DNA from: Pyropia yezoensis
Lineage: Eukaryota; Rhodophyta; Bangiophyceae; Bangiales; Bangiaceae
NCBI GenBank assembly: GCA_009829735.1
Contig: CM020619.1
Location: 10,096,375-10,160,374, forward strand
Direction: 5' to 3'
DNA length: 64,000 nt
The notes beneath the pieces were generated by a model. That model worked only from the letters and a program-made list of their open reading frames with translations. It did no database searches and was not told where the DNA came from. The number at the start of each line of letters is the position of its first letter. The first letter of the stretch is position 1. Made by a program: the position numbers and the translations under genes. Of this stretch, positions 1 through 64,000 are shown one piece after another.

Positions 1-1727
1 GCATAACCCGTAGTCCGCATATACGGGACGCGCCGTCCCGCTCCCTTGTTAACCTGGAACTGGGTCCCAGCCGGGGCGATGTACGCTACCGTACCATGCT
101 CATCAATCACCGGCGTCGCCGGTAGCAACAGGTGGCCCTGTTGGTCGACTAGAGGTTCATCCTCGCCCGTAGGGGTATGTTCGGTCGCCACCAGTACTGG
201 TGCGGCCTTACGTTCCACCTTCTCTTGCCTCGGTACCGGGGTAAGACTGGGCTTGCCTCCCTCACCCTTAGGCTTTGGGGCCAAGGCACATTCCGGGTGT
301 AGCACCCGGTAGGCGTCCCCTCGGGACTTGCACATATGCATCAGTCGACTGAAGTTCGTCCGTGCCGTGTTGGCGCCCCGTGCGGATATCCGCACGTAGT
401 TGGGTACTCCTGCGAACAGGATGGCTCGTAGCTCCCCTTCACCGAGGAGCTTCCCCAGCTCGTAGTCGAGCTCTTGAATCCGTCGTCCGAACATCTCCTC
501 ATCCTCCCAGCTCTGGGCGGTGGGAGTGCGCAGGGCCCGGTAGTGGTGCTCGCACTTGTCCTCACTGAGGTAACTGCTCAGCAGCTCCTTGAGGATCCCA
601 CGGTAATCCATGGGGGTGGCCGCGACTCTCATTCCCGGCATCGGGGATGCCTGGCGAAGGATCCCTCGTACCCGTTCGTCAACAAAGAACGGGAGGATCT
701 CCAGCGCCAGCCCCTCGTTGACGAGCGCCTTGTCTGCGGCTGCCTTGAAGCTAGTCAAGAAGCCGATGACTGCCAACGGACGTCCGTTGGGGCCCCCGAT
801 CATAGGGACTCCCTTCATAAGGTTCTGCATAGAGCGGATCGCTCGGTGGGACGTATTCCGCATCGATTCCGATACGGTGGTAGATCGGTCTTCCAAACGA
901 TAACGTTCGGGAGTCAGTACCGACCTGAAGACTTCGTTGACGATCTCCGTGTCAGCGTCCTGGATATCCAGTCGCTTAGCCAGTTGATGAGTAAACTCCT
1001 CGGAGTCCATCCGCTTCAGTAGGCTCGCAGTTACCTCCGCGGTCATAGCTTCCACCACTGACGGTGGTACTTCAGGCGTCGGCACCTCGGGAACCCGAGC
1101 TGCCTGGCCTCCTTCGTCGTGGGGATACTGTGAGAGGGTACCCCCTCCCCCAATAACCGACTCTCCACCGGCGTAAGTATCCGCCGGGTCGTGTCCACGG
1201 AGTCCGCTTCGGGTGTTCCGAGCGTATCGCTCCGTGTGACTCCGTTCCAGCTCTGCCGACGAGTCGGATCCATACCCCATTGTGTCAGGGGGTTGTCCAG
1301 GAGTAGCAGCAACGGGGTTGACCCTGGTGGACTCCGAAAGTAGTCCGGCCGGTTCGAACCGTACCGGTGTGGGAGGAACACGACGGGGTCCCGTCGTGTG
1401 GCGTGTTGACATCAACACGGCCATTGCGTCCTCCGTCCGATCTTGACGGGCGTCGAGCCCGGAAAGCCGGGCCTCGATGCGAGCCAATGATGCCATCAGG
1501 GAGTCCCCTGGTGAAGGTGGCGGCGGCGTGAGGTCGGCAGAGGACAGTTGCGGCGGTCCGCCGCCCCCGGCCGTCCGTGCCGTACCAAACGTCGATCCGG
1601 CACCGGAGAGCATCGGCGTCTCAATGTTGTCGATCGGGTTACCGATCTCGGTTCCCGTAGTCACCTCCGGGGTCGGCGTCGACGCCGATCCGTCATCTTG
1701 AACGTTGCCCGTCTCTTGGGTAGACAT
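1..1727 (-). CDS. gag: Gag of A1, C-terminally cut by window edge
   Basis: Structural polyprotein of a Ty3/gypsy element, expected to build the virus-like particle in the cytoplasm. The start is the ATG at 1727-1725, reading MSTQETGNVQ. As far as I followed it, the frame stays open to the window edge, about 575 codons. The first 150 residues are low-complexity Pro/Gly/Thr-rich. A capsid-like helical stretch follows, with FLTSFKAAADKALVNEG near residue 320, and then a long linker. The CCHC knuckle seen in A2 lies beyond the window. Where A2 gag has an in-frame TAA at 5485, A1 has a sense codon, so A1 is the better gag copy. Close relationship to A2 is seen directly; the role is inferred from family structure. 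Confidence 0.85.
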   Translation of the reverse strand, partial: MSTQETGNVQDDGSASTPTPEVTTGTEIGNPIDNIETPMLSGAGSTFGTARTAGGGGPPQLSSADLTPPPPSPGDSLMASLARIEARLSGLDARQDRTEDAMAVLMSTRHTTGPRRVPPTPVRFEPAGLLSESTRVNPVAATPGQPPDTMGYGSDSSAELERSHTERYARNTRSGLRGHDPADTYAGGESVIGGGGTLSQYPHDEGGQAARVPEVPTPEVPPSVVEAMTAEVTASLLKRMDSEEFTHQLAKRLDIQDADTEIVNEVFRSVLTPERYRLEDRSTTVSESMRNTSHRAIRSMQNLMKGVPMIGGPNGRPLAVIGFLTSFKAAADKALVNEGLALEILPFFVDERVRGILRQASPMPGMRVAATPMDYRGILKELLSSYLSEDKCEHHYRALRTPTAQSWEDEEMFGRRIQELDYELGKLLGEGELRAILFAGVPNYVRISARGANTARTNFSRLMHMCKSRGDAYRVLHPECALAPKPKGEGGKPSLTPVPRQEKVERKAAPVLVATEHTPTGEDEPLVDQQGHLLLPATPVIDEHGTVAYIAPAGTQFQVNKGAGRRVPYMRTTGY

Positions 1728-1933
1728 AGTCACAATCAGTCAACCGACGTAACAATCACCACGAATAAGAGAGCGAGGGGGTAGATTGGGGAGAGTAACA
1801 GTAGATCACAGTCAAAGGTAAAAACTCAACACAATCGATCAGGTCGCAACACCACGAGTACAAGAAAAGGACCGGATCCCTATCCGTGTGCCAGGGCCGA
1901 AGACGGCGTCACCACAAGGGTGACGGAAGCCCG

Positions 1934-1951
1934 TCCCCTGCTGCTCCACCA
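1934..1951 (-). promoter_or_regulatory. Primer binding site of A1
   Basis: On the minus strand it reads TGGTGGAGCAGCAGGGGA, one base after the LTR end. It would pair with a tRNA 3' end finishing in CCA. The identical site follows the LTRs of families B and C. Confidence 0.85.
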
Positions 1952-1952
1952 A

Positions 1953-2315
1953 TGTAGCACAATAGGAATCCGTCGCACGTCCACTCTCAGGGAACACTCA
2001 CCAAGGGGGATCGGCACCAACGTCACCGGGAGGCCAAGGTTGCTGTCCTTGGAGCGCAAGCCACGGGACCAAGATGAGAGCCCAAATGGGAGGGGTTTGT
2101 TGTTCTACCTTGGCCGGCGGTGGATTCGCCGCCGGCCCCCACGTTATAAACCCTCGGAGACACTACTAACTACCCTCCACCCCAAGATGCAAGTCCCTCT
2201 GGTCATACGTAACTTATAGATACCGTGACCAGTACGGACTCTCAAATTGAAAGTTAAGGGTTAGAAGTAGCCCCCCTAATATTAGGGTTACAATACGGAC
2301 AACCATATTGCTACA
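1953..2315 (-). repeat. 5' LTR of A1 (363 bp)
   Basis: On the minus strand it begins TGTAGCAATATGG and ends GTGCTACA, and it matches the LTRs at 4078-4440 and 51684-52045. It carries a TTTATAA box and a GC-rich stem-loop (GCCGGCGG / CCGCCGGC) just after it, as in the other copies. Confidence 0.95.
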
Positions 2316-2330
2316 ATCACGCTTGTTGCC

Positions 2331-2785
2331 TCGCCATCTGGGCGCGTCGGTGCGGCGGCGACTGCAGCGGTGGACGGCGAGGATATGCCGCTGCGTTTGG
2401 AAGATGTGCGTCATGCCGTCCGCAACATCTGCACGTACAAGCTGGCGTCCGACATGCTGCCTGCTATGGTAGGCCACGGTTTTGATTTTGATGCGCGCGA
2501 CATATTCTCCGTGGCGGTCTGCATCCGCACCGTCATCGTGAAGGGAAAGGGTCCGTGGCGTGCAGCTGTGCGCGCGACCCTCAGTCCGAGGACTACAATC
2601 TTCCTGGGCGTTCGGGACTGCTTTTGCCGCGTATGTCGAAGCGCCTGCAGCTTGACGTGCTCATTCAGACCCTTTCGACTGACGAGCTCTTCCCCGGGGG
2701 CGCCGTTCTCCCCGCTACGGATGCTGACGACCTCGATTGTGAGGACAACGACGATGACGATGACATCGACGTGCTGGGCGCCTAG
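2331..2785 (+). pseudogene. 3'-terminal fragment of an unrecognised gene with an acidic C-terminus
   Basis: I do not recognise this gene. One frame reads a protein-like stretch (VRHAVRNICTYKLASDM... IFSVAVCIRTVIVKGKGPWR) to about 2560-2590. A second frame then continues (MSKRLQLDVLIQTLSTDELF) into a strongly acidic tail, DDLDCEDNDDDDDIDVLGA, and a TAG at 2783-2785. The frame change is either a small intron or a frameshift. The 5' part is missing because A1 is inserted at 2315. Codon use looks like coding DNA and the sequence has no match to the retroelements here, so I read it as a host gene end or an older transposon gene. Confidence 0.4.
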
Positions 2786-3091
2786 TGACGCACATGGCGG
2801 TTGAAGGAGAGAAGGGGACGGACGTTTGGTGTACATATGTTTGGCCCTCAGGTGGGGCACACGCGGCGGCGCAGCGATGGCAGTCTGTTGCTAGCTTTGC
2901 TTCCATTTGCTTAATTGTTGTTGCCTAGTGTGGGGTTCAGGCAAGGGGTTGCCAAAGCATTCGATGATTCTCTTCTATGTGCGCCGGGCCTGCCGTGGAT
3001 GCCAAACAATGTTGCTGCGGCATGCCTTCCCGCGATAGATGCACCCAACCTGTAAAGAATTCTTTTTTTAGATGCATTCAGACGCCGTCTA
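2786..3091 (+). other. Flank between gene fragment and TIR element; no gene seen
   Basis: This 0.3 kb stretch follows the stop of the acidic-tail fragment and is AT-richer than its surroundings. It could be the former 3' untranslated region. I see no coding frame or repeat that I can support. Confidence 0.3.
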
Positions 3092-3633
3092 GTGTCTATT
3101 CTACCGTGGGCATCAATTGATGCCCAGGGCATCAATTGATGCCCATTTTCAAACCGAGTTTTCGATGTGTTCCGGACCTCTCCGGCCAGTTTGGACTGCA
3201 GAATCGGACTCAGCGTCGTCTGTTCTCGTTTGGGTTAACTCGAGTGCGTCCAAGAAGGCCGCCCTATCGAGGTGCGAGAATTCTCCCGCGCGCACCCCCG
3301 ACATACACAGCCGCGCACGCCTGGACCCGGCGGATGGCCCCCGCGCGTGATTCCTGGGCGGCATGGTGCCCTGGGTGTCTCGAGAGCGGGTGTGGGCGTG
3401 ACATGCACGGAGCAGCGGGTGCGCAGCAACTTTTTGGACCGCGTGGCAGGCCCTCGAGGGCGCACAGTGGCCGGGCACGAGTGCTCGACCGCGGTGTGCC
3501 GAACCGGTGCCGCCCACTGCGCCCCCTCTCGCCTCCTCCCCTCCTCCCGCCTTGCTGCCCCCCACGCCCCCTCTTCACTGCTGCGTTTGGACTGGTGGCC
3601 GTCGCTCAGCTGCGCGATTACACGCTTCCTGAT

Positions 3634-3668
<35 letters not shown>

Positions 3669-3968
3669 GGTCGTGGCCATTCACCCCACCTCCTCTGGCT
3701 GCGCAACCTGCCGTGCCTGTGGCCAATTGAACTCACGAGGGTGCTCGCACGTGTGTGAAGAGTAATGTGTGAAGCGGCCGTCTCTCTGGAAGCGCCTGCA
3801 GCATCTTAAAGTGACAAAAAATAAAAAAACGCTTCTTCCGGGGGCACCTCGCAAGCCATTTTCCCATACAGGATCACTGGAACCGGCGATTTTGGAGTCC
3901 CAGAAGCCGGGCATCAAATGATGCCCAGCCGGGCATCATTTGATGCCCTGATCCGGTAGAATAGACAC
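3092..3968. mobile_element. 877-bp non-autonomous terminal-inverted-repeat element with TA flanks
   Basis: The ends are perfect 15-bp inverted repeats, GTGTCTATTCTACCG at 3092-3106 and its complement at 3954-3968, each flanked by TA (3090-3091, 3969-3970). Just inside each end lie two 18-bp palindromes: GGGCATCAATTGATGCCC at 3108-3125 and 3127-3144, and GGGCATCAAATGATGCCC-type units at 3909-3926 and 3931-3948. The arms are therefore similar for about 55-60 bp. The interior is very GC-rich, has a 29-C run (3634-3662) and encodes no transposase that I recognise. TA flanks fit the Tc1/mariner superfamily. The paired palindromes may be transposase binding sites (inference). Confidence 0.8.
3634..3662 (+). 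repeat. Poly-C tract, 29 C
   Basis: An uninterrupted run of 29 cytosines inside the TIR element. Its length is probably unstable and it can be a sequencing weak point. Confidence 0.95.
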
Positions 3969-4077
3969 TAATATCGCGAGGTACTGTACAGTCAGGCGCC
4001 TATATCGTTTGTCCGCTTCGCACATAAAAATCCAAGAATGAAATTGTCACGATCTGCACCCTGCTCAGACGAGCTGG
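3969..4077 (+). other. Short AT-richer flank between TIR element and A2
   Basis: Non-coding by eye. It ends at the A2 LTR. The 5 bases before the LTR are GCTGG (4073-4077), the expected target-site copy of A2. Its partner is not seen because the A2 3' LTR is missing. Confidence 0.4.
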
Positions 4078-4440
4078 TGTAGGAATATGGTCGGCCGTAT
4101 TGTGACCCTAATATATGGGGGGCTACTTCTAGCCCTTAACTTTCAATTTGAGAGTCCGTACTGGTCACGGTATCTATAAGTTATGTATGACCAGAGGGAC
4201 TTGCATCTTGGGGTGGAGGGTAGTTAGTAGTGTCTCCGAGGGTTTATAACGAGGGGGCCGGCGGCGAATCCACCGCCGGCCAAGGTAGAACAACAAACCC
4301 CTCCCATTTGGGCTCTCATCTTGGTCCCGTGGCTTGCGCTCCAAGGACAGCAACCTTGGCCTCCCGGTGACGTTGGTGCCGATCCCCCTTGGTGAGTGTT
4401 CCCTGAGAGTGGACGTGCGACGGATTCCTATTGTGCTACA
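4078..4440 (+). repeat. 5' LTR of A2 (363 bp)
   Basis: Begins TGTAGGAATATGG and ends TTGTGCTACA. A TATA-like TTTATAA sits at 4243-4249. A perfect 8-bp GC stem (GCCGGCGG / CCGCCGGC, 4257-4280) follows directly, probably in the transcribed leader. It matches 1953-2315 (inverted) and 51684-52045. Confidence 0.95.
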
Positions 4441-4441
4441 T

Positions 4442-4459
4442 TGGTGGAGCAGCAGGGGA
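4442..4459 (+). promoter_or_regulatory. Primer binding site of A2
   Basis: TGGTGGAGCAGCAGGGGA, one base after the LTR end. The TGG start is the complement of a tRNA CCA end. I could not assign the tRNA. Confidence 0.85.
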
Positions 4460-4665
4460 CGGGCTTCCGTCACCCTTGTGGTGACGCCGTCTTCGGCCCT
4501 GGCACACGGATAGGGATCCGGTCCTTTTCTTGTACTCGTGGTGCTGCGATCTGTTCGATTGTTTTGAGTCGTTGCGTTTGACTGCGATCTACGGTTGCTC
4601 TCCCCCAACTACCCCCTCGCTCTCTTATTCGTGGTGACTGTTACGTCGGTTGACTGATTGTGACT

Positions 4666-6843
4666 ATGTATACCCAGGAGACGGGCAACGTTCAAGGTGA
4701 CGGATCGGCGTCGACGCCGACCCCGGAGGTGACTACGGGAACCGAGATCGGTAACCCGATCGACAACATTGAGACGCCGATGCTCTCCGGTGCCGGATCG
4801 ACGTTTGGTACGGCACGGACGGCCGGGGGCGGCGGACCGCCGCAACTGTCCTCTGCCGACCTCACGCCGCCGCCACCTTCACCAGGGGACTCCCTGATGG
4901 CATCATTGGCTCGCATCGAGGCCCGGTTTTCCGGGCTCGACGCCCGTCAAGAGCGTACGGAGGACGCAATGGCCGTGCTGATGTCAGCACGCCATACGAC
5001 GGTACCCCGTCGGGTCCCTCCCACACCGGTACGGTTCGAAGCGGCCGGACTACTTTCGGAGTCCACCAGGGTCAACCCCGGTGTTGCTACTCCTGGACAA
5101 CCCCCGGACACGGCGGGTTATGGATCCGACTCGTCGGCTGAGTTGGAACGTAGCCATACGAAGCGCTACGCTCGGGGCACCCAGAGCGGGCTCCGCGGAC
5201 ATGACCCGGCGGATATTTACGCCGGAACAGAGTCGCAAAGGAGGGGAGGCGGTACCGTCTCGCATTACCCCATCGACGAAGGGAGCCATGCAACTCGGGT
5301 ACCCGACGCGCCGACGCCGGAATTTCCAGCGTCACTGGTTCAAGCGATGACAGCGCAGGTTACTGCGAGCTTACTGAAGCGGATGGAGTCCGAGGAGTTT
5401 ACTCATCAACTGGCCAAGCGACTGGATATCCAGGACGCGGACACGGAGATTGTCAACGAAGTCTTCAGGTCGGTACTGACTCCGTAACGTTATTGTTTGG
5501 AGGACCGATCCACTACCGTATCGGAATCGATGCGCACGACCTCGCACCGAGCGATCCGCTCTATGCAGAACCTTATGAAGGGAGTCCCTATGTTCGGGGG
5601 CCCCAACGGACGTCCGTTGGCAGTCATCGGCTTCTTGACTAGCTTCAAGGCAGCCGCAGACAAGGCGCTCGTCAACGAGGGGCTGGCGCTGGAGATCCTC
5701 CCGTTCTTTGTTGACGAACGGGTCCGAGACATCCTTCGCCAGGCATCCCCGATGCCGGGAATGAGAGTCGCGGCCACCCCCATGGATTACCGTGGGATCC
5801 TCAAGGAGCTGCTGAGCAGTTACCTCAGTGAGGACAAGTGCGAGCACCACTACCGGGCCCTGCGCACTCCCACCGCCCAGAGCTGGGAGGATGAGGAGAT
5901 GTTCGGACGAGGCATTCAAGAGCTCGACTACCAGCTGGGGAAGCTCCTCGGAGAAGGGGAGCTACGAGCCATCCTACTCGCAGGAGTACCCAACTACGTG
6001 CGGATATCCGCACGGGGAGCCAATACGGCTCGGACGAACTTCAGTCGACTGATGCATATGTGCAAGTCCCGAGGGGACGCCTACCGGGTGCTACACCCGG
6101 AATGCGCCTTGGTCCCGAAGCCCAAGGGTGAGGGAAGCAAGCCCAGTCTTACCCCGGTATCGAGGCAAGAGAAGGGGATACGTAAGGCCGCACCAGTACT
6201 GGTGGCGACCGAGCATACCCCTACGGGTGAGGATGAACCTCTAGTCGACCAACAGGGCCACCTGTTGCTACCGGCGACGCCGGTGATTGATGAGCATGGT
6301 ACGGTAGCGTACATCGCCCCGGCTGGGACCCAGTTCCAGGTTAACAAGGGAGCGGGACGGCGCGTCCCGTATATGCGGACTACGGGTTATGCCCCGGTTA
6401 CGGGTAGCCCCCACCAACCCCTGCCGACATGGGCAGTACGTACGGCGGCACCTCCGCACATCGCTGGTAGAACCAACCGGCTGGGGGAGTCCATGTTCCG
6501 GCTGGCACCGGGACCCAAGGCCTATCAAGGGGCGGGCACTCGGGCGCCCGAGGCAGGCAACCGGACCTATGGAGCCAACCCGACGCGGACGCCCGGGACG
6601 GCCGGCACGTCCGGATGTATGTTGTGCGGAGATCCCCAACACTGGGTGTCCGCATGCCCGCTCATCCTGGAGGAGTCTCGACGGGCAGCGGCGCAACGCA
6701 AGGCATCCATTGGTGGGTATCCCGCCAGAGGCCCGGCACCGGGCAGGCAGTAAGCTCCAGGAGGAGTGCTGGCAGTCGAGGAGGCACCTCCTCTCCCGGA
6801 TATCCCAGAAGATAGCACCCAGCCGAGCACGGGAGACGAGTAA
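4666..6843 (+). pseudogene. gag: Gag of A2 with two in-frame stops
   Basis: Capsid/nucleocapsid polyprotein of family A. I start it at ATG 4666 (MYTQETGNVQ), equivalent to the A1 start. A TAA at 5485-5487 and another at 6751-6753 interrupt one continuous frame, and the first is a sense codon in A1. A capsid-like region spans about 5590-6110. A CCHC zinc knuckle, CMLCGDPQHWVSAC (C-x2-C-x4-H-x4-C), lies at about 6617-6658 and should bind RNA in the particle. After the second stop the frame continues with an acidic tail ending STGDE at 6843. That matches the acidic tails ending GNE in gag of B and C, so I place the gag end there. Confidence 0.8.
6831..6837 (+). promoter_or_regulatory. Degenerate -1 frameshift site GGGAGAC
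   Basis: It occupies exactly the place of GGGAAAC in B and C: heptamer, one codon, then the gag stop (TAA 6841-6843). It differs by one base. The -1 frame is open from here to about 7150 and contains the pre-protease segment, so A also seems built for -1 fusion. Whether GGGAGAC is decay or the family's true site cannot be told from one copy. Confidence 0.5.
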
Positions 6844-9199
6844 GAGGAAGGACGACACGGGGTCTCTGGGGTAACCCTAGCAAGCCACCCCGGACTGCCG
6901 CGGGGAAAGCCCCACGGAGAGCGCGGTTGAGCCGACGCCGCATCAACCCCCGGGTACACCTTCCGGCCCCGACGACACGGCGTCAGGGGATTGATGACCA
7001 TCCACCAAGGTTGGGAGGAGAGGACGGGAAGCCCCGTCACATCGAACCAGACAAGGGCCCTGTTCAGGATGCCCGAGCTACACCGGATATCGGTGTAGGC
7101 CACGTGCTGTTTACCTTGGAGAACTTCAAGGTATCAGCCACACTGGGTTGACCCCCAGTCGACCCGGTCGTATTATCCCGTACTGGATACAGGGGCTGGA
7201 CCTAACTTGATCCGGAAGGATACCCTCCCGGACAAGTGGCTCCCGCGAGTCAGAGTTGCTCGGGGACCCACGATCAAGGATGCGAATGGTCGTCTCATTC
7301 GTACGACCGCAGCGATGTCGCTGCAGGTCACCATCGGGGAGCTCACTACGGAAGTTGACTTCCTGGTGTGTGAGACTCTATCTGTGCCCTGCATACTGGG
7401 GTGCACCTTCATCAACGTTCACGTTGATGCAATCCGGCCGGGCTGGAGGACCGTCGAGCTGCAAGAGGCCGACGGGACGAAGAGAGGGCAGACAGCTATC
7501 GTCAGGGACCTGACGTTACAAGGGAGCCACGTTAACGTGGCTGAGGTATACGCCAACGTAGAACCGAAGACACTCCGGCTGGCCAAGCGAACTCGCTTTC
7601 AGCCGCTATCGAAGACCGTCCTCCCGGTTAACTGTGACCTCGCTGGCATCTGCAGAGTCAAGTCCAACCTACGAATCTACAAGCGCCATGGGTTGACCAT
7701 GGCCAATGGTATCGTAGACCTCCCAGCGGGGGGGTCATCACTGCTGGTGATAGCGAACTATCGCCGTTAGGCAGTCACCCTCCCGAAAGGAACAATCATT
7801 GGGATTGCCGAGCTCTACGAAGGAGATATCCTTACCCCTGACAAGGAAGGTCAAGTGGAACCACTTAAGGTGCTGGCGGTCGCCGAGACCACCGAGCAGC
7901 AGCAACCCGATGACGGGAAGCCTAACCCATCCGCGGCTCCGGCGGACATGCCGCCAAAAGACCAAGAAGCCTTGAAGGCACTGGCCGAGGCTGACCTCGA
8001 CCACCTTCCCTCTTCGGTAGCTGAAGGGGTACGACAAATGCTAAGAAAGCATGACGTCATGTGCACCGGCGGGGCTCTGGGTACCATTAGGGCAACCCAA
8101 CACCGGATAGACCTGGTACCAGGGGCACGACCCGCCTGGTCGAAACCGCACCGAGCGGGACCTATTCAACGAGAGATTGTTGATGGATAAGTGAAGAGGA
8201 TGAGCGAAGCTAAGGTGATCCGACCTTCGATGTCGGAGTGGGGCGCCCCAGTCGTTATCGTACCGAAGAAGGATCAGACCCCTCGGTTTTGCATCGATTA
8301 TCGACGCCTCAACTTGGTTACCAAGAAAGACTCATACCCTTTACCAAGGATGGACGAGTGCATCGACTCGCTGGGGGAGGCCACAGTGTTTACCACCATC
8401 GACTGCAATGCCGGGTACTGGCAGATCACAGTTGCGGAAGAGGATATCTCTAAGACGGCGTTCGTTTGTCACAGTGGCGTGTACGAGTTCCTAAGGATGC
8501 CCTTCGGATTGTCCAACGCCCCCGCCACATTCCAACGGGCCATCGACATTATACTGTCGGGAGTCAAGTGGCGTAACTGCCTGGTGTACTTGGACGACGT
8601 CATCGTCTTCTCGCGTAACATGGATGACCATGTGCAACATGTCGACGAGGTACTCACCCTCTTGCGGAACGCCGGGGTAACCCTGCGCCTCAAGAAGTGC
8701 GCCTTCTTCCAGCAGACAGTCGAGTATCTGGGTCACCAGATCACACCAGGTAATCTGGGAGTGCTGGAAGCTAATACCCGGGCACTCCGGGATGCGCGAT
8801 ACCCAACCACCCAGACACAGCTGAAAAGCTTCCTGGGGATGTGCAACGTATACCGACGGTTCGTCAAGGACTTCGCTCGTATAGCCAAACCGTTAACGGT
8901 TCTTACAAGCAGTGCCTTGCCAAAGGTACTCCAACCTCCCTCGCCCAGCGAGGGAGAGGCATTCGAGCTGCTCGAGCAAGCTCTGCTAGCCCCACCCGTG
9001 CTTGCGTTGCCGCATAGACGTGGGACCTTCGTCATCGACGTCGATGCCTGCGACACCCAAGTGGGATGCACCCTGCTACAGGGAGAGACCATCATCGGTA
9101 CCGATAATGCTATCCCGGACCTACATCCGGTAGGGTACTTCAGCCGGACACTCAACCCGGCTGAGCGTAACTATAGTGCCACCGAGCGCGAGTGCCTCG
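6838..9199 (+). pseudogene. pol: Pol of A2, 5' part: protease, RT, start of RNase H
   Basis: The -1 frame reads from the slip site to about 7150 (VLFTLENFKVS, the segment before protease). It then shifts to another frame with the protease motif LDTGAGPNLI near 7180. A TAG at 7768-7770 and a TAA at 8188-8190 interrupt the frame; the A copy at the right end of the window is open at both places. RT follows: FCIDYRRLN, the central DCNAGYWQI, CLVYLDDVIVFSRN with the YLDD catalytic pair near 8590, and the connection domain. The frame is cut in RNase H after TERECL by B1 at 9199 and resumes at 14222. Dead copy. Confidence 0.85.
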
Positions 9200-9668
9200 T
9201 GTGGCAGTATTGACCCCCAGGTAGGGGGGCAACACGTGCCATGCAAGGGGCGGCAGGCCACTAGCCTGATCCGTTCCTCCCCCTGCATTTGGGTCCATAT
9301 TCCCCAAGTTTGGGATAGTTAGCTTAGTAGTAAATCCAACTTGGATTTGAGGGTTTTCTGCATTTATCGTCTTGAATTTTCGTGTGGCCCGGTGGGCAGG
9401 TGCTGGGGTGGGAGATTCTGAGTGGCGAGATTCTGAGGGGACCCTGGGGGGATAAGGGGAGGGACAGCGGGGCTTGGCCCTGCGTCCCCGTCCCGACCAA
9501 GAAACTGTTGGACCACACACCATCCTCTTGTTTGTCCGGGGGGGGTTTGCCCCACAACAGGGACAGAGTGTGTGCGACTTGCACTTCTTCCGGTTCCCCC
9601 GACACGGGAGGCAGCCCTAGCACACCGCCCCAACTTGGGTGCCGTGTGTGCTAGTGGTTTTTGCCACA
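9200..9668 (+). repeat. 5' LTR of B1 (469 bp)
   Basis: TGTGGCAGTATTG...TTTTTGCCACA, with perfect 7-bp terminal inverted repeats. It contains the palindrome AAATCCAACTTGGATTT (9333-9349), a tandem pair of GAGATTCTGAG units near 9413-9437, and a second CCCAACTTGGG (9628-9638). Confidence 0.97.
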
Positions 9669-9670
9669 TT

Positions 9671-9746
9671 TGGTGGAGCAGCAGGGGACAGAGGTAAACT
9701 TTACCTCCGGGTGCACCCGGGTGTAGGGGGCCCTCTGTCTCAGAGG
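9671..9746 (+). promoter_or_regulatory. B1 primer binding site and three-palindrome leader
   Basis: The PBS TGGTGGAGCAGCAGGGGA is at 9671-9688. Three inverted repeats follow back to back: AGGTAAACTTTACCT (9692-9706), CCGGGTGCACCCGG (9707-9720) and CCTCTG-TCT-CAGAGG (9732-9746). Such a stem-loop series just upstream of gag suits an RNA dimerisation or packaging signal (inference). It recurs in the other B copies that keep this region. Confidence 0.7.
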
Positions 9747-9787
9747 AACGGTGGTCTTGGACTGTGTCGTGTGGATCGTTAGCCAAC

Positions 9788-10205
9788 ACGGCTGGATCGG
9801 ACCTCCCGACGTTCGGGAAACTCTCCGGTGACGACTTTACCCCGGCGCCTTTGAATACTGGCCAGACACAGGGTGTACCTGGGGTCGCGGAGGTGCTAGA
9901 GGCACTCCAGCCAGCAGGACCGTGGGTATCGGTGCGGGCGGCATGCCACCCCGACCCAGTCGGGTGTTCACCCTGAGGGTCTTTCTCGGACCGGTGGTTC
10001 GCACTTCGGCCACCGGGTGGTACACTCAAAGGGAACGTCCCAAGGTGAGAGGACTGTCCCCGCGAGATCCACTCGGGTTGGATTCAACTTCGGCATAGAG
10101 CCGTCGCCAACTAGGCGGGTGGAGGACGGCGGACCTTCACTCGTCGGTGATGGGCTCGAGCCTGTGACAGGGGTCGTAGCAAGTTGCTACCCCCGCCACC
10201 CTCAA
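9788..10205 (+). pseudogene. gag: Gag N-terminal remnant of B1
   Basis: It matches the first part of family B gag (compare 32635 downward on the minus strand). The start ATG is changed to ACG at 9788-9790. Similarity runs through the Pro/Gly/Ser-rich N-terminal region to about 10160. It is then lost in a short scrambled stretch, and pol-derived sequence begins near 10220. The capsid domain and zinc knuckle are deleted, so no functional Gag can be made. Confidence 0.8.
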
Positions 10206-10214
10206 AGAAAGTAT

Positions 10215-11354
10215 CTTTGATCGGGAGCCAAGTTCGGCTATATCGACCAACATGAGGGACCGGTAGTAGCGGCCACCCTCAACGCGGGCACGAGTAGCGA
10301 CCCGAGGTCCGGAAAGGAGAAGCACCAAGCCAAGTCGGCCGCCTCGCCTCGTCCCCATGTGAACATGGAGGGTGTTCCACCCAGGTTGAGGGTTCAAGTT
10401 GAACGCCTCTTGGACCAATATCACAAGTTGTGGGATGGTCAATTGGGACTCATGAGAGCCACCCAACACCGGATCGAGTTGAAACCCGGTGTACCCCCTA
10501 TACGCCAACAGTCGTATAGGGGGGGACCCCGTTCAAGGGCCCTCGTCAAGGAGCGCTTCTACAAAACTATTGTTAGGCAGCTGCGCCACTATGTGAGTGA
10601 GCATGTGAAAACGTGGGACCAATACCTTTCTATTCTTACCACTGCCTACAATTCGCAGGTTCACTCATCTACCGGGGAAGTACCCCTCGCTTTTGTGACC
10701 CCCCGTCGCGTGCGGTCTATTGCTGTGCGGCGGTCGCTCCCAACTAGGGAGGATGGTGGCAGTACGCCTACTCCTACTGAGAGTAAGGCGGAGTTCGCTG
10801 CTAGGCTTGAAAAACTCATCCCTAACGTCAGGGCTGAGATGGAAAAAGCACAAAAGCGCTACAAGCGTACCTTTGACAAAAAGGTGCGCAATGCTAAACA
10901 TGTCCCCGAGCAGGGTGACTGGGTGCTGGTACACTCACACACTCCAACTGGGGGTAAGCTGGTATTCCAGACGAAGGGACCGTACCAGGTCCTTCGTACT
11001 GATGGGCGGCGCTTCACCATCGAAAGTGACGATGGGGTCCGCACAGTGAACGGACAGGACGTGATCAAAGTTGCACCACCGCCTGCAGGCGACCCAGCTT
11101 GGGCGCGTGCTTTGGAAGCGTGGCGCCTCCCCTCACTGCCTGCGGCCAAACAGGGCCCGCAGGAGTACGTGTTCGATAAGTTCATCGACCACGGATGGGA
11201 TGAAGACACTGACCGCCTCATGTTGAGGGTGCGTTGGTTTGGCTACAAAGCCAAGGATGACACGTGGGAGTATGTGGAGGACCTTCCCGCTGAGAAGGTC
11301 CGGGCGTACTGTGCCCGGAATGAGATAGACCCTAACAGCCCTCCCTCAACGTGA
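10215..11354 (+). pseudogene. pol: Pol remnant of B1: spacer fused in frame to integrase tail and chromodomain
   Basis: Compared with the full pol at 19915-23898, this keeps residues of about 281-390 (GAKFGYIDQHEGPVV onward) and is joined near 10550 directly to about 1062-1327 (RFYKTIVRQLRH onward). About 670 codons are gone: RT, RNase H, and the integrase zinc finger and DDE core. The junction lies at a short GAGCG microhomology and keeps the frame, so 10359-11354 is open for 331 codons from a Met. It retains the integrase C-terminal segment (TGGKLVFQTKGPYQVL) and the chromodomain (LRVRWFGYKAKDDTWEYVEDL). A chromatin-targeting fragment could still be made, but I have no evidence that it is. 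Confidence 0.8.
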
Positions 11355-11465
11355 GGGAAGGCCGAGCAACAGTGCCAAGAGAGTGCTTCAAGTTGAAGTG
11401 GTACGCAGAGTAGCTTTTAACCACAGCCCTAACCCTCACACTCTCACAACAAAGGCAGCTGCCAA

Positions 11466-13409
11466 CTAGGCACGCATGCTAGACTCTCCCACTCCACGGC
11501 CCTCGCCCTCACGTGGAGGCGAGCGGCGAGACCCACGCCGATAACGGTCTTTACTCGTTGGAGGGGGCGGCGGCTCCAAGTCGGAACCGTCGCGCCCCTC
11601 ACGGTCGCGCAAGTGGCGACGACCGTGGCCACTCTTCTGCCTGGTCTTGCGCGCAAGTTTGCGACGCAGACGCTGGACAGACTCCGTCTCCGACGGGGTA
11701 GAGGACTCCGAAACGGAGTAAGACAACTCGTCTTCCGATACGGAAGGAGAGCGCCGCGAGTGTCGGCGACGACGGCGAGGAGGCGAGTATGCCCGGCTCG
11801 CGCGACGTTTGCCACGCCCAAGTGGGGCTGGCTGGGGCATAATAGCCCCAATGCGAGCCAACTCGGCTGTCATAAACTCCGCCACCGACTCGCAACTCGC
11901 GGTCGCCACTGCAGTACGAACGCGCTCCTCAAGTTGAAGAGTCTCGGAAACTTGAAGGGTCGCGGTCGACGCGGCCAACCAGGAAATGGTGCGCACCAAC
12001 GTGGTGATCATCATCTCCGAGGTTAGAGGCGTGGGCGGCAACACCAACTTGGGGTATACCGTCAGGAGGGTGGCCCCCAAGTTGGGGGACACCGGGGTGG
12101 AAGACTCCACGGCCACGCTGATCGGGATGTTCCCGCGAGGTTGGAAAGGAACAGGAGGAAGCGGAGGGGCCCGCCGAGGTGGCGGTACCCGGGTGTAACT
12201 GCGACCCCGACTTGGGGCCCCCGCAGTGGGTTGAGTCATATGGTCATCATAGGACGGCACGGCCATGACTATGGGCTTGTCCGGGGGTGGCGCAGTGTGG
12301 CGATCCACCCCCGGGGCATACGGGTAGTCCCTGATGCCCAACCCCTCTCGTAGGACCACACGGCCGTCGTGAAGTTCACGAGCGACCCACACGAACTGGC
12401 GAAGTGCGCCATCGTCCTTGGGCCCACGAGTGGGGCGGCGCAACTTGTGCTCAATGCTCTCCCACTCGATAAACTTATGGAGCCGGAGCATCTCCTCAAG
12501 TAGAGTGAGTTGTCCTGATGAGCACCCCTCAGCAACTAGCTGAGGGGTGAGCTGTTCCAAACCTTGGAAGAGCCGGAGGGGGAGATGCCAGAGCATCCCC
12601 CGCCGCTGAACACAGGACACCCAGGTCGACATGACCTCGAGGAGCCACTGGGTGGCCAACATGGCCCACACCAGGTGATCAGGGGCAGCCGTCAACATGA
12701 CGGAGCCGAAGTGGTCAAGCAACCGTGGCAACAACGCCGGGAACCCGTAGGGGACCTCAACTTGAGGCCACGACTCAGGCTTCTTCGGATAGTACTGCTC
12801 CTTACTGGCAGCAGACTGTTGAGGAAACTCAAGTTGAGCCGAGGTCACCAAGTAGGGACCTCGCCGGAAGTCTTTCTCCATCCGCACATCAAAGTGATGA
12901 GTGTGCGGATCGGCCTCGTGGAGGTACGGTGGGCGAGTTGCCACAGCGTCCCTCGTGAAGGTCGGCAAGTCGCCGGGACCCGGGATAGTTCCCCCGCGGT
13001 CCACCATGGCCTTGGCACGCTGAACGTCCTCAACCTCCTCATCGTCCAGGAAGGCAAACTGGTCCGTCCTGAAGCCGGCAGGGAACCCGACCCTACGGGG
13101 ATACTTCTCCCGTAGGCGGTCCCATACCCGACCCATCGCTGCGCCGAGTCGGCCACAGCGAAGAACAGTCAGCCCCTCCTCATAGAGAGGCCAAGCGGGG
13201 TAGAACCACCGCCCCAAGGCCTCACGCGGAACAACTTGTCCCGCCTCCGGGAAAGACCCCGCCGTCAACCCAAAGCCGGGTGACGCGGGAGTCCCATCCC
13301 CCGGAGCGATCGCGGAGCCCCCGCCGGAAGTCCCGGCGGGCGCTGCACCGTAGGAGGTGTCCTCCATACGTTCGTCAAGAGAGTCGGTCTCCATCCCCGG
13401 GGTCGCCAT
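11466..13409 (-). CDS. Antisense ORF of B1 (aORF-B), 647 aa, unknown function
   Basis: Open minus-strand gene lying tail-to-tail with pol; the stops are 111 bp apart. I choose ATG 13409-13407 (MATPGMETDSLDERM). It sits in a GCCATGG context, and the frame upstream lacks an ATG. Layout: an acidic/low-complexity N-terminus; a conserved core with WFYPAWPLYEEGLTVLR, EQYYPKKPESWPQVEVPYGF and MLATQWLLEVM; a Pro-rich middle; and a basic Arg/Ser-rich tail (SPPRRRRRHSRRSP) that could bind nucleic acid or act as a nuclear signal. No known domain is recognised. It stays open while the same element lost most of gag and pol. The core resembles the antisense ORFs of families A and C. Confidence 0.85.
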   Translation of the reverse strand: MATPGMETDSLDERMEDTSYGAAPAGTSGGGSAIAPGDGTPASPGFGLTAGSFPEAGQVVPREALGRWFYPAWPLYEEGLTVLRCGRLGAAMGRVWDRLREKYPRRVGFPAGFRTDQFAFLDDEEVEDVQRAKAMVDRGGTIPGPGDLPTFTRDAVATRPPYLHEADPHTHHFDVRMEKDFRRGPYLVTSAQLEFPQQSAASKEQYYPKKPESWPQVEVPYGFPALLPRLLDHFGSVMLTAAPDHLVWAMLATQWLLEVMSTWVSCVQRRGMLWHLPLRLFQGLEQLTPQLVAEGCSSGQLTLLEEMLRLHKFIEWESIEHKLRRPTRGPKDDGALRQFVWVARELHDGRVVLREGLGIRDYPYAPGVDRHTAPPPDKPIVMAVPSYDDHMTQPTAGAPSRGRSYTRVPPPRRAPPLPPVPFQPRGNIPISVAVESSTPVSPNLGATLLTVYPKLVLPPTPLTSEMMITTLVRTISWLAASTATLQVSETLQLEERVRTAVATASCESVAEFMTAELARIGAIMPQPAPLGRGKRRASRAYSPPRRRRRHSRRSPSVSEDELSYSVSESSTPSETESVQRLRRKLARKTRQKSGHGRRHLRDREGRDGSDLEPPPPPTSKDRYRRGSRRSPPREGEGRGVGESSMRA

Positions 13410-13734
13410 GGCTCTCCCCGAGTTGGGGAGAGACGCTCTGGCTATCGCGGCACGAGACCCGCCTCGAGTTGAGGGGGACTCGGATCGTGGGTATACGGGT
13501 GGCCTCCCCAGCGTGGGGCGGCCCAGTGGAAGGTGAAGGGGAGGTGGTGGTGATGGTGAAGTGTGAACCGAGGAGAGCAAGCTGCCGAGTGGGCAAGCTT
13601 GAGGAGAGGGGCGGTCAACGTGACCGCCTCCACATCCGCGTTACGTACTCGATGGGGGACAGCAAGTCGCGCCCCCAACGCCGAGACGTGCGTTTACGCA
13701 CCCCCTCACAGGGCCGACCGGAACGGTCGGAACT

Positions 13735-13747
13735 GAGGAGAGGGGAG
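13735..13747 (+). promoter_or_regulatory. Polypurine tract of B1
   Basis: GAGGAGAGGGGAG directly before the 3' LTR, the expected plus-strand primer. The same tract lies inside the LTR of the other B copies. Confidence 0.8.
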
Positions 13748-14216
13748 TGTGGCAGTATTGACCCCCAGGTAGGGGGGCAACACGTGCCATGCAAGGGGCG
13801 GCAGGCCACTAGCCTGATCCGTTCCTCCCCCTGCATTTGGGTCCATATTCCCTAAGTTCGGGATAGTTAGCTTAGTAGTAAATCCAACTTGGATTTGAGG
13901 GTTTTCTGCATTTATCGTCTTGAATTTTCGTGTGGCCCGGTGGGCAGGTGCTGGGGTGGGAGATTCTGAGTGGCGAGATTCTGAGTGGACCCTGGGGGGA
14001 TAAGGGGAGGGACAGCGGGGCTTGGCCCTGCGTCCCCGTCCCGACCAAGAAACTGTTGGACCACACACCATCCTCTTGTTTGTCCGTGGGGGGTTTGCCC
14101 CACAACAGGGACAGAGTGTGTGCGACTTGCACTTCTTCCGGTTCCCCCGACACGGGAGGCAGCCCTAGCACAACGCCCCAACTTGGGTGCCGTGTGTGCT
14201 AGTTGTTTTTGCCACA
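13748..14216 (+). repeat. 3' LTR of B1 (469 bp)
   Basis: It matches 9200-9668 with a few substitutions by eye (for example near 9313 versus 13861, and GAGGGGACC versus GAGTGGACC), so the insertion is fairly recent. Confidence 0.97.
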
Positions 14217-14221
14217 CCTCG

Positions 14222-15660
14222 GAGTCATATGGGCACTGCAACTGCTTCGGCCATACCTGGAAGGTTCCAGGTTCATCGTAAGGTCCGACCACGAACCTTT
14301 ACGATGGCTTCTCAACCTTGGTGACAAGGATTCCGACAGCCACGGTCGGCTAGCCCGGTGGAGACTGAAGATGGCCGAGCACGACTACCGGACCATATAT
14401 AAGGCCGGCTCCACCCATCATTTGGGGGACGCGCTGTCGCGACTCGATACAACGAGCGAGGATACCCGACAGGTGAACGAGGACATCCCCGTGGTACCGG
14501 TTTGCATGGTGGGTGATGCCACCCAAGGTATGGTTGACCATACCATGGCACACCTTGCGTGCCCATTGACCCTCGCGGACTTCGGCGAGGCACAGGCCAA
14601 TGACGATGACTGTAAACGCCATCGTGCTAACCTCCTGGCCGGCACGGCCGGCATGTTCTCCGAGAACGAGGGCGGACTCATATACCGGCGGGCACCCGCC
14701 GACGGACGGCATCAAGTCGTGGTTCCCGTGTCCTTACGGCAGACCGTCATGGAACGAGAACACGAGAACCCCACAGCCGGACACCCGGGGGGTTCGCGCA
14801 TGTTCGCAGCAATGCGAAGGTTCTTCTACTGGCCAGCTATGGCCGTCGACGTAATCGACCACGTGCGGGGATGCCACCCGTGTGCACGGAATCGCATGAG
14901 TCTCCATAGGCGGGCATCCGCTATTAATCTGTTCCCCCCGGACGTGCCCAACGAGCAAGTCGCTATCGACATTGTCGAGCCGCTTCCGGGAACGGAAGAA
15001 GGGAACAGGTACATCCTGGTCATGTCGGACCGCTTTACTAAGCTGACAAGGGCAGTAGAAATCCCGAAAGATACGGCCTACACGATCATGAACGCAGTGG
15101 TTGACCACTGGATCAGTGCTTACGGAGTAATGAAACAACTCCTCTCCGATAACGGAGCAAACCTTACGTCAGCATTCTGCACTAAGGTACTGGGCATGTT
15201 CGGTATCGAACCCCGTCGGGCATCCGACTACCACCCGCAATCCAACGGGCAGGTGGAGCGGTTCAACCGCACCATCGTGAAGATGCTCCAATGCTATGTG
15301 GCGGAGCACACGAAGACGTGGGACAGGCTTCTGTCCGTCTTGACCCTGGCATACAATGCCAGGCCACATCGGAGTACCAACATCGCCCCACTGGAATGGG
15401 TCATGCCAATGGGCGTCGGGAACCTGACGCTGCCACCGGGCAGGTGCACTCGGTGTGACATACCGAAGGGCCGACCGGCCGAACGGATCCACTTAGCTTG
15501 GTTGGCCAAGCTATCGTGGATAATTCCGAAGCTCAACCTACCAGGACCCTGGTACGTCAAGGTTATGTGGGTCGGATACGACTCACCCACCTGGGAACAG
15601 GCGGCGAATATACCCCGCCAACTCCTCATGCCTTACTTGAGGCGACGACGCCTACTGTAA
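14222..15660 (+). pseudogene. pol: Pol of A2, 3' part: RNase H, integrase, shortened tail with chromodomain-like end
   Basis: It continues the frame cut at 9199 (GVIWALQLLRPYLEGSRF). RNase H residues include RSDHEPLRW. Integrase has the zinc finger HENPTAGHPGGSRMFAAMRRFFYW...CHPCARNR and catalytic positions in DIVEPLPG, LSDNGANLTSAF and NGQVERFNR. Relative to B pol, about 120 residues between the integrase core and the end are missing: after LTLPPGRCTR the sequence jumps to YVKVMWVGYDSPTWEQAANIP, a chromodomain-like end. The stretch is open, but as the tail of the broken A2 pol it is not functional. Confidence 0.85.
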
Positions 15661-16111
15661 CAACCCAACCGACACCGACTTCGGCTGTGGGGGGGTGAGG
15701 CTTATACCTACTAAGTAGGGTGTCACATGGATTCGGCAAGACTTAGGTTCACTAAGTTGGAGCGAGCTTAGGCGAACTAAGTAAGCTACTGACTTTTACA
15801 AGATTACTTGAAGGAGATGACTAACTCCGACAATTTCAAAGTAACCTGAGGCTTACACCAAGGTAAACCTTCAGCCATGAGGCAAGTGACGGACCAAGGA
15901 AGGTTGACCTGCATGAGTATTAACCAACCAGGATGGGTTGGGGGATGCGGGAAAGAACCGAAGCAAGCCACGACTAAGTCAGACGGGGTACTCCCCAATG
16001 GCAGGCATTGGTATCATGCAAACGCCCCAGCGGGGGAGGAGTTTATACTCACGACTACCCGGCCACCATAAGGGTCACCGGGGCCCTCTCCCTCACAAAC
16101 AATAGCACTCC
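15661..16111 (+). other. Spacer between pol and antisense ORF of A2; no gene
   Basis: This 451-bp stretch is AT-richer than its flanks and separates the convergent stops of pol and aORF-A. It contains CTAAGT/ACTAAG-type repeats near 15710-15785. I see no coding frame that I can support. It may hold the convergent 3' ends of both transcripts. Confidence 0.5.
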
Positions 16112-17050
16112 TCAGTGGGTAGACCCACTGCCCGAGCGAGGCCACTCACGCGTAAGCGCGTACACCTTCATGCGCCACCGGTCGGCAATCTCACGACGGT
16201 CAATCACCCGAGTTACCTCGGTGCATAGCTGGACGAGGATGCTGCGGCCGGCCTCAACGTCCGCCAGAGCGGACTGAAGGCTGTCCAGCACGCCACCGAA
16301 GCAACGTGCGGACCCAACCAGCGCAGCCCCTGGGGGGATATCCCCCCAGCTAGCAGAGAGACCCTCCCGCATTGCGCGGGCAACAAGGGCGTCAACGCCC
16401 TCATACCAGAGACGGGGACCCCCGTCATTTAGGACAGGGGCGGGAGGTGACACTGGCGCAGCCAGAGGAGCCACAGGAGCCGACACGGCTACCACCGGAG
16501 CCGGTGGCACCTGACACGAGGCCCGGTAGGACCCTACTGAAGGGGCCCCACCGTAAACCCGGCGGGGCTCGGCCCGACGACGGGACATCTCACGCTCCCC
16601 ACCCGCAGAGCCCCACTCTCGGGGACGACGGCCAACCGCCACCGGTATCGGGTTGCCGAATTACGGGGCAAGGACCTGAAGAGGGTCATAAATAACCATG
16701 GGAATACCCAGGTCAGCAACAGCCTCGGTGGACGCCCACCCATGGCAATTGGGCTCCCCCGGCTGAGTACGCCGGATACGCAACGAGTGACGAGGCAAGG
16801 GGGAAGACCCAGCGTGCGGGTCCCGGTACGGGGGAAGGGCCAACACCCCAGCCCAGCTCACGGCATCGTGAACAGCCAGCAGGGCCTCGAACTCCCGGGC
16901 CAACCCGGTCTTGGCGGCTATCATGTCCACGCCGAACTGCTCGATGTGCCGACGGACACCCGTCGGAAGATGAAACAGGCGCCCCTGCCGGCGGACGGAC
17001 AGCAAGAAGGAGGAAGCCTGCCCGAGGGTAACCTCAAGGGTGAAGATACC
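16112..17050 (-). pseudogene. Antisense ORF of A2 (aORF-A), C-terminal part
   Basis: The reading frame enters from 33228 once the B element at 17051-33222 is removed. It reads GIFTLEVTLGQASSFLL, LFHLPTGVRRHIEQFGVDM, then an in-frame TAA at 16661-16663. It continues in the same frame through an Ala/Pro-rich linker to LDSLQSALADVEAGRSILVQ and a stop at 16112. The last segment resembles the C-terminal part of the C-family antisense ORF (LNDVVDRVFACADSGQ...GLAQQWSETFTGFQRR). That similarity and the shared position behind pol mark it as the same kind of gene. One stop and the insertion break it. Confidence 0.65.
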
Positions 17051-17518
17051 TGTGGCAAAAACCACTCGCACACACAGTACCCAAGTTGGGGCGGTGTGCG
17101 AGGGCTGCCTCCCGTGTCGGGGGAACCGGAAGAAGTGCAAGTCGCACACACTCTATCCCTGTTGTGGGGCAATCCCCCCACGGACAAACAAGAAGATGGT
17201 GTGTGGTCCAACAGTTTCTTGGTCGGGACGGGGACGCAGGGCCAAGCCCCGCTGTCCCTCCCCTTATCCCCCCAGGGTCCACTCAGAATCTCGCCACTCA
17301 GAATCTCCCACCCCAGCACCTGCCCACCGGGCCACACGAAAATTCAAGACGATAAATGCAGAAAACCCTCAAATCCAAGTTGGATTTACTACTAAGCTAA
17401 CTATCCCGAACTTAGGGAATATGGACCCAAATGCAGGGGGAGGAACGGATCAGGCTAGTGGCCTGCCGCCCCTTGCATGGCACGTGTTGCCCCCTACCTG
17501 GGGGTCAATACTGCCACA
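17051..17518 (-). repeat. 3' LTR of nested B element (468 bp)
   Basis: TGTGGCAAAAACC...ACTGCCACA on the plus strand. It differs from 32755-33222 at three sites near the right end (CGAACTTAGG versus CAAACTTGGG, and CAGGGGG versus CACGGGG). Confidence 0.97.
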
Positions 17519-17859
17519 CTCCCCTCTCCTCAGTTCCGACCGACCCGGTCGGCCCTGTGAGGGGGTGCGTAAACGCACGTCTCGGCGTTGGGGGGGACGC
17601 GACTTGCTGTCCCCCCTTGAGTACGTAACGCGGATGTGGAGGCGGTCACGTTGGCCGCCCCTCTCCTCAAGCTTGCCCACTTGGCAGCTTGCTCTCCTCG
17701 GTTCACACCTCACCACCACCACCACTTCTCCTTCACCTTACACGGGGCCACCCCACGCTGGGGAGGCCACCCGTTTACCCACGATCCGAGTCCCCCTCAA
17801 CTCGAGGCGGGTCTCGTGCCGCGATAGCCAGGACGTCTCTCCCCAACTTGGGGAGAGCC

Positions 17860-19803
17860 ATGGCGACTCCGGGAGTGGAGACGGACTCTCTCGATGAGCG
17901 TATGGAGGACACCTCCTACGGTGCAGCGCCTGCCGGGACTTCCGGCGAGGGCTCCGCGATCGCTCCGGGGGGTGGGACTCCCGCGTCACCCGGCTTTGGG
18001 TTGACGGCAGGATCTCCCCAGGAGGCGGGACAAGTTGTCCCGCGTGAGGCCTTGGGGCGGTGGTTTTACCCCGCTTGGCCTCTGTATGAGGAGGGGTTGA
18101 CTGTTCTTCGCTGTGGCCGACTCGGCGCAGCGATGGGTCGGGTATGGGACCGCCTACGGGAGAAGTATCCCCGTAGGGTCGGGTTCCCTGCCGGCTTCAG
18201 GACGGACCAGTTTGCCTTCCTGGACGACGAGGAGATCGAGGACGTGCAGCGGGCCAAGGCCATGGTGGACCGCGGGGGAACTATCCCGGGTCCCGGCGAC
18301 TTGCCGACCTTCACTTGGGACGCGGTGGCAACTCGCCCCCCGTACCTTCACGAGGCCGATCCGCACACTCATCACTTTGATGTGCGGATGGAGAAGGACT
18401 TCCGGCGAGGTCCCTACTTGGTGACCTCGGCTCAACTTGAGTTTCCTCAGCAGTCTGCTGCCAGTAAGGAGCAATACTACCCGAAGAAGCCCGAGTGGTG
18501 GCCTCAAGTTGAGGTCCCCTACGGGTTCCCGGCATTGTTGCCACGGTTGCTTGACCACTTCGGCTCCGTCATGTTGACGGCTGGCCCTGATCATCTGGTG
18601 TGGGCCATGTTGGCCACCCAGTGGCTCCTCGAGGTCATGTCGACCTGGGTGTCATGTGTTCAGCGGCGGGGGATGCTCTGGCATCTCCCCCTCCGGCTCA
18701 TCCAGGGTTTGGAACAGCTCACCCCTCAGCTAGTTGCTGAGGGGTGCTCGTCAGGACAACTCACTCTACTTGAGGAGATGCTCCGCCTCCATAAGTTTAT
18801 CGAGTGGGAGAGCATTGAGCACAAGTTGCGCCGCCCCACTCGGGGGCCCAAGGACGATGGCGCACTTCGCCAGTTCGTATGGGTCGCTCGTGAACTTCAC
18901 GACGGCCGTGTGGTCCTACGAGAGGGGTTGGGCATCGGGGACTACCCGTATGCCCCGGGGATGGATCGTCACACTGCGCCACCCCGGGATAAGCCCATAG
19001 TTATGGCTGTGCCCTCATATGATGACCATATGACTCAACCTACTGCGGGGGCCCCAAGTCGGGGTCGCAGTTACACCCGGGTACCGCCACCTCGGCGTGC
19101 CCCTCCGCTTCCTCCTGTTCCTTTCCAGCCTCACGGGAACATCCCGATCAGCGTTGCCGTGGAGTCATCCACACCGGTGTCTCCCAACTTGGGGGCCACC
19201 CTCCTGACGGTATACCCCAAGTTGGTGTTACCGCCCACGCCTCTAACCTCAGAGATGATGATCACCACGTTGGTGCGCACCATTTCCTGGTTGGCCGCGT
19301 CGACCGCAACCCTCCAAAGTTCCGAGACTCCTCAACTTGAGGAGCGCGTTCGTACTGCAGTGGCGACCGCGAGTTGCGAGTCGGTGGCGGAGTTTATGAC
19401 GGCCGAGTTGGCTCGCATTGGGGCTATTATGCCCCAGCCAGCCCCACTTGGGCGTGGCAAGCGTCGTGCGAGCCGGGCATACTCGCCTCCTCGCCGTCGT
19501 CGCCGTCACTCGCGGCGCTCTCCCTCCGTGTCGGAAGACGAGTTGTCTTACTCCGTCTCGGAGTCCTCTACCCCAGCGGAGACGGAGTCTGTCCAGCGTC
19601 TGCGTCGCAAACTTGCGCGCAAGACCAGGCAGAAGAGTAGCCACGGTCGGCGCCACTTGCGCGACCGTGAGGGGCGCGACGGTTCCGACTTGGAGCCGCC
19701 GCCCCTTCCAACGAGTGGAGACCGTTATCGGCGTGGGTCTCGCCGCTCGCCTCCACGTGAGGGCGAGGGCCGTGGAGTGGGAGAGTCTAGCATGCGTGCC
19801 TAG
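17860..19803 (+). CDS. Antisense ORF of the nested B element (aORF-B), 647 aa
   Basis: Intact and almost identical to the B1 gene. The start is ATG 17860 (GCCATGG context; MATPGVETDSLDERM) and the stop TAG is at 19801-19803, 111 bp from the pol stop on the other strand. The order is acidic start, conserved core (about residues 60-360), Pro-rich linker with PNLGATLLTVYPKLVLP, a helical stretch (LQSSETPQLEERVRTAV), then a basic RS-rich tail. No membrane segment, signal peptide or recognised domain. As the element's pol is also intact, this is the best copy to study. Expression would need a promoter between 17518 and 17860 or in the LTR. None is obvious to me. Confidence 0.87.
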   Translation: MATPGVETDSLDERMEDTSYGAAPAGTSGEGSAIAPGGGTPASPGFGLTAGSPQEAGQVVPREALGRWFYPAWPLYEEGLTVLRCGRLGAAMGRVWDRLREKYPRRVGFPAGFRTDQFAFLDDEEIEDVQRAKAMVDRGGTIPGPGDLPTFTWDAVATRPPYLHEADPHTHHFDVRMEKDFRRGPYLVTSAQLEFPQQSAASKEQYYPKKPEWWPQVEVPYGFPALLPRLLDHFGSVMLTAGPDHLVWAMLATQWLLEVMSTWVSCVQRRGMLWHLPLRLIQGLEQLTPQLVAEGCSSGQLTLLEEMLRLHKFIEWESIEHKLRRPTRGPKDDGALRQFVWVARELHDGRVVLREGLGIGDYPYAPGMDRHTAPPRDKPIVMAVPSYDDHMTQPTAGAPSRGRSYTRVPPPRRAPPLPPVPFQPHGNIPISVAVESSTPVSPNLGATLLTVYPKLVLPPTPLTSEMMITTLVRTISWLAASTATLQSSETPQLEERVRTAVATASCESVAEFMTAELARIGAIMPQPAPLGRGKRRASRAYSPPRRRRRHSRRSPSVSEDELSYSVSESSTPAETESVQRLRRKLARKTRQKSSHGRRHLRDREGRDGSDLEPPPLPTSGDRYRRGSRRSPPREGEGRGVGESSMRA

Positions 19804-19914
19804 TTGGCAGCTGCCTTTGTTGTGAGAGTGTGAGGGTTAGGGCTGTAGTTTAAAGCCACTCTGCGTACCACTTCGACTTGAAGCACTCTCTTGGCACTGT
19901 TGCTCGGCCTTCCC

Positions 19915-22900
19915 TCACGTTGAGGGAGGGCTGTTAGGGTCTATCTCGTTCCGGGCACAGTACGCCCGGACCTTCTCAGCAGGAAGGTCCTCCACATACT
20001 CCCACGTATCATCCTTGGCTTTGTAGCCAAACCAACGCACCCTCAACATGAGGCGGTCAGTATCCTCATCCCAGCCGTGGTCGATGAACTTGTCGAACAC
20101 GTACTCCTGCGGGCCCTGTTTGGCTGCAGGCAGCGAGGGCAGGCGCCACGTTTTCAAAGCACGCGCCCAAGCTGGGTCGCCTGCAGGCGGTGGTGCAACT
20201 TTGACCACGTCCTGTCCGTTCACTGTGCGGACCCCATCGTCACTTTCGATGGTGAAGCGCCGCCCATCAGTACGAAGGACCTGGTACGGCCCCTTCGTCT
20301 GGAACACCAACTTACCCCCAGTTGGGGTGTGTGAGTGGACCAATACCCAGTCACCCTGCTCGGGGACATGCTTGGCGTTGCGCACCTTTTTGTCAAAGGT
20401 ACGCTTGTAGCGCTTTTGTGCTTTGTCCATCTCAGCCCTGACTTTAGGGATGAGGTTTTCAAGCCTAGCAGCGAACTCCGCCTTACTCTCAGTAGGAGTA
20501 GGCGTACTGCCACCATCCTCCCCAGTTGGGAGCGGCCGCCGCACGGCAATAGACCGCACGCGACGGGGGGTCACAAAAGCGAGGGGTACTTCCCCGGTAG
20601 ATGAGTGAACCTGCGAATTGTAGGCAGTGGTCAGAATAGAAATGTATTGGTCCCACGTCTTCACGTGCTCACTCACATAATGGCGCAGCTGCCTAACAAT
20701 AGTTTTGTTGAAGCGCTCCACCTGCCCATTAGTTTGTGGGTGGTAGGGGGTGGCATAGTTTGCCTTAACCCCCAACATATCCAGCACTCCTTGAAACAGT
20801 ACAGACGCAAATTGCGGTCCATTGTCCGATAGTGTACTATCCGGAATGCCATACGCGGCAACCCAGTGATCTAGGAAGGCTGACACGACCGACATGGCCG
20901 TGATCTCTGCCAGTGGGATCGCTCGCGTAAGTTTCGTGAAGCGGTCACAGATGACCAGGAGGTACTGGTTGCCCTCCTCGGTCACTGGCAGTGGCCCAAG
21001 GATGTCCATCGCCAACGCGGCGAAGGGCTCCTTGGCCGGGAACAATAGCATAGCCGTAGTAGGCCGCCGTTCCATCAGACGGTTCTGTGCACAACTTGTG
21101 CAGGCAGCCACCCAACTGTAGATGTCCACCACCATGGACGGCCAGTAGTACCTGGTCCTCAGGGTCTGGTACAGTTTACTAGACCCCAGGTGTCCACCCG
21201 TGGGAGCGTTATGCTCCCTCTCAAGGATACTGTCCTTGAGGGATGCGGGGACGACAAGTTGTTCGGTCCCCTGGAATACCCCCCTCCTCATGAGGAGGCC
21301 ATCGTCTCCCAGGAAGAACCGCGTCTCCGCCACTGTATCCAGGGTATCCCTCTGCGACTTGCAGAAGGGATCCTCGGCCTGGGCCTTCACTACTTCGTCC
21401 AGGGACAGGGGCAAGTACTTCTTGTTCCCTGGCGCCTCGGGATTCAACGCCTGACCCGAGCGCGTGACTACCCCCACGATGGGGATGTCCTCATCGACTG
21501 GGGTGGTGTCCAGTCCCTCGGTAGGTACCCGAGAGAGGCCGTCGGCAAGGGCATGTTGCCTGCCAGGTCGGTACTCAATATCAAAGTTGAAGGGTGCAAG
21601 TCGCACCCTCCACCGGTTGAGACGAGTGTTCGTACAGTCCGTCTTGAAGATGAACTGCAACGCGCGGTGGTCACAGCGGATGAGGAACTTCTCACCCTCT
21701 AGGTAGTGACGAAGTGACGTCACCGCCCATACCACTGCGAGTCCTTCCAACTCGGTGACTCCGTAGTTCTTCTCGGCCGAGTTTAGCCCCTTGCTGAAGT
21801 ATCCCACCGGCAAGTACTCCTTGTCCGGCTGTTGCTGAAGCAACACACAACCAAGTTGGTCGTAGCTAGCGTCCACATCCAGGATGTAGTGGCCTCCCAA
21901 CCTGGGAATAGCCAGGATAGGGGGCTTCAGCAGAAGGTCCCGAAGAGTCTCAAAGGATTCCTGCTCCACCCGACTTGGGGGAGGCAGGTTCTTCGGTAGC
22001 GTTGAGCTCACTAACTCATTCAACGGCTTCGCCACTTTGGCGAAGCCCTTAGTGAAACGTCGGTACACGTTACACATCCCGAGGAAGCTCCTCATCTGGG
22101 TTTGGGTCCGGGGGTACTGAGCCTTGCGGATGGCCCTCAAGTTTTTCTCGTTGACACTGAGACGCCCCGGACGGACAACATGTCCCAAGTACTCCACCTC
22201 TTGAGTGAAGAGGTGGCACTTACTCGCCTTCAGTGACACTCCGGCGTCAGCAAGTAGCTTGAACACCTGGCCAAGATGGCCAATGTGTTCCTCCGGACTT
22301 CGGGAGAACACAATGATATCGTCTAGGTACACGAGACAGATCTGCCACCGTACTCCGGCCAGAATCATGTCCATAGCGCGCTGGAAAGTTGCCGGCGCGT
22401 TACACAGGCCAAACGGTAGACGCTTGCACTGGTAGGTACCACAGTGACAGGTAAAGGTAGTTTTATGCCTGTCCTCCGGGGCAATGGGAATTTGCCAGTA
22501 CCCCGCGTTACAGTCCAGGGTAGAGAACACGTTTGCCTCCCCCAGAGAGTCCAGACAGTCATCCATCCGAGGTAGGGGATAACTATCCTTCACCGTGCTC
22601 TCGTTGAGCTTACGGTAGTCGATACAGAACCGGGGGGTCCCATCAACTTTGGGGACGATCACCACCGGACTCGCCCACTCGGCGTTGCTGGCCTCGATCA
22701 CATCGAGGGCCTCCATGCGAGCAACTTGCTCCTTAACGAGGGCCCTTGAACGGGGTCCCCCCCTATACGGTTGTTGGCGTATAGGGGGCGCACCGGGTTT
22801 CAACTCGATCCGGTGTTGGGTAGCTCTCATGAGTCCCAATTGACCATCCCACAACTTGTGATATTGGTCCAAGAGGCGTTCAACTTGAACCCTCAACCTG

Positions 22901-23898
22901 GGTGGAACACCCTCCATGTTTACCTGGGGCCGAGGAGAGGCGGCCGACTTGGCTTGATGCTTCTCCTTTCCGGACTTCGGGTCGCTACTTGCGCCCGCGC
23001 TGAGGGTGACCGCTACTACCGGTCCCTCGTGTTGGTCGATATAGCCGAACTTGGCCCCCGACTTGAAGAACTTGGGCGACGAGCTCAGGTTCATCACCTG
23101 GATCCTCCACGGGACTCCGGCTTTGGAGTCCATCGTGCCAAGGGCAACATGCACTTGGTGCTTGCGAGCAAGACGGGGGTTAGGGTGCACCAACCCGTTC
23201 CCCGCATAATCAGTTACAACATCCACGTGCGCCACCGAGTTGGGGGGCAACATGACTTTACGGGCTAAACGCAGAGTAGCAGTAAACCCTTCCCTCACAG
23301 AACAAACAGGCTTCGACTGTGAAACTGTCACAGGAGCCACAGACTTTCCCTTACCAAGGATGGGGATAGTCTCCCCATTCATCAACTTGACCCAGTACTC
23401 AGGGCCACAAATCAAAGGCACTTGTGTTACGACATAAGGGGTACCCAGAAGCAGGGGTACCGATATATTCTCAACTAAACCATAGGTCACGTCGACCTCA
23501 TGGGTCCCCAACCGAGTTGGTAGGGTCACGGCACCAACGATGGGAAGTACCCCACCATTGATATCGATCAGATGGTCAGCTTTAGACTTCCAGCGTTGGA
23601 GCCTCATCCCCTTTGGTAATAGCGACTTGCGTATCAAGGAGGCTCCTGACCCGGTATCAAGTACGATACGGACACAACAGGCGCGGCCGGGGGCTAGTTG
23701 CACCCGTCCAGCCACCTGGAAGTTCTCACCCGTCAGCACCGCGATGACCCGACGTGGGTTTACGTTCTTGGGAAGTCCCACCCGAGGTGGGCGGACTCCC
23801 TTAGGTCGCCGCAGTATCCGACACGGTTGGTTCGTCCTCTTGGCCCACTTGGCCGAGGCTGCCGTTGTGAGCTTCGGACGACCAGCTCCAACGGTCAT
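19915..23898 (-). CDS. pol: Intact family B Pol, 1327 aa (PR-RT-RH-IN-chromodomain)
   Basis: Complete Ty3/gypsy polymerase polyprotein. Protease DTGSG is at 81-85. RT is about 400-630, with FCIDYRKLN and YLDD at 524-527. RNase H is about 670-790 (ILDVDAS, TELEGLAVVW, CDHRALQ, ALADGLSR). Integrase has an H896/H903...C933/C936 zinc finger and the triad D965, D1025 and E1061, with the 35-residue DDE spacing. The C-terminal integrase segment runs to about 1240 and a chromodomain covers about 1263-1312 (LRVRWFGYKAKDDTWEYVEDL). The ATG at 23898 overlaps the gag stop (ATGA), but the same frame is open upstream to a GGGAAAC slip site, so Gag-Pol fusion by -1 frameshift is the more likely route. It is probably autonomous. 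Confidence 0.95.
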   Translation of the reverse strand: MTVGAGRPKLTTAASAKWAKRTNQPCRILRRPKGVRPPRVGLPKNVNPRRVIAVLTGENFQVAGRVQLAPGRACCVRIVLDTGSGASLIRKSLLPKGMRLQRWKSKADHLIDINGGVLPIVGAVTLPTRLGTHEVDVTYGLVENISVPLLLGTPYVVTQVPLICGPEYWVKLMNGETIPILGKGKSVAPVTVSQSKPVCSVREGFTATLRLARKVMLPPNSVAHVDVVTDYAGNGLVHPNPRLARKHQVHVALGTMDSKAGVPWRIQVMNLSSSPKFFKSGAKFGYIDQHEGPVVAVTLSAGASSDPKSGKEKHQAKSAASPRPQVNMEGVPPRLRVQVERLLDQYHKLWDGQLGLMRATQHRIELKPGAPPIRQQPYRGGPRSRALVKEQVARMEALDVIEASNAEWASPVVIVPKVDGTPRFCIDYRKLNESTVKDSYPLPRMDDCLDSLGEANVFSTLDCNAGYWQIPIAPEDRHKTTFTCHCGTYQCKRLPFGLCNAPATFQRAMDMILAGVRWQICLVYLDDIIVFSRSPEEHIGHLGQVFKLLADAGVSLKASKCHLFTQEVEYLGHVVRPGRLSVNEKNLRAIRKAQYPRTQTQMRSFLGMCNVYRRFTKGFAKVAKPLNELVSSTLPKNLPPPSRVEQESFETLRDLLLKPPILAIPRLGGHYILDVDASYDQLGCVLLQQQPDKEYLPVGYFSKGLNSAEKNYGVTELEGLAVVWAVTSLRHYLEGEKFLIRCDHRALQFIFKTDCTNTRLNRWRVRLAPFNFDIEYRPGRQHALADGLSRVPTEGLDTTPVDEDIPIVGVVTRSGQALNPEAPGNKKYLPLSLDEVVKAQAEDPFCKSQRDTLDTVAETRFFLGDDGLLMRRGVFQGTEQLVVPASLKDSILEREHNAPTGGHLGSSKLYQTLRTRYYWPSMVVDIYSWVAACTSCAQNRLMERRPTTAMLLFPAKEPFAALAMDILGPLPVTEEGNQYLLVICDRFTKLTRAIPLAEITAMSVVSAFLDHWVAAYGIPDSTLSDNGPQFASVLFQGVLDMLGVKANYATPYHPQTNGQVERFNKTIVRQLRHYVSEHVKTWDQYISILTTAYNSQVHSSTGEVPLAFVTPRRVRSIAVRRPLPTGEDGGSTPTPTESKAEFAARLENLIPKVRAEMDKAQKRYKRTFDKKVRNAKHVPEQGDWVLVHSHTPTGGKLVFQTKGPYQVLRTDGRRFTIESDDGVRTVNGQDVVKVAPPPAGDPAWARALKTWRLPSLPAAKQGPQEYVFDKFIDHGWDEDTDRLMLRVRWFGYKAKDDTWEYVEDLPAEKVRAYCARNEIDPNSPPST

Positions 23899-25830
23899 TC
23901 GTTTCCCGCCGACTTGGCGTCCGAATCTGAGGGCGAAGGGGACGACGACGAGTCCGAGGACGACGTGTCCGCCCCCTCCGTCGAGGGTGTGGCGACCGCC
24001 ACCACTGGTCGAGACCCACCCTCGCGGCGTGAACGCACTTCGTTCGTAGCCGACTTCTTACTCGCATTCCTAACAAGCTGTTGGATGCGTTTACTCAACT
24101 TGGGGCAATCATATGCCCAGTGACCATCGGAGTTGCAGTTCCAACACCGATGATCAGTTCCCGGAGGGGTCTTCCCAACTGGGGAAGACGACGAGGTACC
24201 TTGGGAAGTTCCCACGGCAGCTACCACCCTCTCCTTGCGGATTCGGCGTGCCTCTCGCAACTCTCTGGCCTGGCGCGCCTCTTCCCGTTCCTTGGCCAAC
24301 TCGGCCTGACGCTCCTGGCGTTGTTCCTCCCGCAACTTGCGGTAGGCCTCGCCTCTGCGGTAGGCGAACCTAGCCAACTCGGCCAGGGTCGCCCGGGCAG
24401 TGTTATGCTCCCGGGTCTCCATCCGGACTGACCAGTGGAGTCCTTCCACAAACCGACTCTTCACCACAGCTTGTGGATGAAGAAACCCACAAAGATTGTT
24501 GAGCTTACGGACTCGCTCCGCAAAGGACAACTCGTCCTCCGCCTCTTCCTGATGGGCTTGCGTAAACTCCTCGACTTGAGAAGCCAACGCCGCTTCATCA
24601 ACCATGGCCCTCAACAACCAGTTGACGAGCTCCAAATAGGACGTCACCTCCCCAGCGCCTCCACTTGAGGAGCTGGGCATGACGGACATAAGTTCTGTCC
24701 GCAGGTCTCCCTTCGTAAACTCCTGTAGCATGTAAAAAGCCATGCCTTCACTTATGGCATTGTCGTCACAGGCTTTTGTGAAACGACGTAGGAACTCAAA
24801 GAGACGGAGGGGGGAGTTCCATCCCACTCCGCTTTGTGCCCAAAAGATGCAGTGCATTCTTCTTGGCACGGCCCATGGCTCGGGCCTGGTCAGGACCATA
24901 CGCCACCGACTTGTTGTGGAGGGCGTAGGTCTCACATCAAAGATCCTCTGGTAGACCGGGTTGGCTACCTGGATCTTGGGCGGCACCTCACGTTGAGGGA
25001 ACAGCCGCTGTGGCACTGGGGTAAGTTCACCCACAGTGCCTGTAGTCCGGCGCGGCGCGCTTGGTGTAGCCGCCGGTGTTGTCGGGGGGAACTCCCCATG
25101 AAGGGCGTACGCCCCACCGAGTATGGTGTGGCTCCTCGTTGGGAGTCACAGGGGTCGCCCCCTGTTCAGGGCGACCCGAGATAGGTGTCAGGGGGGGCAC
25201 CCCCTGCGCCTGCGGGCTCGAAGGCCCCAATCCGGTCTGGACATTAAGGCCATCTGGCAAACTCGCCACAATCTGATTCAGAATAGTATTCGTCATCGTG
25301 ACCACCAGGTCGGCAAAGTCTGCCGCAACACAGTGGTCGCCTCCCGACGGACAGTTCCGCGAGGAGTGGATTGACGACTCCAGTTGAGTCTCGGTCCACC
25401 TCCGGGAGTCCACCTGAGGAATAACCACGTTCCTCAGGGGTCTCAACCGGGGGCATGGGCGCGAGCTCATCGCCGACCAACGGAGGTCCGCCGTCCTCCG
25501 AAAGCCTAGTTGGCGATGGCTCCATGCCAAAGTTGGCTCCAACCCGAGTGGAACTCGCGGGACAGTCCTCACCCCTTGGGACGTTCCCGTTGAGTATACC
25601 ACGCGGTGGCCAGACTTCGGCCCACCCACGTCAGAAGTGTCACCCGAGTGAAACTCCCGACTGAGTCGGGGTGGCCTGTTGCCCGCCCGCACTTCCAGTC
25701 CTGCTGGCTGAGGACCTCTAGTCCCTCTGCGACCCCAGGAAACCCACCTGTGTCTCACCAGTATTCAAAGCACTGAAGTACGTGCGTCACCCGTGTACTC
25801 CCCGGACGACGGGGGGTCCGAGCTAGCCAT
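23895..25830 (-). pseudogene. gag: Gag of B, first copy of the duplicated segment, frame broken by several 1-nt indels
   Basis: Same gene as 30689-32635. The 3' half (23895-25034) is open: capsid-like region, CCHC knuckle CWNCNSDGHWAYDC and the acidic tail ending KSAGNE. Upstream, between about 24840 and 25770, it differs from the other copy by a series of single-base gains and losses, mostly in homopolymers, which destroy the frame. All lie within about 1.5 kb of the contig end at 26353. I therefore think they are sequencing errors and not biological decay. If it is a real second copy, it is a pseudogene. Confidence 0.75.
23901..23907 (-). promoter_or_regulatory. -1 ribosomal frameshift heptamer GGGAAAC (gag/pol junction, B)
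   Basis: Minus strand G GGA AAC in gag phase, then GAA and TGA (gag stop 23897-23895). Slipping back one base enters the pol frame, which has no stop from this point. The same site recurs at 30695-30701, 49650-49656 and 59761-59767. GGGAAAC is an established slippery sequence; PEG10 uses it. Confidence 0.8.
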
Positions 25831-25929
25831 GTTGGCTAACGATCCGTATGACACGGTCCAAGTCCACCGTTCCTCTGAGACAGAGGGCCCCCTACACCCG
25901 GGTGCACCCGGAGGTAAAGTTTACCTCTG

Positions 25930-25947
25930 TCCCCTGCTGCTCCACCA
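25930..25947 (-). promoter_or_regulatory. Primer binding site (B, first copy)
   Basis: Complement of TGGTGGAGCAGCAGGGGA, two bases inside the LTR end at 25950. The leader palindromes lie at about 25871-25928. Confidence 0.8.
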
Positions 25948-25949
25948 AA

Positions 25950-26353
25950 TGTGGCAAAAACCACTCGCACACACAGTACCCAAGTTGGGGCGGTGTGCGA
26001 GGGCTGCCTCCCGTGTCGGGGGAACCGGAAGAAGTGCAAGTCGCACACACTCTATCCCTGTTGTGGGGCAATCCCCCCACGGACAAACAAGAAGATGGTG
26101 TGTGGTCCAACAGTTTCTTGGTCGGGACGGGGACGCAGGGCCAAGCCCCGCTGTCCCTCCCCTTATCCCCCCAGGGTCCACTCAGAATCTCGCCACTCAG
26201 AATCTCCCACCCCAGCACCTGCCCACCGGGCCACACGAAAATTCAAGACGATAAATGCAGAAAACCCTCAAATCCAAGTTGGATTTACTACTAAGCTAAC
26301 TATCCCGAACTTAGGGAATATGGACCCAAATGCAGGGGAGGAACGGATCAGGC
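25950..26353 (-). repeat. Partial B LTR running into the assembly gap
   Basis: It matches 17051 onward for 404 bp, with one homopolymer difference, up to the first N. It is closer to the 3' LTR at 17051 than to the 5' LTR at 32755. This should be explained before the overlap interpretation is accepted. Confidence 0.9.
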
Positions 26354-26853
26354 NNNNNNNNNNNNNNNNNNNNNNNNNNNNNNNNNNNNNNNNNNNNNNN
26401 NNNNNNNNNNNNNNNNNNNNNNNNNNNNNNNNNNNNNNNNNNNNNNNNNNNNNNNNNNNNNNNNNNNNNNNNNNNNNNNNNNNNNNNNNNNNNNNNNNNN
26501 NNNNNNNNNNNNNNNNNNNNNNNNNNNNNNNNNNNNNNNNNNNNNNNNNNNNNNNNNNNNNNNNNNNNNNNNNNNNNNNNNNNNNNNNNNNNNNNNNNNN
26601 NNNNNNNNNNNNNNNNNNNNNNNNNNNNNNNNNNNNNNNNNNNNNNNNNNNNNNNNNNNNNNNNNNNNNNNNNNNNNNNNNNNNNNNNNNNNNNNNNNNN
26701 NNNNNNNNNNNNNNNNNNNNNNNNNNNNNNNNNNNNNNNNNNNNNNNNNNNNNNNNNNNNNNNNNNNNNNNNNNNNNNNNNNNNNNNNNNNNNNNNNNNN
26801 NNNNNNNNNNNNNNNNNNNNNNNNNNNNNNNNNNNNNNNNNNNNNNNNNNNNN
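26354..26853. other. Assembly gap, 500 N
   Basis: Exactly 500 Ns, a default-looking gap size. Sequence left of it (20060-26353) and right of it (26854-about 33159) is the same segment in the same orientation. Confidence 0.99.
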
Positions 26854-29800
26854 GTATCCTCATCCCAGCCGTGGTCGATGAACTTGTCGAACACGTACTC
26901 CTGCGGGCCCTGTTTGGCTGCAGGCAGCGAGGGCAGGCGCCACGTTTTCAAAGCACGCGCCCAAGCTGGGTCGCCTGCAGGCGGTGGTGCAACTTTGACC
27001 ACGTCCTGTCCGTTCACTGTGCGGACCCCATCGTCACTTTCGATGGTGAAGCGCCGCCCATCAGTACGAAGGACCTGGTACGGCCCCTTCGTCTGGAACA
27101 CCAACTTACCCCCCAGTTGGGGTGTGTGAGTGGACCAATACCCAGTCACCCTGCTCGGGGACATGCTTGGCGTTGCGCACCTTTTTGTCAAAGGTACGCT
27201 TGTAGCGCTTTTGTGCTTTGTCCATCTCAGCCCTGACTTTAGGGATGAGGTTTTCAAGCCTAGCAGCGAACTCCGCCTTACTCTCAGTAGGAGTAGGCGT
27301 ACTGCCACCATCCTCCCCAGTTGGGAGCGGCCGCCGCACGGCAATAGACCGCACGCGACGGGGGGTCACAAAAGCGAGGGGTACTTCCCCGGTAGATGAG
27401 TGAACCTGCGAATTGTAGGCAGTGGTCAGAATAGAAATGTATTGGTCCCACGTCTTCACGTGCTCACTCACATAATGGCGCAGCTGCCTAACAATAGTTT
27501 TGTTGAAGCGCTCCACCTGCCCATTAGTTTGTGGGTGGTAGGGGGTGGCATAGTTTGCCTTAACCCCCAACATATCCAGCACTCCTTGAAACAGTACAGA
27601 CGCAAATTGCGGTCCATTGTCCGATAGTGTACTATCCGGAATGCCATACGCGGCAACCCAGTGATCTAGGAAGGCTGACACGACCGACATGGCCGTGATC
27701 TCTGCCAGTGGGATCGCTCGCGTAAGTTTCGTGAAGCGGTCACAGATGACCAGGAGGTACTGGTTGCCCTCCTCGGTCACTGGCAGTGGCCCAAGGATGT
27801 CCATCGCCAACGCGGCGAAGGGCTCCTTGGCCGGGAACAATAGCATAGCCGTAGTAGGCCGCCGTTCCATCAGACGGTTCTGTGCACAACTTGTGCAGGC
27901 AGCCACCCAACTGTAGATGTCCACCACCATGGACGGCCAGTAGTACCTGGTCCTCAGGGTCTGGTACAGTTTACTAGACCCCAGGTGTCCACCCGTGGGA
28001 GCGTTATGCTCCCTCTCAAGGATACTGTCCTTGAGGGATGCGGGGACGACAAGTTGTTCGGTCCCCTGGAATACCCCCCTCCTCATGAGGAGGCCATCGT
28101 CTCCCAGGAAGAACCGCGTCTCCGCCACTGTATCCAGGGTATCCCTCTGCGACTTGCAGAAGGGATCCTCGGCCTGGGCCTTCACTACTTCGTCCAGGGA
28201 CAGGGGCAAGTACTTCTTGTTCCCTGGCGCCTCGGGATTCAACGCCTGACCCGAGCGCGTGACTACCCCCACGATGGGATGTCCTCATCGACTGGGGTGG
28301 TGTCCAGTCCCTCGGTAGGTACCCGAGAGAGGCCGTCGGCAAGGGCATGTTGCCTGCCAGGTCGGTACTCAATATCAAAGTTGAAGGGTGCAAGTCGCAC
28401 CCTCCACCGGTTGAGACGAGTGTTCGTACAGTCCGTCTTGAAGATGAACTGCAACGCGCGGTGGTCACAGCGGATGAGGAACTTCTCACCCTCTAGGTAG
28501 TGACGAAGTGACGTCACCGCCCATACCACTGCGAGTCCTTCCAACTCGGTGACTCCGTAGTTCTTCTCGGCCGAGTTTAGCCCCTTGCTGAAGTATCCCA
28601 CCGGCAAGTACTCCTTGTCCGGCTGTTGCTGAAGCAACACACAACCAAGTTGGTCGTAGCTAGCGTCCACATCCAGGATGTAGTGGCCTCCCAACCTGGG
28701 AATAGCCAGGATAGGGGGCTTCAGCAGAAGGTCCCGAAGAGTCTCAAAGGATTCCTGCTCCACCCGACTTGGGGGAGGCAGGTTCTTCGGTAGCGTTGAG
28801 CTCACTAACTCATTCAACGGCTTCGCCACTTTGGCGAAGCCCTTAGTGAAACGTCGGTACACGTTACACATCCCGAGGAAGCTCCTCATCTGGGTTTGGG
28901 TCCGGGGGTACTGAGCCTTGCGGATGGCCCTCAAGTTTTTCTCGTTGACACTGAGACGCCCCGGACGGACAACATGTCCCAAGTACTCCACCTCTTGAGT
29001 GAAGAGGTGGCACTTACTCGCCTTCAGTGACACTCCGGCGTCAGCAAGTAGCTTGAACACCTGGCCAAGATGGCCAATGTGTTCCTCCGGACTTCGGGAG
29101 AACACAATGATATCGTCTAGGTACACGAGACAGATCTGCCACCGTACTCCGGCCAGAATCATGTCCATAGCGCGCTGGAAAGTTGCCGGCGCGTTACACA
29201 GGCCAAACGGTAGACGCTTGCACTGGTAGGTACCACAGTGACAGGTAAAGGTAGTTTTATGCCTGTCCTCCGGGGCAATGGGAATTTGCCAGTACCCCGC
29301 GTTACAGTCCAGGGTAGAGAACACGTTTGCCTCCCCCAGAGAGTCCAGACAGTCATCCATCCGAGGTAGGGGATAACTATCCTTCACCGTGCTCTCGTTG
29401 AGCTTACGGTAGTCGATACAGAACCGGGGGGTCCCATCAACTTTGGGGACGATCACCACCGGACTCGCCCACTCGGCGTTGCTGGCCTCGATCACATCGA
29501 GGGCCTCCATGCGAGCAACTTGCTCCTTAACGAGGGCCCTTGAACGGGGTCCCCCCCTATACGGTTGTTGGCGTATAGGGGGCGCACCGGGTTTCAACTC
29601 GATCCGGTGTTGGGTAGCTCTCATGAGTCCCAATTGACCATCCCACAACTTGTGATATTGGTCCAAGAGGCGTTCAACTTGAACCCTCAACCTGGGTGGA
29701 ACACCCTCCATGTTTACCTGGGGCCGAGGAGAGGCGGCCGACTTGGCTTGATGCTTCTCCTTTCCGGACTTCGGGTCGCTACTTGCGCCCGCGCTGAGGG

Positions 29801-30692
29801 TGACCGCTACTACCGGTCCCTCGTGTTGGTCGATATAGCCGAACTTGGCCCCCGACTTGAAGAACTTGGGCGACGAGCTCAGGTTCATCACCTGGATCCT
29901 CCACGGGACTCCGGCTTTGGAGTCCATCGTGCCAAGGGCAACATGCACTTGGTGCTTGCGAGCAAGACGGGGGTTAGGGTGCACCAACCCGTTCCCCGCA
30001 TAATCAGTTACAACATCCACGTGCGCCACCGAGTTGGGGGGCAACATGACTTTACGGGCTAAACGCAGAGTAGCAGTAAACCCTTCCCTCACAGAACAAA
30101 CAGGCTTCGACTGTGAAACTGTCACAGGAGCCACAGACTTTCCCTTACCAAGGATGGGGATAGTCTCCCCATTCATCAACTTGACCCAGTACTCAGGGCC
30201 ACAAATCAAAGGCACTTGTGTTACGACATAAGGGGTACCCAGAAGCAGGGGTACCGATATATTCTCAACTAAACCATAGGTCACGTCGACCTCATGGGTC
30301 CCCAACCGAGTTGGTAGGGTCACGGCACCAACGATGGGAAGTACCCCACCATTGATATCGATCAGATGGTCAGCTTTAGACTTCCAGCGTTGGAGCCTCA
30401 TCCCCTTTGGTAATAGCGACTTGCGTATCAAGGAGGCTCCTGACCCGGTATCAAGTACGATACGGACACAACAGGCGCGGCCGGGGGCTAGTTGCACCCG
30501 TCCAGCCACCTGGAAGTTCTCACCCGTCAGCACCGCGATGACCCGACGTGGGTTTACGTTCTTGGGAAGTCCCACCCGAGGTGGGCGGACTCCCTTAGGT
30601 CGCCGCAGTATCCGACACGGTTGGTTCGTCCTCTTGGCCCACTTGGCCGAGGCTGCCGTTGTGAGCTTCGGACGACCAGCTCCAACGGTCAT
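26854..30692 (-). pseudogene. pol: Pol of B, second (3'-cut) copy of the duplicated segment
   Basis: Near-identical to 20060-23898. It lacks the last 48 or so codons because the contig starts at 26854. Two homopolymer indels break the frame: an extra C near 27112, just before the residues TGGKLVF, and a missing G near 28277, after VDEDIP. From 28263 to 30692 it is open (809 codons: protease, RT, RNase H). Both indels lie close to the contig start, and the other copy is clean at both places. I regard it as the same gene as 19915-23898 seen twice. Confidence 0.85.
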
Positions 30693-32635
30693 TCGTTTCC
30701 CGCCGACTTGGCGTCCGAATCTGAGGGCGAAGGGGACGACGACGAGTCCGAGGACGACGTGTCCGCCCCCTCCGTCGAGGGTGTGGCGACCGCCACCACT
30801 GGTCGAGACCCACCCTCGCGGCGTGAACGCACTTCGTTCGTAGCCGACTTCTTACTCGCATTCCTAACAAGCTGTTGGATGCGTTTACTCAACTTGGGGC
30901 AATCATATGCCCAGTGACCATCGGAGTTGCAGTTCCAACACCGATGATCAGTTCCCGGAGGGGTCTTCCCAACTGGGGAAGACGACGAGGTACCTTGGGA
31001 AGTTCCCACGGCAGCTACCACCCTCTCCTTGCGGATTCGGCGTGCCTCTCGCAACTCTCTGGCCTGGCGCGCCTCTTCCCGTTCCTTGGCCAACTCGGCC
31101 TGACGCTCCTGGCGTTGTTCCTCCCGCAACTTGCGGTAGGCCTCGCCTCTGCGGTAGGCGAACCTAGCCAACTCGGCCAGGGTCGCCCGGGCAGTGTTAT
31201 GCTCCCGGGTCTCCATCCGGACTGACCAGTGGAGTCCTTCCACAAACCGACTCTTCACCACAGCTTGTGGATGAAGAAACCCACAAAGATTGTTGAGCTT
31301 ACGGACTCGCTCCGCAAAGGACAACTCGTCCTCCGCCTCTTCCTGATGGGCTTGCGTAAACTCCTCGACTTGAGAAGCCAACGCCGCTTCATCAACCATG
31401 GCCCTCAACAACCAGTTGACGAGCTCCAAATAGGACGTCACCTCCCCAGCGCCTCCACTTGAGGAGCTGGGCATGACGGACATAAGTTCTGTCCGCAGGT
31501 CTCCCTTCGTAAACTCCTGTAGCATGTAAAAAGCCATGCCTTCACTTATGGCATTGTCGTCACAGGCTTTTGTGAAACGACGTAGGAACTCAAAGAGACG
31601 GAGGGGGGGAGTTCCATCCCACTCCGCTTTGTGCCCAAAAGAATGCAGTGCATTCTTCTTGGCACGGCCCATGGCTCGGGCCTGGTCAGGACCATACGCC
31701 ACCGACTTGTTGTGGAGGGCGTAGGTCTCACAATCAAAGATCCTCTGGTAGACCGGGTTGGCTACCTGGATCTTGGGCGGCACCTCACGTTGAGGGAACA
31801 GCCGCTGTGGCACTGGGGTAAGTTCACCCACAGTGCCTGTAGTCCGGCGCGGCGCGCTTGGTGTAGCCGCCGGTGTTGTCGGGGGGAACTCCCCCATGAA
31901 GGGCGTACGCCCCACCGAGTATGGTGTGGCTCCCTCGTTGGGAGTCACAGGGGTCGCCCCCTGTTCAGGGCGACCCGAGATAGGTGTCAGGGGGGGCACC
32001 CCCTGCGCCTGCGGGCTCGAAGGCCCCAATCCGGTCTGGACATTAAGGCCATCTGGCAAACTCGCCACAATCTGATTCAGAATAGTATTCGTCATCGTGA
32101 CCACCAGGTCCGGCAAAGTCTGCCGCAACACAGTGGTCGCCTCCCGACGGACAGTTTCCGCGAGGAGTGGATTGACGACTCCAGTTGAGTCTCGGTCCAC
32201 CTCCGGGAGTCCACCTGAGGAATAACCACGTTCCTCAGGGGTCTCAACCGGGGGCATGGGCGCGAGCTCATCGCCGACCAACGGAGGTCCGCCGTCCTCC
32301 GAAAGCCTAGTTGGCGATGGCTCCATGCCAAAGTTGGCTCCAACCCGAGTGGAACTCGCGGGGACAGTCCTCACCCCTTGGGACGTTCCCGTTGAGTATA
32401 CCACGCGGTGGCCAGACTTCGGCCCACCCACGTCAGAAGTGTCACCCGAGTGAACTCCCGACTGAGTCGGGGTGGCCTGTTGCCCGCCCGCACTTCCAGT
32501 CCTGCTGGCTTGAGGGACCTCTAGTCCCTCTGCGACCCCAGGTAAACCCACCTGTGTCTCACCAGTATTCAAAGGCACTGAAGTACGTGCGTCACCCGTG
32601 TACTCCCCGGACGACGGGGGGTCCGAGCTAGCCAT
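30689..32635 (-). CDS. gag: Intact family B Gag, 648 aa
   Basis: Structural polyprotein starting at ATG 32635-32633 (MASSDPPSSGEYTG). The frame is also open a little upstream but without ATG. Residues 1 to about 320 are Pro/Thr/Gly-rich. A capsid-like domain follows (LFEFLRRFTKACDDNAISEG, then ELVNWLLRAMVDEAAL and SFAERVRKLNNLCGFLHP). Next come an Arg/Glu-rich helix (REEQRQERQAELAKEREEAR), the CCHC knuckle CWNCNSDGHWAYDC and a Ser/Asp-rich tail ending AGNE. The stop overlaps the pol ATG (ATGA), with a GGGAAAC slip site at 30695-30701. A 119-base interval holding the leader and PBS separates it from the LTR. Confidence 0.92.
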   Translation of the reverse strand: MASSDPPSSGEYTGDARTSVPLNTGETQVGLPGVAEGLEVPQASRTGSAGGQQATPTQSGVHSGDTSDVGGPKSGHRVVYSTGTSQGVRTVPASSTRVGANFGMEPSPTRLSEDGGPPLVGDELAPMPPVETPEERGYSSGGLPEVDRDSTGVVNPLLAETVRREATTVLRQTLPDLVVTMTNTILNQIVASLPDGLNVQTGLGPSSPQAQGVPPLTPISGRPEQGATPVTPNEGATPYSVGRTPFMGEFPPTTPAATPSAPRRTTGTVGELTPVPQRLFPQREVPPKIQVANPVYQRIFDCETYALHNKSVAYGPDQARAMGRAKKNALHSFGHKAEWDGTPPLRLFEFLRRFTKACDDNAISEGMAFYMLQEFTKGDLRTELMSVMPSSSSGGAGEVTSYLELVNWLLRAMVDEAALASQVEEFTQAHQEEAEDELSFAERVRKLNNLCGFLHPQAVVKSRFVEGLHWSVRMETREHNTARATLAELARFAYRRGEAYRKLREEQRQERQAELAKEREEARQARELREARRIRKERVVAAVGTSQGTSSSSPVGKTPPGTDHRCWNCNSDGHWAYDCPKLSKRIQQLVRNASKKSATNEVRSRREGGSRPVVAVATPSTEGADTSSSDSSSSPSPSDSDAKSAGNE

Positions 32636-32734
32636 GTTGGCTAACGATCCGTATGACACGGTCCAAGTCCACCGTTCCTCTGAGACAGAGGGCCCCCTAC
32701 ACCCGGGTGCACCCGGAGGTAAAGTTTACCTCTG

Positions 32735-32752
32735 TCCCCTGCTGCTCCACCA
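32735..32752 (-). promoter_or_regulatory. Primer binding site of nested B element
   Basis: Complement of TGGTGGAGCAGCAGGGGA, two bases from the LTR. The three leader palindromes follow it toward gag (about 32677-32731). Confidence 0.85.
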
Positions 32753-32754
32753 AA

Positions 32755-33222
32755 TGTGGCAAAAACCACTCGCACACACAGTACCCAAGTTGGGGCGGTG
32801 TGCGAGGGCTGCCTCCCGTGTCGGGGGAACCGGAAGAAGTGCAAGTCGCACACACTCTATCCCTGTTGTGGGGCAATCCCCCCACGGACAAACAAGAAGA
32901 TGGTGTGTGGTCCAACAGTTTCTTGGTCGGGACGGGGACGCAGGGCCAAGCCCCGCTGTCCCTCCCCTTATCCCCCCAGGGTCCACTCAGAATCTCGCCA
33001 CTCAGAATCTCCCACCCCAGCACCTGCCCACCGGGCCACACGAAAATTCAAGACGATAAATGCAGAAAACCCTCAAATCCAAGTTGGATTTACTACTAAG
33101 CTAACTATCCCAAACTTGGGGAATATGGACCCAAATGCACGGGGAGGAACGGATCAGGCTAGTGGCCTGCCGCCCCTTGCATGGCACGTGTTGCCCCCTA
33201 CCTGGGGGTCAATACTGCCACA
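32755..33222 (-). repeat. 5' LTR of nested B element (468 bp)
   Basis: TGTGGCAAAAACC...ACTGCCACA on the plus strand, followed by the ATACC target duplication at 33223-33227. Confidence 0.97.
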
Positions 33223-33227
33223 ATACC

Positions 33228-34658
33228 CTGCAACGGGTGGACCGGCCGGGAGGCCAACACACTCCCGAAGTATCGGAGACAGGAGCCGGTGTCAAACCGG
33301 AAAGCAGGGGCGGGCTCCCACCCCTCCTACCACAGAGGCGGGCGCACGGCAGTGTACACCGGCGCGCGACCGTTACCGGTCTGCAACGCACACGTTATAT
33401 CGGTGCGGAACGCATCCGCCATGACACCATGGTTGCGTCGCCAGCTCGACGCTGACTTCAACCCCGCCATAAGCGGGTACGGAGCCGTCAACGTCAGGTA
33501 CGGGGATACCCCCGGGAAGTACTCGAACCCGGGATACCGGCCGGGATCACCCACCGTCTCCCCAAACGCAACCGGCTCCGCCGCCGCCGCAATCCCCCGA
33601 GCACTAGCCGGGTAGTCAACCTCCCGCGGCAACGCGGGGGCAATCAAGTCGCATATCCCGAAGGCGGAGTCGAGGTAGACCTCACTCCGCCCAATCCGGG
33701 TGCGCCAGAGCTGCGCATGCCGGTCGTCCGGCTGGCTCGGGATCCAATGATGCTCCACTTGGACCGCGTTCGGCTGGTTGACCAGCCGCACCAACTCCCG
33801 CTCCCAACTCGGGTCCACCTTGACGCGCCGGGAGGTCTCTCCAGGAAGACGCGGCTGGTGGAAGTCCACCCGCATCCGCCCAGCGGACTCCATCGACTCC
33901 TGCACCGTCAGGCCTCGGACCCGAGCCACCAAGTCGGACATCGACATTGCGGGTGGACCGGCAGCCAAGGCGACACCGCCACCCGAAGGGGCAACCCGAG
34001 CAGGCCCAGGAAGAATAGGGGGCACCGGGGGATGCCCCACGGGCAGATGGGCCGGCCCCGGCCGAGCACGGGGCCGAGGAGGAAGAAGAAGGGAGGGCGC
34101 CCGCCCGGAGTGACGCCCGGAGTCCACTGCCATCGGGGAAGATACTTCTTGACCACCCATCGTCCGCGGCACCGCGGGCAGAGCATCGCCGCCACCCGGG
34201 CCCGACGAGGGTACCACGGGGGCGGCAGGGGTAGACCCGATACCCGCCGACGCGGACACACCAACCGGGAGCGCACCCGCGCCGTCTTGACCCGCCGGCT
34301 CGGCTGGGGTGCGGCCACGACCATCCGCCACGCCGGCGACGCCGTCTTGAGGTAGAGTCGCGCCGGCACCGGCGACAGAAGCCATCTGGGCCGCCGGAGG
34401 AGTAGCGGTAGAGGCCACCGCTGCACGCGGTGGTCCGCCACCCGACGGAGCCGTCGTGCCGCTGCACACGGACGACAATCCGCCCGGCGCTCCTTCCGGG
34501 GCCACACGAACGGTCACCCGGTCGTCCTCGTCCTCCGACGAGCTCGCCAAGAAGCACTCGGCGGCGATGGCAGAGACGGGGGCGTCGTCCACCATCACCT
34601 CTTCCTCCTCCTCAAGCAGGAGGTCGTCCTCACCCCCAGGTACCTGGGGGTCCGACAT
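33228..34658 (-). pseudogene. Antisense ORF of A2 (aORF-A), N-terminal part
   Basis: The frame opens at ATG 34658-34656 (MSDPQVPGGEDDLLLEEEEE) and runs 443 codons to a TAG at 33327-33329. It continues in frame without further stops to the B insertion at 33222, then into 17050-16112. The N-terminus is very acidic. A long Ala/Pro/Gly-rich linker follows, then a folded-looking part (WERELVRLVNQPNAVQVEHHW, SEVYLDSAFGICDLI, LPREVDYPASARG). The position, opposite strand and order (acidic start, core, linker, C-terminal helical part) match the antisense ORFs of B and C. Function unknown. Broken by one stop here, one at 16661 and the insertion. Confidence 0.7.
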
Positions 34659-34959
34659 GGTGAAACCGGGTTAGGAGGGGCGTCCCGTGCTAGAAAGCCG
34701 CAACCGGCTCGACACGGTACGAGGAACGCTCGCGCGGACGAGCCAAGGAAGCGCGGGCACCCGCGCTTATAACCACACAGCGCGGCACGGGCGATACGGC
34801 AGCGCGGGACGGCCCGCGCCAGCCGAGCTACGAGGGCGCTCCACCAAGGCACCTGGATCGGGGCCACGCGCCCCCACACGGGGTAACCAAGGGGGGTCAC
34901 CCCCAAACGCCCCCCACGTAACGCGGGCAACCCCCGCCACCCGCTCAATCGTCTCACGA
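34659..34959 (-). promoter_or_regulatory. Region upstream of aORF-A with a TATA-like box
   Basis: It lies between the aORF-A start and the next coding-like stretch. TTATAA at 34767-34772 stands about 110 bp upstream of the antisense ATG, in otherwise extremely GC-rich DNA, and could be the core promoter of the antisense gene. The expected A 3' LTR is absent. No ORF that I can support. Confidence 0.4.
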
Positions 34960-35835
34960 GAGGCCACCATTCTGGCTCGAGGTCCTCGGCTCCCGCCGTC
35001 CTGGCATCCAGTGCCGTACACAGCGCAAACGTCTCTCGAAAGGCCAGGTCCCGCGCGACGTGCGTGCTGCGGAGAACCACAGCCAATCGGGTAGACTCTC
35101 CCGATCGGGTCGGCAAAGACACGTCCGACGTCGGAAGGAACCAGGCCGCCTTGAGCCGCGGCAAGGTCTCCTCGCGAAGTGAAGTGAGAGAGGGCAACGC
35201 GCGATAGGCAGTACAGGTGTGGTGCATAACGCGGGAGATGTCGTAGAGCTTGTCACTGCATCTCGTCTGCCCGCACAAGAGGAGATGAGCGTAGAGATCC
35301 TCAACTGACTCAACAGCCCAGCCCACCAGTCCACGGGGGCAGCTTGCGCAGCTGCTGGCCATGGCTTGGTCGATGCCCCAGCCTCCCCTCCCGCCTCCAC
35401 ATGCTTCAGCGTGGCGTACTCTTGGCCGCTCGCAGCATCTTCCGTGACAGCACTGCCAGTGGCCGCCTCCATTGTATCCAAAGCATCCGCTGCGGTCCGA
35501 CCAATGTTGACCTTGCGAGGCACCGCAGCTCCCTCCTCCTCGTCTGACCATTCCAGCAGGAAGGGCGACCCCGACCCGGACTCTTCCAAAGCTTCCTCAT
35601 TGTCGTCGACTACCACATCGCCATCGCGGTTACGTCCGTTGGAAGCCCTGCCGGCCGCGCTGCCAACTACCTCCGAACAACCACGTGATGGTTCCCTCGC
35701 CAGATGCAGGAGGGGAGTGTGGCGATGGAGGGGGCGGGGGAGCACTGCTTGCCTCTTAACTCGTGGCGGATGCGGCAAGCGACCAATCTTGAAGAGCCAG
35801 CAGCTTATCCAGGTCCACGGGCCTTGCTCGTGCAC
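34960..35835 (-). pseudogene. Degenerate unrecognised coding stretch
   Basis: I do not recognise this gene. One minus frame reads an acidic segment (DNEEALEESGSGSPFLLEWSDEEEGAAV, shown by its composition at about 35650-35490) to about 35350. A second frame then carries a protein-like stretch (VESVEDLYAHLLLCGQTRC, ISRVMHHTCTAYRALPSL, LPRLKAAWFLPTSD) to about 34970. A frameshift or small intron lies near 35340. It matches none of the retroelement proteins here. It may be a piece of host gene or of an older transposon captured next to the broken end of A2. Confidence 0.35.
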
Positions 35836-36689
35836 GCTTGAGAATTGGACAGCCCGGCCGAGAGGGACGAATCAGGTTTTCTCTCTTCATTCTCCTTGCG
35901 ACTTCAGGCGTTTCAGTAGATGCGGGCGTGGGAGCAGGGGACAGGGAGGAGCCTCAAAGAGAATTGGTCGCGGTGGGCGGCACGCTGGCCGCAGCCTGGA
36001 CGCAGCGTCCCCGATGGGGTGCTGGTGAACGCCGGGGGGCGGCGGAAAACCACCCCAGGGCAGGCAGCCGAGATGTGTGTCAGTCTCACCTTGAGCGAAG
36101 CACAGAACGAGAGACGCAGACAGAGAACCGACACAAAGTGCGCTGCTTTTCCATGGCGCGGAGAAGTGGCGGTCCAAGTCCACAGTGCATATCTACATCA
36201 ATAACTCCACTTTGAAATAAAGTTTTCTGCTGACGGTCCAAGTGCCTCCATGGACGATCGTCACGAGGAGAACAAGCGCGCTTTTTTTGTCAGGAGGTCC
36301 TCGACTACCCGGCCAACCACAACCACCCCGCATCGTAGTTCTGTGCCACGTCCCCCACCTCGGAACGGGGCTTCCACCTCGAAAAGGTGCTGCCATTCCG
36401 CCTGTGTATGCTGGCCACGAAAGCAGCAGGGGCATGGAGCAAGGTGGTCCTAGTGGGGCAGACGTCGCTGCCGTTGGCGGTGCTGCCCATGCAAGAGAAG
36501 GACTGCGGCTTCTCGGACTCAGGGCGGATGCTGACGATAGCCCAACGGATACATGGACCTTGGACCTGCCTGCTGGTATGTTTGACTCCTTTCGCAGGGC
36601 TGTGCCCGCGTCTGATCACCTGTTCCTCACGGGCATCACGCGGAGCATTATGACTGGCTGTTTTTAGGTTCTAGCAGCAGAAGAGTGTG
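35836..36689. other. Unassigned 0.85 kb before B4; no supported gene
   Basis: Mixed composition, with AAATAAAG near 36208-36215 as a possible polyadenylation signal on the plus strand. Open frames here are short and carry no motif that I recognise. It ends at the B4 LTR; the preceding five bases GTGTG (36685-36689) are the presumed target copy. Confidence 0.3.
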
Positions 36690-37158
36690 TATGGCAGTAT
36701 TGACCCCCAGGTACGGGGGCAACACGTACCATGCAAGGGGTGGCAGGCCACTAGCCTGATCCGTTCCTCCCCCTGCATTTGGGTCCATATTCCCTAAGTT
36801 TGGGATAGTTAGCTTAGTAGTAAATCCAACTTGGATTTGAGGGTTTTCTGCATTTATCGTCTTGAATTTTCGTGTGGCCCGGTGGGCAGGTGCTGGGGTG
36901 GGAGATTCTGAGTGGCGAGATTCTGAGGGGACCCTGGGGGGATAAGGGGAGGGACAGCGGGGCTTGGCCCTGCGTCCCCGTCCCGACCAAGAAACTGTTG
37001 GACCACACACCATCCTCTTCTTTGTCAGTGGGGGGTTTGCCCCACAACAGGGACAGAGTGTGTGCGACTTGCACTTCTTCCGGTTCCCCCGACACGGGAG
37101 GCACCCCTTGTACACCGCCCCAACTTGGGTGCCGTGTGTGTCAGTGGTTTTTGCCACA
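36690..37158 (+). repeat. 5' LTR of B4 (469 bp)
   Basis: Full-length match to 9200-9668. The second base is changed (TATGGCA instead of TGTGGCA), a G-to-A change in the terminal repeat. Ends TTTTTGCCACA at 37158. Confidence 0.95.
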
Positions 37159-37160
37159 TT

Positions 37161-37178
37161 TGGTGGAGCAGCAGGGGA
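37161..37178 (+). promoter_or_regulatory. Primer binding site of B4
   Basis: TGGTGGAGCAGCAGGGGA two bases after the LTR. The first two leader palindromes follow; the third is split by the insertion at 37229. Confidence 0.85.
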
Positions 37179-37228
37179 CAGAGGTAAACTTTACCTCCGG
37201 GTGCACCCGGGTGTAGGGGGCCCTCTGT

Positions 37229-38144
37229 ACGGATTTGCCCCTTAAATCGCCACCCGGAACCCAGGGGATATGGACTGGGACCTCTCCTTACATGTCCGGC
37301 CCCGATAACGCCCCCCAAGACACATCAATTCCCCACTTCCCTCGGCGACACCACGCTGTATCCCTGACATTTTGCGGACGTCGGCCAACCACACGAAAGC
37401 CGCCGTCAACGCACTGTCGGAACCCTGTCATGGACGTCGAAACTCGACAACGAGGAGCGAGTGACATCGTCGACCAACCACGGGCGGACATCCCCGTCTG
37501 TGCTGCCTGAATTTTATTCTCTGCGCTGCGTGAAAGCTGGCATCAAGGACCAGTCACATGATTCACCGACACTGAGGACACCGCACATCCTCGCTGGCGG
37601 CTGAGTGCGATATGACTGGCTCGCCGGGTTTTGGATTGATTGAATTCGGCCTTGCTGGCCTTTACAGCCAGTCGGACCTTCTGGCCGATCGGCGTGTGGA
37701 GCCGACTGGTGGGGCGCGATGGGCGCCATCCACGGGACCCCCTTCGTTTCGGGCAAACTGGGGCTGCACTCCTTTAGTGCGCACGCCCGCCCATGCTTTG
37801 TTCTGAGATACATGCTTTGTTTTTGGACCGTTCTGAGGCTACCGGCGGTGCGATGGGGAAACGCATGCTTTAAGGCACCTCGGGTGCCCCGACGCGAGTA
37901 TAGTGCGTGGGTGTCGGCGCCACCGGGGGAGACGAGAGGGGCAACGACAGACACAGACCAAGGACACTGTTTACCTTTTGTACCCTCGATCCCCACCGAC
38001 GTCGCGCCCATCTTCTTCCCCAGACCCACCCCCGTCGAGACCACCGTCCTCTTCCCCGTACTCCGCCGCCCCATTGGCTTGCAGGGCCCGCTGACACCCC
38101 CACGAGTACGTTGAGAGCTCCCCGGTTTTGGGTGGGTCCTCACA
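37229..38144. mobile_element. 916-bp insertion flanked by an 8-bp direct repeat
   Basis: The B leader is interrupted exactly after CCCTCTGT (37221-37228) and resumes with the same CCCTCTGT (38145-38152), so this is an insertion with an 8-bp target duplication. Eight bases fit hAT-type transposons, among others, but I see no convincing terminal inverted repeat and no transposase. The plus strand is GC-rich near its right end. Class unresolved. Confidence 0.65.
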
Positions 38145-38419
38145 CCCTCTGTCTCAGAGGAACTGTGGACTTGGACCGTGTCATACGGATCGTCAGCCAG
38201 CATGGCTAGTTCGGGCCCCCCGTCGCCCGGGGAGTACACGGGTGACGCACGTACTTCAGTGCCTTTGAATACTGGTGAGACACAGGTGGGTTTACCTGGG
38301 GTCGCAGAGGGACTAGAGGTCCCTCAAGCCAGCAGGACTGGAACTGCGGGAGGGCAACAGGCCACCCCGACTCAGTCGGGAGTTCACTCGGGTGACACTT
38401 CTGATGTGGATGGGGCGGA

Positions 38420-38992
38420 TGTAGCATCCCTGGCCCCGACTTGGCGCCGACCCGGGACTGCAACCAGAGGGCACCAGGTGCCAGAACACGCCCGCCGTGT
38501 GGCGATGGTTGGCGGCCGTGGCCCGTGCCCGGCACTGGGATGCGGTGGACTACGCTATCCACACGCGAGAGAGGGATTTCTGATGTGTTTTTGCATATTT
38601 GTGAGGGACTTGATTTGAGAGAATTTGAGTGTGAGATTAGTGAGTGGGAATAGAATTAGTAGTGATAGTGGCCCCCGACCTGACGAGGTTAGACTCGGGT
38701 CGGGGCCACTCGGGGTTATGGGGGGGGCTACCGGGCCAACGTGCCGGGGTTCCCCCAGATGCACGTTAAGAGGGACAGCGAGGCGCCCTCGGCCCGCGCC
38801 CTCAGGGAAAAAGACAACTGCGCGTTTGCTTTCCTCTTCCCCGTGTGCACTACCGTGCGTATCTGTTTGCCCTGCAAGCAGGCACGTGAGGCAACAGGCA
38901 TACCATTCTCGTAGTTCCCCTTTCTGCGTTACCTGTCCCTTTCCCCCGAGGGATATTGACACGTGTCTGAGAGGATCGAGTTTTATACCACA
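38420..38992 (+). repeat. 5' LTR of element C (573 bp)
   Basis: TGTAGCATCCCTGG...TTTTATACCACA. It contains a strong hairpin at 38668-38709 (GTGGCCCC arm against GGGGCCAC, 12-13 bp with one bulge), possibly a structured leader or an RNA 3'-end signal. Confidence 0.97.
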
Positions 38993-38996
38993 TATT

Positions 38997-39014
38997 TGGT
39001 GGAGCAGCAGGGGA
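38997..39014 (+). promoter_or_regulatory. Primer binding site of element C
   Basis: TGGTGGAGCAGCAGGGGA, four bases after the LTR, identical to the PBS of families A and B. Confidence 0.85.
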
Positions 39015-39201
39015 TTGGAGTGTTTGAGAAGAGACATTTGGGAGCAGCGGTTGCGTTGTTCCTATTCTGTCTTTTTCTGTGGTTTGGGAATTATTTGCAC
39101 CCGTTCACGGGAACCCCATTCCTGGCTCTCCAACCCCTCTCTTGTGGTCTTGCGATCTTTGGACACGCAGGTAACTGGACTGTGGCTGTCAAGAGACCAA
39201 C

Positions 39202-40962
39202 ATGGCTACCCTCCCTGGCACGACGGTGCCCGAAGGGGTAGACCCCGCGTCCCTTGACGCATCCCTGGTCACCGCGGGGGACGGTGCCCAACCCGGCGTT
39301 CTTTCTACGGGTGAAGCAGACCTGGGCGTGACATCCGGTAGTGGACTGGAGTCTACAGGCGGCCAAGTACCGCCTGCTCCCGTTCCTCCGGCTGTTCCTC
39401 CTGTGGGAGCCACCCCGGGGTCAACGGCGTTTGAGTCCGCTCGCAGCAGACGTCTCCCTCCTGTCGGTTCTACTCTTCAACCTCCAGGGATAGCCCCTGG
39501 TGTGTTTACTCCTGGACCCACACATGGCAGCTGGGTGTATACACCTCTTCCTGTGGGCACTAGCAGTGCCAGAGGCACCGCTATGACTGGTTCTACGGGT
39601 CTTCCTGAGACTTCGACTCCTGGGACCGGCCAAGCTTTTCCTCCCCTTGCGTCCTATGGGGCGGGGAGCTCCAAGACCGGTGACCGGAGCAGCCGTAGGC
39701 GTCGGCGTCGTCGCCGCCGCTCTAGCACCAGCGAGACCAGTTCCTCCAGCTCTGAGGAGGGATATGACTGGGATGCATCTCCCGGTCCTACCCGGCGCAG
39801 GCTAGTCGAGTTCGACTTCCCTGCCCACCAAGTGGGAGATGCCACCCTGAACAAGGTCACGTATTGGGGTAACTACCGGCTGGAGAACCAAGACCAAGGT
39901 TACACCCGGAAGATGGCCAAGAAGATGGCATCCCTGAACCGGCGAATGCAGCCGAGCTTTGGGGGGCATCCTAAGTTTTCCGGGAAGAGACCGGCGCTTA
40001 TCTTTGCCTTCCTGCGCCGGTTTGTCAAGGCATGCAATGACAACGATGTGTCCGAGGGCAAGGCTCTCTATCTCCTGGTTAACTTCATGACCGGAGAAGC
40101 GGAACAGCGGTTTGCACAGGTTCTACCAGACTCTGCCGGGCACATTGTTGGACGTACCGTCGCGAGTTATCCGGAGGCGGTCAACTGGCTCCTGTCCAAC
40201 TACGCAGACGCGGACTCCCTGCGTAAGGCAGTCGGTAGGCTGAACCGGGCAACCATGGAGAGACAAGAGACTCCAGAGGCGTTCGCCCGTCGTGTCCGGG
40301 AGATGAGCGATGCTTGTGGCAACGTTTACCCTGAGGACAGGCTCAAGATGATCTTCTCGGAGGGGCTTCCTGAATATCTTCAAGTGGATGCGGAGAACTA
40401 CAACCAGGAACATCAAGAACATACCTTCCAGCAGTTGATGGCCTATACCCAGGGCAAGCACCGGCAAGCCAAGGCCCTCCAGGCTCCTATGGTATCAACC
40501 CCCAAGCCGTTGTCGCGAGTTCGTCCCGGACCCGACAAGTATAAGGGAGGTGATAACCCTGTACCGGTACTCGCAGTTGGCGAGGCCTCACCCATGGAGT
40601 CAAGGGACAAGTGGGGCGGCTTCGTTTCTAAGGAGCAACCTTCCCTGGTCGCCCCCAAGCAGATCAGGAACCAGCGGTTCCGGTCTTGCTGGCTGTGCCA
40701 GAAGGAGGATCATATGTCCTACCAGTGCCCGACCATTCCCGAGGATCTCCAGGAGAAACTCAAGCGTCAAGGACTGGTGTTTGCAAAGGCGGTCAACTGG
40801 GCTGACCGGCGGGCACCCTCCAAGATGGACAAGGCACAGGTACATGCCATCCGAGTGGCAACCTTACAGAGCATCACGGAGGCTCTGGCAAGGGAAGCTC
40901 CTACGGACTTTGACCTGGAGACCGAAACCTCTAAGGACTCCTCGGAGCCGGGAAACGAGTAG
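39202..40962 (+). CDS. gag: Gag of element C, 586 aa
   Basis: Intact structural polyprotein starting at ATG 39202 (MATLPGTTVPEG; context AACATGG). The N-terminal 150 residues are Pro/Gly/Ser/Thr-rich. A run of eight arginines then meets a Ser/Thr stretch (RRRRRRRRSSTSETSSSSS). The capsid-like domain follows (HPKFSGKRPALIFAFLRRF, YLLVNFMTGEAEQRF, SYPEAVNWLLSNYADADSL). The CCHC knuckle CWLCQKEDHMSYQC is near residue 496. The end is acidic (TSKDSSEPGNE). It shares the order and tail of B gag but is clearly divergent. Its stop lies six bases after the slip heptamer. Confidence 0.95.
   Translation: MATLPGTTVPEGVDPASLDASLVTAGDGAQPGVLSTGEADLGVTSGSGLESTGGQVPPAPVPPAVPPVGATPGSTAFESARSRRLPPVGSTLQPPGIAPGVFTPGPTHGSWVYTPLPVGTSSARGTAMTGSTGLPETSTPGTGQAFPPLASYGAGSSKTGDRSSRRRRRRRRRSSTSETSSSSSEEGYDWDASPGPTRRRLVEFDFPAHQVGDATLNKVTYWGNYRLENQDQGYTRKMAKKMASLNRRMQPSFGGHPKFSGKRPALIFAFLRRFVKACNDNDVSEGKALYLLVNFMTGEAEQRFAQVLPDSAGHIVGRTVASYPEAVNWLLSNYADADSLRKAVGRLNRATMERQETPEAFARRVREMSDACGNVYPEDRLKMIFSEGLPEYLQVDAENYNQEHQEHTFQQLMAYTQGKHRQAKALQAPMVSTPKPLSRVRPGPDKYKGGDNPVPVLAVGEASPMESRDKWGGFVSKEQPSLVAPKQIRNQRFRSCWLCQKEDHMSYQCPTIPEDLQEKLKRQGLVFAKAVNWADRRAPSKMDKAQVHAIRVATLQSITEALAREAPTDFDLETETSKDSSEPGNE
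40950..40956 (+). promoter_or_regulatory. -1 ribosomal frameshift heptamer GGGAAAC (C)
   Basis: In gag phase it reads G GGA AAC, then GAG and TAG (40960-40962). The -1 frame is open from here through about 45 codons into the segment before protease, and pol has no ATG near its start. Translation of pol therefore seems to need the shift. Confidence 0.85.
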
Positions 40963-43900
40963 GGCAGGCGCTCTCCCCAAGTGTCTTCCCGAATCTCCAA
41001 CGGCAGGGTACTTCTACCTGTTCTCCCCTTGCGTGCCGGGAGAAAGGACGGCAGTTACCTGCTCAACCGGTAGCCGCCTGGACACCCTGTTTGTTCAAGG
41101 GGACCTTGCTCGTCCTGCGTAAGGAAAACCTCAAGATTAATGCTCGTATGCGTGTGGGGGATAGCCTCCCCCAAGCTGTTACGCCGGTGGTCGACACGGG
41201 AGCCGGACCAAGCGTCATCACTGAGAACCTGTTACCTCCGGGCTGGCGTCGACATGCCTGGAGAGCGCCTACCAAGACCCGGATTGTAGACGCATCAGGT
41301 CAAACCCTACGACCGCTTGGCCGTCTTCCCGTCGCCATCTATGTCAACAATGAACCAATGCTTTTTCCCTTTCTAGTAGTCAAGACCTTATCAGTCCCCC
41401 TCATCCTAGGCTGGGACTTCCAGAAGCAGCATGTCAAGAGCATCCTACCCGGAGAAGGAAAGGTGCAGTTCAACCATGGGTTTGTGTCACCAGTGCTGGA
41501 GCACCTGGACACCAAGGTTCGTGTGGCCAAGAACCAGAAGGAACGCATCCCACCCTCTACCTTGACCCTCATCAAACCGGTGCTCCTACCTCCTCGCTCG
41601 GAGACCAAGGTTCAAGTCACGACCCGGACTGCAGGTCAATGCCTGATCTACGGACGCAAGGAATTTCTGGCGAAACACCGATTATACCTAGCCCACGGAC
41701 ACCACAAGAAGGTGGAGAGGCACACCCCGTTCTCGGTGCTGATCGTCAACGTGAGCCGGAAGCCAATAACCCTCGCCAAGGGCACTCGAGTTGGTACAGC
41801 AGAGCCTTACCGGGGGTCCGCCCGCGCTATGAGCAAGGAAGACCTCTTCAACCTGCAACAAGAGCTGGCATCCAACTTGACGGCCTTAGACGTATCTCCG
41901 GAACAAGAGCAGGCTGGCCGTACTACTCCGAAGCCCGAACAAGCACCGCCCGGGATGCCGAAGGTCAACCAAGAAAACGTCCCTCTCGACTTGAAGGAGG
42001 CACTGGAGAAGCTTCTCCAGGAACATCGGCACCTGTGGTCCGGAGAGCTGGGCAAGATGGACGCCACCCTACACCGGATTCAACTCAAGCCAGATGCCAA
42101 ACCAGTGCACATGCACCCATACCGGGCTGGACCTCATCGCCGGGATGAGATTGAGAAGCAGGTTAACAAGATGCTCAAGATGGATGTTATCGAGCCGTCT
42201 GATGGCGAGTGGGCTTTCCCGGTGGTAGTCGTCCCGAAACCTGGCGGTCACTTCCGTTTCTGCGTTGACTACAGACGCCTGAACGAGATGACAGTCAAGG
42301 ATGTATACCCGATACCCCGGATGGATGATTGCCTCGACTTTCTTGGTGATGCCACCCTCTTCTCGACGCTGGATTGTAATGCCGGTTACTGGCAGATCCC
42401 TCTGGCTGACGAGGACAAGGACAAGACTACCTTCACGTGCCACATGGGACTGTTCCGGTGCAAGCGTCTCCCTTTTGGTCTCACTAATGCTCCGGCAACC
42501 TTCCAGAGAGCCATCGACATCATCCTGTCGGGGCTAAGGTGGAGAACATGTTTGGTCTACCTGGACGACATCATTGTTTTCTCCAAGACCCCAGCGGAAC
42601 ACCTGGAGCACCTTCGAGAGGTCCTGGCCCTCCTGTCCAAGGCTGGAGTTACCCTCAAGGCCGAGAAGTGCCACCTGTTTGAGACTGAGGTGGAGTACCT
42701 GGGGCACGTGCTGAGTCCGGGGGAGCTCCGAGTCAATGAGAAGAACATCAAGGCCCTCCGGCATGCACGGCAACCTAAAACCCAGACGGAACTCAAGAGC
42801 TTCCTGGGTATGTGCAACGTCTACCGCCGGTTCGTACGAGACTACGCTCTGATTGCCCGGCCCTTGACCAAGCTTACTAGCAAGAAGCTTCCAGCACAAC
42901 TCCCGGTGTTCGACGAGAAGCAGACAGCAGCCTTCGAAGAGCTCAAGAAGCGCCTGACCACCACTCCAGTACTGGCGTTACCCAAGCGGGAGGGTCAGTT
43001 TGTTCTGGAGACTGACGCCTGTGGCGTCCAGGTGGGGTGCTCACTACTCCAGCAGCAACCTGATGGGCACTTCCTCCCGATAGGCTACTACAGTCGCGTC
43101 TTGACTCCAGCCGAGAAGAACTATTCCACGACCGAGCGCGAGTGCTTGGCGGTCGTCTGGGCTTGCTTCCTGTTACGTCCATATCTTGAAGGACAAGAGT
43201 TCCTCATCCGGACGGACCACGCCAGTCTAAGGTGGCTGCTATGCATGGACAGCAGTCAAGGAAGGGTCGCCCGGTGGCGCCTACGCCTTTCGGAGTTCAA
43301 GTACAAGGTGTGCACCAGAGCAGGGAGGGAGCACCACTGCGCCGACACCATGTCCCCGCTGGAGACTCCTGCAGCCGATACCGGTCCTATCCCGGAGGAA
43401 ATACCTTGCTTCATCCTCCCGAATGTCGGACGTGGCTGGCACGCTCCCCTGTACGAGACACCTGACGCTCATCAACCGGTAACCATTCACCGGATGCTGG
43501 AGGCACAATTGACGGACCCTCAATGCTTGGAGCTTCGCCACCAAATGGACCTGAACCGGAACAGTCGCTTCTCCGAGTCTACAGACGGACTCCTGGTACG
43601 GGTGTCACCCTTCGATGGGGCAACTCAAGTCTACGTACCCCGGAGCCTACGGACTGACATCCTACGCCTGGAGCACTCGTCTCCCCAGGCCGGGCATCCT
43701 GGTATCAATCGGATGTATGCTTCCATGAGACGACATTATTACTGGGAAACCATGGCCAGTGACGTCCATAAGTGCCTGGAGGCTTGTATTTCTTGTGCAA
43801 GGAACCGGTTGTCCCAGAGGAAGAAGACTTCTAAGCTACGCCTATTCCCTGCGGCGGAGCCCTTTGCAAGCTTAAGCATGGACATCCTGGGGCCCCTACC

Positions 43901-45050
43901 TGAGACCTCCAGTGGCAACATATACCTGCTCATCATTTGTGACCGGTTCTCCAAGTTCACTCGAGCAATCCCGTTGAGAACCATCACGGCTCTGGATGTC
44001 ACGTCGGCCTTCTGCGAGTACTGGATAGCTGCCTCCGGCCCTCCAGACTCCGTCTTAACCGACAACGGTCCCCAGTTTGCATCCCTGTTCTTCCAAGGAG
44101 TCTGTGACCTGATGGGCATCAAGAACTTGTACACCACGACGTACCACCCTCAAACGAACGGCCAGGTGGAACGATTCAACCGGACCCTAGTGGACATGCT
44201 ACGGCACTACGTGGAGGAGCACCAAGAAGACTGGGACGAGCTCCTGGCTGTCCTCACTCTAGCCTACAACTCCCGAGTTCACCGGACAACGGGAGTCGCT
44301 CCACTCGACTTTGTCACCCCGAGGCGGCTGACCAACTTCTCCCTGGAAAGAATACCGGATGGTCTCCAGCCTGCACTGAAGTCAGGTCCCAAGGCAAAGG
44401 ATGAGTTCCTGGAACAACTAAAGCTCCTGCTCCCAAGAGTCAAGGAGTCAATTTCAAAGACCCAGGAGCGATACAAGCGGGACTATGACAAGGGTGTCCG
44501 GGAAAAGAACAAGGAACTGGGTGGTGGCGACTGGGTTTTTGTGGACAACCATAGCAAGACCCGGGGGAAGCTGGACTCTAAGACGGATGGACCTTATGAG
44601 ATTCTCAATACGGATGGCTGGACCTTCCTTCTAGACGTGGATGGCTCTCCGTACCGGGTGAGCAGCGACCATGTCACCCGAGCTCCACCGCCAAGCCAAC
44701 GGGACTTGACCCGGCGTAAGCGGACTGCGATACCCTGGCTATCCCAAGAAGAAGGTCGGGAATTTGTCTACGTCAAGTTTGTCGACCATGCCTGAAGAGA
44801 TGGACGCCTGTACCTGCGAGTACGCTGGTTCGGTTTCAACCCGGCAGATGATACATGGGAACCCTCAAACCGGCTACCCATCGCGGACGTCTGTGCCTAC
44901 ACGCGACGGAACGGGATTGAGGGCACTCCCGTGGCCAGAGCCGGCAAGATTCTGGAGTCGGACACGGAGGAGGACCAAGAGGACGGGGCCAACCAAGACC
45001 CTCGGGACGAGACGAGCTCACCCGCAACGGATGCGGAACAAGAGGATTGA
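40957..45050 (+). CDS. pol: Pol of element C, one in-frame TGA before the chromodomain core
   Basis: Polymerase polyprotein in the -1 frame relative to gag. Protease VVDTGAGPSVI is near 41190. RT has FCVDYRRLN and CLVYLDDIIVFSKT near 42560. RNase H has LETDACGVQVG and RTDHASLRWLL. The integrase zinc finger is HSSPQAGHPGINRMYASMRRH...CISCARNR, and the triad lies in MDILGPLPE, LTDNGPQFAS and NGQVERFNR. After FVKFVDHA a TGA stands at 44793-44795. The same frame then continues RDGRLYLRVRWFGFNPADDTWEPSNRLP, a clear chromodomain, and an acidic tail to TGA 45048-45050. B pol has Trp (TGG) at the stop position. It is either a fresh nonsense mutation or a readthrough site. Confidence 0.9.
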
Positions 45051-45195
45051 GAAGAAGGGAACGGGTATATCAAGGAGAACACGCAATGCAAGCATGGAAC
45101 AATCAAGGAAACCAAGCACCCGCTCGAGCAACCCTTCTCTCCGCCTCTTCCCTCCTCGCTTCTCCCGAGACCCTCACCCTCCTTGCCTCCAACTA

Positions 45196-47211
45196 CTACT
45201 CTCGGCGCGGACGCTGAGCCGAGGGAGTGTCCTCCGGCGCTGCCCCCGCGGTACGACGGGAACCGGAGGAAGACGGGATGACGTAGTGCGGTGGACGCGG
45301 CGCATCCCGGTATGACGCCATCGGAGTAGTACCAGTAGTTGCCGGTGGCTCCCGCTCATCCAGATATGTCCGTCGGCGCCGCTGGAAGCCCGTGAAGGTC
45401 TCTGACCACTGCTGGGCCAAGCCATGCCGCGTCAAAGTCGTCAGAAGTTCGCCAACCACCGGGTTGTTCGACATCTGGCCGCTGTCCGCGCAAGCAAACA
45501 CCCGGTCGACCACGTCGTTCAAGACACTGGCGTAAGTGCCCAGCACCAGGGAGGACCCGACGCCTTCAACCTGCACCGGAAGACGACCCAGCTGGTCTTC
45601 AATCATGCCGACGTCGTACTGGTCGCATGTTGGACCACCTTGGTTCAGGTACCAGTCAGGCACCCGGAAGCGGGTAAGGCGCAGAGTCGGCGCCGGAATC
45701 TCGAACCGGCCCGAGGATGACACTACCGGACGGTCCACAACGGCCCCCGAGACCGGAGTACCCAACTCCAGCGGAGGCACAGCGCCGCCGGCGTTGGAAG
45801 AAGGCGTCCGGGGTAGAGCGACCGGAGTAGTCGGCGACCGCACGGCCACTCCCAGACTCGCCGCAGACAAGCGCGGTGCCGGAGGAGCTTGAAGTACCGG
45901 CACAGCAGGAACAGGGCGCGGACGCGCCGGTGACGGTTCAGGCGAGGCAACCGGGGCGACAGGGGCAACAGGAGGAAGCGAAGCCGCCGCAGACGCCCGA
46001 CCGACCGCCGCGGCCCATCCCGACTCCTGTACCGGCGGCCCAACTGGCAGAAGATCAAGGGCGGCCGGAGCAGGAAAGCTACCTAGCTGCGGCCACGCCG
46101 GAAGCGGCGTCGCCAGCTGCACCTTAGCCGGAGAAGACTGGTAGACCACCTGCGCCCAACCGTAGCCATCCCGACGCGGGCGGTTCTGGTCGGCAATCGC
46201 GTTCAAGAAGCTCCGGTCATGCACCGGTACCAGACGCCGGAAGTCGATCATCGCCTGGAAGAGCTCCTTGTACTCCTCGTCCTCGCTGCACAGGAAGTCG
46301 ACGGTCAACTTGTCGACAATCCAGACCATCAGGAGGTCGGGGAGAAACCAAAGCCGGTTGGACACCAAGACCTCGTGAAGCCAGTGGTTGGCCGCCAAGA
46401 CTGTCATCTCGGACGTGTACATCATGTACGGGATTGAATGGAAGAAGCCCTTGATCGACGCCTGAGTCAAGGCGTCCAAGAAGTACCAGGTGCAAGGGAT
46501 GCTGGAAGGAGCAAACCCGACCGGGATCTCGACTTCCTGCTGCTGCGGGATGACCTTGGGGTAGTATGCCGCCCGGTTGGCCTTGTCCAGCTTCCAGAAC
46601 TCCTGATGATTGCAGCTCACGATGAAGTCACGCTGACGCCCGCGTCGCTCACCCTGCTCCCGTGCCGGCGACAACTTGGAGTATTTCCGGGTCAAGAAAG
46701 GCGGCTCCAGAGCGACCATGCTCGGACGGGGGTCGCAGTTCAAGCTTCCCGACCCCTTGAGCGCCTCGTCCCAGACCTTGAGCGCCCGGTGGACGTACCC
46801 TTCCTCCTCCGGCCACCGGAGAACGGACGCGGACACGCGACGCTCGGTCAAGGGTAGATCCAGTACCAGCGCGAAGGAGAGATCCTCCAGACGAGCAACC
46901 CAAGAGGAACCCGAGAAGCTCTGGGAGCGGTCTTGTGCCAGGCGCATCTGGTCCGCCGTATGAAGACGTGCCTTGTCCATCTCGGTCAAGACCCCGCGCT
47001 GGAGTTCCTTGCGCCAGAGGTCCAAGCAATCCTGCTGGCACTGGGCCGCGCCGGCGTTGCCAACCACCGTGGAGTAACGCCGGGCCGCCAGAGGGTCCTG
47101 CCCAAGGAGCATCTCCGGGAGACCCTCCGGGGGGGCCTCGACCGGGTGCATCGCGGAAGCCGGGGGAACTCGATCCGTCCCCGCCGTGGCGACCGGCGCC
47201 GGCACCGACAT
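45196..47211 (-). CDS. Antisense ORF of element C (aORF-C), 671 aa, unknown function
   Basis: An intact minus-strand gene between pol and the 3' LTR, 145 bp from each. The start is ATG 47211-47209 (MSVPAPVATAGTDRV). The core (about residues 60-340) includes RAAYYPKVIPQQQEVEIPVGF, VLAANHWLHEVL and LPDLLMVWIVDKLTVDF. These align in order with EQYYPKKPESWPQVEVPYGF, MLATQWLLEVM and LPLRLFQGLEQLTPQL of the B antisense ORF, and the last also with LPTGVRRHIEQFGVDM of A. A Pro/Ala-rich linker follows, then a second conserved part (LNDVVDRVFACADSGQ) shared with A. The C-terminus is Arg-rich. No recognised domain. Similarity was judged by eye, so distant homology is probable, not proven. Confidence 0.85.
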   Translation of the reverse strand: MSVPAPVATAGTDRVPPASAMHPVEAPPEGLPEMLLGQDPLAARRYSTVVGNAGAAQCQQDCLDLWRKELQRGVLTEMDKARLHTADQMRLAQDRSQSFSGSSWVARLEDLSFALVLDLPLTERRVSASVLRWPEEEGYVHRALKVWDEALKGSGSLNCDPRPSMVALEPPFLTRKYSKLSPAREQGERRGRQRDFIVSCNHQEFWKLDKANRAAYYPKVIPQQQEVEIPVGFAPSSIPCTWYFLDALTQASIKGFFHSIPYMMYTSEMTVLAANHWLHEVLVSNRLWFLPDLLMVWIVDKLTVDFLCSEDEEYKELFQAMIDFRRLVPVHDRSFLNAIADQNRPRRDGYGWAQVVYQSSPAKVQLATPLPAWPQLGSFPAPAALDLLPVGPPVQESGWAAAVGRASAAASLPPVAPVAPVASPEPSPARPRPVPAVPVLQAPPAPRLSAASLGVAVRSPTTPVALPRTPSSNAGGAVPPLELGTPVSGAVVDRPVVSSSGRFEIPAPTLRLTRFRVPDWYLNQGGPTCDQYDVGMIEDQLGRLPVQVEGVGSSLVLGTYASVLNDVVDRVFACADSGQMSNNPVVGELLTTLTRHGLAQQWSETFTGFQRRRRTYLDEREPPATTGTTPMASYRDAPRPPHYVIPSSSGSRRTAGAAPEDTPSAQRPRRE

Positions 47212-47342
47212 CCGAGGAACCGGGGGCAGAATCGGGGCAGGTGATCGTGACCGGGGTGAAGACGCTCGACCTCGGCACCGGTGTGGACGTGCTCGAGGCT
47301 GTGCACGGTGGCACCTGGTTCGGCCCGAGGACGTGCCGGACT

Positions 47343-47352
47343 AGGGAGGGAG
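47343..47352 (+). promoter_or_regulatory. Polypurine tract of element C
   Basis: AGGGAGGGAG, three bases before the 3' LTR, the expected plus-strand primer. Confidence 0.75.
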
Positions 47353-47355
47353 CTA

Positions 47356-47928
47356 TGTAGCATCCCTGGCCCCGACTTGGCGCCGACCCGGGACTGCAAC
47401 CAGAGGGCACCAGGTGCCAGAACACGCCCGCCGTGTGGCGATGGTTGGCGGCCGTGGCCCGTGCCCGGCACTGGGATGCGGTGGACTACGCTATCCACAC
47501 GCGAGAGAGGGATTTCTGATGTGTTTTTGCATATTTGTGAGGGACTTGATTTGAGAGAATTTGAGTGTGAGATTAGTGAGTGGGAATAGAATTAGTAGTG
47601 ATAGTGGCCCCCGACCTGACGAGGTTAGACTCGGGTCGGGGCCACTCGGGGTTATGGGGGGGGCTACCGGGCCAACGTGCCGGGGTTCCCCCAGATGCAC
47701 GTTAAGAGGGACAGCGAGGCGCCCTCGGCCCGCGCCCTCAGGGAAAAAGACAACTGCGCGTTTGCTTTCCTCTTCCCCGTGTGCACTACCGTGCGTATCT
47801 GTTTGCCCTGCAAGCAGGCACGTGAGGCAACAGGCATACCATTCTCGTAGTTCCCCTTTCTGCGTTACCTGTCCCTTTCCCCCGAGGGATATTGACACGT
47901 GTCTGAGAGGATCGAGTTTTATACCACA
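47356..47928 (+). repeat. 3' LTR of element C (573 bp)
   Basis: Matches 38420-38992 without a visible difference. The hairpin recurs at 47604-47645. Confidence 0.97.
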
Positions 47929-49658
47929 GCGGAGTCTGGCCACCGTGTGGTACACTTAACGGGAACGTCCCAAGGGGTGAGGACTGTCCCCGCGGGTTCC
48001 ACTCGGGTTGGAGCCAACTTTAGCTTGGAGCCGTCGCCAACTAGGCTTTCGGAGGACGGCGGACCTCCGTTGGTCGGCGATGGGCTCGCGCCCATGCCCC
48101 CGGTTGAGACCCCTGAGGAACGTCGTTACCCCTCAGGTGGACTCCCGGAGGCGGACCGAGACTCAACTGGAGTCGTCAATCCACTCCTCGCGGAAACTGT
48201 CCGTCGGGAGGCGACCGATGTATTGCGGCAGACTTTGCCGGACCTGGTGGTCACGATGACGAATACTATCCTGAATCAGATTGTGGCGAGTTTGCCAGAT
48301 GGCCTTAATGTCCAGACCGGATCGGGGCTTTCGAGCCCGCAGGCGCAGAGGGAATCCCTCCTCACGCCTATCTCGGGTCGCCCCGAACAGGGGGCGACAC
48401 CTGTGACTCCCAACGAGGGAGCCACACCATACTCGGTGGGGCATACGCCCTTCATGGGGGAGCTTCCCCCGGAAACGCCGGCGGCTACACAAAGCGCGCC
48501 GCGCGAGACTATGGGCACTGAGGGTCAACTTACCTCAGTGCCACAGCGGCTGTTCCCTCAACGTGAGGTGCCGCCCAAGATCCAGGTAGCCAACCCGGTC
48601 TACCAGAGGATCTTTGATTGTGAGACCTACGTTCTCCACAACAAGTCGGTGGCGTATGGTCCTGAGCAGGCCCGAGCCATGGGCCGTGCCAAGAAGAATG
48701 CACTTCACTCTTTTGGGCACAAAGCGGAGTGGGATGGAACTCCCCCCCTCCGTGTCTTTGAGTTCCTACGTCGTCTCACAAAAGCCTGTGACGACAATGC
48801 CATAAGTGAAGGCATGGCTTTTTCCATGCTACAGGAGTTTACGAAGGGCGACCTGCGGACAGAACTTTTGTCCGTCATGCCCAGCTCCTCAAGTGGAGGC
48901 GCTGGGGAGGTGACGTCCTATTTGGAGCTCGTCAACTGGTTGTTGAGGGCCATTGTTGATGAAGCGGCGTTGGCTTCTCAAGTGGAGCAGTTTACGCAAG
49001 CCCATCAGGAAGAGGCGGAGGACGAGTTGTCCTTTGCGGAGCGAGTCCGTAAGCTCAACAATCGTTGTGGGTTTCTTCATCCACAAGCTGTGGTGAAGAG
49101 TCGGTTTGTGGAGGGACTCCATTGGTCAGTCCGGATGCAGACCCGGGAGCATAACACTGCCCGGGCGACCCTGGCCGAGTTGGCTAGGTTCGCCTACCGC
49201 AGAGGCGAGGCCTACCGCAAGTTGCGGGAGGAAAAACGCCAGGAGCGTCAAGCCGAGTTGGCCAAGGAACGGGAGGAGGCGCGCCAGGCCAGAGAGTTGA
49301 GAGAGGCACGCCGAATCCGCAAGGAGAGGGTGGTAGCTGCCGTGGGAGCTTCCCAGGGTACCTCTTCGTCTTCCCCAGTTGGGAAGACCCCTCCGGGAAC
49401 TGATAATCGGTGTTGGAACTGCAACTCCGATGGACACTGGGCATATGATTGCCCCAAGTTGAGTAAACGCATTCAACAACTTGTTAGGAATGCGAATAAG
49501 AAGTCAGCTACGAACGAAGTACGTTCACGCCGCGAGGGTGGGCCTCGACCGGTGGTGGCGGTCGCCACACCCTCGGCGGAGGGGGCGGACACGTCGTCCT
49601 CGGACTCGTCGTCTTCCCCTTCGTCCTCAGATTCGGACGCCAAGTCGGCGGGAAACGA

Positions 49659-51437
49659 ATGACCGTTGGAGCTAGCCGTCCGAAGCTCACAACGGCAGCC
49701 TCAGCCAAGTAGGTCAAGAGGACGAACCAACCGTGCCGGATACTGCGGCGACCTAAGGGAGTCCGCCCACCTCGGGTAGGACTCCCCAAGAACGTAAACC
49801 CACGTCGGGTCATCGCGGTGCTGACGGGTGAGAACTTCCAGGTGGCTGGGCGGGTGCAACTTGCCCCCGGCCGTGCCTGCTGTGCCCGTATCGTACTTGA
49901 TACCGGGTCAGGAGCCTCCTTGATACGCAAGTCGCTATCACCAAAGGAGATGAAGCTCCAACGCTGGAGGTCTAAAGCTGACCATCTGATCGATATCAAT
50001 GGTGGGGTACTTCCCATCGTTGGTGCCGTGACCCTACCAACTAGGTTGGGGACCCATGAGGTCGACGTGACCTATGGAGTAGTCGAGAATATATCGGTAC
50101 CCCTGCTTCTGGGTACCCCTTATGTTGTTACACAAGTGCCTTTGATTTGTGGCCCTGAGTATTGGGTCAAGTTGATGAATGGGGAAACCATCCCCATCCT
50201 TGGTAAGGGAAAGTCTGTGGCTCCTGTGACAGTCTCACAGTCGAAGCCTGTTTGCTCTGTGAGGGAAGGGTTTACTGCTACCCTTCGTCTAGCCCGTAAA
50301 GTCACGTTGCCCCCCAACTCGGTGGCGCACGTTGACGTTTTAACTGATTATACGGGGAACGGGTTGGTGCACTTTCACACCCGTCCTGCTCGCAAGCACC
50401 AAGTGCATGTTGCCCTTTGCACGATGGACTCCAAAGCCGGAGTCCCGTGGAGGATCCAGGTTATGAACCTGAGCTCGTCGCCCAAGTACTTCAAGTCGGG
50501 AGCCAAGTTCGGCTATATCGACCAACATGAGGGACCGGTAGTAGCGGTCACCCTCAACGCGGGCGCAAGTAGCGACCCGAAGTCCGGAAAGAAGAAGCAC
50601 CAAGCCAAGTCGGCCGCCTCTCCTCGGCCCCATGTGAACATGGAGAGTGTTCCACCGAGGTTGAGGGTTCAAGTTGAACGCCTCTTGGACCAATATCACA
50701 AGTTGTGGGATGGTCAATTGGGACTCGTGAGAGCCACCCAACACCGGATCGAGTTGAAACCCGATGCACCCCGTGTACGCCAACAACCGAATAGGGGAGG
50801 GCCCCGCTCAAAGGCCTTCGTTAAGGAGCAAGTCGCTCGCATGGAGGCCCTCGATGTGATTGAGGCCAGTAACGCCGAGTGGGCGAGCCCGGTGGTGATT
50901 GTCCCCAAAGTTGATGGGACCCCCCGGTTCTGTATCGACTACCGTAAGCTCAACGAGAGCACGGTGAAGGACAGTTATCCCCTACCTAGGATGGACGACT
51001 GTCTGGACTCTCTGGGGGAGGCAAACGTGTTCTCTACCCTGGACTGTAACGCGGAGTACTGGCAAAATTCCCATTGCCCCGGAAGACAGGCATAAAACTA
51101 CCTTTACCTGTCACTGTGGTACCTACCAGTGCAAGCGACTACCGTTTGGACTGTGCAACACGCCGGCAACTTTCCAGCGCGCTATGGACACGATACTGGC
51201 CGGAGAACGGTGGCAGATCTGTCTCGTGTACCTAGACGATATCATTGTGTTCTCCCGAAGTCCGGAGGAATACATTGGCCATCTTGGCCAGGTGTTCAAG
51301 CTACTTGCTGACGCCGGTGTGTCACTTAAGGCGAGTAAGTGCCACCTCTTCACTCAAGAGGTGGAATACTTGGGACATGTTGTCCGTCCGGGGCGTCTCA
51401 GTGTCAACGAAAAGAACTTGAGGGCCATTCGCAATGC
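49659..51437 (+). pseudogene. pol: Pol of B4, truncated in RT
   Basis: Starts with the ATG overlapping the gag stop. A TAG at 49710-49712 replaces a Trp codon. Protease DTGSG is near 49900. The RT N-terminal half is intact to LDCNAEYWQ, where an extra A near 51063 shifts the frame. The following frame carries CLVYLDDIIVFSRS to LSVNEKNLRAIRNA. At 51437 the B sequence ends. The change NAGYWQ to NAEYWQ and the extra A are shared with B5. Confidence 0.88.
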
Positions 51438-51683
51438 TCACGACCCCCCTCGGAAAGGGGGGTCGTGAACAGAAACCCGCATCGGGAATTCAACGGTCCG
51501 GAAAACGGATCGCGTGTGTACCACACAAAGGGGGGCACCCCCCTCAGACAATCTCGAAAAGGGGCGTCTGTCGCGACAGGGCGCAAAGCCCCACCCGGCT
51601 GGTAAACGGTCACGCGACCCACTTACATTCGGTAACCCGAATGCAACTCGACCCGAGGACGGGCCAAATCTAAGTGGGGGATA
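51438..51683 (+). other. Non-coding stretch joining truncated B4 to an A LTR
   Basis: It begins at the break in B4 RT with a GC stem-loop (51439-51467; 11-bp stem CACGACCCCCC against its complement). It ends with a purine-rich AAGTGGGGGA (51672-51681) right before the A LTR, which fits a polypurine tract. I read it as the 3' untranslated end of an A element. A second palindrome of six G and six C lies near 51531-51545. No ORF. Confidence 0.5.
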
Positions 51684-52045
51684 TGTAGCAATATAGTCGG
51701 CCGTATTGTGACCCTAATATATGGGGGGCTACTTCTCATCCTTGGCTTTCAATTTGAGAGTCCGTACTGGTCACGGTATCTATAAGATATGTATGACCAG
51801 AGGGACTTGCATCTTGGGGTGGAGGGTAGTTAGTAGTGTCTCCGAGGGTTTATAACGAGGGGGCCGGCGGCGAATCCACCGCCGGCCAAGGCAGAACAAC
51901 AAACCCCTCCCATTTGGGCTCTCATCTTGGTCCCGTGGCTTGCGCTCCAAGGACAGCAACCTTGGCCTCCCGGTGACGTTGGTGCCGATCCCCTCTGGCG
52001 AGTGTTCCCTGAGAGTGGACGTGCGGCGGATACCTATTGTGCTAC
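51684..52045 (+). repeat. 3' LTR of a truncated A element (362 bp)
   Basis: TGTAGCAATATAG...GTGCTACA, with TTTATAA at 51849-51855 and the GC stem-loop just after it. It matches 4078-4440. It is not followed by the PBS, so it is a 3' LTR. The right flank GCTGA (52046-52050) is its presumed target copy. Confidence 0.93.
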
Positions 52046-52911
52046 AGCTGAGCTTGCAGCCAGCGGCTGCGACTTGGTTGAATCCGACATTGCCCCTCTC
52101 CCCCTTCCCACCCCCCTTCCCACCACCATCGACGATTATTGAGACAACCCGCCTCGCACACGCTACCCAACAAGAAAGCAAGGCCCACCCACTCCCAATA
52201 CTTAATCCCGTTGCCCTTAGAGGCAATGACGGCCGCCACTCGATGGGCCATGGAGTCAATGAGGGTCTTGAAGAAGGCGTCGGGTATGGCAATCCACTCC
52301 TCACAAAGTGCCACGTAGAGGTCCTCCTTGGTCTTGGGAGCGGTCGCCCGCGCGCGCAAGCGGCGGTCAAGCTCGTTCCAGACATTCTCAATCGGGTAAA
52401 GGTCGGAGCTTTGCCCCACCCAAGGAAGCATCTTGAACCCCAGTGCGGCCTTGGCCGCCGTGCTGCGCTTGGACGCGTGGTAGGGGGCCAAGTCCTCTTG
52501 CAGCCAGGCGCCCCCAGGGGACCCAAAGTCGGCCATCAGGTGGTGGTAGACCTCCTCCTCCAGGACGCGCTCGTACTGCGCGGAGTCCATGGACCCCTGT
52601 ACCCGATACAAAGGGGTGCGCCCGCGCGACGAGAAGCCGGCCCAGACCATCACCGACTGCCTCCCGCTCTTGAACGACGGACGCAAGCAGCCGGTTCAGA
52701 AGCGCTCGCCCTCCTTGCGCCACACCCGGGCGCGCGACGGCCGTCGGACCTCAAATGAGCTCTCGTCCGTAAAAAGAACAAATTTCCACCCAAGGTCCAA
52801 AGAGCGCCGCTCCATTGTCCACTTGACGCGCTTGACCTTGTTCGCGTCGGAGACCCATGGCTTGACGGCCGGCGCCATGGAGTTGAACCCCTGCGCGTGC
52901 ATGGCGCGGCG
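52046..52911 (-). pseudogene. Tc1/mariner-like (DDE_3) transposase fragment
   Basis: DNA transposase remnant. Minus strand order: WKFVLFTDESSFEV with the first catalytic Asp and VWRKEGERF; a TGA at 52696-52698; then in the same frame VMVWAGFSSRGRTPLY, LQEDLAPYHASK with the second Asp, and WVGQSSDLYPIENVWNEL with the third acidic site. The typical family end MAHRVAAVIASKG follows. The N-terminal DNA-binding part is missing because the B5 LTR starts at 52912. The other side abuts the A LTR at 52045. It is thus the scrap of an older transposon hit from both sides. It may or may not be related to the TA-flanked element at 3092-3968. Confidence 0.85.
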
Positions 52912-53380
52912 TGTGGCAAAAACCTCTCACACACGCGACACCCAAGTTGGGGCGGTGCGCAAGGGGTGCCTCCCGTGTCGGGGGAACCGGAAGAAGTGCA
53001 AGTCGCACACACTCTATCCCTGTTGTGAGGCAATTCCGCCACGGACAAACAAGAAGATGGTGTGTGGTCCAACATTTTCTTGGTCGGGACGGGGACGCAG
53101 GGCCAAGCCCCGCTGTCCCACCCCTTATCCCCCCAGGGTCCCCTCAGAGTCTCGCCACTCAGAATCTCCCACCCCAGCACCTGCCCACCGGGCCACACGA
53201 AAATTCAAGACGATAAATGCAGAAAACCCTCAAATCCAAGTTGGATTTACTACTAAGCTAACTATCCCAAACTTAGGGAATGTAGACCCAAATGCAGGGG
53301 GAGGAACGGGTCAGGCTAGTGGCCTGCCGCCCCTTGCATGGCACGTGTTGCCCCCGTACCTGGGGGTCAATACTGCCACA
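52912..53380 (-). repeat. 3' LTR of B5 (469 bp)
   Basis: TGTGGCAAAAACC...ACTGCCACA on the plus strand. It diverges more than the other copies (for example TCTCACACACGCGACACC near 52923), so this sub-copy is older. The polypurine tract complement CTCCCCTCTCCTC follows at 53381-53393. Confidence 0.95.
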
Positions 53381-53718
53381 CTCCCCTCTCCTCAGTTCCG
53401 ACCGACCCGGTCGGCCCTGTGAGGGGGTGCGTAAACGCACGTCTCGGCGTTGGGGGCGCGACTTGCTGCCCCCCCTCGAGTACGTAATGTGGACGTGGAG
53501 GCGGTCACGTTGGTCGCCCCTCTCCTCAAGCTTGCCCACTCGCCAGCTTGCTCTTCCCGGTTCTCTCTTCCTTATCACCAACACATCCCCTTCACGTTCC
53601 CCTTGGCCGCCCCACGCTTGGGAGGCCACCCATTTACCCACGATCCGAGCCCCCCTCAACTCGAGGCGGGTCTCGTGCCGCGATAGCCAGAGCGTCTCTC
53701 CCCAACTTGGGGAGAGCC

Positions 53719-55662
53719 ATGGCGACCCCGGGGATGGAGACCGACTCTCTTGACGAACGTATGGAGGACACCTCCTACGGTGCAGCGCCCGCCGGGACTT
53801 CCGGCGGGGGCTCCGCGATCGCTCCGGGGGATGGGACTTCCGCGTCACCCGGCTTTGGGTTGACGGCGGGATCTCCCCCGGAAGCGGGCCAAGTCGTCCC
53901 ACGTGAGGCCTTGGGGCGGTGGTTCTACCCCGCTTGGCCTCTCTATGAGGAGGGGCTGACTGTTCTTCGCTGTGGCCGGCTTGGCACAGCGATGGGTCGG
54001 GTATGGGACCGCCTACGGGAGAAGTATCCCCGTAGGGTCGGGTTCCCTGCCGGCTTCAGGATGGACCAGTTTGCCTTCCTGGACGATGAGGAAGTCGAAG
54101 ACGTACAGCGGGCCAAGGCCATGGTGGACCGCGGGGGAACTATCCCGGGTCCCGGCGACTTGCCGACCTTTACTTGGGACGCGGTGGCAACTCGCCCCCC
54201 GTACCTTCACGAGGCCGATCCGCACACTCATCGCTTAGATGTGCGGATGCAGAAGGACTTCCGGCGAGGTCCCTACTTGGTGACCTCGGCTCAACTTGAG
54301 TTTCCGCAGCAGTCCGCTGCCAGTAAGGAGCAGTACTATCCGAAGAAGCCTGAGTCGTGGCCTCAAGTTGAGGTCCCCTACGGGTTCCCTGCGTAGCTGC
54401 CACGGTTGCTCGACCACTTCGGCTTCGTCATGTTGACGGCTAGCCCAGATCACCTGGTGTGGGCCATGTTGACCACCCAGTGGCTCCTCGAGGTCATGTC
54501 GACCTGGGTGTCCTGTGTTCAGCGGCGGGGGATGCTCTGGCATCTCCCCCTCCGGCTTATCCCAGGTTTGGAACAGCTCACCCTTCAGCTAGATGCTGAG
54601 GGGTGCTCATCAGGACAACTCACTCTACTTGAGGAGATGCTCCGCCTCCACAAGTTCACCGAGGGAGAGAGCATTGAGCACAAGTTGCGCCGCCCCACTC
54701 GTGGGCCCAAGGACGATGGCGCACTTCGCCAGTTTGTATGGGTCGCTCGTGAATTTCACGACGGCCGTGTGGTACTGCGAGAGCGGTTGGGCATCGGGGA
54801 CTACCTGTATGCCCCGGGGGTGGATCGCCACACTGCGCCGCCCCCGGACAAGGCCATAGTGGCGGCCGTGACCTCTCATGATGACCATATGACTCAACCC
54901 ACTGCGGGGGCCCCGAGTAGGGGTCTCAGTTACACTCGGGCACCGCCACCTCGGCGTGCCCCTCCGCTTCCGCCTGTCCCCTACCTGCCGCATGGGGACA
55001 TCCCGATAAGCGTGGCCGTTGAGTCGTCCACCCCTGTGTCCCCCAACTTGGGGGCCACCCTTCTGACGGTACACCCCAAGTTGGTGTTACCGGCCACGCC
55101 TCTGACCTCGGAGATGATGATCACCACGTTGGTGCGCACCATTTCCTGGTTGGCCGCGTCGACCGCGACCCTTCAAGTTTCCGAGACTCCTCAACTTGAG
55201 GAGCGCGTTCGTACAGCGGTGGCGACCGCGAGTTGCGAGTCGGTGTCGGAGTTTATGACGGCCGAGTTGGCTCGCATCAAGGCTATTGTGCCCCAGCCAG
55301 CCCCACTTGGGCGTGGCAAACGTCGTGCGAGCCGGGCATACTGGCCTCCTCGCCGTCGTCGCCGACGCTTGCGGCGCTCTCCCGCCGTATCGGAAGACGA
55401 GTTTTCTTACTCCGTCTCGGAGTCCTCGACTCCGTCAGAGTCGGAGTCGGTGCGGCGTCTGCGTCGCCAACTTGCACGCAAGACCAAGCAGAAGGGTAGC
55501 CGCGGTCGTCGCCACTTGCGCGACCGTGAGGGGCGCGACGGGTCCGACTTGGAGCCGCCGGCCCCTCCGACTGGTGGGGAGCGTTATCGGCGTGGGCCTC
55601 GCCGCTCGCCTCCACGTGAGGGCGAGGGCCGTGGAGTTGGAGAGTCTAGCATGCATGCCTAG
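53719..55662 (+). pseudogene. Antisense ORF of B5 (aORF-B) with one in-frame TAG
   Basis: Same gene as 17860-19803, start ATG 53719 in GCCATGG. It is colinear and in frame over its whole length except for TAG at 54394-54396, where the other copies have Leu (TTG). Conserved core, Pro-rich linker and RS-rich tail are all present, with many amino-acid and silent changes. The absence of indels over 1.9 kb in an otherwise damaged element is notable. Tail-to-tail with pol, 111 bp between stops. Confidence 0.85.
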
Positions 55663-55773
55663 TTGGCAGCTGCCTTTGTTGTGAGAGGGTGAGGGTTAAG
55701 GCTGTAGTTAAAAGCCACTCTGCGTACCACTTCGACTTGAAGCAATCTCTTGGCACTGTTACCCGGCCTTCCC

Positions 55774-58700
55774 TCACATTGAGGGGGGGCTGTTAGGGTC
55801 TATCTCATTGCGGGCACAGTATGCCCGGACCTTCTCAGCGGGAAGGTCCTCCACATATTCCCACATATCATCCTTGGCCATATAGCCAAACCAACGCACC
55901 CTCAAAATGAGGCGGTCAGTGTCTTCATCCCAGCCGAGGTCGATGAACTTATCGAACACGTACTCCTGCGGGCCATGTTTGGCCGCGGGCGGCGAGGGCA
56001 GGCGCCACGCTTCCAACGCACGCGCCCAAGCTGGGTCGCCTGCAGGTGGTGGTGCAACTTTGATCACGTCCTGTCCGTTCACTGTGCGGACCCCATCGTC
56101 ACTTTCGATGGTGAAGCGCCGCCCATCAGTACGAAGGACCTGGTACGGCCCCTTCGTCTGGAATACCAACTTACCCCCAGTTGGAGTGTGTGAGTGTACC
56201 AGTACCCAGTCACCCTGCTCGGGGACATGTTTAGCATTGCGCACCTTTTTGTCAAAGGTACGCTTGTAGCGCTTTTGTGCTTTTTCCATCTCAGCCCTGA
56301 CTTTAGGGATGAGTTTTTCAAGCCTAGCAGCGAACTCCGCCTTACTCTCAGTAGGAGTAGGCGTACTGCCACCATCCTCCCTAGTTGGGAGCGACCGCCG
56401 CACGGCAATAGACCGCACGCGACGGGGGGTCACAAAAGCGAGGGGTACTTCCCCGGTAGATGAGTGAACCTGCGAATTGTAGGCAGTGGTAAGAATAGAA
56501 AGGTATTGGTCCCACGTTTTCACGTGCGCACTCACATAGAGGCGCAGCTGCCGAACGGTACTTTTGTTGAAGCGCACCACCTGTCCATTAGTTTGTGGGT
56601 GGTAGGGGGTGGCATAGTTTGCCCGCACCCCCAACATATCCAGCACTTCCTGAAACAGTACAGACGCAAATTGCGGTCCATTGTCCGATAGTGTACTATC
56701 CGGGATGCCATACGCGGCAACCCAGTGATCTAGGAAGGCTGACACGACCGACATTTCCGTGATCTCTGCCAGTGGAATCGCTCGCGTAAGTTTCGTGAAG
56801 CGGTCACAGATAACCAGGAGGTACTGGTTGCCCTCCTCGGTCACTGGCAGTGGCCCAAGGATGTCCATCGCCAACGCGGCAAAGGGCTCCTTGGCCGGGA
56901 ACAGTAGCATAGCCATAGTAGGCCGCCGTTCCATCAGACGGTTCTGTGCACAACTTGTCCAGGCAGCCACCCAACTATAGATGTCCACCACCATGGACGG
57001 CCAGTAGAACCTGGTCCTCAGGGTCTGGTAGAGTTTACTAGACCCCAGGTGTCCACCTGTGGGAGCGTTATGCTCCCTCTCCAGAATACTGTCCTTGAGA
57101 GATGCGGGGACGACAGGTTGTTCGGTCCCCTGGAATACCCCCCTCCTCACGAGGAGGCCATCGTCTCCGAGAAAGAACCGCGTCTCCGCCACTTCATCCA
57201 GCGTATCCTTCTGCGACTTGCAGAAGGGGTCCTCGGCCTGGGACTTCACCACCTCGTCCAGGGATAGGGGCAAGTACTTCTTTTTCACCGGCGCCTCGGG
57301 GTTCAACGCCTGACCCGAGCGCGTGACTACCCCCACGATGGGGATGTCCTCATCGACTGAGTTAGTGTCCAGCTCCTCGGTAGGTACCCGAGAAAGGCCG
57401 TCGGCAAGGGCATGTTGCCTGCCAGGTCGGTACTCAATATCAAAGTTGAAGGGTGCCAGTAGCACCCTCCACCGGTTGAAACGAGTGTTCGTACAATCGG
57501 TCATGAAGATGAACTGCAACGCGCGGTGGTCACAGCGGATGAGGAACTTCTCACCCTCTAGGTAGTGACGAAGTGACGTCACCGCCCACACCACTGCGAG
57601 TCCTTCCGACTCGGTGCCTCCGTAGTTCTTCTCGGCCGAGTTCAGCCCCTTGCTGAAGTATCCCACCGGCAAGTACTCCTTGTCCGGCTGCTGCTGAAGC
57701 AACACACAACCAAGTTGGTCGTAGCTAGCGTCCACATCCAGGATGTAGTGGCCTCCTATCCTGGGAATAGCCAAGATGGGGGGCTTCCGCAGAAGGTCCC
57801 GAAGAGTCTCAAAGGATTCTTGCTCCACCCGACTTGGGGTAGGCAGGTTCTTCGGTAGCGTTGAGCTAACTAGCTCATTCAACGGCTTAGCCACCTTGGC
57901 GAAGCCCTTGGTGAAACGTCGGTACACGTTACACATCCCGAGGAAGCTCCTCATCTGGGTCTGGGTCCGGGGGTGCTGAGCCTTACGGATGGCCCTCAAG
58001 TTTTTCTCGTTGACACTGAGACGCCCCGGACGGACAACATGTCCCAAGTATTCCACCTCTTGAGTGAAGAGGTGGCACTTACTCGCCTTCAGTGACACAC
58101 CGGCGTCAGCAAGTAGCTTGAACACCTGGCCAAGATGGCCAATGTATTCCTCCGGACTTCGGGAGAACACAATGATATCGTCTAGGTACACGAGACAGAT
58201 CTGCCACCGTTCTCCGGCCAGTATCGTGTCCATAGCGCGCTGGAAAGTTGCCGGCGTGTTGCACAGTCCAAACGGTAGTCGCTTGCACTGGTAGGTACCA
58301 CAGTGACAGGTAAAGGTAGTTTTATGCCTGTCTTCCGGGGCAATGGGAATTTTGCCAGTACTCCGCGTTACAGTCCAGGGTAGAGAACACGTTTGCCTCC
58401 CCCAGAGAGTCCAGACAGTCGTCCATCCTAGGTAGGGGATAACTGTCCTTCACCGTGCTCTCGTTGAGCTTACGGTAGTCGATACAGAACCGGGGGGTCC
58501 CATCAACTTTGGGGACAATCACCACCGGGCTCGCCCACTCGGCGTTACTGGCCTCAATCACATCGAGGGCCTCCATGCGAGCGACTTGCTCCTTAACGAA
58601 GGCCTTTGAGCGGGGCCCTCCCCTATTCGGTTGTTGGCGTACACGGGGTGCACCGGGTTTCAACTCGATCCGGTGTTGGGTGGCTCTCACGAGTCCCAAT

Positions 58701-59758
58701 TGACCATCCCACAACTTGTGATATTGGTCCAAGAGGCGTTCAACTTGAACCCTCAACCTCGGTGGAACACTCTCCATGTTCACATGGGGCCGAGGAGAGG
58801 CGGCCGACTTGGCTTGGTGCTTCTTCTTTCCGGACTTCGGGTCGCTACTTGCGCCCGCGTTGAGGGTGACCGCTACTACCGGTCCCTCATGTTGGTCGAT
58901 ATAGCCGAACTTGGCTCCCGACTTGAAGTACTTGGGCGACGAGCTCAGGTTCATAACCTGGATCCTCCACGGGACTCCGGCTTTGGAGTCCATCGTGCAA
59001 AGGGCAACATGCACTTGGTGCTTGCGAGCAGGACGGGTGTGAAAGTGCACCAACCCGTTCCCCGTATAATCAGTTAAAACGTCAACGTGCGCCACCGAGT
59101 TGGGGGGCAACGTGACTTTACGGGCTAGACGAAGGGTAGCAGTAAACCCTTCCCTCACAGAGCAAACAGGCTTCGACTGTGAGACTGTCACAGGAGCCAC
59201 AGACTTTCCCTTACCAAGGATGGGGATGGTTTCCCCATTCATCAACTTGACCCAATACTCAGGGCCACAAATCAAAGGCACTTGTGTAACAACATAAGGG
59301 GTACCCAGAAGCAGGGGTACCGATATATTCTCGACTACTCCATAGGTCACGTCGACCTCATGGGTCCCCAACCTAGTTGGTAGGGTCACGGCACCAACGA
59401 TGGGAAGTACCCCACCATTGATATCGATCAGATGGTCAGCTTTAGACCTCCAGCGTTGGAGCTTCATCTCCTTTGGTGATAGCGACTTGCGTATCAAGGA
59501 GGCTCCTGACCCGGTATCAAGTACGATACGGGCACAGCAGGCACGGCCGGGGGCAAGTTGCACCCGCCCAGCCACCTGGAAGTTCTCACCCGTCAGCACC
59601 GCGATGACCCGACGTGGGTTTACGTTCTTGGGGAGTCCTACCCGAGGTGGGCGGACTCCCTTAGGTCGCCGCAGTATCCGGCACGGTTGGTTCGTCCTCT
59701 TGACCCACTTGGCTGAGGCTGCCGTTGTGAGCTTCGGACGGCTAGCTCCAACGGTCAT
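55774..59758 (-). pseudogene. pol: Pol of B5 with one frameshift
   Basis: Complete in length from ATG 59758 (overlapping the gag stop) to 55774. The first part is open to 58322: protease DTGSG and RT up to LDCNAEYWQ. An extra T (A on the coding strand) near 58348 then shifts the frame. The rest is open from about 58340 to 55774, with YLDD, RNase H, the integrase zinc finger and triad, and the chromodomain (LRVRWFGYMAKDDMWEYVEDL). One zinc-binding Cys is changed (AAWTSCAQNR for AACTSCAQNR). The frameshift is shared with B4. Confidence 0.88.
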
Positions 59759-60878
59759 TCGTTTCCCGCCGACTTGGCGTCCGAATCTGAGGACGAAGGG
59801 GAAGACGACGAGTCCGAGGACGACGTGTCCGCCCCCTCCGCCGAGGGTGTGGCGACCGCCACCACCGGTCGAGGCCCACCCTCGCGGCGTGAACGTACTT
59901 CGTTCGTAGCTGACTTCTTATTCGCATTCCTAACAAGTTGTTGAATGCGTTTACTCAACTTGGGGCAATCATATGCCCAGTGTCCATCGGAGTTGCAGTT
60001 CCAACACCGATTATCAGTTCCCGGAGGGGTCTTCCCAACTGGGGAAGACGAAGAGGTACCCTGGGAAGCTCCCACGGCAGCTACCACCCTCTCCTTGCGG
60101 ATTCGGCGTGCCTCTCTCAACTCTCTGGCCTGGCGCGCCTCCTCCCGTTCCTTGGCCAACTCGGCTTGACGCTCCTGGCGTTTTTCCTCCCGCAACTTGC
60201 GGTAGGCCTCGCCTCTGCGGTAGGCGAACCTAGCCAACTCGGCCAGGGTCGCCCGGGCAGTGTTATGCTCCCGGGTCTGCATCCGGACTGACCAATGGAG
60301 TCCCTCCACAAACCGACTCTTCACCACAGCTTGTGGATGAAGAAACCCACAACGATTGTTGAGCTTACGGACTCGCTCCGCAAAGGACAACTCGTCCTCC
60401 GCCTCTTCCTGATGGGCTTGCGTAAACTGCTCCACTTGAGAAGCCAACGCCGCTTCATCAACCATGGCCCTCAACAACCAGTTGACGAGCTCCAAATAGG
60501 ACGTCACCTCCCCAGCGCCTCCACTTGAGGAGCTGGGCATGACGGACAAAAGTTCTGTCCGCAGGTCGCCCTTCGTAAACTCCTGTAGCATGGAAAAAGC
60601 CATGCCTTCACTTATGGCATTGTCGTCACAGGCTTTTGTGAGACGACGTAGGAACTCAAAGACACGGAGGGGGGGAGTTCCATCCCACTCCGCTTTGTGC
60701 CCAAAAGAGTGAAGTGCATTCTTCTTGGCACGGCCCATGGCTCGGGCCTGCTCAGGACCATACGCCACCGACTTGTTGTGGAGGGCGTAGGTCTCACAAT
60801 CAAAGATCCTCTGGTAGACCGGGTTGGCTACCTGGATCTTGGGCGGCACCTCACGTTGAGGGAACAGCCGCTGTGGCA
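59755..60878 (-). pseudogene. gag: Gag of B5, N-terminal part missing
   Basis: Open from the junction (PQRLFPQREVPPK) to the stop at 59755. It contains the capsid-like region, the CCHC knuckle CWNCNSDGHWAYDC and the acidic tail. The GGGAAAC slip site is at 59761-59767. The first 270 or so residues, leader, PBS and 5' LTR are absent; A integrase sequence stands in their place. Confidence 0.88.
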
Positions 60879-63800
60879 CACATCATATCATACCGAGTGC
60901 ATCTGCCCGGTGGCAGCGTCAGGTTACCGACGCCCATCGGCATGACCCATTCCAGGGGGGCAATGGTGTTACTCCGGTGGGGCCTGGCATTGTATGCCAG
61001 GGTCAAGACGGACAGAAGCCTGTCCCACGTCTTCGTGTGTTCCGCCACATAGCATTGGAGCATCTTCACGATGGTGCGGTTGAACCGCTCCACCTGCCCG
61101 TTGGACTGCGGGTGGTAGTCGGATGCCCGACGGGGTTCGATACCGAACATGCCCAGGACCTTAGTGCAGAATGCTGACGTAAGGTTTGTTCCGTAATCGG
61201 AGAGGAGTTGTTTCATTACTCCGTAAGCACTGATCCAGTGGTCAACCACTGCGTTCAAGATGGTGTATGCCGTATCATTCGGGATGGCTGCCGCTCGCGA
61301 CAGCTTAGTAGAGCGGTCCGACATGACCAGGATGTACCTGTTCCCTTCTTCCGTTACCGGAAGCGGTCCGAGTATGTCGATAGCGACTTGCTCGTTGGGT
61401 CCATCCGGGGGGAACAGTTTCATAGCGGATGCCCGCCTATGAAGACTCATGCGATTCCGTGCGCACGGGTGGCATCCCCGCACGTGGTCGATTACGTCGA
61501 CGGCCATTGCTGGCCAGTAGAAGAACCTTCGCATTGCTGCGAACATGCGCGAACCCCCCGGGTGTCCGGCTGTGGGGTTCTCGTGTTCTCGTTCCATGAC
61601 GGCCTGCCGTAAGGACACGGGAACAACGACTTGATGCCGACCATCGGCGGGTGACCGCCGATATATGAGTCCGTCCTCGTTCTCGGAGAACATGCCGGCC
61701 GTGCCGGCCAGGAGGTTAGCACGATGGCGTTTACAGTCATCGTCATTGGCCTGTGCCTCGCGGAAGTCCGCGAGGGTCAATGGGCACGGAAGGTGTGCCA
61801 TGGTATGGTCAACCATACCTTGGGTAGCATTACCCACCATGCACACCGGTACCACCGGGATGTCTTCGTCCACCTGTCGGGTATCCCCGCTTGGGGTATC
61901 GAGTCACAACAGCGCGTCCCCCAGATGATGGGTGGAGCCGGCCTTATATATGGTCCGGTAGTCGTGCTCGGCCATCTTCAGCCTCCACCGGGCTAGCCGA
62001 CCGTGGCTGTCGGAATCCTTGTCACCAAGGTTGAGAGGCCATCGTAAAGGTTCGTGGTCGGACCTTACGATGAACCTGGAACCTTCCAGGTATGGCCGGA
62101 GCAGTTGCACTGCCCATATGACTCCGAGGCACTCGCGCTCGGTGGCACTATAGTTACGCTCAGCCGGGTTGAGTGTCCGGCTGAAGTACCCTACCGGATG
62201 TAGGTCCGGGATAGCATTATCGGTACCGATGATGGTCTCTCCCTGTAGCAGGGTGCATCCCACTTGGGTGTCGCAGGCGTCGACGTCGATGACGAAGGTC
62301 CCGCGTCTATGCGGCAACGCAAGCACGAGTGGGACTAGCAGAGCTTGCTTGAGCAGCTCGAATGCCTCTCCCTCGCTGGGCGAGGGAGGTTGGAGTACCT
62401 TTGGCAAGGCAGTGCTCGTCAGAACCGTTAACGGTTTGGCTATACGAGCGAAGTCCTTGACGAACCGTCGGTACACGTTGCACATCCCCAGGAAGCTTTT
62501 CAGCTGTGTCTGGGTGGTTGGGTATCGCGCATCCCGGAGTGCCCGGGTATTAGCTTCGAGCACTCCCAGTTTACCTGGTGTGATCTGGTGACCCAGATAC
62601 TCGACTGTCTGCTGGAAGAAGGCGCACTTCTTGAGGCGCAGGGTTACCCCGGCGTTCCGCAAGAGGGTGAGTACCTCGTCGACATGTTGCACATGGTCAT
62701 CCATGTTACGCGAGAAGACGATGACGTCGTCCAAGTACACCAGGCAGTTACGCCACTTGACTCCCGACAGTATAATGTCGATGGCCCGTTGGAATGTGGC
62801 GGGGGCGTTGGACAATCCGAAGGGCATCCTTAGGAACTCGTACACGCCACTGTGACAGACGAACGCCGTCTTGGGGATATCCTCTTCCGCCACTGGGATC
62901 TTCCAGTACCCGGCATTGCAGTCGATAGTGGTAAACACTGTGGCCTCCCCCAGCGAGTCGATACACTCGTCCATCCTTGGTAAAGGGTATGAGTCTTTCT
63001 TGGTAACCAAGTTGAGGCGTCGACAATCGATGCAAAACCGAGGGGTTTGATCCTTCTTCGGTACGATCACGACTGAGGCGCCCCACTCCGACATCGAAGG
63101 TCGGATCACGTTAGCTTCACTCATCCTCTTCACTTCCCCATCAACGATCTCTCGTTGCATAGGTCCCGCACGATGCGGTTGCGACCGCGCTGGTCGAGCA
63201 CCTGGTACCGGGTCTATACGGTGTTGGGTTGCCCCAATGGTACCCAGCGCCCCGCCGGTCCACATGACGTCGTGCTTTCTTAGCATCCGTCGTACCCCTT
63301 CAGCTACCGAAGGGGGAAGGTGGTCGAGGTCAGCCTTGGCCAGTGCCTTCAAGGCTTCTTGGTCTTTTGGCGGCATGTCCGCCGGAGCCGCCGATAGGTT
63401 AGGCTTCCCGTCATCGGGTTGCTGTCGCTCGGTGGTCTCGGCGACCGCCAGCACCTCAAGTGGTTCCACTTGACCTTCCTTGTCAGGGGTAAGGATATCT
63501 CCTTCGTAGAGCTCGGCAATCCCAAGGATAGTTCCCTTCGGGAGGGTGACTGCCTTCCGGCGATAGTTCGCCATCACCAGCAGTGATGACCCCCCCGCTG
63601 GGAGGTCTACGATACCATTGGCCATGGTCAACCCATGGCGCTTGTAGGTTCGTAGGTTGGACTGGACTCTGCAGATGCCTGCGAGGTCATAGTTAACCGG
63701 GAGGACGGTCTCCGATAGCGGCTCAAAGCGAGTCCGCTTGGCCAGCCGGAGTGTCTTCGGTTCTACGCTTGCGTATACCTCAGCCACGTTAACGTGGCTC

Positions 63801-64000
63801 CCTTGTAGCGTCAGGTCCCTGACGATAGCTGTCTGTCCTCTCTTCGTCCCGTCGGCCTCTTGCAGCTCGACGGTCCTCCGGCCCGGCCGGATTGCATCAA
63901 CGTGAACGTTGATGAAGGTGCACCCCAGTATGCAGGGCACAGATAGAGTCTCACACACCAGGAAGTCAACTTCCGTAGTAAGCTCCCCGATGGTGACCTG
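60879..64000 (-). mobile_element. Family A element A4, pol part, cut by the B5 junction and window end
   Basis: Inverted near-copy of the A2 pol (7330-9199 plus 14222-15460). Its upstream part (gag, LTR) must lie beyond 64000. Its downstream end is lost at the junction with B5 near 60879, after the integrase core. Both elements point the same way, so the product looks like an A 5' half joined to a B 3' half. Confidence 0.88.
60880..64000 (-). pseudogene. pol: Pol of A4: protease tail, RT, RNase H, integrase; one TGA
   Basis: Minus-strand frame open from the window edge to a TGA at 61906-61904, then in the same frame to the junction. It contains VCETLSVPCILGC (after protease), RT with FCIDCRRLN and CLVYLDDVIVFSRN near 62735, RNase H (TERECLGVIWAVQ, RSDHEPLRW), the integrase zinc finger (HENPTAGHPGG...CHPCARNR), DILGPLPVTEEGN, LSDYGTNLTSAF and NGQVERFNR. 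A2 has TCG CGA where A4 has TTG TGA, two C-to-T changes at CpG. At the places where A2 has TAG 7768 and TAA 8188 this copy is open. One integrase motif is altered (SDYGTN for SDNGAN). Confidence 0.88.

What the first reader, a model, noticed from the sequence alone, without database searches (positions are those of the whole stretch)
11466..13409. A long antisense gene sits between pol and the 3' LTR in every family of retrotransposon here
Families A, B and C each carry an ORF of roughly 650 codons on the strand opposite gag-pol, always after pol and before the 3' LTR, stop facing stop (111 bp apart in B, about 146 bp in C, 451 bp in A). Copies: 11466-13409, 17860-19803, 53719-55662 (B), 45196-47211 (C), 33228-34658 plus 17050-16112 (A). 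Antisense ORFs in this place are known from a few plant Ty3/gypsy elements (Grande gene 23, RIRE2-type) and antisense genes from retroviral 3' LTRs (HBZ), but I know of none with this product. A shared antisense gene suggests a regulator that the elements need.
Basis: partly seen in the sequence, partly recalled or inferred. Interest (0 to 1): 0.92.

Follow-up and report, generated by a model that had tools for sequence, protein, structure and literature searches.

The report
Antisense gene in seaweed jumping elements
Retrotransposon families in what looks like the nori seaweed genome carry an extra gene that reads backwards between their enzymes and their right end; its protein sequence is under selection, but its job is unknown.

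Summary
The observation largely holds. The window (by scaffold sizes, Pyropia yezoensis) is a nest of Ty3/gypsy elements. Families B and C carry 647- and 671-codon antisense ORFs between pol and the 3' LTR (shuffle maxima 359 and 369). Copies 11466-13409, 17860-19803 and 45196-47211 are open; 53719-55662 has one stop and the window's A copy two. B and C proteins are homologous over a ~170-aa core; A shows weaker, collinear similarity. dN/dS between B window copies is 0.12-0.26, like pol in the pair compared (0.21 against 0.20). Listed genome copies without a stop: B 68 of 68, C 64 of 66, A N-part 72 of 96 rows (lists favour intact copies). No match to Pfam, solved structures or plant Transposase_28. 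The layout is a known kind (antisense ORFs of Grande, RIRE2, Retand, Boty). New here: an apparent red-algal host, chromodomain-like pol, an unrelated protein, and a gag-pol-deleted derivative (40 junction places listed). Its three copies read keep the antisense ORF (two were fetched for having it) and an in-frame chromodomain remnant. Best explanation: an accessory regulator expressed antisense; transcription, localisation and function are inferred.

The parts
45196..47211 (-). Antisense ORF of family C, 671 aa, intact
   Evidence: 64 of 66 listed genome copies without stop; 79 syn: 55 nonsyn or stop in 29 loci
38420..47928 (+). Family C element: LTRs 38420-38992 and 47356-47928 (identical), flanks GCGGA on both sides, gag 39202-40962, pol 41148-44795 (in-frame stop, frame on to 45050)
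11466..13409 (-). Antisense ORF of B1, 647 aa, intact, inside a gag-pol-deleted element
9200..14216 (+). B1, 5-kb non-autonomous element: LTRs 9200-9668 and 13748-14216 (98.7% identical), target duplication CCTCG
   Evidence: junction in 40 listed places including this one
10365..11354 (+). In-frame fusion ORF of B1 (329 aa): pol residues 276-391 joined to 1061-1327 (integrase C-terminus and chromodomain-like end)
17860..19803 (+). Antisense ORF of B2, 647 aa, intact
17051..33222 (-). B2 element (minus strand), flanks ATACC on both sides; contains an N gap 26354-26853 and a 6.3-kb near-identical overlap, probably an assembly duplication of one element
19915..23898 (-). pol of B2 (RT, RNase H, integrase, chromodomain-like end)
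53719..55662 (+). Antisense ORF of B3, one in-frame stop at codon 226
33228..34658 (-). N-terminal part of the family A antisense ORF (one in-frame stop near its end in this copy)
16112..17050 (-). C-terminal part of the family A antisense ORF, cut off by the B2 insertion (one in-frame stop in this copy); first 129 aa weakly collinear with the B core
4078..52046 (+). Family A element holding the nested B1, B2, B4 and C insertions; LTRs 4078-4440 and 51684-52046, flanks GCTGG/GCTGA (4 of 5 bases alike)

Best explanation
These Ty3/gypsy elements carry a third, accessory protein gene on the strand opposite gag-pol, between pol and the 3' LTR. It was present in the common ancestor of families B and C and probably A. 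The protein has a conserved, predicted helical core (~170 aa), a proline-rich linker and a faster-evolving tail, which in B is strongly basic. Most likely it is made from an antisense mRNA started in the spacer or in the 3' LTR, enters the nucleus, and helps the element's own expression or integration, in the way proposed for Grande gene23 and retroviral antisense or accessory proteins. Shown: position, orientation, openness, homology of B and C, codon-level purifying selection, many open copies, presence in a deleted derivative. Inferred: homology of A (moderate support), antisense transcription, nuclear location, regulatory role.
For: ORF lengths far above shuffles. dN/dS 0.12, 0.26, 0.21 for the three B window pairs, with differences by codon position 12/12/59, 33/27/75 and 33/29/90; the other five frames give higher ratios in every pair and 11-29 codon positions with a stop. 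The last 2460 bases of pol of B2/B3 give 0.20. By region of B, the N part (codons 1-150) gives 0.12-0.13, the core (151-340) 0.07-0.20, the linker 0.13-0.27, the basic tail 0.22-0.48. C loci: 79 syn: 55 nonsyn or stop, where 26-30% syn is expected (expectation); P 1e-13. Homology B-C E 2e-8, profile E 2.5e-6 over 177 columns; A piece collinear with B. Open copies genome-wide. P0003, at 43% identity to C, finds nothing closer than 40-43% among the 110 best places listed in this genome, so it probably comes from another species. B tail: 33 K/R in the last 120 residues. Grande GENE23 is nuclear and has its own promoter, as reported in PMC7264820.
Against: No transcript or protein data. No domain match, so 'regulator' rests on analogy. 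C has 14 K/R in its last 120 residues and far fewer basic clusters than B. The loci fetched were the best-scoring protein hits, which favours intact and conserved copies. Structure models are poor (mean pLDDT 42 and 60) with no significant Foldseek match. The A N-part alone matches neither B nor C (E 0.34 and 0.46).
Confidence: 0.5

Rival explanations
1. The antisense protein is a structural or packaging partner (particle or nucleoprotein component) rather than a nuclear regulator: the helical core binds Gag or the genome and the basic tail binds RNA.
For: Helical core in weak models; basic tail in B; constraint like pol for one copy pair.
Against: No detectable relation to the elements' own Gag (HHalign E 0.32 and 0.09); antisense expression would uncouple it from Gag production (inference).
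Confidence: 0.2
2. The gene restrains its own element: its antisense RNA and/or its product limits copy number (self-limitation, as antisense products are known to do in some yeast Ty1 lineages; recalled, no call).
For: Two kilobases of the sense genome RNA would be complementary to the presumed mRNA; PMC7264820 discusses dsRNA control.
Against: Pure antisense-RNA control would not keep the amino-acid sequence; elements that lost the gene would be expected to spread, yet open copies are common. Copies without the gene were not searched for.
Confidence: 0.12
3. The region is kept mainly for cis-acting DNA or RNA signals, and the open frame rides along.
For: Present in the gag-pol-deleted derivative.
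Against: Third-position excess and dN/dS 0.12-0.26 are the signature of a protein; the aORF-LTR spacer next to it varies (79-100% in ungapped comparison).
Confidence: 0.05

Closest known systems
Antisense additional ORFs (aORF-3R) of plant Ty3/gypsy elements: Grande gene23, RIRE2, Retand ORF4, PvRetro13; and fungal Boty (reviewed in PMC7264820, parts 1 and 2 of 3 read)
   Same: Antisense ORF between pol and 3' LTR, kept in most copies with conservation like other element proteins, no similar genes reported outside elements, function unknown.
   Different: The review's examples are angiosperm and fungal elements; here the host is apparently a red alga, pol of B ends in a chromodomain-like sequence, and the protein has no Transposase_28 match.
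Retand lineage with TRP28 (PMC11963269: abstract, Background, Discussion and part 1 of 2 of the structure section read)
   Same: Long pol-3'LTR region with antisense ORFs; some recently active clusters lack gag or parts of pol yet keep TRP28.
   Different: Retand is reported as non-chromovirus, in eudicots and Liliopsida and not in other plant groups; the TRP28 HMM has no match in this genome at E <= 10.
HBZ / APH-2, antisense genes of HTLV (details recalled; named in PMC11963269)
   Same: Antisense gene at the 3' end; antisense promoter in the 3' LTR reported for HTLV (PMC7264820).
   Different: HBZ is a bZIP protein (recalled); no Pfam family matched here.

Membership tests
Antisense aORF (aORF-3R) class of Ty3/gypsy elements | ORF antisense to gag-pol, between pol and 3' LTR | tested here: met
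Antisense aORF (aORF-3R) class of Ty3/gypsy elements | Present in most copies, conserved like other element proteins | tested here: inconclusive
   conservation met: dN/dS 0.21 against 0.20 in pol for the B2/B3 pair; 'most copies' not measured: 68 of 68 B and 64 of 66 C rows are open, but the lists hold only the best hits
Antisense aORF (aORF-3R) class of Ty3/gypsy elements | Transcribed antisense from its own promoter | not testable with these tools
   no expression data held
Retand / Grande TRP28 aORF family | Transposase_28 domain (PF04195) in the antisense protein | tested here: not met
   no Pfam match at E <= 10; PF04195 finds nothing in the genome at E <= 10
Retand / Grande TRP28 aORF family | Non-chromovirus pol | tested here: inconclusive
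   chromodomain-like end in B, PF00385 E 1.4e-4, 22.2 bits, under the 25.1 cut-off; no RT tree was built
Chromovirus | Chromodomain at the integrase C-terminus | tested here: inconclusive
   B below curated cut-off; similar residues follow the stop in C (by eye); no Chromo match in the A piece
Ty3/gypsy (Metaviridae) | RT, RNase H, then integrase; LTRs, primer site, target duplication | tested here: met
   domain order; TG...CA LTRs, TTGGTGGAGC primer site, 5-bp duplications
HBZ-type antisense gene | bZIP domain | tested here: not met
   no Pfam family at E <= 10
Env-like third gene | Sense orientation | tested here: not met
   antisense in every window copy examined

The most novel reading that the evidence does not exclude
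The 5-kb derivative is a two-gene satellite: it discarded most of gag, protease, RT and the integrase core but kept two proteins, an in-frame fusion ending in the chromodomain-like sequence and the antisense protein. These two would work together (chromatin targeting plus an antisense-coded partner) for the element that carries them, while replication enzymes are borrowed from full B elements.
Probability: 0.15. Interest if true: 0.78.

Novelty: new variant of a known kind. Interest (0 to 1): 0.55.

Why it matters
Antisense extra genes have been noted in flowering-plant and fungal elements without a known function. A protein family with no detected relation to those, shared by distant element families in what appears to be a red alga and constrained about as much as pol in the pair compared, would suggest that such genes arose more than once and meet a recurrent need of Ty3/gypsy elements. 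The gag-pol-deleted derivative is a natural deletion: what such elements keep may show what they cannot borrow. The genome is compact and assembled to chromosome scale, so the question is directly testable with strand-specific RNA data.

Tried and rejected
Chance ORF in GC-rich DNA: rejected. Shadow of a sense gene on the other strand: rejected; the opposite-strand frames carry 11-29 codon positions with a stop and higher dN/dS, though one of them, whose third positions coincide, is also low at 0.22-0.35. Antisense copy of gag: no relation found. TRP28 kinship: a G...LP-helix pattern looked similar to my recollection of TRP28, but no HMM match. Retroviral or phage source: 35 and 102 pattern stretches in viral and prokaryote contigs, none a relative. 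PDB by sequence: only weak hits, best E 0.036 to a Rieske protein in the proline-rich part. Structure: two low-confidence models, Foldseek best E 1.1. Selection after the deletion in the B1 derivative: not decidable, because the remnant pol shows the same low ratio (0.11) as the antisense ORF (0.12), so most of that divergence predates the deletion or was exchanged with full elements. One search read minus-strand loci in the wrong orientation; its stop counts for those loci are an artefact, corrected.

Full report
Where this is. The assembly has 107.5 Mb in 11 contigs. C1 is 43.59 Mb and C2 34.33 Mb, and C3 reaches at least 29.2 Mb. These match the published Pyropia yezoensis scaffolds of 43.6, 34.3 and 29.4 Mb (PMC7423979, passages and section 6 read). 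A phycobilisome protein match on C1 fits a red alga. The name is my inference; the tools give none.

Anatomy. One old family A element (LTRs 4078-4440 and 51684-52046) holds nested insertions: B1 at 9200-14216 (target duplication CCTCG), B2 at 17051-33222 (ATACC), and a truncated B4 from about 36690 that was itself hit by C at 38420-47928 (LTRs identical over 573 bp, duplication GCGGA). The C and B2 duplications were read from the letters printed; the script's own test sat one or more bases off. A, B and C share the start of their primer-binding site, TTGGTGGAGCAGCAGGGGA. B2 contains an N gap and a 6.3-kb stretch repeated at 99.7%, probably an assembly duplication of one element.

The antisense ORFs. 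Two B copies (11466-13409, 17860-19803) and the C copy (45196-47211) are open for 647, 647 and 671 codons. The third B copy has one stop. The window's A gene is split by B2 and has two stops. Shuffled pol-LTR regions reach at most 359 and 369 codons in 300 trials each.

Genome-wide. With the B protein as query, 68 of 68 scored places span 1-647 without a stop. With C, 64 of 66. With the A N-part, 72 of 96 rows without a stop (two rows are pieces of one place). With the distant relative P0003, 98 of 110. These lists score the best candidates only and include the window's own copies, so they are lower bounds on number and biased to intact copies.

Selection. The three window copies of B were not chosen by score. 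Their syn:nonsyn counts are 60:23, 74:60 and 90:61, dN/dS 0.12, 0.26 and 0.21. Third positions carry most changes. The other five frames give higher ratios in every pair (lowest 0.22, 0.35, 0.28, always the opposite-strand frame whose third positions coincide) and 11-29 codon positions with a stop. The last 2460 bases of pol of B2/B3 give 73:51, 0.20. Among 30 fetched B loci there are 45 syn and 8 nonsyn distinct differences from L005. In 29 C loci there are 79 syn and 55 nonsyn or stop differences from the window copy; 26-30% syn is expected without selection. The fetched loci were the top protein matches, which lowers their nonsyn counts. By region in B, the N part gives 0.12-0.13, the core 0.07-0.20, the linker 0.13-0.27 and the basic tail 0.22-0.48; the core is the lowest in one of three pairs and the N part in two.

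One gene family. B and C align at 23% over 166 aa (E 2e-8; profile E 2.5e-6 over 177 columns). The A piece 16664-17050 aligns to B residues 260-319 (BLASTP E 1e-5 in a three-protein set; HHalign E 7e-4, probability 26). The A N-part shows no match on its own. So B-C homology is firm and A probable. Best local identity between B and C is 46% for pol, 32% for gag and 23% for the antisense protein, so the last is the least alike.

Relatives elsewhere. Three searches of 5.8 billion proteins gave P0001 (96%), P0002 (97%), P0003 (43%), P0004, P0005 and P0006. Only the roughly 8,000 candidates sharing most words were scored each time. The sources do not name species. P0003 finds only 40-43% relatives in this genome, so it probably comes from another species. 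No relatives were found in viral or prokaryote contigs, and no Pfam family at E <= 10.

The deleted derivative. B1 lacks most of gag, the protease, RT and RNase H regions and most of integrase: only gag residues 2-127 (broken) and pol 276-391 and 1061-1327 are found. Its double junction (10050-10650) is found over 600 or 601 of 601 bases in 40 of 40 scored places at 97-100%, the window's own included; L026 carries it too but is not among the 40, so the list is incomplete. Six of these 40 lie 819 bp from one of the 68 listed open antisense ORFs; the ORF state beside the others, bar the window's own, is unknown because the matching search did not complete. Three copies could be read (window B1, L002, L026). 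All have the 647-codon antisense ORF; L002 and L026 were fetched because they have it, so only B1 is an unselected case. All three also have an open 329-codon fusion of pol residues 276-391 with 1061-1327, ending in the chromodomain-like sequence, for which they were not selected. L026 has an antisense ORF identical to that of full element L005 while its remnant pol differs by 12 syn and 2 nonsyn changes, which suggests exchange between full and deleted elements. Whether selection acts on the derivative itself is undecided.

Mechanism. I favour an accessory regulator translated from an antisense mRNA. Codon selection shows a protein. The B tail is basic (33 K/R in 120 residues). The review PMC7264820 reports that Grande GENE23 is nuclear and has its own promoter. 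C is less basic (14 K/R in its last 120), so nuclear entry is weaker for C. The predicted core is helical but the models are poor.

Known or new. Antisense ORFs in this place are an acknowledged kind (PMC7264820, PMC11963269). In the listings of my searches (openly licensed papers only, most papers not opened) I saw no report of one in red algal elements; older Porphyra retrotransposon papers, which I recall exist, were not seen. I rate it a new variant of a known kind.

Noticed in passing
window 9200-14216: A 5-kb gag-pol-deleted B derivative with its own target duplication; its deletion junction occurs in at least 40 genome places.
   Followed up: partly
window 10365-11354: In-frame fusion of a pol linker to integrase C-terminus and chromodomain-like end, open in all three copies read.
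   Followed up: partly
window 20060-33159: 6.3-kb stretch repeated at 99.7% on both sides of an N gap (26354-26853), probably a scaffold duplication of one element.
   Followed up: no
window 48538-51448 and 57969-60879: 2.9-kb inverted copies at 99.6% identity of part of a B element, suggesting a recent local duplication.
   Followed up: no
window 38996-39014, 9670-9688, 4441-4459: The three families share the same primer-binding start TTGGTGGAGCAGCAGGGGA although their pol proteins are only 40-54% identical; the primer tRNA was not identified.
   Followed up: no
L026: Deleted derivative whose antisense ORF is identical to that of a full element, pointing to exchange between elements.
   Followed up: partly
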